A stretch of DNA of 64,000 nucleotides. It comes from Aporrectodea caliginosa. Taxonomy: Eukaryota; Annelida; Clitellata; Crassiclitellata; Lumbricidae. Below the pieces are notes generated by a model. It did no database searches. It was not told where the DNA came from and saw only the letters and a list, made by a program, of their open reading frames with translations. Positions 1-64,000 of the stretch are shown piece by piece. The stretch lies in assembly GCA_020284085.1 (NCBI GenBank), contig JACEVL010000834.1:186001-250000 (forward strand), given 5' to 3'. Made by a program: the position numbers and the translations under genes. The number at the start of each line of letters is the position of its first letter. Within the stretch, counting starts at the first letter, position 1.

Positions 1-94
1 CCCCCGAAATCTTAAAGCCCCTCCGAAATTTTGTCCTGGCTACGCCCTTGACCACAAGCCACAGTAGCAGTGATAATTCGTCGAAATTGCTTCC

Positions 95-2460
<2,366 letters not shown>

Positions 2461-2469
2461 TACAGCATA

Positions 2470-2532
2470 GTAAGTGGTTAGCGTGCTGGGCTGTCAATCG
2501 AGAGGTTGGGGTTCAAATCCCCGCCAGGGCAG
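2470..2532 (+). other. tRNA-like sequence (tRNA pseudogene or SINE head)
   Basis: The segment has an A-box-like TTAGCGTGCTGG, an Asp-type anticodon-loop-like CTGTCAA and a good B box (GGTTCAAATCC) in tRNA spacing. The 5' flank does not pair with the 3' CCAGGGC, so no acceptor stem forms. It is therefore a tRNA pseudogene or the promoter head of a SINE, not a working tRNA gene. Confidence 0.5.
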
Positions 2533-2593
2533 AAATTCCCTTAGATATTAATGCTCCATTTGCCTACCAGACAACTCATTTATACGGAGTACC

Positions 2594-2872
2594 CACTGAT
2601 GGGCACTAATATTTAGTTAAACTTTTTCCAACCTTTTAACAAACTTTATCACAAGCATTTTCACAACGAGAGAGGTTAATTGGACTGTAATAATGCAGAG
2701 CGTCAATGATAGCCTAACTTCACTTTCAAACTATGTATTGTGTAAATGAAAAATATTAGTTAAACTTTGGTTTTAGCTAAACTATTTTCTTTCGTTAAAC
2801 TTTTGCCGTAACTAATTTTTTTTAGTTAAACTAAAAGTTTGCAACTTTTTAGTTAACTTTTGCCCATCACTG
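2594..2872. mobile_element. hAT-type MITE with 8-bp target duplication
   Basis: The ends are inverted repeats: CACTGATGGGCA at the left and, read inward, CAGTGATGGGCA at the right, both followed by TTAGTTAA-rich subterminal repeats. Flanks GGAGTACC (2,586-2,593) and GAAGTACC (2,873-2,880) match at 7 of 8 positions, as expected for an aged hAT insertion. The 279 bp carry no coding capacity. Confidence 0.8.
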
Positions 2873-2880
2873 GAAGTACC

Positions 2881-3339
2881 CTACTGTACACTGTTTGTGG
2901 TACGAACAGACTGCGAGGGAGGGACTGACCACCTGCCTTCATATACGGGGTTAAGAAATATGGTAGCTAACACTTCAAACCCAGGATTGCCTCTCGGGTT
3001 GGCTTACCGTAGACTATGAGCGGTTTTTCAGCAGATTTAATAAATTCTGTTCTACTAGCAATTAAATGGCCGCCATATTGACTGACTAATCGAGCCGTGA
3101 CATTATTTGGGTCTCGGTAATCGTCCAATCAGGTCTCAATCTTTAATTGGTCGATAAATGAATATCAATGCCACAATGGTGCCCTTTCCTTGCTGAAAAG
3201 GATTGCGCCCCATCCTTTGAATTATTTGGCTTCATAACCTCGCTCTCGAGAAGTTTCTAAGGATATATGTGAGAATCGATGGAATTTGCAAAATTTGGAC
3301 AGCTCATATTTTTAAATAAGTAACTAAGCATTTACTGAC
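2881..3339. other. no recognisable gene
   Basis: Nothing recognised. The sequence runs up to the 3' side of the isolated protease exon, and no following GDSGG-type exon is visible on the minus strand here. Confidence 0.4.
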
Positions 3340-3476
3340 AATGCAAGGGGCTGCATCGGAATCATGGATGCAGATGTGTCCATCGTTGATGTAACTTTCA
3401 CCCAAAGTTACGGCACAGTCCTCGTTGGTCATAACTGTTGCTTGAGCCTGCTGCAGGATGATCGAGAGACTACCGT
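3340..3476 (-). CDS. isolated trypsin-like serine protease exon
   Basis: A 137-nt open segment on the minus strand is bracketed by a TTTTTTCAG acceptor and a GTCAGT donor. Its translation reads GSLSIILQQA, then a TNEDCA-type stretch, then INDGHICIHDSD. This is the order seen in chymotrypsin-fold proteases just before the catalytic GDSGGP segment. No exon with the catalytic Ser, His or Asp was found nearby, and a degenerate LINE lies immediately upstream. It may be a stray duplicated exon, a relic, or part of a gene whose other exons are elsewhere. The family match is fairly clear; functionality is doubtful. Confidence 0.5.
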
Positions 3477-3539
3477 CTGAAAAAATACGGACAAACGTTA
3501 ACATAGGTACATCCGAAAGTAACTTGAAACTATTTACTT

Positions 3540-4800
3540 AGTAGCCTACTTAGTCCTTCCGGGGACAACGCAGCTTTTCCATTCGTCCTTGTCCAAGGCC
3601 AGTCGTCCCAAGACGTCCACAAACACAGCGATTCGTCTCTGATGGTCTATGGCAAATTCTTCTGTGGCCTTCCCTTTCTCCTTTTCCACTTAGGGATACA
3701 CATCATCACTTGGTTGAATCTTCTATTCTGTATAGACGAACAACATGTTCCTTCGATTGCTATAGTCGTTTTCTTTGTATCCTCTTCTCCCTTTAGCTCA
3801 CGTTTAGTTTAATTGAATATTAAATATCCAATTAAACTATTGGCGTGATAACATTTCTACCTTTGACAGGTTTCAGATCTGCACAGCCACGGACTCAACA
3901 CTATGGCATCATAAAGACGAATCGTTGTTCCTACACATCCTTTCAAGTCTTTCCAATGCAGCATCTGCCTTCTCTGTGCTTATCTTTACCATCTTATCAC
4001 AACTGCCATCCGCTGAGTCATCCACGGACTCAACCTCTCCGTCATCCATCACGATGGTGTCAGTTTCGTTCCGGTGTCCTACCATCATGATTTCTGTTTT
4101 TCTGGTTTGATAGTGCGTCAAAACTTCGCCGCCTCTCCTGTTTTGTGTGTGCCAAATCTTTGATGCACTTCCAAGTAGTGGCCATAAGGGCGATATCGTC
4201 CGGGTAAATCCAGATCTTCAAAGCTGTCGCCTTTCACCCATTTTAGTCCGGTATCACCACACACTGTCACTCTCGTCATCACCCAATCTACGACCAGGAC
4301 AAAATCATCGATGACAAAACACAACCCTGTCTTACTCCTGCTACGATCAGAAACCATTCACCCACCTCTCTCCTTTTCGCACCGCGAATCGACTGCCATT
4401 GTATAAACCCTTGGCATATCAATGATCTTTTATAGAATTCCACAGCTCTTTATTATCCTAGGCACGTAGTGTATCTCTGTGCACACAGTCGAAAGCCTTG
4501 AGTTTTGATATGTCTGAGTGTGGGAATTTGCTCAGGTTTTAAAACTTGCGTGTTCCTGTCTCAGCCTTCTGTCCACAGCTGCCCTACTCATGCGATTCAG
4601 CATCACCTTAACCAACATTTTTACAGGATTCGATAACAGAGTAAATACATCTCAATTGTATGCATTCTCTCAAATCTTTTTTGGAATCGGTATGATAATG
4701 TCATCTCTCCATGCCTCCGGTATTCTTTCTGTTGTCCACGTTGTTATAGAGGATTTGGTTGCAAGTTGCAACTGAGCATCAGATGAATAGTACCCTGACG
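3540..4800 (-). mobile_element. degenerate RTE-type LINE (reverse transcriptase remnant)
   Basis: Minus-strand translation in shifting frames gives, from high to low coordinates, a PIPKK-like segment, VDRRLRQEHA (about 4,540-4,600), a region where the FADD box should be (about 4,190-4,250), then KTEIMMVGHRN and an ERLERMCRNN segment (3,920-4,110). This is the order of the RT and thumb of RTE-like non-LTR elements. Stops and frameshifts are frequent, so it is dead. Plus-strand open frames here are shadows. Confidence 0.75.
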
Positions 4801-5477
4801 TCATTTGACCTTTGACCTGTAACTTTGGGCTGGATTGTCCCTGATATCCGTGGTGCTCCGGAACTTTCCCTCATTTCCGTGGTTAGCTAACTACTCCCCA
4901 ATCTAAGTATATCTATGATCCCTCAGGAGGCTCAGAGATTAAACAAAATAATCCGACGAATGCAAACAATTATTCTGGGATGGAGATGCTAGAACTCGTC
5001 AAGATTCGGTTCAGCAAAGGTGTCTTGGACGGATAGTGAGTAAAGCGTTGGGCTATGATGGCAATCGGAAAAAAGGGACAGGTGGCTTCTCGCGATCGTG
5101 TCACCGGTTATAACTATAGGCCTACGAGAGAGACAGTGCTCCAACTGCGTCATGAAAAGTAGACTACCGGTAGGCCTACTGCTGTGTATTGGACCGACAA
5201 CGGGACAAAGTGCATGGTAGGTTTATGCGAGGGCCTGTGTGGGCTACGTTGTTTTGTGCGCACTTCCTATGATAGGCCTATGCTGCGAACTCGGAGGTCG
5301 ATGTGGGTGGAACTGTTTGTTACCGATTGCGGTTTATCATTTAGCAATATTAAACGAATAAAATAATTATAGATGGTCGAGACGCGACCAGAGTGTCTGT
5401 TACCGTAGGCCCTACGTGGCATCTCATATCACTGATATTATATCAGAGCATATGCCATAGAAACTTATTATTATTGC
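4801..5477. other. no recognisable gene
   Basis: Unique-looking sequence with two TAGGCCTA octamers near 5,119 and 5,173. A 60-codon open frame at 5,184-5,366 shows no family features. Confidence 0.4.
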
Positions 5478-5628
<151 letters not shown>

Positions 5629-5999
5629 TTGAGTTTGTAGCTTCTATAGATATATCGCTCAAGGCTTCAACTGATGGCGCAACAAAACCAAGCCCCAATC
5701 AGGTCAACATAGTCCGGAGGCCTACAAAATTAGCCATACTAAGAAAATTAATTATTTCCAAAATGTTGTCATTGACAATATTATGTTCTAAGTTTTCTTT
5801 TCTAAATCGACGTCATGATCGTTTCGATTAATAATCTAGATTCGCTTAAATCTAACTACTTTCATCAGTTATTTTAAATTCTGTGATCAAGCCCTTTTAT
5901 TCTTACTGGCGCTGTTCCAGACCAGAACTGCGAATACCAGAAAGCTCTTCCAGCTATCACAATTCTTTTGCCACTGCATCATCAGCTAGGCCTAGTGCC

Positions 6000-6355
6000 C
6001 AGAGGTGCAAAAAACCAAACTTTTTTCAAAATGAAAAGTTGGGTTTTTTGGTTTTTTGGTTTTATTTGGTTTTTGGTTATTTGGTTTTTTGTTTTTGAGA
6101 TTTTCCTATTTCGGATCATAAAACTCATAAAAATGGCATAATGCCGTTCAAATTATTCAGAGGCATATAAATGAAATTAACTAGAACAGTAGAACCGTAG
6201 AATGTCATAAAACGAAGTTAACAAGACCATACAACATGCAATTGCCAAGAGAGTTGAAGAGACGAAATTTTGGAATTTTATATTGTTGAAATTTGTAAAA
6301 AACCAAAATTTGCGTTTTTTTGTAAAACCAAAAAACCAAGCCTTTAACAGCCCTG
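6000..6355 (+). mobile_element. hAT-type MITE, family A, copy 1
   Basis: The left end is CAGAGGTGCAAAAAACC and the right end is GCCTTTAACAGCCCTG. They form imperfect inverted repeats (CAGRGSTG core) flanked by an exact 8-bp duplication CTAGTGCC (5,992-5,999 and 6,356-6,363). The interior is rich in GGTTTTTT and AAAACC blocks that would form a long hairpin. No coding capacity. A shorter copy in reverse orientation lies at 9,385-9,472. Confidence 0.88.
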
Positions 6356-7349
6356 CTAGTGCCACGTAGGCCTACCTCTTCGTGAGGACAAGTAGGCTAA
6401 TTAAGCCTACTTCGCAAGAGAAGACATCCTTTCATGCTACCTTTTATAAAATCTAAATTGTTTTAAAGCAGTTTTGTTAACCAATGCATCGTTAGTTATA
6501 GACCTATTTAGTTGTGTAGGCATATGTGTGACTTTACAATTTACTACGTACTCAGTGGCGGTTTTCCAGCTAGCTAGGGGGCTGTAGCCCCCTAGATGGA
6601 AAGTTAGCCCCCCTAGTTTTTCTCAGCCCCCCTATGCACACTTTAGCTCCCCCCAGACTCTGCACTCTGCTCCAGTCAGAGTGCTCAGATAATCAGATCC
6701 AAGCACATGTCTATCTATATACTAATTGCTTCCCTGTTACTACAGAAGGGCTGGGGTGTTCAAGAAGAGACGGAAGAACAGATTACAGCCTGAGCAGCCG
6801 AGATTAGGCCAGCCAAAAGCACTCTATGACCCTGCACGCTAAGGTGACATCAGCTTTAGGAGCAGGGATAGCAGCAGGGCAACAGCAACAGCAACACCAA
6901 GAGGGGGATAGCCAGACAGTGGCAGGCAGAATTAAGGCCTCTGCGTACTATAGTGTATACTGTATGTGTGTGTTAATGACTATTTGTGTATACAGAGCAG
7001 TTTGTACTAGAATACGTTTTGGCACGCACATAGGTCTACACAAATTAATGGATAAATTCATTGTGAGAAGTAAAAAAAAGAAAAGCTGATGAGCTACACG
7101 ATGAACGTTCTGCCGGGGCACGGGGCACGTGATAACCCAATACTTGACATGGTGGGGCATTGCCCCACCAATAAATCCAGAGGAGAATTTCTTAAAATAT
7201 TAAAAACTTCGTCAGAAACAGAGACAAAGAACTTAAATACTATCAGAAATTCCATAATGAAAACCAAGATTTATTTATATCTTCAATGTTTTCAAGTCTT
7301 CAAGACTTCAATATGAAACAAATTTACATGTAAGCAAAAAGCAACCATT

Positions 7350-7910
7350 TCAGACTGAAACTGTTCGCGTTCTCGTCTCTACGCTGGTTAACATCTTCTC
7401 GTCTATTGACAATGGAAATTCCTGCCTCTTACTATGCCTTGACCTCAGTGCAGCCTTCGACACCATAAACCGCCAGCTACTCCTTTCAAGATTCACCAAA
7501 AGGTTCTGTGTCTCCTGGGAATGCCTTAAACTGGTTAGCTTCTTATGTAGATGACCGTATAAGCAGATGCGCATCGGAACCGCTCGATCTTACCCCACTA
7601 GCTGTTTACATTGCTGGAATGCCACATGTAGGGGTCTGTCTTCGGCTAATCACTTTGGAGTCCAATTACAACTGTACCCGGATGATACTCAGCTCCATCT
7701 TGCTCTGTCACACACCGATCAGCCTGGTAAACAGAAACTTTGCATGGCTCTGTTTCAATGGTTTGACCATAAACTCAGATAAATCTGAGGCAATTCTGTT
7801 CGGTTCGCGCCAACGACTTCGTTCTCTTCGTAGTTCAAATTCACTTCCTTCCCTCAAAAGCGGCTCACAACTCACCATTTCCCCTTCGATTTCAAGCACT
7901 TGAATATAAC
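7350..7910 (+). mobile_element. LINE reverse-transcriptase fragment, nested in hAT
   Basis: Translation in shifting frames gives LDLSAAFDTIN (RT motif A), an ADDTQLHLALS-type segment (motif C, with aberrant flanks), and a LNSDKSEAILFGS-type segment. Internal deletions and frameshifts make it a dead CR1/Jockey-group fragment. It sits inside the hAT element, so it inserted later. Confidence 0.7.
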
Positions 7911-7987
7911 TGCATCTTCTCCTAGCGGTTGACGATGATCAGCGTCGTAGATTCACATTTCGGTGTGACCTTGCGCACGTTACAAAT

Positions 7988-7988
<1 letters not shown>

Positions 7989-8072
<84 letters not shown>
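7989..8072. repeat. (AAT)n microsatellite
   Basis: 28 AAT units directly follow the LINE RT fragment, consistent with a retroelement-associated tail. Confidence 0.95.
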
Positions 8073-8758
8073 ATTAATGTAATACCGGAAGCGCTCATGA
8101 TGCGATCAGTTTTCGCGTTCTGATTTTCAGGACCCCATGCATGCCCCACCAATATTTTGGACAAGAGAAAAGCCATGAGCTACACGATGAACTTTCTACG
8201 GCATTGATAACACTATGACAGGTATGTAAAACGAGTACACATGGGATGGAATCATTCATGGGAGAACTTGCCCAGTTTGGCAGCAATATATTTACCCGAA
8301 AATACTGAGGGCGGGGATAGAGTTTCTAACCCGCAAATGGAATTGATGTCCATGCTTTGTAGTGAGGGATACAGTCTTCTCTCCACAATAAATTCAATTT
8401 TAATGTTAACAGTCAAACTGGTGCATTTTTGGACAATTATGAGATACAATGAATATCCATGCCGTCTTCAGCTGCTGTCGACGGGAATCCGTTGGTTGGT
8501 TCATCGTGTGTGCGTGGGCCCGCCACTGGTAACTCTTTCAGCTTACTGTTTTGCTAACTGGTGTAATATATTCGTCGTAATGACATTTAACATCATAATA
8601 TTATAGGCTAGCGCAGAGAGCGTCTCTGAGTATAGATATCTTGAAGTGGCGCTATATAAGACATTATTTTCAGACACTGGATTACACGATGCGGAAATGT
8701 TTTACAATTTCTGATGACTATGCCCTATGCTTTTCCTGATTTAATCACATTTACCAGG

Positions 8759-8889
8759 CTAATATTAACAATTCCTGTACCTCCAGCCAGTTCCGAAAGA
8801 AGCTTTCAACCCTGAAGAGAGTCAAAACTTATCTCAGGTCAAACGTGTCAAAGCAGAGATTCAATCACCTTTGCATGCTTAGTATTTAG
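8759..8889 (+). pseudogene. hAT transposase C-terminal (hATC) remnant
   Basis: Translation gives LILTIPVPPASSERSF and, after a one-base frameshift, STLKRVKTYLRSNVSKQR followed by FNHLCMLSI and a stop. This is the hATC dimerisation domain that closes hAT transposases. It lies on the plus strand within the 6,553-9,330 element, at the expected 3' position. No upstream catalytic core could be assembled. Pseudogene. Confidence 0.85.
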
Positions 8890-9384
8890 AAGGAACTTGG
8901 TCTTTCACTTAGTCTTTCACTTCTTCAAGATACATCAGCAGTTGTTGATAAATTTGCAACCATAAAAAATGGGCACCTTAATTTGTTGCTGAAAATTTAA
9001 AATATCTGGGTATAATCTTGCTAAAACTTTGCAAAGAGGTAGAAGATGTTGCATGAACAATAAAACGGATCAAGTCGATACAAAAATGTACTACACAGAT
9101 GAAGTTTTTTCCATCAGCTTTTCTTTTTTCATACTGACATAATTGTACTTTAGAGATTATTCTGTTTATCAGAACGTCGGCCAGACGATATTAAATTTCA
9201 TTTCAGTAGGTTGCTGAAACGGCCGGTAACCGGGGTCAGCACGCTCAGCAGTATGAACACGTATACATTAATGAGAAGGGGCTAATTACTTTTTAGCCCC
9301 CCCAGTCCAAAAACTCTAGAACCGCCACTGTACGTAATGTTATAATATTATAGTTTATTTTAAAATGTATGTAATCGTTGTATA

Positions 9385-9472
9385 CAGGGCTGTTGAAGGC
9401 TTTTTTGGGTTTTGGTTTTTTGTTTAAAAAAACAAAAAACAACTTGAAAAAAGTTTGGTTTTTGCACCTCTG
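9385..9472 (-). mobile_element. hAT-type MITE, family A, copy 2 (88 bp, reversed)
   Basis: It begins CAGGGCTGTTGAAGGC and ends TTTTTGCACCTCTG, the reverse complement of the ends of the 6,000-6,355 element. Flanks GTTGTATA (9,377-9,384) and TTTGTATA (9,473-9,480) match at 7 of 8 positions. It appears to be an internally deleted copy. Confidence 0.82.
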
Positions 9473-9544
9473 TTTGTATATAAATATAATGTAACGCATG
9501 TGCGCTAGTCAGATGCAAATAAAGTCTACTTACTTACTTACTTC

Positions 9545-9733
9545 TGGTACACTCCTGAATAAGCCCTTCGCGCAGTTCTTCCGGTTGGGGTGTTGTTGAT
9601 TGTGGGCGTGCGTAAGCAGTGAGTGGTGGACTCAGTGGGAAAAGTTTTCATCGTGACCCTGTGAAGTCCAGTACCCTACAATTAAATGCTAATAACAGCA
9701 CAATTTGTAAAAAAGTGAAGTTTAGTTGGTATA
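9545..9733 (+). promoter_or_regulatory. probable promoter/5' UTR of the sorting nexin gene
   Basis: This is the only non-repetitive sequence between the (ACTT)n-tailed retroelement end (about 9,500-9,543) and the start codon. It includes a TTCTTCCGGTTG sequence near 9,577, resembling an ETS-type site common in housekeeping promoters. No TATA box was seen. A transposon-free window here suits a short TATA-less promoter, but this is inferred from position. Confidence 0.35.
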
Positions 9734-9817
9734 ATGGCAGATGCAAGACAACCGCCGTCGCCTGGAATTGACGAAGACAGCGACAAAGAGGATCTTTTTG
9801 CGTCGGCGAAAGTTGAT
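9734..9817 (+). CDS. SNX2: SNX2 exon 1 (residues 1-28)
   Basis: It starts MADARQPPSP and ends AKVD before a GTATGT donor, phase 0. An in-frame stop lies upstream, so this ATG is the likely start. The acidic SDKED segment fits the family's N-terminus. Confidence 0.85.
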
Positions 9818-12800
9818 GTATGTTTTCAGACGGTCATTGCAAGTTAATGAATTTTTAATTAAGTTTAAATTATCGGTTGCATAATATAACAGTGAATATA
9901 CGTAACACTAAACATTTGTAGCAATTCTTAGGAAGTTTGTGAAGTATTTTTCTTAATTCAAAATTTGCTGAAAATTGTTAACCGTTTCGCTAACATTTGC
10001 TGGAACACTAAATTACTGAGATGCTGCTGTGGGTCGTAGAAAACAGAACTATTTCTTGACATTTAAAATTTAAGGCAATCTTATAGAATCGGGGGCTGAA
10101 GGATATACTGCTTAAGTTTACTGGCGTCGTGAGTGTCAGTTAATGTGAGGTTAGGCGTCGTGAGGGTCGGATAGGGTTATGGTTAGTGTCGTCATTACAA
10201 AACTTGGTAGCGTCCGCTCAGCATGCACAAAGATACTGTATAATCCTTCAGCCCCCGATACTATAAGTTTGCCCATTTTAATACTCAGTAAAGTCAGCAT
10301 ATGGTTCATGAATCATAATACTGACTTCATTCTTCTGGTTTGACATATTGTGGCATGTGCCTGCTGAATCACTTTTATGTGACATGTTAGATTACATTTA
10401 TGCATCTGAAGTTACTTGTCCGATTGACTGTTCCTATTCTAGCCATGCATTAACACCACTTGAATTGCAGTTAATATCATTGTTTCCACACGAAAAATTG
10501 CCATACTAAAGTCTAAGCATTTTAATGTGTATATTGACAGACTGCATCAGACAACTATGCCTTAAAGCCGACACCATCTTGTTTTCGGCGGTCCTGGCAA
10601 ACCCGGGCCATGTTCTCCACAGGTTTCTTCCTCCAAAAAAGCTGTTGGCCTATTCCCTTCGTCACATGACCATGTTTTACCAAATAGCTAATCATAATAT
10701 GAAAAAAACTTTTGTAGTTAGAATGCTTTATTCATATTGACTATTGATTGTTTATTGTTTATTATATATGATGTATGTACACCAGAATGCGGATTGCAAC
10801 TGGTTCAATAAAGAATATACTTACTTACTTACTTGCTGCAGTCTTATTTTTACTTTATGCCTTGTCCAGTTTATTATTATTATCATTCTTATTATTTTTT
10901 TTTTGCCCCGAGGTATACATGATCCCTCAGGGACTTAGAAACTATCCTAAGGTGTGCTATCAATCTGGAGTTAGTGGTCCTCGTCCCCGGTGCATTGTGC
11001 GAAAGTGCCTCTGAAGGCTATGGCATTGAATCTCTGAGTGCATATGGACAAACGCTGGAACAGGTGCACGGTCTCCAGAGGGTCGCCTGAAACGGCTGTC
11101 ATTCGGCGCCCCAATTATTATTATTATTAGTTTTCTTTAATTATTATTATTTTATTATTATGATGCATTTATTAAGCGCCGCAATGTATTGACTAAACTT
11201 CAATCGACGCCACTGAGCAATTGTGAGTGAAGGACTTGCTCAAGGTCCCTACACGGCAATCATCTCAGATGACGCTCGAATTGTAAGTCTGCGTTGCAAG
11301 GTGAGCGTTGTAACCAATCATCTGAAGTGTCTTGTGGTTACTTCAACATTGTTAAGTAAAATGATAAACAGGTGTTAGCTTCATATTGTATGAAAATTGT
11401 ACATCCTTATTTAATTTCTTTTGAAATGTTGTTGTGGTGAAATTTTGTAGGTGGATCTTGACGACGAGGTGACTCAGACAACAACAAAAGCAGAACCAGT
11501 GAATGGTGCGAGTTTTATCGTGGATTATTCATTATGTACAGTGCTGTATTTTATTAAATGTTTTAAGTCAGTATAAGAAATTCTCAAATCAATGTTGTTA
11601 TTGAAAAGCTTTGCCGTTACAGGTTACCAACTATGTTGACGTGAAAGAGTTACAGAACATTTTTTGGGACATGAGTAGCTTCTTGAAGAGGCACTATATA
11701 AATGCTCTGAATGAATGAATGAATGAATTTGTTGAAAAATTTATATTACAATTTTATCAAATTAATGTCTTCTGCTGTAGCCATGTAAATAACAACATTT
11801 GGTGTGATGGTGATATGGTAGTGACTTCTATCGCCACTTGTTGAATTTTAGCTTCTGGTGTTTAGTTTTGTGGATGCTCAATTATACTAAATTACTACCA
11901 GCATGAACCTGCTGTTATTGCCAATAGTCATGCCATCTCGTAATAAGTAAACCTAATTAATAATTTGCTGGTCGCATTATTTCTGAGTGTAGACTGACTG
12001 CTGGTGCTGCTAGATATTGCTGATGTGAGTGAGCATGATATGGGTGAAGTGACTAAAATGAATTGGCTCGTTTACTGATTTCAGAGGAGAAGGTTTCACC
12101 GGATTCGGGCTGTGAGTCTGCGATGGCGCGGTCACTCCTTGAAGAGGATGAAGAGAAATCAGTGCCTTCTAGTAATCTTTCAGACGCAAGTGCCTTCTAT
12201 CCAGAACCAACCGGCTCCTCGTCACCAACAAAAGTCACTGCTAAGGAAGAAGAGGCGACTGGAGTTCAGAAGAAAAAGACTGAGCAGAGCCGGTTTCCAA
12301 AAGATGAGGTTACAACATTCATATATATTAACTGCTTGTTTAAAACTTTTGGAGATGCAATGTCACTTAATTAAGTGTGAATCGTGTTATTCATTAATTA
12401 AGTGTGAATCGTGTTTATTCATTAATGTGTAGTCAGACCAAATGCACAACAGCGGAGTTGTTGGGTCAGTTTCAATGGTTACGCTCGATAGTCCGAAGGT
12501 TCGATAGTCCGAAGGTTCGATAGTCTGAAGATTCTGTAGTACGACATTAATCCGACATAAAATCGTTGCATGAATTCAACTTCTACTTACACTGCAATAT
12601 CTTTTCATCATTCCACTTTCATTTAAGCAGGGATTATTTTCATCAATCCAACTTGTATTTAAGCAAGAATTCTGTTAATTAATCCAACTTCTACTCAAGC
12701 AAGAATTATTTTCATCGGTCAAGCTACTACGAATCTTCGGACTATCGAACCTTTGGACTATCGACCTGTTACCAGCTTCAATGCCAGTAAATCTAAGAAA

Positions 12801-15800
12801 AGTCAGGCCAGAAGATAGGGAGGTGCTTGGTTGTTTTGCTGTGAAACACTGGATTTAAGGCTAGGGCAGATAAGGTGAATTTCATCACTTGTTGTGCAGC
12901 TGTAGTAACTTTGGTCATCAGAGGTTTTGAAAGATTCTTACACTCTCACAATAACTACAGTCGAATAAACAAACGATATTTTCTTGAGCGCAATCACTGC
13001 AGAATTAGCTTGAGAACTTCACATTAGGGATGTTAAACGATAATCGGAAATCCGATTATCGGTTTCGAAAACGATAATCGGTTTTCAATATTGGCAAAAC
13101 GATTATCGAATTCTGCCTCACATATATAAAACGAAGTCTTCCAAAGTCAACGAGGTAATAGTAGAACCCCCAAAGCGACGTATTATTGCCTCTTATATAT
13201 AAAGGGGAGCTTCCACAGCCAACGAGGTAATAGTAAAACCCCCACATGGACGTATTGTTGCCTCATTTATAAAGCGAGACTTCCACAGCCAACAAGGTAA
13301 TAGTAGAACCCCCACAGCCGCATATTATTACCTCGTATATAAAGCAGTCTTCCACAGCCAACGAGGTAATAGTAGAACCCGGACGTGTATGTACGTTACG
13401 GTACGTAGCGATTATCGGTTTTCAGTAACTTGCATTATATGATAATATATTAAATTTTCTATAATGGCCCATAAAAAACGATAATCGGTTTAAAATCGGA
13501 TTTCTAAAACCGATAATCGGTTTGCCAAAAAAACCGATATTAACAACCCTACTTCACATTCAATTTTGCTGTGATGCATTATAATTTAAGTCAACCAATA
13601 TTATTTATTTGCAACCTAGCATATAAAAATGAGTTGTTTGTCACTGCTTGTAAGGTTAATTCAATACAATACAACTGTATTTGATATTTCCCTCCTTCCA
13701 AAGTACAGAAGTGCGCACATGCCTTATGGGAGAACATGATGGTGCTGAGCAATTGTGAGTTAAGGACTTGCTTAAGGTTGCTACACAGTGACTGGTTTAG
13801 GATGGGCTCGAACCTGTACTCTCCATGATAGATGAGCGCTCTAATGAATGTGCTATGGTACGCACAAGAAAGGTTTTAAAGGTTGTAAAATTCTTGGCTT
13901 ATGTGGGCTTATGTAGTTTAAGACACATATTGGATTTTTTGCATTTCAGTTGATTGGAGTGTGCAATGACCTAGTAGTTGTCTTGTTGGACTGCCAACCT
14001 ATTGGTCAAATGTTCCATCATGTCAAATCCATTGTTTGAAATTCTGCTTCGTTTGTGGCCCTAGCAAACATGGTTGTAAAATAAGGTACAGTTAGAAGAT
14101 CAGGCAGCAAGGCAAAGGACGTGATACCCACCCACATGTGCCAAGGTCAAGAAAGATAATCATAAACTCCAAATTTATAAAGCAACTCTAAAGCAGTGTT
14201 ATTTCTATTAACTGTAACTGTAACTGAAATAACAAAATAACTGAAAAATGTCTTGCAGTTAACTGTAACTGAAACTGAAAAATACTGTATAACTGAAACT
14301 GTAATAGTAACTGAAAAATGAAAACTGTATAACTGAAAAATAACCAAAAGTTAACTGAAAAATAAAACATGAGTGTTTTTCTTACTTACTTTTTGAATGG
14401 TAATCCTACTCTAGTCTACTGTCAGTTTTCTATACTCATTTCACTTCTGGTTTCTTTTCAGTTTTCTATGCTAGTTTCACTTCTGGTTCCTTTTCAGTTT
14501 TCCATGTTCGTTTCACTTCCGGTTCCCTTTCCTTTCATTGTGTTGTCGTTGGCGCTAAACCGTAAATTCGTGAAACAATCCACGACTACGAGAATAATGT
14601 TTAAGCCAAGTAGTGGTCGAAAAGTAGAAAGTGGCATGTGGGAACATTTTGTTTACGAAGCCGCAGACGACAAAAGTCGATGTTGTGTTCATACCGTTGC
14701 TGGCAAGGACGTTGAAAACCATAAGTGTGGCACGCTAATTGTCGGAACAGAGCAAAATTAATGTTTATCTGGAAAGTCGTGTTTTTCTTAAAGCAAACCG
14801 ACAATACGTTAAATCGCATTGATTTGCTGCGTAAATAGTGCTGGTAACTGTTCAGAATACTTGTGGTCAGTGTGTCATTAGTCATGACTTGTGAAAAAAA
14901 TAACTGATGCTATAACTGAAAAATAAAGAGAAATTACTGAAACTGTAACTGAAAAATAAACAAAATAACTTTAACTGAAAAATTATAAATTACATAACTG
15001 TAACTGTAACTGAAAAACCATAACTGAAATAACACTGCTCTAAAACCATTCACAGAAAACTGGTCAGCTTATTCACGAGCACCGCTGAGCAGCTTAGATT
15101 AGTAGAGTATGGGTATGAAGTGCTAAGACTTCATACCCATGGCTGCTGCTTGAGTGTTAGCATTAGGGACGGCTGTCTCTTCTTCTGCAGTTAATTGTAT
15201 AATGTTGTATTTGCCTTAGACTGAAGATCCTAGCAACGTCATTGAGATTCTTGTTTCTGAACCAAAGAAAATCGGAGATGGCATGAATGCGTATGTTGTC
15301 TACAAAGTCACAACTAGGGTACATGTCACTGAGGACTTTTCATACTTTTTTATTTTAGAAGCATTTGCTGAAATTCACTGTTTTGATTCCATTTGCTATA
15401 ACTTACCGACTTTTTGAAGCTTTTCTGGACTTTTCTCTTTTGATGCTTGACTTATGATTTGCCAGAACTGGTCGATTTTGATAGGGCTTCTCCAGCAGAT
15501 TAAAAATTTATGCCTATGGTTTCTGTTGAAGTAACCATCAGTTGATGCATTGTGCATTATGCTAGAAGTTATTAGTCCCCTATTATGTGTCTTACATTTC
15601 ATTCTACAACAAGCATCAAGGTGTATATTCTTGGTTCTGGATCTCTATTTTAAATTAATATAAATGATATGTTTGAGGCTAGAAGCTGAAAACTAAGCTT
15701 TATATTTCATATAATATTTTCGTTGGCATGTGGGATAATTTGAAGATTAGACCTGTCTGGCTCTCAATGTATCTATCACCCATAGACCGCACAGAAATTG

Positions 15801-18800
15801 CATTCATATTTATCATATATATTGACTCTAAAGATTGATGTTGTTTTACTTTCTTGGTGAGATGCAAAGCATGTTTTATGCAACAATATATGCTTAGTGC
15901 AATAGTACAAGTATTTTTTTATCAGCATGTGAAAGTAAAAGCATATAATTATGGGATGCTGTTGTTGATTTGCCTATTTTTGTTAATCTTGTTAGTTATA
16001 TAATTATCTACAGACAAATCTGAAGTACTTCAGGAGTTGTGAGATGACAGTTTCACGAAGGTTCAGCGATTTTCTTGGCCTCCACGAGAAACTTGTTGAA
16101 GGATATCAGTGTCGTGGTAAGATCATTCCACAGGCACCAGAAAAGAGCGTATTAGGTTGGTATATCATGACTTTATAATTAAATTTATGTTTTGCTACTC
16201 TTGAATACACAACTTTTGGTACATGTCACATTTGTGGTGATCAGCAACACAATTGTTATCAGTTGTTAAAGCCAGTGTAAACTAGAGATTGGGCACGATT
16301 GGTTAAATTGCTAATTAGAATTAGCTACTGAAATTTGCTAATCGATTATAATTAGAATTAGCCAAATCTTGTAGCTAATCAATTAGAGGTAGCTGTTTGT
16401 CTAATCGATTAGAATCTAATGGATTAGTTATCCATCTCTGGTGTAAGCAAATGCTTCTTAAACCCGAATGTCAATAGTTGTTCGGTGTCAAAAAGTTTTG
16501 TTTAGAGTGGCTGGAATGAAGAAATTTAATTTGAAAAATCGTAGTATGTGTTATTTATTTATTGCTGGAGTTAGACTAGGAGTGCCTCTGAGTCAATAAC
16601 TTGGAGTGGCACTATATAAATGCAATGAATGAATGAATGAATATACAGTATTTGCTCAGTTTCATTGTATTGTATGTCATAAAAGTTATTCTTGATGATA
16701 CGATGTGACATCTTAGCTTGAAGTCGATAGATTGATTTATTCTCTGGGAATTATTAATTTTCATGATTTAAATGCCTTGGTATTTGTTTTGTGAAGTATT
16801 GTTGCTTTATTCTTGACAAGCGAAAATGATGCTGTTCCTAAATTAATCACAGTTAACATCTGGTTTCTAGTTTTAAAAGTCCTTGAATTGTATGTTTAGG
16901 AATGACGAAAGTCAAGATGACAAAGGATGAAACTGGGTCACTGGACTTTGTTGAAAAGAGACGGGCATCACTGGAAAGGTAATTTTTCATCTGTATGTTT
17001 CTCTTATAGTAGTAAATCTTTGATTCAGTTTTTACTTTGTGTGTTTTTAGTTAACCAAATATTAATAATTTGTGTAGTTAAAGGAGCAATAGTTTTAAAG
17101 GGAGAAAACAGTAGATGTTTTGAAAACTTTCTTGCAAGTGCGTAACTCTTCATCTGTGATGCAACAAGTTAAGAATTAATCCTTGACAACCGGCAATTCC
17201 TAAGCCTCTGAATCTGGCAGTTTTGTGTAAGAAGGACAAAGAAACAGTGTGTACTCGCAGTATTTTTAACTTTATGTGAACTACACCACCTGTCAACTTA
17301 TTATCAAGTTTTAGAGAAAACAAATACTGGAGATCCCTATTTCCTACTCGAAATGCTGCCCCCTGCTCAGTAGTTGATTTCTGTGATTCCATTTTTTTAA
17401 GCTGCACTCTGTGCACGTTTTTTGTTCTTGATAATGCTAACCTGCAAAACATTGCATTAAGTGTTGTAGTATTTTAAAGCATAGGGGCTATTCTTGACAA
17501 GTCCATTCTGCTACTTTAGCTGGTATGCAAAGTGCATCCAATCTTCTGCATCCTTTGAGACGAATTGTCATGTGAACCACGTTCTGACGACCACTTTCTT
17601 GTGCCTTTCAAATTTGAAGCTTTTGTTTCTAAATGTAGGACATTTGCAAATAGTATTGTAGAATTATAGTTTTGGGAGATAGTGTAATTGCCTGTGACTT
17701 ATCACATGTGTGAACTTATCTAGCATTGTTTGTGTGGTTGTAATATAAATTGCCAGAATCGTATGTTTTCCTTTGCCTAGCTTTCCCTTTAGAACTCTGC
17801 CTTACATATATTTTTAATCTATATAAGAAATAGTGTCTTTATTTGTGGTTTCCTGTTGAAGGTTTCTTAACCGAATTGCAAAGCACCCAGATTTACGATC
17901 GGATCGAAACTTCATTGACTTCCTGGAGGTGGATGGTGATTTGCCTAAGTCATCCGCAACATCTGCTCTCTCATCTGCTGGTCTGGTTCGTCTTTTTGGA
18001 AAAGTTGGAGATAGCATCAACAAAATGACTTACACTATGTCTGAGCCTGATCAGGTATAAATATATTTTCTATCTGAGGCCTTTGTTGAAATACTCAGTA
18101 AGTAAGCCATTTATTGACAGAGCATCAAATACCATAAGATCACAGTAATCAGTACAAATTCAAGAAAACAATTCCAGTAGATGAATGCACATATCAAAAG
18201 GTCAATCCAAAAGGGTCATATGGACCCGCTGCGGCTGGATCAACCTTTTTCTGGATAATATTTGGCAGTAGTAACAGTGCAAAAACAAAATGCATTGTGT
18301 GAGAATATGATACACAAATCACAAATCAATGAACCAAACATAACTGAAAGTTTAAGTCTTAACATACAGAGTTTAAGTCTTAACATACAGAGATCAAGCA
18401 GTCTTTAAATTTTTCTTAAACAGATTAAGGGTGGGAAGATGCTTTACATCATTGGGAATATTGTTCCAAATCGAAGGGCCAGAACATTTTATCGAAAACA
18501 ATTTCATTCTAGTATGTGCAATTTCAGTGCGGTAATTTAACAAGGTTCTAGTATAATGATCATGTACAGCAGTTCCCTGATAAAAATAATCATCAAACGT
18601 ACTAGGCAACAATCTGTGATGATAGCGAAACATGAATAAACCAATTTGAAACTTATTTATATCTGCTAATCGAAGTATATTATAGGTTTGAAAAACAGGT
18701 TTGGTACTGGCAGACCAGTGCAACATGAAAATGATTCAAATGGCACGTTTTTGTAGAATCTCCAAGTCTTTCAAATAGGAAGTATAATTTGCAGCCCAAC

Positions 18801-21800
18801 AAATGTTGCAGTATGACAAATAGGGGAAAATTAAAGAATAATATAAGCTTTATAGAGTAGTTTTATGGAGACAGTGACGAATCCTTGACAGTATGCTGAT
18901 ATTCTTGGCTAATTTCTTAGATATTTGCGTAATGTGTTCTTTCCAAGTGAGGTGCTGGTCCAGATACACACCTAAAAATTTACATGACTCGGTCTGCATA
19001 ATCTGTTTGCCATCTATTGTAAGTCTATAATCATGAGCTGGTAGCAGTTTACGGCAGGATCGAAACAGAATAAATTTTGTTTTATCAATATTTAGCGACA
19101 ATTTGTTAGCTCTAAACCAGGAAGCAATGGTGGTTAGCTCATGATTGGCTCTTGCAAATAGTGATTCTACTGATTTATCAGATATAAAAACATTTGTGTC
19201 ATCCGCAAACAGTATGTAGTGAAATATTTTGGAGGTAGCTGCAAGGTCGTTTACATATATTAGAAATAGTAATGGCCCCAGAATTGACCCCTGTGGTACC
19301 CCACAATTTATGGGTTTGCTAATGGATAACTGACCCTTAAAAGAAACATATTGTGATCTGTTGTTAAGAAACTCGGAAAACCATGCATTACTTACACCTC
19401 TGATACCATAGTGATCAAGTTTTTCTAGTAGGATTTTGTGGTTTACTGTGTCAAAGGCTTTGGAGAGATCAAAAAAATTCCTAGAGAAAATTCACGGTTA
19501 TCTATGGATTCCAAGATTTTACATTGTATTTCCAAAAGTGCCATATATGTTGAATGTTGTTTTCGAAAGCCATACTGATTAGGCGATAAAACATTCATCT
19601 TAAGAAAATAATCCATCAATCTGTTATACATGATTTTTTCGAAGAATTTAGAAAAATATGGTAGTATAGAGATGGGTCTGAAATTACTTATTTTATTTCT
19701 TTCACCCGATTTATAAAGAGGTATGACTTTAGCAATTTTTACTTCTGCTGGGATGATGCCAGTAGAAAATGAACTATTTATGATTTGAGCCAGTGGTTCA
19801 GCAATAGCCTGGATTGTGGCCTTTGCTACACTAGGGCTTATATCATCCATGCCACAGCTGTAAGTTGTTTTTAACTGTTTTGCAATATCAGTTACTTCCT
19901 GTTTAGTGGTAGGCAAGAGTCCAAAAGAAGAGTTTTGTGAATCCTTTAAGAATGTTTTAAATGTTTCTGGGTTTTCATTAATTTTAGAAGCTAGTGTGGG
20001 ACCAATATTAACAAAGTAATCATTGAATTTATTAGCAATTTCTAGCTTATCAGAGATGTCTGTTCCGTTTATATTAAATGTGTCAGGGGTAGGGGAACTA
20101 TCATTATTATTTAATAATAGTCTAATAGTTTTCCAAGTTTTTTTAAGATCATTTTCACATTTCTGGAATTTGTCTGCATGATACATTTTCTCAGCATGTT
20201 TTCTAATTTGTTTAAACTTATTTCAATATTTAACGAAGGTGGCTTTCCTAGACTCAGTGGGATTTTTCAAATACGCGGAGTAAAGTCTTGATTTCTTTTT
20301 GCAGGATTTGAGCAGTGCACTGGTCATCCATGGTTGCTTTACATTAAGATAACCCCTTTTGCTATTGGTTATAATTGGGAAACTGTGATCATACAGATCT
20401 GTATAGGCATCCATGAAACAGGTGTAAGCAGTACAAGGCTTACCCATAACACATACTCTTTCAACATGTGACCAATCAACCTCTGCCAGAGAAACACTGA
20501 ATTGAGCAATAGTTTTTTCATTAATTAGCCTACTGGCAGAGGCAGCTGGCTGAGACCGTTGCATAGAGATATCTATACAAAACATAACAGGTAGGTGATC
20601 AGAGATATCGTTTAGTAAAATATATGATTCTTGTTTATCTGTAAGAAAATTACTGAATATGTTATCAATAAGCGTGGCATTAAGAGAAGTAATTCTAGTT
20701 GGATGTAGGATAGATGGCAAAAGTTGATGGGACGTCATGATGTTAAAAAATCGTGTGTAGGTCGATGTTCAGCCAGTTTGAGCAAATTTATGTTAAAATC
20801 ACCAGCAAGAATAATCTTATGATTAGTACTAATCATCTTGGATAAAGTGTGTTGAATGGCTATATTGAACTGGTCGACAGGATTACCAGGATGACGATAG
20901 AAATGTAACGGAAACTTGTTTATGGTACTTGTTGACAACAATTATGTAGATATCAAAATTTGTTTGATCTTACTATTTTTTGTTGTTTTTCTTTATTGTT
21001 ATGTTTAATTTTTTAAATTTGCTCTCTGAAACTCTATGCTAGGTGCATAAATGGAAAAGCTGAGCTATACAAAGTTCTCAATTCAGGCTAGTAAACATTT
21101 AAAATGAGAATTGCTGACTTATTTGTCTGAAAGGTGATAATTTTATTAATATAGTTTGTTTTACTGTTGTGTCTTCAATCCAGTGGTTTGAAGATAAGCA
21201 GGAACAGATTGAGTCTTTGGATCAGGAACTTAAGCAGTTACATGCCAGCCTAGAAATGCTTGTCATACACAGAAAAGGTTTGTCATTTCTTAAGAAATTT
21301 AATTTTAATTGAAGTGCATTTGAATTATTGGAATTGTACGTTCATAATTTAACAGAAATCTAAAATAATCCATATTGCATTTGTTTGAAAATCATTTGGG
21401 TTGTCCATGAAAATGTCATACTGTGGGGCTTATCCCAGTTTCTTCTTCTTAATAGTAATTATGCTACAATAACACAATATTACAATACAATACAACTGCA
21501 TTTGATACAATTGTCCTTCAGAAGCTCAGAAGTGTAGACACATCCATGTGACCGAACATCGTTGGTGCTGACCTGCTCAAGGTTGCTACACACAGTAACT
21601 GGTGGGCTTGAATCTGGTGCTCTCAAAATTACATGCTGAGTGCTCTTTCCAATCGATTACGAGTCCACAGCAAGTTAATCCTTCCACATGACAGACATCT
21701 TACTGATGTTGATTTGTAATCAGCAGGCCAGCTACAGACAGTATCCCATGATGCTTAAGTCACAATATATCCTGGTTGTAATTGGTGACCAGCTCTCAGT

Positions 21801-24800
21801 ACAGTGTGGGCCTAGTGAATGGGCAGTCATGGTTACAGGCCGTTTTACCAGAACAGATTCGTCGCCCGCTGTAGTCATCACCTTCAAAGCCATTTGAATT
21901 GGACCCACTGCAGTAAATTGTATTTTAGGATTTTGTGGATGATTTTTTTGCCATTTTTTTACTGTTTATCGAAGTGGTGAGATTCTAACGTTTCATCATA
22001 TATCCAATTACATTTGGGGCGAGCTGCATTGGTTGCCCTTTCATAGACACATGGTGTTTAAAATCCTTATGTTGATGTGCAACTGCCTGACCGGTTGTGC
22101 TCCATCCTACCTTAGAGAGCGGCGTAACAGTGTCATCATTACCCGATCTTAGATCTCTTCACTATGCAACACAGGGTGATCTGGTTGCCCCCCCTTCATA
22201 GTGGCATAGTGCCGCAATGCAACCTGGAAGATTCACTTCTTTCTGGAACAGGCTTCCATCCAATCTGTGACATGGGCTTCTTCTGTTCCTCTACTTTGCA
22301 AGTGGTTGAAGACTTCTGTCTGATCGCTGTCTCGTATTGTCAGCTCAGAAGCACCTCTGGTGGTTTTCTTGATTAGGGTGCTATATAAATATGAACTTAC
22401 AATTACAGATTACCTGTTACTATGTTACATTTCAGTGATAAGATATAGAACAAAAGCCAAGTTCTTCAGCAAAGAATGACTGAATTGTTCTGATGTAGAT
22501 TGAAATTCTTTCTTTCCAGAGCTTTCCCTGAGCATTGGTCAGTTTGCCAAGAGTGTTGCAGTGCTGGGAAGTTCAGAGGAAAACATGGCCCTGTCAAAGG
22601 CCCTCTCTTCCCTTGCTGACATCGAGACAAAGGTGGAGCATTTGATGGCTGATCAAGCAGACACGGATTTCTTTGTCTTGGCAGAACTTGTAAAGGACTA
22701 CATCAACCTGATCCAATCAGTCAAGGTAGGTAACACCGCAAATCAAGAGACCAGTTTCTTATTTTGTTTTGATAATTTATTTTGTTTTATAAACATTTCA
22801 TTTTGTAAACAACCCAGACTCAGTCTGGCATTTCAGTTTTAATTTTACTTGATTTAATAAGTAATTAGATGCCTGTAAAGATTATAGAAGAGGTTATTGG
22901 CTCTTTCGATTATAACTTTCTGCAAACGTGTTGTTTTGTTTTGTGCCAATAAAGATTACAATTCTTTGAATTAGCATTCAATGGTTGCATATGCAGTTTG
23001 TGAGAGAGGACTGTGTCAAGTTTTTGTGCTCCTGGTTTCTTAGTCTTTGTAAAAAAATGGAACTTTGTGCGAAAATTACAAATATCCATTGCTTTTTATC
23101 CACCATTTTCAGTTTGATGGATTGCTTCAAAACATGTTTATCTGTAGACTGGATTTGAACAAATTATTTTTTCTGAAAAGTGTCTTAATATGTATGAGTG
23201 ATTTGAATTAATGTTTGTTCAAATAGGACACACTGAACGAAAGAGTTAAGCTCTACAAGGTATGGAAAGATGCCGAAACAACGTTAGCTAAGAAGCGTGA
23301 GGCTAAGGTCAAGATGGAACAGCAGCGAAAAATGGACAAAATGGACCTGGCCGACCAAGAGATTGCAGAGGTAAACTTAACTGTGGGATAACAACTGATG
23401 GTTATTTTTTGATTAAAGCATTTATTGAACATTGCACAACAATGAAAGTCTAGTTGGTTGCTTATTAGGCATCAATAGGTGAAACCGGCTGAACAATTTG
23501 ACCCACTAAGTGTGGCATCGAATTGCGTCTTAGCTCCTCAGCCTTTCTCTTCCTCTGTTAAAGCCATGAGACTATCTTATTTGTTACAGCCCTGGGCCGG
23601 GAGCGCCTCTGAATCTGCGAGTGGCACTATACAAATGTTCAATTACAATTACAATCAGTAAATGAAACCAGCTGAACAATTTGACCCACTAAGTGAGTCA
23701 TCGAATTTCTTAGAACAGATCTGAAGCATGAAGTATTAATGCCTAACATGTTGCAGTAGTTTGTCTCAAATACACAAGAAACTTCATTGCAGTATCTTTG
23801 TAGCCATATTAAGAATTGGAGAATGGGCTTATAATGAGGCTGTGTTATAGAGAGTTTATTTCTGTAAGGGACTTAAGTTCGGGATCCATGTCCCCAGCCA
23901 TATTATATCAGAAATTAAGAAATTAAGTTTCCTATTATAAACACAAGCATTTGTATATGTATACATAACCTCAAGTATATTATGTATAGATGCATAGATA
24001 TATAAAACCTCAAACTTAATATATTGTATTTTTTATATATGCTTGGTGTTCATTCCGGCATAATTAAAGCTGTCCATAATTTTGTTATAAGATCATGTAA
24101 TTAAATAAAGCAACATTTCAATGTTAGATTAAAATGCAATACATTACTGTAGCCATGCAATGATCATGCCATGCATGTGTGTATGTGTCTATAAATACAT
24201 ATCTCTAGATAGCTGTAATGCTGGAACTATGCTTACAAATATAGTTTCTAGATGCAGCATTTGCATTGTCCGAGTTTGAACGTTGTTGTTGAACAAGCAA
24301 GGTTGTTTGTTTCTGTTAGTGGGAACAGCGAGTAACAAAAAGCCAGGAGAGCTTTGATGAAATATCTAGAAATATCCGCAAAGAACTTGACCTCTTTGAA
24401 CGTCAGAAAGTGCGTGACTTTAAGTCGACAATCATCAACTACCTTCAGGTGATGATGAACAATCAACAGCAGGTAAAGACTCAGCTCATTCCAGTCTAGA
24501 CTAAAATTGAGTGTCCATCTTTTATTGTTCTGTAGTAAAGGCTACAGAAGTTTGAAAGTAAAATTATGTGCAGTTGTGGCAGTTGTACAATGTGCTAATG
24601 TAACTATAATGCATTTCACTACAATGTTGCTACCTTGCTTCGTTCGTTGCGCTCTACAGACCGATTGGATTTTTTTCCCTCGCACCATGACCGCTTTAGC
24701 CCAATGTCGGGCCTTTGCTGTTGTGGGCCCTTCTGCATGGAATGACCTTCCCCTCCTCTGAGGGCAAATCTAATGTCTGGGTTCACCTCTTCGTCTACTC

Positions 24801-25729
24801 GTTCCCGGAAGGCGTTTCTCTTTCCCCGGGGCTTCTGCACTGAGAGCGCCTCTGAATAGTCCATAGTGTGAGAGGTGCTTTAAAAATGTCCAGATACAAT
24901 GCAATCTGATATTAAGTAAGTAAGTAAGTAAGTAAGTAAGTATATTCTTTATTCAACCAATTGCATATCCGCACTTTGGTGTACATACATTTATACAGAG
25001 TATAACATTCTTATTATAAACGATCTGCGTGAAAGATTGTCAGCTTGTGGAATAAAACGGTCATGTAATCTCGGGCGCAGGGTGTAGGGGAGCGGCTTTT
25101 GGGGGGAGTAGTCCATGGAGTACATGCCCCGGGTTTCCTAGGACCGCAGAGAAGAGGCGTGAGTCGGCAGTGTTGCAAAGATGCTCAAACGATGGACTGT
25201 CTTCTGGCAGGTACCGCAGACGAATGAGACGCCGCATCGCCGACTGAAGGCGGTTCTTTTCTTGCTGCCCTGCAAATCCCCACCAAGCCGGAGCAGCATA
25301 GAGCATTCGGGCCACCGTTGTAGCACGAACCACGTCGTATAGCATAGGTCCTGAAAGACCATGCGCCATCGAGTTGATGCACCTTTCATACTTTTTAGGC
25401 ATTAGAAATGCAGACCACTTGTGATCATCCGTTCATACTGAATTGTAATCATCCTGCGTAATTGTCAGTTTGAATTAATAAAGATTATATATTATTATTA
25501 TGTTGAAAAGTCATGTTGTGAAGCTGAATGAATTTGTGATAAATGTTCGTAACTGACTTGTGTAGTAATACATTTTAGTGCATTGTAAGGCTGGTTATCT
25601 TTCTTCTTACACTGTTATCAGTAAGCACATAGATTTGCTAATCTTGGTTGTCGTACATGAGGTTTGTTCCACTTTCAGCTTGCCTCGTACTGGGAATCCT
25701 TCATTCCGGAAGCAAAGCTGATCGCATAA
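9734..25729 (+). CDS. SNX2: sorting nexin 1/2-like (PX-BAR protein), complete 12-exon gene
   Basis: Twelve exons join in frame to 507 codons plus stop: 9734-9817, 11451-11505, 12085-12308, 15220-15318, 16014-16155, 16900-16978, 17862-18054, 21184-21277, 22520-22725, 23227-23370, 24320-24472 and 25679-25729. Every junction is GT-AG with matching phase. Residues 1-121 are an acidic, Ser-rich N-terminal region, as in SNX1/SNX2. Residues about 122-255 form the PX domain with RRFSDFLGLH (169-178), the IIPQAPEKS loop (191-199) and EKRRASLER (220-228), the 3-phosphoinositide-binding residues. Residues 267-290 fit the amphipathic linker helix, and 293-507 the BAR domain ending YWESFIPEAKLIA. Known family role: membrane-curving SNX-BAR subunit of retromer-coupled endosome-to-Golgi sorting. 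Vertebrate SNX1 and SNX2 are 520-odd residues; an invertebrate would normally have one co-orthologue, so SNX1 and SNX2 cannot be told apart here. Confidence 0.95.
10530..10840 (+). mobile_element. LINE 3' end with (ACTT)n tail, in SNX2 intron 1
   Basis: Translation gives FSAVLANPGHVLHRFLPP, the RT C-terminus also seen at 25,061-25,402 and, decayed, at 34,050-34,672. It ends with AATAAAGAATATACTTACTTACTTACTT. 5'-truncated and dead. Confidence 0.8.
10860..10945 (-). repeat. inverted copy of the GTCCCTGAGG / (AAT)n family
   Basis: An ATT-rich run leads into TTTTTTTGCCCCGAGG and ATGATCCCTCAGGGAC, the reverse complement of the leader-tail structure at 190-453. Confidence 0.75.
11163..11330 (-). 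mobile_element. SINE-like fragment, SNX2 intron 1
   Basis: It shares a core (GAGCAATTGTGAGT, AAGGACTTGCT, CTACAC) with the copies at 13,658-13,865 and 21,479-21,668. The tRNA-like head is degenerate here. Confidence 0.6.
11451..11505 (+). CDS. SNX2: SNX2 exon 2 (residues 29-47)
   Basis: Acceptor TTTTGTAG, donor GTGCGA, ending in phase 1. It encodes VDLDDEVTQTTTKAEPVN, a low-complexity acidic segment. The family does not conserve this part, so the boundaries rest on phase and splice sites. Confidence 0.7.
12085..12308 (+). CDS. SNX2: SNX2 exon 3 (residues 47-121)
   Basis: Acceptor TGATTTCAG, donor GAG|GTTACA. It encodes the rest of the disordered acidic N-terminus (LLEEDEEKS, PEPTGSSSP) and ends phase 0 directly before the PX domain. 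Confidence 0.85.
12365..12427. repeat. short tandem duplication (about 31 bp, two copies)
   Basis: TTAATTAAGTGTGAATCGTG plus TTATTCA occurs twice in a row just downstream of SNX2 exon 3. Confidence 0.85.
12477..12773. mobile_element. Mutator-like MITE with 9-bp target duplication
   Basis: The termini are GGTTACGCTCGATAGTCC and GGACTATCGACCTGTTACC, with inverted arms built from repeated TTCGATAGTCCGAAG units. Flanks AGTTTCAAT (12,468-12,476) and AGCTTCAAT (12,774-12,782) match at 8 of 9 positions. The interior holds roughly 50-bp tandem repeats (CCAACTT, TTAAGCAAGAATT, TTTTCATC). A 9-bp duplication points to the Mutator group, though no transposase is present to confirm it. Confidence 0.72.
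13025..13551. mobile_element. hAT-type non-autonomous element, exact 8-bp duplication
   Basis: The ends are TAGGGATGTTAA and TTAACAACCCTA, with CGATTATCGG-rich subterminal repeats. The flanking duplication CTTCACAT is exact (13,017-13,024 and 13,552-13,559). The centre (about 13,125-13,395) contains four diverged tandem copies of a roughly 65-bp unit around CCACAGCCAACGAGGTAATA. No coding sequence. Confidence 0.9.
13658..13865 (-). mobile_element. tRNA-derived SINE, SNX2 intron 3
   Basis: Read on the minus strand it starts with an A-box-like TAGCACATTCATTAGAGCG and a B box GGTTCGAGCC. A core around TTAACTCACAATTGCTCAGC follows, and it ends in a TGTATTGTATTG tail. A second copy lies at 21,479-21,668. 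Confidence 0.75.
14194..15037 (+). mobile_element. hAT-type element with (TAACTG)n arms and BED exon remnant
   Basis: The left end is CAGTGTTATTTC and the right end is GAAATAACACTG. Flanks CTCTAAAG (14,186-14,193) and CTCTAAAA (15,038-15,045) match at 7 of 8 positions. Both arms consist of imperfect TAACTG/CAGTTA repeats. The centre encodes a BED zinc-finger-like segment. Its flanks resemble a LINE 3' UTR that recurs near 38,860, so it inserted into older repeat DNA. Confidence 0.8.
14597..14761 (+). pseudogene. BED zinc-finger-like fragment of a hAT transposase
   Basis: Translation MFKPSSGRKVESGMWEHFVY followed by a region with two adjacent Cys has the W-x-x-F spacing of a BED finger, which opens many hAT transposases. 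The second Cys pair is out of register and the frame closes without a catalytic domain. Confidence 0.55.
15109..15140. repeat. 13-bp perfect hairpin
   Basis: ATGGGTATGAAGT and ACTTCATACCCAT flank the loop GCTAAG, 80 bp upstream of SNX2 exon 4. Function unknown. Confidence 0.85.
15220..15318 (+). CDS. SNX2: SNX2 exon 4 (PX, residues 122-154)
   Basis: It encodes IEILVSEPKKIGDGMNAYVVY, the first strands of the PX domain, closely matching SNX1/2. Acceptor TTGCCTTAG, donor AGG|GTACAT. Confidence 0.93.
16014..16155 (+). CDS. SNX2: SNX2 exon 5 (PX, residues 155-202)
   Basis: It contains RRFSDFLGLHEKL, with the Arg and aromatic residues that bind the 3-phosphate and stack on the inositol ring, and the IIPQAPEKS loop with its conserved Lys198. 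Ends phase 1 at GTTGGT. Confidence 0.95.
16283..16440. mobile_element. hAT-type MITE (158 bp), SNX2 intron 5
   Basis: The ends are TAGAGATTGGGCA and ATCCATCTCTG, with AATCGATTAGAATTAG-rich arms. Flanks GTGTAAAC (16,275-16,282) and GTGTAAGC (16,441-16,448) match at 7 of 8 positions. Confidence 0.75.
16900..16978 (+). CDS. SNX2: SNX2 exon 6 (PX, residues 202-228)
   Basis: It encodes GMTKVKMTKDETGSL and FVEKRRASLE. The RR pair is the second phosphoinositide-contacting site of the PX domain. Acceptor ATGTTTAG, donor GTAATT. Confidence 0.95.
17862..18054 (+). CDS. SNX2: SNX2 exon 7 (end of PX and linker helix, residues 228-292)
   Basis: It encodes FLNRIAKHPDLRSDRNFIDFLE, completing PX, then SAGLVRLFGKVGDSINKM, which matches the amphipathic helix preceding BAR. 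Donor CAG|GTATAA. The following intron carries the 2.8 kb LINE. Confidence 0.94.
18096..20945 (-). mobile_element. 5'-truncated Jockey/CR1-group LINE, SNX2 intron 7
   Basis: Read on the minus strand: the C-terminal half of an endonuclease (IILAGDFNINLL, ISDHLPVMF), an RT domain (VIPLYKSGERNKISNFRPIS; motif A after a frameshift at a 7-T run near 19,480; FADD at about 19,200), KLSLNIDKTKF, and a C-terminal WSAS/RYHHRLLP region ending near 18,394. A 3' UTR closes with AATAAATGGCTTACTTACT. The 5' end is lost inside the endonuclease. Stops and frameshifts interrupt the ORF several times, so this copy is dead. It inserted opposite to host transcription. Confidence 0.9.
21184..21277 (+). CDS. SNX2: SNX2 exon 8 (BAR, residues 293-324)
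   Basis: It starts WFEDKQEQIESLDQELKQLH, the first BAR helix, in the same place as in vertebrate SNX1/2. Acceptor TTCAATCCAG, donor GTTTGT, phase 1. Confidence 0.94.
21479..21668 (-). mobile_element. tRNA-derived SINE, SNX2 intron 8
   Basis: Same family as 13,658-13,865: tail TACAATACAATACAACTG, shared core, and a B-box-like GATTCAAGCCC on the minus strand. Confidence 0.72.
22000..22395 (+). mobile_element. CR1-like LINE 3' end, SNX2 intron 8
   Basis: The start reads LHWLPFHRHMVFKILMLMCN then TGCAPSYL, the RT C-terminal signature HWLPV...FKI...APSYL. It ends at GGTGCTATATAAATATGAAC plus an ACAATTACAG-type tail. Degenerate. Confidence 0.75.
22520..22725 (+). CDS. SNX2: SNX2 exon 9 (BAR, residues 324-392)
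   Basis: It contains QFAKSVAVLGSSEENMALSK and DFFVLAELVKDYINLIQSVK, both highly characteristic of SNX1/SNX2. Acceptor TTTCCAG, donor AAG|GTAGGT. Confidence 0.96.
23227..23370 (+). CDS. SNX2: SNX2 exon 10 (BAR, residues 393-440)
   Basis: It encodes RVKLYKVWKDAETTLAKKRE and a Lys-rich stretch at the BAR tip. Phase 0 at both ends; donor GAG|GTAAAC. Confidence 0.94.
23479..23655 (+). mobile_element. CR1-like LINE 3' UTR fragment, SNX2 intron 10
   Basis: It ends GAGCGCCTCTGAATCTG, GTGGCACTATACAAATG, then TTCAATTACAATTACAATC. A close relative lies inverted at 41,332-41,500, sharing GACTATCTTATTTGTT and the tail. Confidence 0.75.
24320..24472 (+). CDS. SNX2: SNX2 exon 11 (BAR, residues 441-491)
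   Basis: It encodes WEQRVTKSQESFDEISRNIR and FKSTIINYLQVMMNNQQQ, the last long BAR helix. Acceptor TTCTGTTAG, donor CAG|GTAAAG. Confidence 0.95.
24600..24900 (+). mobile_element. CR1-like LINE 3' end, SNX2 intron 11
   Basis: Translation AFAVVGPSAWNDLPLL is the terminal RT motif (A-P-S-x-W-N-x-L-P). It is followed by GAGAGCGCCTCTGAAT and AGAGGTGCTTTAAAAATG. Confidence 0.75.
24913..25410 (-). mobile_element. (ACTT)n-tailed LINE 3' end, SNX2 intron 11
   Basis: A 113-codon minus-strand frame reads ATTVARMLYAAPAWWGFAGQ, then LQSAMRRLIRLRYLPED and NPGHVLHGLLPPK, an RT C-terminus. The tail is (AAGT)n at 24,915-24,940 on the plus strand. Same family as 10,530-10,840 and 34,050-34,672. Confidence 0.85.
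25679..25729 (+). CDS. SNX2: SNX2 exon 12 (C-terminus, residues 492-507 and stop)
   Basis: It encodes LASYWESFIPEAKLIA and TAA, the conserved SNX1/2 C-terminus. Acceptor CACTTTCAG. Confidence 0.95.
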   Translation, partial: LASYWESFIPEAKLIA

Positions 25730-28650
25730 GATGACAACAGTACTAAACCTGATCGTCTTGTCTGCTGCGTGGTGTACAATTCTTTTGAAATGCTTCAAAG
25801 CAATATACCTAGCTTTACAAAAGCTTTTGTATCTAAGGAATTCAGATACATTCTTGTCTCTCAGTTATAGGGTCTTTCACGGTCATGTGCGTACATGTAG
25901 CATTACATAAAATAGCAGCTAAATCTCTTACTCTCCACTTTTGTCCCTATCCCAGTCTATTTCAACATGATTCAGGCTATTTCTACATGAGTCAGACTAT
26001 TTCGCATTAATATTAGCCCTTGCTGCCCGTACTTGACAATATGAATAGTATTTCTAGAATGTGAGAGATTTTTTGTCGGTGTTTGCTTTTGATATTCAAA
26101 GTGCTGTTAATATTTTGATGATGAAATGGGTGCTTTAGTTGTGTTTGTTTTAATACCTTCCAAGTTTTGCTAGCAGTTAGTTGCATCGTTACTGTTACAT
26201 TCCAGAAACCACACAATCTGTTGAACAGCATTTCAGTTATGTTGAAATAGTTGAGGCAGCTGCTGTTGAACTTAAGTTGAACACTCAAATGCTAAGTATA
26301 CCGTGCTAACCAGGTCTTGTTACCAGAAAGTATCAGTGACAAAGTGATTTTCAATTTTTCATCTTTGGTTTTTCATCATTGGTTCTTCATCCTTGGTTCT
26401 TCATTATTGGTTCTTGGTTCTTCATCCTTATTTCTTAATCCTTATTTCTTAATCCTTGGTTCTTCATCGTTGATTCTTCATCATTGGTTCTTCAACTTTG
26501 GTTCTTTATCATTGGTTCTTCATCGTTGCCTTTCATCCTTGGTTCTTCATCCATGGTTCTTCATCCTTGGTTCTTCATCGTTGCCTTTCATCCTTGGTTC
26601 TTCATCCATGGTTCTTCATTCTTGGTTCTTCATCCATGGTTCTTCATCGTTGGTTCTGTCTTGTGCGGGACTTTGTATTGGTTCGCAGTGGACGTACAGT
26701 GAACCTCAGATTAAGATTTACTGACCTTGTTTGCATAATACTAAGTGCTTTAAATACGTAAATGTATATTCATGGCTTGTTTTAAACTTGACACTTCTGT
26801 GTCCGCTGTTTTACACTTGACATGTCTGTGCCTTTGTATAGCATATCATTGACCTTGCTTACTATATATATCAATCCATGTTCTTCCTCAGTTGAAATTC
26901 TTCAAAGTAGCTTTATCTGTCTCGTGATTTAGAGACGTTAAAACAGCTGCTCACAATTGGAAAAGTTTAATTTCGAGTTGTGTAGCTTGAAACAAGAAAA
27001 CTTGAATTTATCATAATTTAACCCTTTAAAACAAGGGAGACTTTGTTGAAAGATTACTACATTGGCTCTCAGAGTGTGCCATATTCCTTGCTTAGTTTAG
27101 ATCTAGGTTTTCAATGCTCGGCAATAACCAAGTTATGAAGCAAAGCTGTGGAAACCGCAAGGTGCGTAGTTTTGCATATGATTAAGGGGATATGTAATTT
27201 GATTGGGTATAACTCTTAAATTAGTAATTCCTAATCTGTGTTTACCATCAGTTGCATAGGCTTGTGCACTTGCAAATGTTCTGGTTGATATGCATGCCAG
27301 TAACAAAGTAAAAACAATCATGAGTACATGCTTGTTCTTGAATGCCTGTATGTCTTAGTTCACATCGCTGTTATTTACTCACTTTTCTGCTTTCCGTTCT
27401 CCATAGAACTGTGCTAATGAACTGGGCATTCGGAACTGCAGGAAAGCAGATTGGAAGCTGTGCTGTATTTGGTATTCAAGTTTGAAAAGGTTTCCAACTG
27501 CAGCACATCCTTTTCCAATTTACTGTATAGCATTAGCACATATGACTTGATGAAATTTCTATGGTGAGAGCAACATTATTAGAGGAAGCTTACTTGGGTC
27601 AGTTTTACGAAAACGGTTTGCTTTCGTCGAAGTACATGTTTCCAGTTTTGTCTCCAGCTTTGCGCTAGCTGTATGTAAAATTTAGAAAAACCTGTTCAGG
27701 TTAATGTCATTTTGCCAGGCATTGAATTCTCCTATTGTTTACAGACTTAACCTGCAATTTGTTGCCTTTTGAGTCGATCAGATGTGAACTAATGCTTGTA
27801 AAGAGTGTAGAAAGCGTTTTGTTATGCTGTTTGCTTGTGGAGCGTGCTGTGTAATCTGTCCATCGATTGTTAGATTCATAGTTCTGTTGAATCGTTGTTC
27901 TTTAAATGTTCATGTAATATGTACTATTGTACTGTCATGTTACAATGATGTAATCATATGAGATTGTTGTGGTCCCATGCACATTGCCATGAATTAAAGT
28001 TTGGTTGGGATTTATTATGTTTAAATGCAGTTTATCCTGTTTTAATATAACTGCTGAATGTAGTGTTTAAAGTTAGCATAACATGTAAAGCGTGAGGTTT
28101 ATTGATATTTAACGCTAAACTTTATTGAACTGAATAAGCACTATTAACTGCTATGTTCCATTTAAGAGGGAGTAAAGGTTTTTCTGGTATGCATGAAAAC
28201 AGGAAATACAGAATCTTGTGTAGCAGCATATGGCAGTAATATTATGATAAAACAAGTTTTGACAGGTTGGATACTATTTAAGATTGATTTGTTATACCTG
28301 ATTTGAATGAAATTGTAACCGTTTTTATTTGATTTCTTCTATTAAAAATTGATATAATGTTAAGTTGTTAATGTTACTAATTTACCACTATGATAGATAT
28401 GTCAAATTCAGATGTTTTTGCCTGTTTGAGAGTTATTTGTGTCCTTTTTAGTTAAATGATTTGTTTCACTGATTCAAAATTTGATTTATCCTTTATGCAC
28501 AACTAATTTGTTGTATGTGCCAGTTATAATTTGGCCGGGCTTAGAACTCCGTGGCTCAGAATAATTGTGTTGACAAAGTTGTCTATTGGAAAATGTGTAA
28601 AGATATTTTGAATATTATATTTTGCTGAATAAATATTGCTTGAGTTTGAA
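25730..28650 (+). other. probable long SNX2 3' UTR / downstream region
   Basis: Downstream of the SNX2 stop there is about 2.9 kb of AT-rich sequence with almost no transposon signatures except the minisatellite at 26,345-26,656. Candidate poly(A) signals are ATTAAA near 27,993 and AATAAA at 28,628-28,633. The absence of transposons contrasts with every intron here and fits a transcribed, constrained UTR. This is inference. Confidence 0.45.
26345..26656. repeat. 15-bp minisatellite (GGTTCTTCATCCTTG)
   Basis: About twenty head-to-tail variants of GGTTCTTCATC[CA]TTG. Because 15 is a multiple of 3, all plus frames give regular repeats and stay open locally. There is no other sign of coding. Confidence 0.92.
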
Positions 28651-30141
28651 TTAATAATGCACTCATGTTAAACTATATACATATATATATCTGGATGTAC
28701 ATGTAATAGTATGCAGTGTCTTTCAGGAACATCTTGAAAGTAAAGTATTTGGCGAATAATCTTCTGGCCACTGATCCGCTAGCCAATAATTCCTAAGGTA
28801 AAACTCCCCAGCTAATAAACCCAATGTGTAAGTGCCCACCCCATTTAAAACCTCTGGCCAAAACCCCAAAATTCATCTATATGCAGTTATGCACATATAT
28901 ACAATTACACATATACATACATCCATACATATATACACAGGTATATGTATATATACTTGTACCATGTTTAAACGTCAAAGGAAGTACTGATTAAAGTACT
29001 CGTAAAACAACGTATGCACTGAAACCAATTTAGTACAAGTAAATAAATTGTTATAGTACCCCTTTACATTTACGTTAAAATGTACTCCATGTTATGACAT
29101 CATATCTGTGGGATGTTGTTACAATGAACAATTTGATCGCAGCATAGCATCACAGCTTTAAAGCAGGCATTGATAGCTACCATCAAATTATGGTGGTTTT
29201 GAACAACCTGCAAAGGAGTAGGATTGCAATAAATTAGATGCCCCCATATAAATGTGCAGATTCACAAAGATTGTTGCAATTACAACAGAATATATTTTTT
29301 ATATTAAAGACAAAAAACATCTTTGAACACTGTGCTTTATAAATAACAATAATTTTATGCAGTTAATACAGACGAGATTCTACACAAAACTAATTTCTTC
29401 TACTCAAAATTAACGTAATGGTATTCTGAAACATAAAGTTCACTCTCTTTAGTCAGATTCGCTATATGCATATCAATTAAACTATGAACTAATGGATTTT
29501 GTAGTTCTTTAGTCCAATATAGTAAAATCATTTAAACGTAATGACTGACATTTAACTGTTTTGCTCTTGGTTAAGACGTCAACAACTTCTAAAATTTGGG
29601 TCTATACATTGTTCTTTAAAGTACTAAAAACAGAATACAAAATAATTTCAGATTTCAAGTCCATTTGTATGTCACTTCAAAGAACTAAAAGTCCAGTCGA
29701 TGCTATCTATGGCTTCTACTGCAGTGTCAAGTGAAAGCTTGATCAGTCACCGATTAGCAAGAGGATGTCTGTCATAAGAAACTGTTCAAACATTTTGAAA
29801 TAAGTCTTACAATAACAGTCAACATTATGGCTGTGAAGGGCTTGGAATTGTGTTGGATAACTGAGAGGTTTACAGCGGCCTTGAAGGTATAGGCCTACAG
29901 GTCGTAGTTTTTGACACTAGAATGGTCTGCAGTAGTGGTTAAGGAACATCAAGAGCAGTGTCGTACAGATGTAATAAAATGTTTACCACTGAAATGTTGT
30001 TCAGCACTGTTTGATATATGAAACCCTGGTTCAAGTACACCTTTCATACTTTGATCTTTCTGCCTATAGGTGGACAAGCATTGTGTGCTTTGACAAGCAA
30101 GAATTTAACAAGATGAGCCTAACTTCGAAGTGCTATTAGTG
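28651..30141. other. convergent intergenic region between SNX2 and the MGAT5-like gene
   Basis: AT-rich, with short TA/CA-rich runs at 28,670-28,700 and 28,880-28,960. 28,740-28,875 has repeated GGCCA / CCCCA phrases of unknown origin. It probably holds the 3' UTR of the minus-strand gene. Confidence 0.4.
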
Positions 30142-30315
30142 CTACGTACATTGCTTACAAAGTGCTAATTGGAATGGAATGAAGTCACGACACGGACAGA
30201 TTCTCTGAGCATTTGCCAACTCTCCTCCAGCACAACTGAATAGCTGACTCCGTTGCTGGAGTGAACAGAGTTTCTTGGATCCAAAATAAGTAGGCGAGTA
30301 AATCTCCGAGTCGTA
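30142..30315 (-). CDS. MGAT5: MGAT5-like terminal exon
   Basis: It encodes YDSEIYSPTYFGSKKLCSLQ, then QLFSCAGGELANAQRICPCR, then DFIPFQLALCKQCT and a TAG stop. It matches the human C-terminus LLLFSCAGAHPRHQRVCPCRDFIKGQVALCKDCL. Acceptor CTCCATGCAG. The preceding short exon was not located in the 20.6 kb intron. Confidence 0.95.
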   Translation of the reverse strand, partial: YDSEIYSPTYFGSKKLCSLQQRSQLFSCAGGELANAQRICPCRDFIPFQLALCKQCT

Positions 30316-32256
30316 CTGCATGGAGGAGCACGACAAACCAGTTGCACTTAAAACATAAACAGACAGGAATTTAATGCATGTTCAGAACATTAGATAGGAG
30401 TAGCAGAAGTAAGGTTGAGGGCTTGATCCTTAGGCCAAAGTCCTAGGACGGATCCAGGCATGCTGTTAACTTAGGACTAACTGTTTGAATAGCTCAAGGG
30501 TTGCCTCTTAAGATTATTAGGCTGAAAGGTCATGACAAATTAAACTAGGCTAATAAAGTAACTAGTCCCCAACTAAAAACCAAGTAAGTAGAAAAATCAG
30601 GACAGATCCTTGGAACTAACAAAGGTCGTAAAATCTAGAAAACTGGGATGAAATCCGGAAACAAAAATTCTATCAGGACTGGTAAAATTTCAATGGTAAT
30701 CAGAAAGCCCTGATGACTAGGAATGAAAATTCTGTTGACAAAAAGTGCAAAGAATCATCAAAACTTGTTTGACGAGTTACGAATGACCTTCCTTGCATGA
30801 CCCATGTGTAGCCTACCCTTCTACATGTATACCACTCTACATGTAGAAGTCAACTCATGATCGTAATGAAGAAAGCGGCCTGGTGCTAGGCTCAATCCTA
30901 GTGCAACCACTTCTCAGGGAAGTTGAGCCTAGAAATCATCCTTACATCAACACTGTAGGCTACAGTGAATAATGGAATAATGCAGAGCTACACATTATAA
31001 GGCCAAGTCGCAATGACGCATCGGCTGGAAAGAGACAATCAAATAGTTCAGAGATTTATATACCTACTGTTACTCAAGCTCCCTTTGAATCCCTAGTTTC
31101 AGATCAATTTGCTTTTAGACCCACTGGTTCCACCTCTGCAGCCGTAATATCAATCACACATCATACACAACTCCTCCTAAAAACCAACGAATATGTCTCA
31201 ATAATCTCCCTTGACTTCTCCAAAGCATTTGACTCTGTTAAGCACTCTGCCCTATTTGACAAAATCTCCACTCTTGATATCCCAGACCAAATCTATAACT
31301 GGCTAGTTGAATATCATCTTGAACGCTCACACCTCACTGTATTCAAAGGTCACTCTTCATCTCTGCTCAAAATCAATGCTAGTATAGTTCAAGGCTCTGC
31401 CTTAAGACCTACCAATTTCTCCATTACTGGTTCAGACCTGCACCCTGCTCAGCCCCTTAATCTTATGTTCAAATTTGCAGATGACACTTACCTCCTTACT
31501 GGATCCTCTCAAGCTCATACTATTCCATCTGAACTGCATTTAATCTCTACATGGGCTTCTGCCAATAACCTTACCTTAAATAGCTCTAAATCTAAAGAAA
31601 TGATCATTTTCCGACCTCGACACCAATTTGAACCTCCTCCTCCATTACCTGGTATTACCCGAGTTAAAACTTTGAAAATACTGGGTGTCATCCTTCAAGA
31701 TAATTCAAACTCACAGCCCATATAGACCACCTCACAGCTACTTAATTGCTCCTCCTCTTTTTATGCTATCAGAAAACTCAAAACCCATGGCCTTTCTTCC
31801 TCATCCATCCATAATGTAACCAAAGCCACTACCGTTGCTAAACTTCTATATGCCTCCCCATCCTGGTGGGGTCTCACCCTGGCTTCCGATAAAGAACGCC
31901 TGGAAAAACTCCTAAAAGAGCCAAACGCCTAGGATACCTAGAGCAATCCTTTCCAGCAGTCTCTGAACTTGCCAATATAGCCGATGCGAAACTCCTTTTC
32001 TCCATATTACACAACCCCAAGCATGTACTTCACCAACTCCTACCTCCACTCCGACCCCTCTCCTCTCACCAATTAAGACCTTGAGCACACAACCATACTC
32101 TCCCACCCAAGGACAACTCTCAATTTATTCCCAGATCATTAGGCCTATATAAAAATATTTACTAGTTTATTCTAAAATATTCTGATGAACTTTATTATTC
32201 ATTATCACTCATGTTAGCATTTCTGTGTTTTTGTCAGATTGTTTTCTCAATTAAAC

Positions 32257-32302
<46 letters not shown>

Positions 32303-35300
32303 GTTATGGTCCGTAAATTGATTTAGGCATGGAGGTCTGTAAATAGCGTCCTTGATTTAAGCGAATAACAATATTGATAATACTGATGACGTATATTATA
32401 ATAAACAAATCATTCTTGCGATGACGTCATCTTCTTGCGATGACGTCATCTGCATCGATTGTTTCTAGGAAACGAGCTTAACGAAGCGAGATTTATTTAG
32501 AAACTAGCATTTTTTACCCGGCGTTCGCCCGGGTTTTCCCAGGCGTAATTTTTAACGGCTGCAAATAAAGGCTACTTACTTACTATATTTGCTGATGGGC
32601 TTCAAATATTTAAAAAATGTCCATATATCTGAATGGAAACGATATTTAGAGGTGAACATAGTTGCTTTGCCCGTGTACTGCACGGGTTATCTCTACCTTA
32701 TAATTATAGGCAATATTATTTGTTCCCCGTACTACACGGGTTATCTCAACCTGAAATAGGCGTATTATTTGTTCCCCGTACTACACGGGTTATTTCTAAA
32801 TTATAATACGCTTTTTATTTTCCGTTAGCCAGCGTGACGTAAGATTGCATATTTAGGCGCGTGACGTAATTTAAGATTGCATATTAATTTTAGTGACGTG
32901 GACAAATGGGCATGTTTATAATGTCCATAAATCGGAATTGAAAGCAAATTATGAGCTGAAAGTAATTGGGATGAGATAGAAATTCGAATAGCTAAAGTAA
33001 GTTTCGAGTTGCTTTGACCTAGAAAATCGGCAATGGCCGTGGTTGCAAAAAATGTGAGCTTAGTGTAATTAGGTCACCAAATCTGTAAATGGTTGCGCTG
33101 ACCTAGAAATTCGCCCGTGGCGACTTCTGATTGGTTGCTAGATGCTCCGTGTGACGTAAGATTGCTTATTAAGCATGCGTGACGTGAACAAATGGCCTTA
33201 CTATGGGCGGTATTGAAATAAGCTCGCTGAAAAGTTAAATTTAAAATGGCCATATATCGGCGTTTAAATAAAATTGCGAACTGAAAATAGTCGCGTTGAC
33301 CTAGACGTTGCGTAATAATGCTTTGTAAATTTTTTCAACTCGCTAAACCGTTCCGTTTCGGAGCCTTTAGCCGGACAGCGATGCATTGCAAACATACATA
33401 CATACATACGGAAGGACAAACTTTAAGAATTATAGTATAAGATTCGACATGAAAGAGTTGAGACGAGATAAGACAATTTGAACAGAAAATAATCGAAAAT
33501 CGTCGATTTGAAGAAGTAAAAATTCGAAATTCAACGAAGTCAGTTAAAGAAGACACTAATAGTACGAACAAGAATCATATGTGCGACACGCAATTGCCGT
33601 TTCGAACAGAAAATCATAAAAAATGTCAACACGAAAAGTTGAAATTCGAAGTTTCGTCGAAATAGCTGCATTTTTGAAGACGCGCAAACCGACCAACAAT
33701 CGAATGATCAACAAGAATGGCATTTCAAACAGAAAAGAGTTAAAACAGACAGAAAGATATCTGGATAATTGTTTGCAGGCGACATTCACTTAAGGTAAGC
33801 CTTACATGAACAATGTTTAAACGTCACTGTGCTTAACCTCTGTGGACTATGTATCATAGATATAATAACACTGGATACAGCTATTATATCTATGGATACA
33901 GCAAGCAGTAAGATTTCTGATGCAGACATCTATTTTTGGCCAGTGACGTCATCTGGTGCAGAAAGCAGTCTTTCTACAGTGAAGTTAATAGAATTTGCCG
34001 TAATCGTAGTTGTAAACTCTACATTTCTAAAGGGGCACTTTAAAGCCAAGGCACAAGGCACCAGCTTATTCGGGATCGCTGCGTCTGGTCAGAAGGGTTG
34101 TCCCGAGATATCGAGTGGAGCTCCGTTCGATTGTCAGAGAGAGGAGTCAGAGGTCTATCGCCCATTATGGCTCTTCTGACCCCGGCTATACGACGTGGTG
34201 TGTGCGTGCGACCACGGTGTCCCGTCTGTTATACGCTGCCTCCGCATGGTGAGGATACGCTGGCCAGCAAGAAAGGGGAAGGCTCCAATCCGTTATAGGC
34301 TAAACAGACTACTCCGACGTTTGAACGTCTAACCCTCCAAGCGGATATTAACCTGTTTTCGGCGGTCCTAGGAAGCCCGGGTCATGTTCTTCACAGGTTG
34401 CTTTCACCCCTGAGGAAGGTTAACTGCCTATGGCCAAAACCTCATGACCGGGTTTGCCGAGAGCAGACAATAGCATACGATGAGGAAAAACTGTATAGTC
34501 AGAATGCTGTACATGTACTAACTATTAGTTAGTAACTAACTGGTTAGCTTTTAACTAGCCATAGATGGGCTTGATTGTTTAAATGACTGCTTGCTTTAAT
34601 CATGATGTTTGTTCACCAGAGTGCTGTTTGACAGTTGTCTATAAATAAAGAATATACTTACGTACTTTTACTTTAGCTGGGTCAGTGTAGGTATTGGTGG
34701 CGGGGGGAATGAGAATATACAGAATTAAGGAGGAAGATGATTCCAGGGTCTAGGACTCTAGACGCAGTGAAGTGGATGCAATCATGGATTTTCAGCCAGA
34801 GGAGTGAATTAAAGCTAGGAGTGAAATGGTGATGCTTGGGTATGCTGAAGACAGATCATAACAGTTAATTTTGAATGAGTTGAAGACTTCAAACTTCTTG
34901 TTTTCTAGTGCAAAATACACATTTATTCATCAAATAAGTGTACTGGCACTGTAGTAAACAAAGATAATGAGGCATATGCAGTTATAATAGAAATATACAA
35001 TCCACAACTTCAATGCTTAAAATTAATACAATTTAATATCTGCTATAAAGAAATTGGAATAAATGAAAACATTTGTAATTATGAGAACTTTTATAAATAT
35101 ACGTTTATTCACCACGAAGGTAGAAAGTACAAGAACAAAAAGTTAAATACAAACAGATGCAAAACTGGCATACATGAGATGATAACTTCTGTGATCTAGC
35201 ATATTTCAATACTGTAGCTGTAATATCCTTTGTCACAAACACAAAGAACACTGTTGTCATGACTACCATAAAACAGTCACCAATAAAGTTGTTTACACTG

Positions 35301-38300
35301 GTGTAGCATATGAACGAGGTCAATGTGACCAGAATAGAATTGAAAGTCTAACAGATTTTTATTTATGCAAGTTAAAAATCTTACTGTATATTTGTATGTA
35401 TGTATGTATACTTTATTGCACTTAAACACATACCATTTTCAAAAGTAGACAAGCATTAAAATACAAATGGAGCCTCACAAAAGTAAAAGACTATGAGGTT
35501 AGGCCCCGGTTTCCAGTGTATAATCATTAACATTGGTAGGCTATCATCACTGTGTTAAAGTGTTAAATTTAATGTAGTAGTTATATGACACAATATCTGT
35601 AATTCTGTACTGAGAAGTATTTCAGCAAAACAAAATCATTGGGCCAGAATCAATTAATCCCAAACACAAATCAACTAGGGAAGATACCAAATGATAAACT
35701 ATAATGATAGTACTAACCATGAATAAGTACTTGTAATAAGAATGCCAGTATTATCATTTACACAATAGTAGTTTTAGTAATAATACCAATAGTGATACCT
35801 GCATTGTTTATAATGACAGTAATAGTAGAAGCAATAATAACACTGATGATAATAATAACAATATTTAGTCAGGAAAAATTTTAACAAAAATTGTTACTTA
35901 AAATGTAGATAACAATTTTCCATTACGTGCACACATAGGCCTACAACTGAAAGTAATTATCTGATTTAAGTCATCTACTGATTCTTAAAAAGAATAAGTT
36001 TCGTCAACGTGTTTCGAACTCGGGTCCCTTGGAGTCGAATGGTTTCAGCACTACTGATATGGTGAACTCGAACATCAACATAAGAGTCAATAACCAAATT
36101 AATGAGCAAGATCAAATGATTGTCCTCCACAGGTAAATCTTCAATGTGTGATTTCAAATCAATGAAAATCTGCTTTCCTGTCAAATGCTTTCTAATCGCT
36201 AATTTCATAGCTGGCACTTTCTTCATGAAGTCCTTCAGACACTTAAATCCTCCAGACACTGCTTGTCGTATAAATTGTTCTGTTACCCTGCATATTAAGA
36301 TTACATCTGCAGATGGCTTCAACAGATGACCGCGACTCTTCTTATCAGTTAGTAAGCATGACGATTTTTCATCAGTTACTGCATTACTGCAAGCTGTACA
36401 GTGGATAAGCCGCCGAACTTTTCTTGCAACAAAACCCCCAATGTATTTGACAACCTCGTCTGAATATTCGGACATTTGCATCGGGGACATGTGAAACATG
36501 TCTGAGCTATCGCAATGTTCTCTTCCAGTGGCTGCTTCTGAGGTTGTAGTTGTAAACTCATCATTTTTCAGTCGCCATTCTAACTGATTAATAATAACAG
36601 GTGCACTTGAAATTGATAGAATGCCTGTTGTATCTTGGGCCAGACAGTTGCCAGATTTAATGTTTCTAAGAGCATGGTGAACTACCAGCCTCTTGTACGT
36701 TGACATGAACTGACGAGCTGTTGGATTATTGTTATAGCCACCTTGACTCCGGATTGCACTGAAAAACATTTCAATGTGATCCTGGCTAAGCTTGTAGGTC
36801 AGTAAAAATTTGAAAGAAGTGTTGCTTGGATCAAGAAGCATTCTGCTTAATTGGACCACACTTTGCAGGCAGATCACAAATCCAATAAAACCAGTTTTCC
36901 TATTTGTCTCGTGCATAAATTTGCCAGTACTATCCTTCAAATTCAAGAGATACAAGGAAGCTAGGTCAACAAATTGAGAGACCTTTTCAAGGTTTCTGAT
37001 TGATATGGGTTGTTTGAATTCTTTTCCTAGGAAATTTCGGCTATTAAGGATATCAAAGCATTGGTCGATAACCTTGATAAAAGTTGCAGTAGCCTGACAG
37101 TCTTTAAAGTTTTGTAGGTTCAGTTGGTCAGAACAAAATTCAAGGGCATCTGCAACACTTCTGCTAAGCAACTGAGCAGCCAATTTAACTTTCATTTTTT
37201 GCCGCTGCCATTCCATATGATGCCTTCTTAACTTGTTGCCAGCATGTAGTCCTTCTTTGTTCTGGAGATCAAACAACTTTTCAATAAAGTTATAATTAAC
37301 TGTACCACTATTACAATCTATGAATATTTTTCTCTGTCCAAAACAATTTCTGATCAATTTCAGCATGTGACAGGCATCCAGTAAGACAAAAACTGGTTGA
37401 TCATTGCTTGGATGAGGGAACCAAGTTTTCAGATTATGGACATTCGACAGGTCTGCTCCCAAAATTTTCAGCATTGAGAGATTTGATGAGGCTCCATCAA
37501 ATGTGAGGGAAACTACTCTAATTCCTGTTGCATGTATTTTTATCAAACACTCTGTAACAATGTTTGCTTTTTCCTTTGCGTCGAGGCCATCGGTTAAGAA
37601 ATATCCAACTGGTAATTTCCAGTGTGCATTGACAGCCACCAGCATCAGAACAAATGCTTCCTTAGCAACTCCAACACTGTCATCATCAAAACCGGTACCA
37701 TAATTAACAAACCCATAGGATCTTTTACCATCCCATTCAACCTGCTTCCGTATGCTCATTTCATCCATCATGAGAGCACAGATAATTTCATGATTTTCCT
37801 GTTGCTGGCATTTTGAAGTCAGCATTTTCAATGCCTCATCAGTAAATCCAGGCTGTCCATTTACACTGCTGTACCACCGTCTCAGAGTGTTTTGGTGAGG
37901 AAGACATGTGTTAAACGTTTTCCTAACATACTCGTAAGCCTTTGCTGAATAAAAATGCAAAGTTAGGGCAAATGTACGCAACGATGGTGGGTACTTGACT
38001 CTGTTCTTCCCTTTCATTTGACGCTGAATTAGATCTGTAACTTCTGCACCAATGTTTTCCAGATTCTTTGATGCTTGCTCATTTAGTAATTTCTTATCTT
38101 GTAGCTCTTCCAAAATGTTTTTTAGGGAAATATAACGTTTTTTCATACGTCGGCACTGTTGCATGAGCCCTTTCACACGCTTTCGCTGCAACTGGTAAGC
38201 ATGCAAAACAAAACGCAACTTTCTTTTAACGTCTGTCAAACTGTCAGTGTCTTTTTCAGCACAGTCGCCAACATATCGAATTGTAGGAGCATGTATTCTT

Positions 38301-40676
38301 TTCAGTGATCTTAAAGTACCTCTGCTGTTTACATCGATCTGATCTGAGGCTTCTGTATTTTCAACACCAGCTGTTGACTGTGGAAAATTTCGATTCAGTG
38401 GAGGCTTGCGAGTTTTCACTTTCTTCGGTGCCAAGTGATCCGGAAACGCGAAGACACTAGGAACAGCATCTGGTTTTAAATACCGCCTAGAGCAAAATCC
38501 AGAAGTTTTGCTTTTATCAAATGCCTCCTCAACAAAATGATCAGAACATATGTAACTCCCTGAAGTTGGTTTGAAATTCTTTCGCTTAGTTGCCATAATC
38601 CATTTTTCACGCTGATCAGCATTTCTTGGAAAGCTAACAAAAACACAAGAAATGGTAAATTTTTTGTCCTTGTGATGCTGGCATGAAAATCATTGTTTTG
38701 AAGACCTTAACAGAGACTGAAGGTGATTCAGAATCTGGCCTAACCAATTGTTAAACCATATAATTATCTTCATGGTGAAAATGGTGCCCAGTAACATCAC
38801 ATGATTTCCATGGTGCATTATAACATGCCAATATGTAATGTAATCAAAAACTCCAAATTTGTAAAGCACCGCTTGAACACAGGCTCCAGTTTATTCAAGA
38901 GCGCTGCGTCAAGTCAGATGGCTTTCAAAAGGATAGTTAAAAGGACGTCCGAGTTTAGATGAGAACCCACTAAAGCGACCACACTTTTGCAGCAGCCAGC
39001 CCCAAATGGGCCAAATCTCAACTCAAGATATTATTATTATTAATTTATTATTATCATCATCATCATAATCATCATCAGCAGCAATCATCATCATCGTTAT
39101 TATTCCAAGAGTCCAAATCAAGAGAAGAGGCAGAGCAGCTGCTAAGGCGGGTGTCGTATAGGTCGAGAACAATTAGGCGGAGGATCAGGTTACTGAGCTG
39201 AGTCAGGGTAGGAATTCTCAAAACGGTGAGACTAGTTTTGAGTGGAAAGCCCGGGGGCCGCATGCAGGCTACATCAAAAACTTCACAATCCCTGGGTGTC
39301 TTTATATTACATGTGAATATCACCAACATTGTTAGGTTGTCCAAATTTGGATGGAGTAATACAAAATCACCTAAATGTAAATAAACACGTTTTCTATAGC
39401 GACCTTATGGCCTCGATCCTGCTCATTTTCAATGAACTGGTCGGCTGAGATCTAGCGTATGTTATTTCGAAGTATTAACCTTCACTAACCTGTGAAACGT
39501 GCGTAATCCTCCAGCAACACGCCTTGCTGTGCAACCATAAGCAGCGCATGATTTAGTCATTTCTTATCAATTTTAACTTTAACTAATCGGCTCGGTTTAG
39601 ATAAGGAACGCTAAACAACTTTTCCACCATAGCGCACGATAACCATGTCAACTTTCTCAAGCGGACGCTTTCTGCACCGTATGACGTAATTTACCATAGA
39701 GAGGTGTAGCCGTCATTCTAAATTTAGATTAGCCTGCGGACTGGCTTGCATGCACCATCCAGTGTTATTATATCTATGCTATGTATAGATCAATCTGATT
39801 ATGGTTTGGTTTTTGTGCGCCATCGGCTGATGCCTCGTGCATTAGACACTGCAGTGTGATACAGTTACTAAATATCCTACAATTACTAAATTGATTCCAA
39901 TGTCTTCAAATCTTTTAAGAAATATACATTCTTGGTAGGCCTAATGTTGCACCATAATTATTTTCTCGGTCATTTTCTTATTTTTTTAAATTATGTTTTC
40001 TTTCTCTTTAGTTTAAAAGTTTATCAAATCAAATCAAATCAAATTTATTCGAATCGATTCCATGAACAGTGAGTACAATGTACACGTGTGAATACAGTTA
40101 TTAACAGTTTACATTTCGTAAGCGCCATTAATAAGAAACAAAAATTGAAGAGGTTATAGTCTAACAGGTTAAGTAATAAAAATCGATTCGTGGGGAGAAG
40201 AAGCCCAATGGGCTTATCTAGTCTTCCCCACTATGATGGAACAAATTGATAGAACTAGAAAGGAAACATGTGTCAGTTCAATTAACATAGGATGAGAAAT
40301 AGGCATGGCAGCAGTAAAATCAACGTCAGTTAAGTAAGTGTTTTTTATAGGCCTGTTTGAAGGAGTTGAGTGACCTCTGATTACGGATGCCACGGTCAAT
40401 GGAGTTCCATAGTTTAGGCCCAGTTATTCTAGCAGAAAATTGTCTAACATTAGTTTTACAGATATCAGAGCGAAGATTAAACCGAGATCTAGTGTTGTAG
40501 GCCTAACCGTGGACAGAAGCATTAGTGGAGAAATAACAATTAAATATAGCCTACTGGGTAAGGTTTGGCTCTGATGTCGGTACATGAAGATAGCAAGTTG
40601 GAGTTTATGTAGGTCAAAGATAGTTAATAAGTTTATTTTATTATTATCTCGCCTTAAATTCCAACTCAGCTATTTA

Positions 40677-40739
<63 letters not shown>

Positions 40740-43700
40740 GGAGTGTTGGCTATTATTATTATTATTATTATTATAAATAAATTTGTAACGCGCGCAGGGT
40801 CACACCGGTCACACCGAGATGTGAATCTGAGGCGCGGGTAGTTAGCCGCCAGGAGATGCACTTAGATATCCAAGTGCTTGAAAGCCAAAGAGAAATAGTG
40901 AGTTTTCAGCTACGAAGAGAGAGTGGCAGTCGATTCCATTCCTTGTGGACAGAGGCGTGGAATGCACGCGAGCCCATAAGGGCCATAACTGTTCTGCATC
41001 GAGGCTCACTTAAAAGACTGGTACTTCGTGAACGCAGGCAACGATCGGGGAGGGATGTAAGGAGTCAGTAGTGAATTAAGGTAGGGAGGTGTGCTGGTGC
41101 TGAGGGCTTTGTAGGTCAGACAGGCCAATTTAAATTTTATTCTGAATTCAACAGGAAGCCAATGGAGTTGATGGGGTAAAACTGAGGCACTTGTTCCTAG
41201 TGGAAAACGCAGCACAACGCGAGCCAAGGAGTTTTGGATGCGTTGCAGCCTGTTGAGATTGAGGTCTGAGAGACCCACAAAACCGAATTAGCATAATCAA
41301 GGCGAGAGGAGACAAGGGAACAGGCTATGGTTTTGTAATTGTAATTGTAATTGAACATTTGTATAGCGCCATCAAAGATTCAGAGGCGCTCCCGACCCAG
41401 GGCTCCAACAAATAAGATAGTCTTCAGGGGTTTCCGAAACAGAGGAAGAGAAAGGCTGAGGAGCTCAAGGCGCAATTCATGCGGACGATGTTTGCAACTG
41501 GCCGACATAAGCAAAGCTTCTGGATTGAGCAGTTGCACCGAGCTTTAATCAAGTTCAAACCTATGGCGTGGGGTTAACCCATGGCACTCTTCAGTTATAT
41601 TTGTACAAATTAGGCCTACTCTTCAAAAGTCAAATTGTATACAGGCATTTTCAACGGATATGCTCTAAAACTGTCTGTGTCCAAGCAACCCGCTGAAGCT
41701 TACCATGCGTGCTCCTAAGACCGCCCCTTGACACAATTATGCTGGAGCTTCAGACCCTACAATTTAATCTTTTATATTAAAGAATGGCAAAAATAAAACT
41801 ATGAAGAGCAAACCTTTTGTGATTTTCATTCCCTAAATTTAAAGAGACAGACATTGGACCTTTTCTTCCACCGCTATCGCCGGGAGTAGAGGAGATGGTT
41901 GGTGCAGCTGACGAGCGAATGCTCCATGCAGGAATAAGGAATGAATGCCATGTCTTACGAGGGTTATTTCCGCCAATTGTGCAACGACGGTAATAACCTC
42001 AGCCCAAGACGTCATGACTTTGAACTGCCTGCTAACTTTATCTCACAGGTACTTTACACACGCTTGCCCTAGGTCTCACTTGACTGTATACCCGACTGTA
42101 ATAATTATTTTACCTCTAATGATTTATTATTTAACACGCTAAGTCTTTTTTGTAACAGGGTTGCGGTCTGTCAACCTGTCAGAAAATAGGCTAAAACGAA
42201 TATCTACCGATATATGTGCCACATTATATATATGCTCCTTTATTGAAACACAAAGTTGACAAACCGCAACTTATACCAAGAAAGAGAGCGAGAAAATGTA
42301 TAACAGCCAAACCGATAGATTACAAGACAAATCGATAGTGTATAAAACAAACCAATTGAGTACAAGCCTAACAGATAGAGTAGGAGCCAAACCAATAGAG
42401 TACCACCCAAACCGATCGAGTACAACCCAAACCGAAGAACCAAACAGATGGAGTACAAGCCAAACCGATAGAGTACAAGCCAAACCGATAGAGTACAAGC
42501 CAAACCGATAGAGTACAAGCCAAACCGATAGAGTACAAGCCAAACCGATAGAGTACAAGCCAAACCGATAGAGTACAAGTCAAACCGATAGAGTACAAGC
42601 CAAACCGATAGAGTCAACCAAACCGAAGTAATAAATAGCCAAACCGATAGAGTACAAGCCAAACCGATAGAGTACAAGCCAAACCGATAGAGTACAAGCC
42701 AAACCGATAGAGTACAAGACAAACCGATAGAGTACAAGCCAAACCGATAGAGAACAAGCCAAACCGATAGAGTACCAGCCAAACCGATAGAGTTCACGCC
42801 AAACCGATAGAGTACAAGCCAAACCGATAGAGTATAAGCCAAACTGATAGAATACAAGCCAAACCGATAGAGTACAAGCCAAACCGATAGAGTACAAGCC
42901 AAACCGATAGAGTACAAGCCAAACCGATAGAGTACAAGTCAAACCGATAGAGTACAAGCCAAACCGATAGAGTACAAGCCAAACCGATAGAGTACAAGCC
43001 AAACCGATAGAGTACAAGCCAAACCGATGGAGTACAAGCCAAAGAGTACAAGCCAAACCGATAGAGTACAAGCCAAACCGATAGAGTACAAGCCAAACCG
43101 ATGAGTACAAGCCAACCGAAATATTACAGTACAAAACAAACCGATAGGAGTACACCGATAGAGTACAAACCGATAGAGTACAAGCCAAACCGATAGAGTA
43201 CAAGCCAAACCGATAGAGTACAAGCCAAACCGATAGAGTACAAGCCAAACCGATAGTTTACAAGCCAAACCGATAGAGTACAAGCCAAACCGATAGAGTA
43301 CAAGCAAACCGATAGAGTACAAGCCAAACCGATAGAGTACAAGCCAAACCGATAGAGTACAAGCCAAACCGATAGAGTACAAGCCAAACCGATAGAGTAC
43401 AAGCCAAACCGATAGAGTACAAGCCAAACCGATAGAGTACAAGCCAAACCGATAGAGTACAAGCCAAACCGATAGAGTACAAGCCAAACCGATAGAGTAC
43501 AAGCCAAACCGATAGAGTACAAGCCAAACCGATAGAGTACAAGCCAAACCGATAGAGTACAAGCCAAACCGATAGAGTACAAGCCAAACCGATAGAGTAC
43601 AAGCCAAACCGATAGAGTACAACAAACCGATAGAGTACAAGCCAAACCGATAGAGTAGCCAAACCGATAGAGTACAAGCCAAATAGAGTACAAGCCAAAC

Positions 43701-46700
43701 CGATAGAGTACAAGCCAAACCGATAGAGTACAAGCCAAACCGATAGAGTACAAGCCAAACCGATAGAGTACAAGCCAAACCGATAGAGTACAAGCCAAAC
43801 CGATAGAGTACAAGCCAAACCGATAGAGTACAAGCCAAACCGATAGAGTACAAGCCAAACCGATAGAGTACAAGCCAAACCGATAGAGTACAAGCCAAAC
43901 CGATAGAGTACAAGCCAAACCGATAGAGTACAAGCCAAACCGATAGAGTACAAGCCAAACCGATAGAGTACAAGCCAAACCGATAGAGTACAAGCCAAAC
44001 CGATAGAGTACAAGCCAAACCGATAGAGTACAAGCCAAACCGATAGAGTACAAGCCAAACCGATAGAGTACAAGCCAAACCGATAGAGTACAAGCCAAAC
44101 CGATAGAGTACAAGCAAAACCGATAGAGTACAAGCCAAACCGATAGAGTACAAGCCAAACCGATAGAGTACAAGCCAAACCGATAGAGTACAAGCCAAAC
44201 CGATAGAGTACAAGCCAAACCGATAGAGTACAAGCCAAACCGATAGAGTACAAGCCAAACCGATAGAGTACAAGCCAAACCGATAGAGTACAAGCCAAAC
44301 CGATAGAGTACAAGCCAAACCGATAGAGTACAAGCCAAACCGATAGAGTACAAGCCAAACCGATAGAGTACAAGCCAAACCGATAGAGTACAAGCCAAAC
44401 CGATAGAGTACAAGCCAAACCGATAGAGTACAAGCCAAACCGATAGTACAAGCCAAACCGATAGAGTACAAGCCAAACCGATAGAGTACAAGCCAAACCG
44501 ATAGAGTACAAGCCAAACCGATAGAGTACAACCCAAACCGATAGAGTACAAGCCAAACCGATAGAGTACAAGCCAAACCGATAGAGTACAAGCCAAACCG
44601 ATAGAGTACAAGCCAAACCGATAGAGTACAACCCAAACCGATAGAGTACAAGCCAAACCGATAGAGTACAAGCCAAACCGATAGAGTACAAGCCAAACCG
44701 ATAGAGTACAGGCCAAACCGATAGAGTACAAGCCAAACCGATAGAGTACAAGCCAAACCGATAGAGTACAAGCCAAACCGATAGAGTACAAGCCAAACCG
44801 ATAGAGTACAAGCCAAACCGATAGAGTACAAGCCAAACCGATAGAGTACAAGCCAAACCGATAGAGTACAAGCCAAACCGATAGAGTACAAGCCAAACCG
44901 ATAGAGTACAAGCCAAACCGATAGAGTACAAGCCAAACCGATAGAGTACAAGCCAAACCGATAGAGTACAAGCCCAAACCGATAGAGTACAAGCCAAACC
45001 GAAAACCGATAGAGTACAAGCCAAACCGATAGAGTACAAGCCAAACCGATAGAGTACAAGGCAAACCGATATAGAGTACAAGCCAAACCGATAGAGTACA
45101 AGCCAAACCGATAGAGTACAAGCCAAACCGATAGAGTACAAGCCAAACCGATAGAGTACAAGCCAAACCGATAGAGTACAAGCCAAACCGATAGAGTACA
45201 AGCCAAACCGATAGAGTACAAGCCAAACCGATAGAGTACAAGCCAAACCGATAGAGTACAAGCCAAACCGATAGAGTACAAGCCAAACCGATAGAGTACA
45301 AGCCAAACCGATAGAGTACAAGCCAAACCGATAGAGTACAAGCCAAACCGATAGAGTACAAGCCAAACCGATAGAGTACAAGCCAAACCGATAGAGTACA
45401 AGCCAAACCGACCGAGAGTACAAGCCAAACCGATAGAGTACAAGCCAAACCGATAGAGTACAAGCCAAACCGATAGAGTACAAGCCAAACCGATAGAGTA
45501 CAAGCCAAACCGATAGAGTACAAGCCAAACCGATAGAGTACAAGCCAAACCGATAGAGTACAAGCCAAACCGATAGAGTACAAGCCAAACCGATAGAGTA
45601 CAAGCCAAACCGATAGAGTACAAGCCAAACCGATATAGAGTACAAGCCAAACCGATAGAGTACAAGCCAAACCGATAGAGTACAAGCCAAACCGATAGAG
45701 TACAAGCCAAACCGATAGAGTACAAGCCAAACCGATAGAGTACAAGCCAAACCGATAGAGTACAAGCCAAACCGAGTACAAGCCAAACCGATAGAGTACA
45801 AGCCAAACCGATAGAGTACAAGCCAAACCGATAGAGTACAAGCCAAACCGATAGAGTACAAGCCAAACCGATAGAGTACAAGCCAAACCGATAGAGTACA
45901 AGCCAAACCGATAGAGTACAAGCCAAACCGATAGAGTACAAGCCAAACCGATAGAGTACAAGCCAAACCGATAGAGTACAAGCCAAACCGATAGAGTACA
46001 AGCCAAACCGATAGAGTACAAGCCAAACCGATAGAGTACAAGCCAAACCGATAGAGTACAAGCCAAACCGATAGAGTACAAGCCAAACCGATAGAGTACA
46101 AGCCAAACCGATAGAGTACAAGCCAAACCGATAGAGTACAAGCCAAACCGATAGAGTACAAGCCAAACCGATAGAGTACAAGCCAAACCGATAGAGTACA
46201 AGCCAAACCGATAGAGTACAAGCCAAACCGATAGAGTACAAGCCAAACCGATAGAGTACAAGCCAAACCGATAGAGTACAAGCCAAACCGATAGAGTACA
46301 AGCCAAACCGAAACCGATAGAGTACAAGCCAAACCGATAGAGTACAAGCCAAACCGATAGAGTACAAGCCAAACCGATAGAGTACAAGCCAAACCGATAG
46401 AGTACAAGCCAAACCGATAGAGTACAAGCCAAACCGATAGAGTACAAGCCAAACCGATAGAGTACAAAGCAAACCGATAGAGTACAAGCCAAACCGATAG
46501 AGTACAGCCAAACCGATAGAGTACAAGCCAAACCGATAGAGTACAAGCCAAACCGATAGAGTACAAGCCAAACCGATAGAGTACAAGCCAAACCGATAGA
46601 GTACAAAGCCAAACCGATAGAGTACAAGCCAAACCGATAGAGTACAAGCCAAACCGATAGAGTACAACCCAAACCGATAGAGTACAAGCCAAACCGATAG

Positions 46701-49700
46701 AGTACAAGCCAAACCGATAGAGTACAAGCCAAACCGATAGATAGAGCCAAAACCGATAGAGTACAAGCCAAACCGATAGAGTACAAGCCAAACCGATAGA
46801 GTACAAGCCAAACCGATAGAGTACAAGCCAAACCGATAGAGTACAAGCCAAACCGATAGAGTACAAGCCAAACCGATAGAGTACAAGCCAAACCGATAGA
46901 GTACAAGCCAAACCGATAGAGTACAACCCAAACCGATAGAGTACAAGCCAAACCGATAGAGTACAAGCCAAACCGATAGAGTACAAGCCAAACCGATAGA
47001 GTACAAGCCAAACCGATAGAGTACAAGCCAAACCGATAGAGTACAAGCCAAACCGATAGAGTACAAGCCAAACCGATAGAGTACAAGCCAAACCGATAGA
47101 GTACAAGCCAAACCGATAGAGTACAAGCCAAACCGATAGAGTACAAGCCAAACCGATAGAGTACAAGCCAAACCGATAGAGTACAAGCCAAACCGATAGA
47201 GTACAAGCCAAACCGATAGAGTACAAGCCAAACCGATAGAGTACAAGCCAAACCGATAGAGTACAAGCCAAACCGATAGAGTACAAGCCAAACCGATAGA
47301 GTACAAGCCAAACCGATAGAGTACAAGCCAAACCGATAGAGTACAAGCCAAACCGATAGAGTACAAGCCAAACCGATAGAGTAAGCCAAACCGATAGAGT
47401 ACAAGCCAAACCGATAGAGTACAAGCCAAACCGATAGAGTACAAGCCAAACCGATACAGTACAAGCCAAACCGATAGAGTACAAGCCAAACCGATAGAGT
47501 ACAAGCCAAACCGATAGAGTACAAGCCAAACCGATAGAGTACAAGCCAAACCGATAGAGTACAAGCCAAACCGATAGAGTACAAGCCAAACCGATAGAGT
47601 ACAAGCCAAACCGATAGAGTACAAGCCAAACCGATAGAGTACAAGCCAAACCGATAGAGTACAAGCCAAACCGATAGAGTACAAGCCAAACCGATAGAGT
47701 ACAAGCCAAACCGATAGAGTACAAGCCAAACCGATAGAGTACAAGCCAAACCGATAGAGTACAAGCCAAACCGATAGAGTACAAGCCAAACCGATAGAGT
47801 ACAAGCCAAACCGATAGAGTACAAGCCAAACCGATAGAGTACAAGCCAAACCGATAGAGTACAAGCCAAACCGATAGAGTACAAGCCAAACCGATAGAGT
47901 ACAAGCCAAACCGATAGAGTACAAGCCAAACCGATAGAGTACAAGCCAAACCGATAGAGTACAAGCCAAACCGATAGAGTAGTACAAGCAAGTACAAACC
48001 GATAGAGTACAAAGCCAAACCGATAGAGTACAAGCCAAACCGATAGAGTAGTACAAGCCAAACCGATAGAGTACAAGCCAAACCGATAGAGTACAAGCCA
48101 AACCGATAGAGTACAAGCCAAACCGATAGAGTACCAAACCGATAGAGTACAAGCCAAACCGATAGAGTACAAGCCAAACCGATAGAGTACAAGCCAAACC
48201 GATAGAGTACAAGCCAAACCGATAGAGTACCAGCCAAACCGATAGAGACACAAGCCAAACCGATAGAGTAGAGCCAAACCGATAGAGTACATAGCCAAAC
48301 CGATAGAGTACAAGCCAAACCGATAGAGTACAAGCCAAACCGATAGAGTACAAGCCAAACCGATAGAGTACAAGCCAAACCGATAGAGTACAAGCCAAAC
48401 CGATAGAGTACAAGCCAAACCGATAGAGTACAAGCCAAACCGATAGAGTACAAGCCAAACCGATAGAGTACAAGCCAAACCGATAGAGTACAAGCCAAAC
48501 CGATAGAGTACAAGCCAAACCGATAGAGTACAAGCCAAACCGATAGAGTACAAGCCAAACCGATAGAGTACAAGCCAAACCGATAGAGTACAAGCCAAAC
48601 CGATAGAGTACAAGCCAAACCGATAGAGTACAAGCCAAACCGATAGAGTACAAGCCAAACCGATAGAGTACAAGCCAAACCGATAGAGTACAAAGCCAAA
48701 CCGATAGAGTACAAGATAGAAACCGATAGAGTACAAGCCAAACCGATAGAGTACAAGCCAAACCGATAGAGTACAAGCCAAACCGATAGAGTACAAGCCA
48801 AACCGATAGAGTACAAGCCAAACCGATAGAGTACAAGCCAAACCGATAGAGTACAAGCCAAACCGATAGAGTACAAGCCAAACCGATAGAGTACAAGCCA
48901 AACCGATAGAGTACAAGCCAAACCGATAGAGTACAAGCCAAACCGATAGAGTACAAGCCAAACCGATAGAGTACAAGCCAAACAAACCGATAGAGTACAA
49001 GCCAAACCGATAGAGTACAAGCCAAACCGATAGAGTACAAGCCAAACCGATAGAGTACAAGCCAAACCGATAGAGTACAAGCCAAACCGATAGAGTACAA
49101 GCCAAACCGATAGAGTAGAGTACCGATAGAGTACAAACCGATAGAGTACAAGCCAAACCGATAGAGTACAAGCCAAACCGATAGAGTACAAGCCAAACCG
49201 ATAGAGTACAAGCCAAACCGATAGAGTACAAGCCAAACCGATAGAGTACAAGCCAAACCGATAGAGTACAAGCCAAACCGATAGAGTACAAGCCAAACCG
49301 ATAGAGTACAAGCCAAACCGATAGAGTACAAGCCAAACCGATAGAGTACAAGCCAAACCGATAGAGTACAAGCCAAACCGATAGAGTACAAGCCAAACCG
49401 ATAGAGTACAAGCCATATTCAGAGATATTCTGCAACTTAACAATTAAACATATTCAGAGATATTCTGCACAAAGCCCATTAATGGCCACTCACACGGCAT
49501 CAAATTTAGGTGTAGGGCTAGTTATTATTAGCATTCATTTTCTTTGCAATCACTGAAGTTTCTTCAATGTGCACAGGATCAATGGCTAGAATTGAAATAT
49601 GCCTGAAACCTTAATCTACTGAGAAGGTTTTCAGATAGTAACCGTGCACTATAGGCAGAGATTATTATTATTATTCAGGTATCAATTAAATTAACGTAGA

Positions 49701-52700
49701 AAAGGATAAGTGCGTTGTAGGTAAATAAAAAAGCATAGACTATACTATAATATATGGCCTAATAAAGTATATCCTTAAGTAGGCCTATAGGCCTATCCTT
49801 GAATCCTTTATTGAAAATCACGAAGTCAATATTTAGAAGAGATATGTCATGAAGTCATAAAATCAGGAAATCAGGAGTCAACATTTTTAGTACGCGATAG
49901 ACTCATTTCATTTGTAGTTGGCCCTATTAAAATCCGATAAAACACGTTATGAAGGTCGTAAAAAAGTGGACTCATTTCAGTAGTTTGCGCTGCTATAACA
50001 CTATAGGGCCTACGCGTTAAGAACATGGCCGCCCAGGGATGTAGACTCATTTCATTTCAAAAGGTGGCGCTGCTATCGTACTATGTGCTAACCATCGCGT
50101 AGATTCATATTTCCGTGTACTCAAAGTTCTGTTGAGTCTATTGCTGTGCTGTCCAACATGCGGCCCGCGGAATGATTTTTCAAATTCTTTTCAACCGTCT
50201 TAGGACGGGCAAACATCTAGTTATGTACATAAATACACAAATTATGTAAGTAGGCCTTGTGTGCCTATGTGTGCCTATATGTTTGGATAAGTAGGCCTAT
50301 ATGTATTTGTTTGTTTGTATGTGTGTATGGATATGTATGCGTATAAAGACATTATATTAATTTACTGCCTTTTAAATGCCTCACACGTAGACCCTCTGGC
50401 AACCGGACTTGAATCTCCTTTTGACTATCCTTTAGAAAACCCTCTGACTTGACGTAGCGCTCGTGAATTAGCTGGTGCCGTGCGCTTAGCTTTCAAGTAG
50501 GAGCTTTAGAAATCACGAGTTTACGATACGAGCGCCGAGCATAAGAAGCATCTGTTGAGACAGGTAGGCCTATACTGAAAGGTAGCGTTTATACAAGTCA
50601 GTTGATCGCATTACATGCATGCGTAGCAGGCCCTATACGTATTAAAAGGACTTATTCAATGTTTAATACTTGGTCATCAACTATGTCCCGTGATAAACAG
50701 CTTTAACCATTAATGAAACACGCTGCTATCTGCAGACACTTTAGAAATCGCCTAGATAAGTCAGAGTACAATCGTATAAAAAAGAAAAGCATATGCAAAT
50801 GCCTAAATGGGTTCATACAAAATTATTAATACACCTGCAGGTATAATTTCATTACAAGGCCTATAGAACTGCTGATCGGAATCAGACACGGCCTTTCTAT
50901 AGATACACCCTTTACAAAGACCACATTAATAAAATCACCGTCTTAGCCTACCTTTGTCAAAGCACGCCTTCTTGCAGCTGGTGTTGACGGGTGCAATTTC
51001 CACCTGAAGGGAATTCATCGGCGGCCAGATGGCATTCGCCCTCTCATGGGGTCCTCTGGGCGTTTGCATAAGTCCTGGTGCGTCGTGTAGGCCTGCAGAC
51101 GCTGCAGAAAACCTTCGACGGAAAACTCCAATGGAAGCATTGACTGGCTCTGCAAACAACACACATGTGTGATTATATTAATGAGCTATAATGATATGAC
51201 TGAGAAAACTCAGCCTAAATCTGATAATTCTTTTTAAAATGTAGGCCAATATTGCATCAGATAATGACTTTATGGGGAAAAATTCGGAATTTGAAACCTG
51301 ACTGGGCTATCGCAAATAATGATGCGGCCTACGCTCCGTGCGAATGCTTTAAAACATCACAGTTTCGCCCTCTAATATTATTTGGTAATCCTGGCACTGG
51401 CGTTATGCATAAGAAATCCAGAGGTGCCGTCTTATAGTTTGTAAAAGGCTATATATTCTCAGAATCCGCTTCTAACTACACAATTTTCACCTTCGAACGG
51501 AAAGTTAGTTTCATCCATGCAAGCTTGGAAGCATTTTGAAATTATTTTAACTCCAGGCTCTATTTCAACAAGCAATGTTTTATATCCCACTTCCATTTAG
51601 GAAAGAGTTTTTTCCATTTAGGGAAACATTTTTTCAGTGTGATTATATTTTCAAGGGTAGCTGCCTGAGAAACTCAGCCTATAGGCCTATCGCAAAATTC
51701 TTTAAAAGATTAGGCTAATATTGCATTGGATAATTACTGTAGGCCTATGGGGAGAATAATTCGGAATAATGCTGAAAACTGCCTGTTTAAAATAATTATG
51801 CGGCCTACGTCTCCTTGCGAATGCTTTACAAATCACGAGTTTAATATCAACATTAATATTATTTGATGGTTTTATTATTAAAATAGATTTTAGTATGTCT
51901 AATTTAGTTATATCGCATTAACTCAACATGAGGTATCTTGAGCGATATATTTCCATCATGTAAGAATTAATACTTATAACCATTTTGGAGCTAGTTACAT
52001 CTATATATCACCTTAAAAGTGTATTTCACCCATATGCAGCCTAAATGCTTTAAAAACTTTCAGGCGTATACTTAGGGTCTATGTCAGGCATGGTCGCATA
52101 TTATGTATGAATATTTTCGTACATTCATGCATTCTATACGTGAAGGACTGAATCTGTAAGCTTTTGGCTGAGGGTCAACACACAGCACCCGCGGGTGAAG
52201 GGACGCGAATCATTCCAAGTTTCCCGATTAAAGTCTAGAGTGCGTCGCAGGTCACCTACGGCAAGGCAATTATACTGAAATCTCTATTGACTTTCATTTT
52301 GAGCATTAGGCTGGCCTAATAAATGCTCAAGACGACAAATCCAGTTCTCCAGCCTTTAGATGTTGTACAGTTGTAGACGAGAGTTTGTAGACATGTATGA
52401 TCTTGGAGCTGATAATGCTATTAATATAGCATTATCAGCTCCAAGATCATAAATGCATAGGCCTACTGATAAATTCCCAATTTATCAACCTGAAATCAAA
52501 CACTTCTCCGGTAGGGCCTAAGCTCCCGGCGGCTATCAGTCGTAAGCAATATCGATATAATAGAGATCAATGCATTATTCACTCGAGATAGAGTTTGGAC
52601 TTGATGATAATTATGTTAACTGAACTTCGTGGGGTTTTCAGTTTGGGTAAACCCCAAGCTGTTTTTTTTTCTTCACAGTGGGTGGGTTTATTGTTTAATC

Positions 52701-55700
52701 TGCCCCACACGTCAAACTCAACCCTGACTAAATATATAGGGCTTATGTGAATGCAGGCTCATTATGTCCATCTGTCTGCGTAAGTAGTTACCATACCTCT
52801 TGTTTCAATATAGTTTTCAGAGTACTTCTTAGCTCTTCGAGGTTATTGTCGTCAATCGTGTAGCTGTAGGGAGGACCTACGTACTCTTCCAAGTACGGTA
52901 CTTGACTGTTAACCTAAACAGAAGAGAATAACAACAGAAAGTATAATGATCGCTCGGCAGACAACGACAAATTCGATCAGAGTAGGCCTATTGTATTGGA
53001 CGGTGCATTTTATAACAGGAAGACGTAATGAATTGACTATAATGCTTAAGGGCCTATGTGACATCCAGCATTTGCACAGCGATGAAACCGTGTGTGACGA
53101 CCGTAGGCTATAGGCCATTGACTAAGTAAGCTGACTGCATCATATATTGTTTGCAGCAAGCATTTAGCGAAACAGGACGAAAGAAAAGAAGCATAAGAAC
53201 AACAACAAAATAGATCAATTAGACAAGCAGTCCTTTAGGGGCAAAGGACGTCCTCAAAAATGACCTACTTCGGATCCCTCGCTCCCTTTGAACTGGTCCT
53301 AATTCCCTCACTCTTGTCCGCATTGGGATGACCCTACCCCTCCCCTCTTTGACCCTTCATCCCCTCTTTAACCCTTCATCCCCTCTTTGACCCTCCTTCC
53401 CCTCTTTGACCCCTCTCCCCTCTTTGACCCTCTCTCCCCTCTTTAACCCTTCATCCCCTCTTTGACCCTCCTTCCTTTGACCCTCTCTCCCCTCTTTGAC
53501 CCTCTCTCCCCTCTAACCCTCATCCCCCTGACCCTCCTCCCCTCTTTGACCCTCTCTCCCCTCTTTGACCCTCCCCCTTCCCCTCTTTGACCCTCTCATC
53601 CCCTCTTTGCGGACGTCCTTTATGGACGATCCTTTTAGCTAATCCCGAGATCAGCCACAGCTGTGAAGTGTATACGTGACTTCATTCATTTCTTAGCCTT
53701 GTCACGCAAAGGCAGACGATTGGCCAACTAGCCCGTTGCTAACCACTTAATCTTCTCATCGACAGTGTACACACAATGTACTCATCTTATGCCTGACTTC
53801 ACCAGAGTCATAATTGGAACAGAAAACTCGAATACATATTCTGCATGCGCTGGCGGGATTTGTATCCCCCCTTCTGGGTTGACAAGACAGGCAGACTAGT
53901 AGGCCTACCACTAGAATATTTGCACAAGTTAGCTTTTCACCTGGCGACTTGTAGGTTTTCCGCTTAGCCTAACGCGGTCTCCTTTCCTGCGAGGGTTTAG
54001 GAAGACACAGCCTTGAGCGATCGCCTCTAAGGAACCGGGAGATTCCACTGGGTCTCCCAGACCAACACATACCTGCAAAAAACAATGACACCTGATGAGA
54101 TTTTACTTTATGTTTTCCATTTCTACAAGTGCAGCTAAGACAGAGAAACAGAAATAAAGAGAGATCAAGAGAGACAGAAACAGATGGGGGGAATAGAGGT
54201 AGAGAAAGGGAAAGAAAGAGAACGAGAGAAAAGAGAAGAGAGAAATACTTAGGGGATATAGACAGAGACAGACGGAGAAATAGAAAGAAACAGATGCCCA
54301 ATGACAGCAGAAAAAAGTAGGTCTAAGAGCCTATTTTACTCAAGAATCCAGACATTAATCCAAGAAATAAAAAGTCAACATTATGTAATGTAATGTAATG
54401 TAACAAAACATTTAAAAAGCGCCACTTAAGAGTCTCTCAGAAGCGCTCAACACGTGGCAATCAAACAGCTGAAAATGCGTCTTTAAGAGTTTAGAAAACC
54501 ATATAGCCGCGTGCAGCACGCACAGACGGCGGAAGAGCGTTCCAGATCCGTGGCGCCGCAATCGAGAAGTCCCGACGAGCACAGGTGGTGGTTCGAAACG
54601 AAGGTATCGTCAAGTCATTTCGCGAGGCAGACCGGAGAGCCCGCCGACCAGTTTGAGTGCCAACTGGAAGGCACAGTTCAGCAATGTAGTTCGGAGCAGT
54701 ACCAGTCGTAGCCTTCCAGACCAGCGTAGCAATTTTGAATTGCACACGATCAGCAACTGGAAGCCAGTGGAGCTCACGTCGCATGTAGTCAGATATGTGT
54801 GAATATCTCGGTAGATCAGCCAGAAGTCTGGCTGCTGCATTCTGAACGAGCTGAAGTTGATGAAGACGGAACTCAGGGAGGCCCATTACAGTAGTCAAGA
54901 CGTGTGAGGATGAAAGAGTGTATTAGCACAGCCGCAGCATCATCCAACATTATTATTAGCATCATCTAACATCATTCGATGGGAAATGCTAGAGTTATCG
55001 TAATATATTATTACAATAATTCTAAGCTGCACAGTATACTTGGTACGACAAGAAAATACGACTGTTGTCCCATAGCGTACCTCATGAAATGAAGTGAGGT
55101 CTATAAATTGTGATTGATTAAGCCAGATAAGGTTATAGCCTAATATGTACCTTGGCCTTCTGAAGTAGCTCCTGATACGAGGAACTGTCTATGATTCCCA
55201 GAGTTTCCGCTCCAGGTGGGAGCAAATGAGATGCACGGTGTGACATAGTTGCGCGAAGTGGAAAGATCTCATTAATCGTCCTAAGGAGTTCCATCTTTCC
55301 CTGATACAAGTCAATGAAGCAGCAAACATTCAACTTCTTCTGCTATGTATTGGACCTAAGTCATTCAATTGTCTATTTCATCACCCCATCACTTCAATCA
55401 TTATAATCACCACCCACTATCTCACCCCAAACAAATAACCGAGTGTTTGTGTGCTACTGAGAAATTTGGAAGATATACATTTGCATTATTTTTAAAACCA
55501 CTATCCACCAATAACAGAAACACAAACAACACAAAACCATCTCTAACCACTGAATACCTACCATAAGTTGGTGATATGCATTGTAAACATGAAACTGGAA
55601 ATGACAGTGAAGTTTAGAAATGCTGCGCTTTGTTGGTACCTAAATAGATGGTCACCTATGGAATACCGGGCCAACTTCACCCATGGCACCATCCTTTTAG

Positions 55701-58700
55701 AATTGCCAGATTAAAATAATGCAAATTCAGAGATTGTTGGATTGCAGTGGTCATTTTTCACTTCAGCCAAAATGTCTCCCAACCATACAACCACCATCAG
55801 CATCACAACTACCTGTCAGGACCACATCAATCACTATCATCACAAGCAGCATCAGTAACAGTTTATATATTGTCTTGGCTTTCATTACTATCAGCATGTT
55901 CTCAGAAATTGCGTGTCCTATGTTTGCTTTCGAGATCAATACCACATTATCGATTTCTTCAGCTTAGAAGGCGAGTTATGCATCATTAATGTGCACTTCT
56001 TACAATCCTTCGTCAGAAGCACGCACTTCAGCAGAACGCGTAGCAATTGTGACGTGAAGAGTGTGCCATGAATTACCTCAAGGTAGACTGTCTCCTTGCC
56101 CATAATGAGGGCGTAGTTTTCTTTAGTCGCATTATGAAGAACTTTGCTCCGTGAAATGACGAAACCAAGGAAAGAATTGTCAGGTGTGTGCGCTGCAAAA
56201 ATAAAACGTTGGATATAATATAAGAGACATCAGAGGTAGCAGAGAGACGACTAGAAAGCAAGAAAGAAATAGTAGCAGAGTGACAAACAGAGTAAGAGTG
56301 AGAGAAGGAATTTAAGAAGGTATATATTACCAGTGTGATTGATTATAGCAGTTTTGCATCTGAGCTGCATGTGTTAGCAACATGAGGTATAATGAACCAC
56401 ACCGAGATCTGAAATATAACTAATCGATCATCATTATAAAACGTCTCAGATTAGATATCTGGAAATGGTGCAATAAGACACCATGTCATCTTCTGACACT
56501 TACACATGTAGGCCTAGATGAAGATATCTAAATTCAGGTCTTCTATAGCTGCAGACAGGCAGCATCTAGTCCTATATTACTTCTCAATTGCTATCCCTAT
56601 TATAGCCTACGTTATGGATGAAATCCAGGGTCCGATTTGTGATTGGTTACAGCAGAGCGGAAAACCTAAGGGCAGGTTCAAAATGTTGGGAAATACATAT
56701 TCTACTATGGGAAATAGCCTCTCCTTATGTCTTCACAGCGCATTTTGCATAAATCTATCACAGCATATTCCTACTTTCAATGACAGGAGAACTCTAACAT
56801 TTATCTACGATACTGTATATAAGAGAATTCGGATAGCCTAATTATTGTGAGAAGTCTTTATTTCGTCTTTGCAGTTATAACTACGGTGAAAGTTCACAGA
56901 CCACGTTCATCGAAATATTCTCCAGAATGAAGCCAAGCTACATGTATATTAAAACTATCCTATCTTGCAACCAAACCTGGACAATCTACACCCAACGTGC
57001 CACCATAATCACTTTCCACCTTTGCACCACAGTGTCTTCCCTTCCTGGCCAACCATATTATAAGTGACACGATACCAAAACTAACCCATTATCAGGTCCT
57101 TGGAAGCCTTGTAGTGATGAAGCGCCGGGTTATAAAACAGCTTTCCTGCGGTGCTAAGAAATTTCCGAAGTTTACATTGCATTACAATATCTCAATAAAA
57201 TGTAACGGATAATGTTGTCGGCTTTCCAGTTCAACTATAAGAAACTGACAGCCGCTCGTAAAGGAATTAAATGGCTACAAAACCTTTTTCTACGATCGAT
57301 TTATATGGAAATATTATGATCAACGCCGAGAACATGCTTACGATACAATGTGTAGAACTGCTTGAGTCTAAGGTCGAGCATTCCCCATCGATTAATGGCA
57401 TTGCCATGACTGACGGCGTACTCAGGATCATTGTATTCTGCCTCAGTACCAAAAGCATCCGCAATACGAAACTTGTGCCTGCAACGTACGGGTGTATTTA
57501 TAGAGTGTTAAATGCAGCTATACCTGTCTTAGCTGCTTATTATTTTCCATTGCGGACTATATTAACCAGTCAACCTACATTAAACACATGTACCTATTGG
57601 GCCTATATTAATGATTTTTAGCCTACGTACATTATAGGCTATTGGATCTACACTTACAGCTTGATATAAATTATGACCCAATAACACAATGGCCATTGAC
57701 AATTACCAGGCGAATAGACATACATTCTAAATGACCGACTTCGATTTATATTTGTTTGCTTACGACGCCGTGATATCGATGACGATTGACGTCATTAGAA
57801 TGATTATGTAAGTCTATTCAGAGTATAGATATATAGCAGCAAGCTATATTATAGTACCCAAGCAGTCTGTGTATTATTGGTCCATGATTATGACCCAATG
57901 TAAGTAGTTTCTAGTGTTTAAAGATATCTTTGGCTGCCATGTCCGTGTCCGTTGATATCGACCTCACCTTTTAGTGACTTCAGCATAGCCTGTTATAACT
58001 TCATGGATCGTGACTATGTACACGACTGACCTGTATGCGGATATGACGTCATCTGGAAGCGCTCTGAATCCGGAAATGTCTGTGTAGATGAAGTCCAGAC
58101 TTCCGGAACATCCCGCTGCCGCGCTTCCACGATTGTCTTCACTTTCATCAGCGGCGTCTGCACGCAGTCTTAAAGAAACCATTTAAGCAAACCGTGTCAA
58201 GGAATTACGGCTAATTAGGAATGCATCTCTAGATAATATATCTATATAATATATCCAGATAAGTATCTCTAGATATTAAGTTAGGTGAGCTTAAATGAAG
58301 TGTGATGGGGAGAGTAGAGATTTTCAAAATGTAGGATGAACGACCTGAACGATCAGATGAAAGACTGTGGCGAGATGCAACTGGTGCATGGGAAGAAGAG
58401 TATTGTAAGAGGTAGATAGGAATATGTTCGCTTGAAGGTGGCAATATGACTCAACTGATGACACAATGTTAGAATTATGCATTATGAGAGCGCCTCTGGT
58501 TATATTTTCTAGAGATACAATCAATTAATTTTCGTTTATTGAGACAAGCTGACAAGTACGCAACTTAATACATAGTCACACGGAGGCGATATGAAAATTT
58601 CCGTAATAAATATATAGATGAATAAATAAAAGTTTACTTACTGAGCAATAGTACTTGCAAACTGGGTTCGAATCAGAACCTTATGACAGAGAGCATGACA

Positions 58701-61700
58701 TGCTGCAATCAGATCGGCCCACTGTATCAATTCACCCAAAGGACCTCCACCGCGTATGACCTCTGGTCTCGCAAAATTTGTCAGCTGAAGCACGCCAGGA
58801 AGAATTAAGACCTAAAATAATTGAAGGCAGAAGCCAATTGTTTTATTATCGATTCCTATTGTCACGAAACGCATTTGCCGCAATTAGGCCTAATTGCTCG
58901 CTAAGTTATAGGCCTACTATGCTCAGATCTCGACTAAAAGCTCGTTATTTCCTGGACTCACTTCCTCCGTAGGATGTTTGTTCTACCTTTAGATTTGTTC
59001 GACCTATAGATTTGTTTTACCTTTAGACTTTAGTTTGTTACCTTTAGATTTGGCTTGCACAACGATTTTTCTTAGTAACAGCCACCGTCTGATGCCTTGA
59101 GCATTGTTGCAGTAACGTTACAGAAGCTATTAGATCAAATTAGATGATTATTAAATTTAAAATTGTATCACTGTATTGACTACAGCGCGATTAGGGCTCA
59201 GTAATGTGCCATTAAATAGTGAGGACATGCATCATGGCAGATTGTTAAAACCATTTTGATTTTCATCTTTTGGTTAGTACAGGGATTCAAATCCCATTAC
59301 ATACTGTAAAATTGACAATAATATTGACAAGTCGACGTCAAGATATGCAGCCAACAATGCAAGGTTGTTGAGCAATTGGAATGATATGATGTCCTCTTGA
59401 GAATATCTCTGATCTTCGAACCGTGTAAGCCTGCGTTGACTAAACTGACACATCAGACATATAGGCAAATACACTTAACGCCACACTCAAAATATCAAAT
59501 GCTCTCATTACAGTGTTTTTTTCTTTTACAGATTGTCTCAACATAGGCCTATAGGCCTATGTTTGATACTATCATTATGACTTTTGCGACATATTTTGTC
59601 ATATTCATATTTTGCGTCAATGATAGCAAGTTACATTCGTATGAGGACGAGTAGTTTTGAAATGTGGTACAGTAGGTTATACATGTCAATATGAAATGTG
59701 GTACAGTAGGTTATAGATGTTAATATGAAATTTGCACTCTGATTTTACACCAATGTTTTCCCAGAGGTTTTTTATGCGAATGTATGAGAAAATGGATAAC
59801 TGTCCAGCATACATTTCCCCATAGGCCTACATTGAGCTATACTGCTCAATGCTCATAGATTTACCCTCACTTATGCCACTCACAAATCGCAGCATGCGTT
59901 AAGGCGCTATGTCCACCGTCCATTTAAACATACAACATCGGCCAATTTAATCATCGTCACGATTTAAAGACTCACAAGTGATGCCACACATTGTCATTGT
60001 AAACCTATCTAGTTCATAAAAATAATCGTCTTAAATTATACCTCTCTATATCATCTTATCATTTCAAATGCATCAACAAAGACACCAGTATTTTCATCAT
60101 CAACAAAAGTCCACCAACCGCATCCATCATCAACCTTTCGTCACAAGCATAGGCCTAGTCGTTATTACATCAATCTTTGTCAGCTTGTTGACTCTAGAGA
60201 GCTATACTCCTCTACAGTCCCTCTTGATGAACTCATAGCACCTTTTCAAGGGGTCTACTCAGAGGTGCTCCCGACTCCAGCACTTCATACCCTGACTCAA
60301 TTTATCCTCCACCTTCTTCCACTCCTCGACCTAAACGACACTCGCCTTAACAGTATATATGTTACAGGCAATGTGTAAAATCAGGGATTTTGTAAAATGC
60401 CTGAAATTTTTAGGCAATTTGTAAAATCCCCAATTCACTCGGGCACTTTACAAAATCCCTGAAAAAACCAGGGATTTTGTAAATTCCCTGGAATCTGATG
60501 ATGAAAATTTGACAGATTGCCTGAAAGTGACGAAAATTATCGAAGTTTTACAAACTACCTGAAAAACCAGGGATTTTGTAAAATCCCTTAAATCTGATGA
60601 TTACAGGCAATGTGTAAAATCAGGGATTTTGTGAAATGTCTAGGCAATTTGTAAAATCTCCAATTCACTCGGGCACTTTATAAAATTCCGGGATATAAAA
60701 ACCAGGGATTTGGCTGCGTGTCCGACATGTCCGCCGGCTATTTTTCAAGTCATGTGGTCGGGGACGTGACTTGTTTGTTCCCTTCCCCTTAGGAGCCTAA
60801 ATAGAGCTTTGAGTTGTCGCGGCGGATTGTCAATTAATAAGAATAAATAAATAAATAAAATTAAATAAATAAATAAATAAATCAAATTAAATTAATTTAT
60901 TTAATCAATTAATTTTATTAATTAAATTTAATAAATAAATAAATAAACAAACAGATAAAATAAAATAAATAGGTAAAAAATAAATTTAATTATTTAATTA
61001 ATTAAATTTATTTATGCAATCAATAAATAAATTAATTTAATTTAATTAATTGATTAAATAAAAAAATAAAATAAAATAAATAATTATATGAATAAATAAA
61101 TTTAATTATTTAAATAATTTAATTAGTTAGATAATTAATAATTTAATTAATTAATTATTAATTTTAATTTTTATTTATTTTAATTTTTATTATTATTGTT
61201 TTTATTTATATATTAAAGTTATTTAATTAATTAATTGATTAAATAAATAAATTTAATTAATTAAATATTTAAATAATTAAATTAAATTTATTTATTTATT
61301 GATTAAATAAATAAATTTAGTTAATTAGATAATTAAATTGATTGATTTATTGATTTATTTTTATTTTTAAAATTTTATTTATTTTTTATTTTTTTATTTT
61401 ATTCAATTAATTAATTAATTAAATTAATTGATTAAATAAAAAAATAAAATTAAATAAATAATTATATGAATAAATAAATTTAATTATTTAAATAATTTAA
61501 TTAGTTAGATAATTAATAATTTAATTAATTAATTATTAATTTTTATTTTTATTTATTTTAATTTTATTTATTATTGTTTCTATTTATATATTAAATTTAT
61601 TTAATTAATTAATTGAATAAATAAATAAATTTAGTTAATTTAATTTAAAGATTAAATTATTTAATTGATTGATTAAATAATTAAATTTAGTTAATTTGAT

Positions 61701-63066
61701 TTTTTATTGATTTATTTATTTATTTTTAAAATTTTATTTATTTTTTTATTTTTTTATTTTATTCAATTAATTAATTAATTTAATTAATTTTTAAATTAAT
61801 TAAATTTAATAAATTAATTAATTGATTAAATAAAAAATAAATAAATAAATAAAATAAATAATTATATGAATAAATAAATTTAAGATAGATAATTAATAAT
61901 TTAATTAATTAATTATTTATTTTTATTTATTTATTTTTTAATTTTTTTATATATTAAATTTAATTAATAAATTAATTGATTAAATAAATAAATTTAATTA
62001 TATTTATTTATTTATTTAATTTTATTTATTTATTTATTCTTATTAATTGACAATCCGCCGCGACAACTCAAAGCTCTATTTAGGCTCCCTAAGGGGAACA
62101 AACAAGTCACGTCCCCGACCACATGACTTGAAAAATAGCCGGCGGACATGTCGGACACGCAGCCAAATCCCTGGTTTTTTATATCCCGGAATTTTATAAA
62201 GTGCCCGAGTGAATTGGAGATTTTACAAATTGCCTAGACATTTCACAAAATCCCTGATTTTACATTGCCTGTAATCATCAGATTTAAGGGATTTTACAAA
62301 ATCCCTGGTTTTCAGGTAGTTTGTAAAACTTCGATAATTTTCGTCACTTTCAGGCAATCTGTCAAATTTTCATCATCAGATTCCAGGGAATTTACAAAAT
62401 CCCTGGTTTTCAGGGATTTGTAAAGTGCTGTGAGTGAATAGGGGATTTTTTACAAATTGCCTAAAAATTTCAGGCATTTTACAAAATCTGATTTTACACA
62501 TTGCCTGTAACATATATACTCTGCCCCCTCTAACTCCTGGCAACCGGACACGGACCTCCTTCTGACTATCCTTTGAACAACCTCTGACTCGACGCAGCGC
62601 TCGTGAATAAGCTGGTGCCCTGCGCTTGGATTTAGAGTGGCACTTTAGAAGTTTGGAGATTACGATTACGACTATATCAAGTGTCTGGATACAAAACCAA
62701 TCCATTCTAACATTTGCTGTCCTACCTGTCGTCTAATTCCGCTGTGGTTGCGACAACCGTTGTTCAGTTGCATTGCGACGGCTTCGAACTCGGGCCACAG
62801 GAGTTGAATTCTTTTCCTTATCCACCAGAAATGCCAGTCTCCGTCCATCTGGTCGAGCAACCGATACAGTTCCACGTATGGACCACCATCGCGTCGTCGT
62901 TCATCTTCCTTCTGGTCTTGCTGCTGCTGCTGCTGCTGAGCCTTTAGGGTGGAGATGACGGCGGGTAACTCCCACTTTCGATTAGTTTTGTCTCCTCTTT
63001 CGCGGATCGCTCCACGGGAGTCAGGTATTTCAGCTACGACGCCGTTCTGCAGCTTTAAATCAAGAT
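30142..63066 (-). CDS. MGAT5: MGAT5-like N-acetylglucosaminyltransferase V (5' part outside window)
   Basis: Exons in transcription order (listed as ranges on the plus strand): 62726-63066, 58642-58811, 58031-58168, 57342-57478, 56077-56192, 55151-55300, 53941-54072, 52797-52913, 50952-51149 and 30142-30315. The first eight join in phase to 433 codons. Diagnostic segments: GGGPLGELIQWADLI, whose Glu is the catalytic base of the human enzyme (E297); LDFIYTDISG; ADAFGTEAEYN; HTPDNSFLGFV; GSLEAIAQGCVFLNP of the nucleotide-sugar side; and the Cys-rich end FSCAGGE...ICPCRDF. Known family role: Golgi type II membrane enzyme adding beta-1,6-GlcNAc to the alpha-1,6 mannose arm of N-glycans. The cytoplasmic tail, transmembrane segment and stem are off the right edge. 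One exon of roughly 20-30 codons before the last is missing from my reading, and exon 50,952-51,149 is frame-disrupted. MGAT5 and MGAT5B cannot be separated. Confidence 0.9.
30316..31079. other. MGAT5 last intron, left end
   Basis: No gene recognised. It contains a short palindrome-like TCTACATGTATACC...CTACATGTAGAAG near 30,820-30,850. Confidence 0.4.
31080..32160 (+). mobile_element. LINE reverse-transcriptase fragment (Jockey/CR1 group)
   Basis: Plus-strand translation gives DQFAFRPTGSTSAAVISITH, SIISLDFSKAFDSVKH (motif A), MFKFADDTYLLTGSSQAH (motif C), LTLNSSKSKEMIIF, ATTVAKLLYASPSWWG and HNPKHVLHQLLPPL. The PQGS box is damaged and at least three frame breaks occur. It retains the LYASPSWWG-type C-terminus found in the (ACTT)n family. 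Confidence 0.88.
32261..32299. repeat. (AT)n microsatellite
   Basis: About 19 AT units, close downstream of the LINE fragment. Confidence 0.95.
32480..33440 (+). mobile_element. unclassified repeat with CCCGT...ACGGG hairpin modules
   Basis: It starts around ACTAGCATTTTTTACCCGGC / GTTCGCCCGGG and then carries three spaced modules containing CCCGTGTACTGCACGGG or CCCCGTACTACACGGG (32,667, 32,722, 32,773), each followed by TTAT. Later come several TGACGTAA / TGACGTG sites, and it ends near CATACATACATACATACGG, AGGACAAACTTTAAG, AATTATAGTATAAGATT. The layout resembles widespread retroelement remnants with a CCCGGC...GCCCGGG head and a TATAGTATA tail, but I cannot name the family. Confidence 0.5.
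33441..33846. other. MGAT5 intron sequence, no gene recognised
   Basis: Contains repeated TCGAAATTCGAA / GAACAGAAAATC phrases (33,470-33,740), suggesting a decayed internal duplication. Nothing coding. Confidence 0.4.
34050..34672 (+). mobile_element. degenerate (ACTT)-tailed LINE 3' end inside the P element
   Basis: In shifting frames it gives LYDVVCATTVSRLLYAASAW and a GYAGQQERGRLQ-like segment, then FGGPRKPGSCS. It ends AATAAAGAATATACTTACGTACTT. It matches the families at 10,530 and 24,913, and its presence shows that the P insertion is not brand new. Confidence 0.72.
34673..35974. other. 3' non-coding part of the P element
   Basis: Between the nested LINE and the transposase stop; AT-rich, no ORF. 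Minus-strand AATAAA candidates occur near 35,103 and 35,358. A CATACATATTTG-like run sits at about 35,390-35,410. Confidence 0.5.
35975..39560 (-). CDS. P-element/THAP9-like transposase, intact, two exons, 909 aa
   Basis: Exon 1 is 39,560-39,490 (MTKSCAAYGCTARRVAGGLR then TFH); exon 2 is 38,633-35,975; the 856-bp intron is GT-AG (GTTAGT / TTGTTAG) and the phases match. The THAP C2CH finger (residues 1 to about 85) is complete only after splicing: C5, C10, FPRNADQREKW (25-35), then CSDHF and the FKP/LKPDAVPS end. Residues about 150-215 form a Lys-rich, leucine-zipper-like coil. The P-transposase core follows: MMDEMSI (Asp314), LTFDGASSN (Asp403), LLDACHMLKLIRN (Asp443), QDHIEMFFSAIRSQGG (Glu645), and the C-terminal VVKYIGGFVARK region with Cys pairs. 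These acidic residues are candidates for the catalytic set by motif; exact equivalence needs alignment. No stop or frameshift was seen. It is either a recently active autonomous transposase or a gene under selection. THAP9 is its vertebrate relative. Confidence 0.94.
38855..39345 (-). mobile_element. CR1-like LINE 3' fragment in the P transposase intron
   Basis: The minus strand reads VLRIPTLTQLSNLILRLIVL then DLYDTRLSS and, lower, a 3' UTR ending in a GATTACATTACAT tail. The same coding stretch appears at 60,170-60,353 (VLPTPALHTLTQFILHLLPL). Microsatellites (ATT, ATC) at 39,025-39,105 lie inside it. Confidence 0.65.
39787..40674. other. MGAT5 intron sequence between the P element and the next LINE
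   Basis: No gene. It contains an AAATC run at 40,024-40,044 and SINE/LINE-tail-like phrases (TCGAATCGATTC, AGTGTTTTTTATAGGCC) that I cannot assign. Confidence 0.4.
40675..40772. repeat. (ATT)n microsatellite
   Basis: About 21 ATT units, a 16-bp interruption, then seven more. Confidence 0.95.
40800..41278 (-). mobile_element. CR1-like LINE 3' end
   Basis: The minus strand reads LNRLQRIQNSLARVVLRFPL, LHWLPVEFRIKFKLACLTYK and STPPYLNSLL, then after frame breaks SRAFHAS and WNRLPLSLRS. This is the typical CR1/L2 RT C-terminus. Confidence 0.88.
41332..41500 (-). mobile_element. CR1-like LINE 3' UTR with (CAATTA) tail
   Basis: Plus strand TGTAATTGTAATTGTAATTG then AACATTTGTATAGCGCC and GAGGCGCTCCCGACCCAGG. 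It is the reverse complement of the family at 23,479-23,655. Confidence 0.8.
41501..42295. other. MGAT5 intron sequence left of the satellite
   Basis: No gene or repeat family recognised. Confidence 0.4.
42296..49414. repeat. 7.1 kb satellite array, 20-bp unit GAGTACAAGCCAAACCGATA
   Basis: About 355 head-to-tail units. The left kilobase (42,296-43,260) is degenerate; from there to a sharp right edge at 49,414 units are nearly identical, with scattered single-base variants and small indels. The minus-strand unit has no stop codon in any frame and 20 is not a multiple of 3. All three minus frames therefore stay open for over 6 kb and encode the same 20-residue period (such as ACTLSVWLVLYRFGLYSIGL). 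These are not genes. There are no spacers between units, so it is not a CRISPR array. Confidence 0.98.
49415..50951. other. MGAT5 intron sequence right of the satellite
   Basis: Contains a 21-bp direct repeat (49,414-49,434 and 49,449-49,469; CATATTCAGAGATATTCTGC), three spaced GACTCATTTCA phrases about 72 bp apart (49,900-50,060), and TAGGCCTA octamers. The missing MGAT5 exon was sought here without success. Confidence 0.5.
50396..50540 (+). mobile_element. LINE 3' UTR fragment
   Basis: CCCTCTGGCAACCGGACTTG, then GCGCTCGTGAATTAGCTGGTGCC, matches 62,519-62,665 closely. Confidence 0.65.
50952..51149 (-). CDS. MGAT5: MGAT5-like exon with internal frame disruption
   Basis: In the phase set by the preceding exon it encodes MLPLEFSVEGFLQRLQAY and HQDLC (human MPYEFTCEGMLQRINAF...QDFC), then hits a stop. 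The rest of the conserved exon, WPPMNSLQVEIAPVNTSCKK then ACFDK (human WPPLSALQVKLA...SCKQVC), lies in the next frame. The switch falls in the 38 nt between the TGC of QDLC and the TGG of WPP, which contains a C4 run and no GT-AG pair. A second AG two bases into the exon would keep the second frame open throughout, at the cost of the first conserved half. Donor AAAG|GTAGGC. Confidence 0.88.
51198..51870. repeat. diverged direct duplication (about 190 bp, two copies)
   Basis: 51,198-51,395 and 51,661-51,870 share GAAA-CTCAGCCTA, AATATTGCAT, GATAAT, TATGGGGA, TTCGGAAT, GCGGCCTACG and GCGAATGCTTTA in the same order. Intronic; no coding potential seen. Confidence 0.7.
52397..52450. repeat. perfect 25-bp inverted repeat with 4-nt loop
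   Basis: The arm ATGATCTTGGAGCTGATAAT plus GCTAT is followed by TAAT and its exact reverse complement. The 54-nt unit would fold into a fully paired hairpin in transcripts of either strand, within an MGAT5 intron. Confidence 0.95.
52797..52913 (-). CDS. MGAT5: MGAT5-like exon (39 codons)
   Basis: It encodes VNSQVPYLEEYVGPPYSYTI then DDNNLEELRSTLKTILKQE, aligned with TSQHPYAEVFIGRPHVWTVDLNNQEEVEDAVKAILNQK. Acceptor TCTGTTTAG, donor GAG|GTATGG. Confidence 0.92.
53330..53608. repeat. pyrimidine minisatellite (CCCCTCTTTGACCCTYYNTC)
   Basis: About 14 variants of a roughly 20-bp C/T-rich unit, 330 bp 3' of MGAT5 exon 53,941-54,072. In the transcribed (minus) direction it is purine-rich. GGACGTCC occurs on both sides. 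Confidence 0.9.
53941..54072 (-). CDS. MGAT5: MGAT5-like exon (nucleotide-sugar binding loop)
   Basis: It encodes VCVGLGDPVESPGSLEAIAQ then GCVFLNPRRK, corresponding to FVGLGFPYEGPAPLEAIANGCAFLNP. Acceptor TTTTTTGCAG, donor CAG|GTGAAA. Phase 0 at both ends. Confidence 0.95.
54150..54290. repeat. GA-rich low-complexity tract
   Basis: Imperfect GAGA / GAAA run on the plus strand; a pyrimidine tract in the direction of MGAT5 transcription, starting about 80 bp upstream of an exon acceptor. Confidence 0.85.
54368..54898 (-). mobile_element. CR1-like LINE 3' end
   Basis: The minus strand reads LHQLQLVQNAAARLLADLPR, LHWLPVADRVQFKIATLVWK, TGTAPNYIAELC and DFSIAAPRIWNALPPSV, an almost undamaged RT C-terminus. 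The 3' UTR ends at AGCGC...ATGTTTTG and a (TTACA)n tail at 54,376-54,395. Confidence 0.92.
55151..55300 (-). CDS. MGAT5: MGAT5-like exon (50 codons)
   Basis: It encodes GKMELLRTINEIFPLRATMS and GAETLGIIDSSSYQELLQKA, aligned with GKVDSFW...HATVYG...NHGILSGRDLQFLLRETK. Phase 0 at both ends. Confidence 0.9.
56077..56192 (-). CDS. MGAT5: MGAT5-like exon (HTPDNSFLGFV)
   Basis: It encodes HTPDNSFLGFVISRSKVLHN then ALIMGKETVYLE. HTPDNSF is an MGAT5 hallmark. Acceptor TTTTGCAG, donor GAG|GTAATT. Confidence 0.95.
57342..57478 (-). CDS. MGAT5: MGAT5-like exon (FGTEAEYN...WGMLDLRLKQFYTLY)
   Basis: It encodes HKFRIADAFGTEAEYNDPEY and INRWGMLDLRLKQFYTLY, matching LRVLDSFGTEPEFN...WGKWNLNPQQFYTMF. Acceptor CGTTGCAG, donor GTAAGC. 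A 116-codon plus-strand frame over the same bases is its shadow. Confidence 0.93.
58031..58168 (-). CDS. MGAT5: MGAT5-like exon (LDFIYTDI)
   Basis: It encodes LRADAADESEDNRGSAAAGC and SGSLDFIYTDISGFRAL, aligned with VVGNRSGCP...ELIYIDIVGLAQF of the human enzyme. Starts phase 2, ends phase 2 at GTCAGT. Confidence 0.88.
58642..58811 (-). CDS. MGAT5: MGAT5-like exon with catalytic Glu
   Basis: It encodes VLILPGVLQLT and GGGPLGELIQWADLIAACHA. The catalytic-base Glu codon is at 58,731-58,733. Acceptor ATTATTTTAG, donor GTAAGT, ending phase 2. Confidence 0.95.
58812..60169. other. MGAT5 intron sequence
   Basis: No gene. At 59,657-59,730 GAAATGTGGTACAGTAGG plus TTATA is tandemly duplicated (about 34 bp period). 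Several TAGGCCTA octamers occur (58,884, 58,914, 59,545-59,560, 59,823). Confidence 0.5.
60170..60353 (+). mobile_element. LINE fragment, left part (interrupted by the foldback)
   Basis: Translation VLPTPALHTLTQFILHLLPL then LDLNDTRLNS. It continues at 62,519-62,665 on the far side of the foldback element; the same family lies at 38,855-39,345. Confidence 0.7.
60356..62516. mobile_element. 2.16 kb foldback element with nested inverted arms and AT-only core
   Basis: The left arm (about 60,356-60,884) is repeated in reverse at about 61,996-62,516 with a few small differences. The termini read TATATGTTACAGGCAATG inward from each side, flanked by TA (60,354-60,355 and 62,517-62,518). Within each arm the terminal block TTACAGGCAATGTGTAAAAT plus its CAGGGATTTTG / GGCAATTTGTAAAATC continuation occurs a second time about 240 bp in. 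The inner part of the arm, around GCCGGCGGACATGTCGGACA, is GC-richer. No ORF. Comparison with a paralogous uninterrupted LINE at 38,855-39,345 supports a TA target. Confidence 0.88.
60885..61995. repeat. almost pure A+T core with about 380-bp tandem repeats
   Basis: Built of AATAAAT / TTAATTAA phrases with hardly any G or C. A block containing AATAATTATATGAATAAATA then TTAGTTAGATAATTAATAAT recurs near 61,075, 61,455 and, shortened, 61,855. Confidence 0.85.
62519..62665 (+). mobile_element. LINE fragment, right part
   Basis: CTCTGCCCCCTCTAACTCC, GGCAACCGGACACGGACC and GCGCTCGTGAATAAGCTGG resume the fragment interrupted at 60,353. A copy lies at 50,396-50,540. Confidence 0.7.
62726..63066 (-). 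CDS. MGAT5: MGAT5-like exon (stem/start of catalytic region)
   Basis: Acceptor TTTGACAG, donor CAG|GTAGGA, 2+339 nt. It encodes a poly-Gln stretch (seven Q, from a CAG run), then ELYRLLDQMDGDWHFWWIRK and IQLLWPEFEAVAMQL. These align with the LYSMM...FRWMRLRIRRM...AWIQAI segment of human MGAT5. The first half is not recognisably conserved. Confidence 0.75.
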
Positions 63067-63148
63067 CTGTCAAACAGATGCGTTGCTTTTGATAGTAAGT
63101 GTCAGAGTATCATTAATATATTATTTCTACCCGAGGTAGGTTGTCATA

Positions 63149-63177
63149 AATTATCATCATCAGCATCATCGTCATCG

Positions 63178-63260
<83 letters not shown>
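63149..63260. repeat. (ATC)n microsatellite
   Basis: About 37 ATC units, slightly imperfect at the left. Confidence 0.95.
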
Positions 63261-63261
<1 letters not shown>

Positions 63262-63312
63262 GGCATGGAATCATATTTTTTATTTTTAGGTCTTTATTGC
63301 TATTAATATTAT

Positions 63313-63905
<593 letters not shown>

Positions 63906-63939
63906 TATATCACCAGCAGCAGCATCATTTCTTTTCGTT

Positions 63940-64000
63940 TCGTTTCAGAGATTTATATAGCGCCCCTTCAATATCATCTACTCAGGAGCCCTACCGACCC
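63940..64000 (-). mobile_element. CR1-like LINE 3' UTR, start of a fragment leaving the window
   Basis: TTTCAGAGATTTATATAGCG and CCTACTCAGGAGC-like text matches the ATATAGCGCC...GAGGCGCTCC family read in reverse. Confidence 0.5.

Follow-up and report, generated by a model that had tools for sequence, protein, structure and literature searches.

Does a complete and mobile P element reside in the genome of an animal outside the insects, or is the transposase gene at this locus a host gene set between fossil or coincidental transposon ends? The question is raised by a 5,924-bp element of the P superfamily at 33855-39778 of the window, i.e. the whole 64-kb stretch of DNA analysed (C833:186001-250000 of a host assembly of 1,097,852,775 bases in 4,544 contigs). 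An earlier note had described it from the letters alone as a P-type transposon with exact ends. We are highly confident that it is a complete, autonomous P-superfamily DNA transposon which transposed very recently in its host. The features that delimit it, including the terminal inverted repeats (TIRs), are the following.

33847-33854, no strand: left target-site duplication, 8 bp, CTATGTAT, exact match to 39779-39786
33855-33876, + strand: left TIR, 22 bp, CATAGATATAATAACACTGGAT, 22/22 against the right TIR
33946-33966, + strand: left subterminal inverted repeat (ACGTCAT, two mismatches, then GGTGCAGAAAGC), 19/21 against the right one
39667-39687, - strand: right subterminal inverted repeat, 19/21 bases against the left one
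39757-39778, - strand: right TIR, 22 bp, 22/22 against the left TIR
39779-39786, no strand: right target-site duplication, 8 bp, CTATGTAT, exact match to the left one

The duplication, the TIRs and the subterminal repeats of the earlier note were all found again, the subterminal match being 19/21, and the subterminal repeats of this copy occupy offset 92-112 at either end. Two marks of the P superfamily are thereby present, TIRs with an 8-bp duplication and subterminal inverted repeats. A scan of the whole window returned no further site resembling the 22-bp TIR within five mismatches.

The gene between these ends is read from the reverse strand.

39560-39490, - strand: transposase exon 1, 71 nt, start of the THAP finger (reading frame and Pfam; identical in the copies C392 and C40)
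39489-38634, - strand: predicted GT-AG intron, 856 bp (from the reading frame, and because its removal completes the THAP model)
38633-35975, - strand: transposase exon 2, 2,659 nt including the stop codon (open frame; Pfam HTH, RNase H N, GBD and RNase H C)

The predicted spliced frame comprises 909 aa with no internal stop. The proposal that a GT-AG splice completes the THAP finger agrees with the Pfam score, which rises from 53.4 bits unspliced (model positions 5-87) to 64.1 bits after predicted splicing (positions 1-87 of 87), the full 87-position model being matched only in the spliced frame. Five of five Pfam domains exceeded their curated cut-offs: THAP, P-element HTH, RNase H N, the GTP-binding insertion, and RNase H C. 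In the PDB, the exon-2 frame matched four distinct sequences at E <= 0.001, the best being the Drosophila P transposase 6p5a (E 2.1e-34) and the remainder THAP domains. Alignment to 6p5a (128 of 448 aligned residues identical) confirmed the acidic residues expected in the earlier note. The catalytic triad (D230, D303, and E531 of Drosophila P) and 8/8 GTP-contact residues are kept, 11/11 altogether, as are both D339 and H342 of the D(2)H motif, the key-residue lists being those in section 8 of PMC7776569 and in PMC8230255. A search of viral_contigs gave eight pattern matches and no relative. We infer the splicing, activity, and cleavage chemistry of the 909-aa protein. If it works as Drosophila P transposase does, its THAP finger would recognise sites near the element ends; the RNase H domain, assisted by the cofactor GTP, would cleave one strand at the terminal CAT and the opposite strand at a more internal position; and the excised element would be joined to a new site, giving rise to the 8-bp duplication.

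The evidence for mobility is drawn from the one host assembly. The 22-bp end occurs genome-wide at 28 sites within two mismatches (10 exact, seven with one and 11 with two, the window's two being counted), against 0 sites for the reversed control under the same limit. The 221-bp right end gave 15 matches (15/15 candidates scored), taken as 13 distinct ends because two lie ~1 kb from another match and seem to be fragments of copies already counted. Four of these ends, in the window, C392, C420, and C40, stand at 98-100%, and nine at 76-95%, three of them covering no more than half of the query and one roughly a third of it. Eight genome regions were retrieved for the comparison of copies. The 8-bp duplication is exact in six of the nine places examined, its sequence being CTATGTAT in the window, GCTATCAG in C420, GACGACAC in C40, TCCACAAC in C392, GCTACGAA in C4016, and, as called by eye, GTTTTATC in C207; C372 matches at 7/8 positions, C10 is rearranged, and C2024 gave no call.

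C392 is a second full-length intact copy, with unrelated flanks and a duplication of its own, and only these two intact copies, the window's and C392, were found in the family. C40 is a third full-length copy, in which two 1-bp indels disrupt the frame; the shifted part contains 18 stops, and the coding region falls apart into three frames (390, 264, and 353 aa). C420 is an internally deleted copy, 1,192 bp long, whose deletion junction contains additional nucleotides. The earlier note had held that several copies with different 8-bp duplications would speak for mobility, and near-identical copies at unrelated flanks are what the genome contains.

The sequence on either side of the window copy belongs to an older host repeat, of which there are many further copies. 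With the joined flanks as query, 40 of 55 matches cross the junction without an element, both being "at least" figures with 40 of 1,058 candidates scored; three of the 40 were inspected, and each carries a single CTATGTAT and no element. Empty sites, to which the earlier note had also looked, were thus found in paralogous form (3/3 inspected). The family is small and very recently mobile: it includes intact as well as deleted copies, the genome has 28 sites resembling its TIR, and paralogous sites lack the element. It displays what marks a recently mobile autonomous family: independent sites, an intact source, and little divergence. The claim of a mobile or recently mobile element holds on these grounds.

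Three stretches of repetitive origin lie inside the element.

33999-34100, no strand: dispersed host repeat (of 40 scored genome matches to the left-end query, 31 are confined to it)
34139-34442, + strand: degenerate LINE protein piece (tblastn of the window LINE frame 25061-25432)
38840-38954, no strand: piece related to that dispersed repeat, in the intron (matches within the window)

The earlier note had taken nested LINEs as a sign of some age, a dating that we rejected. The LINE piece at 34139-34442 lies in a span that is gap-free in C392 and C40 and inside the part retained by C420; being common to other copies, it came along with the family, and the flanks are the older repeat described above. 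Reverse-transcriptase frames near the element, at 18853-20222 and 30973-31722 (RVT_1 in three of nine frames scanned), are surroundings and not part of it.

The age of the copy is better read from its relatives. Between the window copy and C392 there are 0/2,730 coding and 1/3,167 noncoding differences, i.e. one substitution in 5,897 aligned bp, or a divergence of 1.7e-4 per site with an upper 95% bound of 9.4e-4, together with three indels (21, 6, and 6 bp). At these differences C40 agrees with C392 (nearly so in one tract), which assigns them to the window copy or its assembly; as two of them lie within or next to a G-rich tract, part of the differences could be noise from the assembly. The comparison of the window copy with C40 yielded 5/2,726 coding against 39/3,147 noncoding differences (Fisher p 9e-7), and all five coding substitutions are synonymous, whereas the synonymous share of random single changes is 21.4% (0.214^5 = 4.5e-4). 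The rarity of coding changes and their synonymous character argue that the transposase of the moving lineage has been under purifying selection. The earlier note had offered slow decay and a selected transposase as alternatives for the open frame. Selection in the active lineage was upheld, and the near-identity to C392 shows that the copy is also young.

Purifying selection on the coding sequence is equally what a domesticated, THAP9-like host gene would display, its transposon ends being fossil or coincidental. Such a gene would be single-copy and devoid of transposon ends, whereas here the coding sequence is intact at two unrelated loci, whose ends are identical and whose 8-bp duplications differ, and the genome holds 28 end-like sites. 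Domestication is consequently extremely improbable, and the fossil reading was rejected on the genome copies. An assembly in 4,544 contigs may contain uncollapsed haplotypes, and the near-identical copies might be an artefact of this kind or a segmental duplication; however, identity ends at the TIRs, the flanks of seven copies have only short stretches in common (85 bp at most), and each copy has its own duplication, so that we regard this explanation as very improbable. Recent transposition by the element's own family is thus the reading retained. Whether that family has since fallen inactive, through silencing or loss of a working source, is a separate matter and a distinct possibility: one of three full-length copies is frameshifted, only two intact copies were found, and a silenced family would look alike, against which stand two intact copies a single substitution apart.

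The note had placed this element outside the insects. A genome search with PF00115 gave two strong matches with 12 TGA each, one in C4544 (15,120 bp) and the other at a place in C70. In COX1, TGA stands for Trp, ATA occurs at a conserved Met, AAA at a conserved Lys, and AGA mostly at Ser or Gly. This is the invertebrate code, by which vertebrates, echinoderms, ascidians, and cnidarians are excluded as hosts; insects use it too, and support for the placement outside them is indirect. The (TTAGGG)8 repeat gave 318 + 637 overlapping genome matches against 10 for the control. As the telomere repeat of most arthropods is TTAGG, these arrays speak against an arthropod, and the host is probably a non-arthropod invertebrate, perhaps a lophotrochozoan from the look of its COX1.

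The left end of the window copy carries an oddity of its own, detected by the end scan and the genome search.

33874-33902, + strand: scar, made up of GATACAGC (33874-33881), 13 nt TATTATATCTATG (33882-33894), and GATACAGC again (33895-33902)

The TIR runs to offset 19 and is followed by GATACAGC, TATTATATCTATG, and GATACAGC, and TATTATATCTATG is identical to the 13 nt with which the family's right end terminates. 8-bp repeats that enclose part of an end occur once in the window and not at all in 30 simulated windows; the 29-bp scar string is unique in the genome within two mismatches, and the seven other left ends compared have no insert, each showing GATACAGC a single time, either intact or with one base changed. 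The effect on spacing is evident from the 12-bp subterminal repeat. Its left offset, taken from six relatives with C207 left out, is 80 in C420, C392, C10, C4016, and C372 and 85 in C40, where it goes with a 5-bp insertion. Its right offset, taken from seven relatives, is 101 in C420, C40, C392, C207, and C10 and 99 in C372, the repeat not being found at the right end of C4016. The window copy has 101 on both sides, owing to the 21-bp insertion in its left end. The equal spacing of 91 bp reported in the earlier note is accordingly true of the window copy, which is alone in this among the copies measured, and not of the family.

The simplest reading of the scar is that it would be the remnant of a P element inserted at offset 20-27 of the left end and subsequently excised. 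TIR positions 19-26 are a hot spot for P insertions into P ends in Drosophila; a literature search on such insertions, covering titles only for part of the matches, yielded nothing usable. Extra nucleotides at deletion junctions can come from faulty gap repair, and those at the C420 junction lend some colour to another origin, in which repair of a gap switched template to the right end without any P excision. This we consider unlikely, for the 13 nt run to the very last base of the right terminus and no further, the 8 bp after the insert are an exact copy of those in front of it, 8 bp being the length of a P duplication, and the 13 terminal nt, seen in one scar, fall short of the 17-nt stagger with which Drosophila P is cut (PMC7776569). 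Excision of an inserted P element is preferred. The 101/101 spacing may lower the mobility of the window copy. Tentatively, a wider reading can be advanced: P would be active today in a non-arthropod invertebrate, with at least four lineages side by side, the ends would obey an 80/101 asymmetry rule, and a P-made scar of 21 bp would have turned the window copy into 101/101. The difference between 80 and 101 is 21 bp, two helical turns, and would resemble the 12/23 rule that has been invoked in the case of Drosophila P. If this is true, the scar should cripple or alter the mobility of the window copy, and its transposase could still serve other copies.

Among known systems, the P element of Drosophila melanogaster has the same domain order, triad, GTP-contact residues, and CAT-type ends, and likewise an 8-bp duplication, subterminal repeats, and internally deleted copies (as described in PMC7776569). 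It differs in host group, in sequence (29% identity over 448 residues), and in build, being 2.9 kb long with a 31-bp TIR and three introns against 5.9 kb, a 22-bp TIR, and one predicted intron. The autonomous P elements of Anopheles gambiae span 4.2-7.5 kb according to PMC1562414, a range that includes the window element, but have 27-31-bp TIRs and an insect host. The zebrafish element Pdre2/zfTHAP9 is also a complete P outside the insects; its TIRs begin with CATA, its subterminal repeats measure 12 bp and its duplication 8 bp (PMC10983969), though the TIRs are 13 bp long and the subterminal repeats lie ~400 bp in (PMC7776569); in the assays described in PMC10983969, its protein supported excision and not transposition. 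The window family, in contrast, has two intact copies one substitution apart. Human THAP9 is a homologous transposase able to cut P ends (PMC8230255, PMC7776569) and, unlike the present gene, single-copy without TIRs or duplications.

Vertebrates and Ciona are named in PMC1562414 as carriers of related P transposons. A survey of bivalves that included a P profile credits them with one or more elements from each superfamily, and no P is named among the elements it curated (PMC10294476). In the literature on P elements in other invertebrates, represented for part of the matches by titles and abstract openings, no intact recent copy was reported. P outside the insects is thus already known, and the present locus is of value for its strong evidence that transposition in such a host was complete and very recent, and for the scar. 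A published test of a non-insect P-type element, that of zebrafish, showed excision only; the window family is a natural source for testing whether complete GTP-dependent transposition works far from Drosophila. It might also serve as a gene vector, and the scar and the 80/101 spacing are ready substrates for studying the pairing of P ends.

The window family is not the only one in its genome. The exon-2 protein gave at least 55 genome matches (51 of 891 candidates scored); besides the window family these show 36-48% identity, several over at least 750 residues without an internal stop, and by their sequences at least four P lineages coexist. Six loci from three other lineages were aligned, and these lineages are 40-43% identical to the window protein and 42-52% among themselves. 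A single in-frame stop is present in two of the six loci. The stop recorded for lineage B falls right at the beginning of its match. The ends of these lineages were sought in the loci with 1.5-kb flanks, where nothing convincing emerged, and in longer stretches, which contain P-like right ends (CATTG) and no matching left end. The key residues are kept at 11/11 in five of the six loci, the sixth having one K replaced by R. In lineage B, four loci agree at 100% over 5,511 bp, and two of them, compared with longer flanks, have 6,548 bp in common without mismatch and with three gap positions, although they lie in different surroundings.

In three older copies of the element's family (loci L013, L014, and L015), inspection by eye revealed the motif GCATGCA, or a near form of it, beyond the 22-bp terminal inverted repeat at both ends. 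As this motif lies at a roughly equal offset (26-32) in the left and right ends, the ancestral terminal inverted repeat of the family, judged from these sequences, may have been approximately 32 bp in length rather than 22 bp, which would come close to the 31 bp of its Drosophila counterpart.

A rearranged copy was located on contig C10 of the host genome assembly (G000):
G000 C10:2275500-2285400, rearranged copy (L011)
The left end and the interior of this copy share one orientation and are followed by an inverted right end, which possesses its own terminus; this terminus comes after GTTTTATC, identical to the 8-bp duplication of the C207 copy.

The assembly also harbours near-identical copies of another P lineage (L038-L047, L052, and L053), including:
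G000 C35:82500-92400, second P lineage locus (L052)
G000 C133:902200-912100, second P lineage locus (L053)
Four loci of this lineage are 100% identical across 5,511 bp, and two have 6,548 bp in common with zero mismatches. In sequence, its CATTG right ends look like P termini. At L053, the left-end sequence recurs as a second copy beyond the right end.

Two pieces of a dispersed host repeat reside within the window element:
window 33999-34100, first piece
window 38840-38954, second piece
At least two further occurrences lie in the window outside the element, at 50.4 kb and 62.6 kb. When the element's left end was searched against the assembly, 31 of the 40 scored matches covered this repeat alone.

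The window additionally carries a 7.1-kb tandem array (42305-49415) of about 355 copies of the 20-bp unit AGCCAAACCGATAGAGTACA, with 95% matches, the minus strand of which is open in three frames, each exceeding 2,000 residues. Elsewhere in the assembly, a COX1 match at C70:3435453-3436790, equal in score to that on the 15-kb mitochondrial contig, falls within a contig longer than 5 Mb (exon-2 protein matches were placed up to 5,202,022) and represents either a nuclear copy of recent origin or an assembly error.
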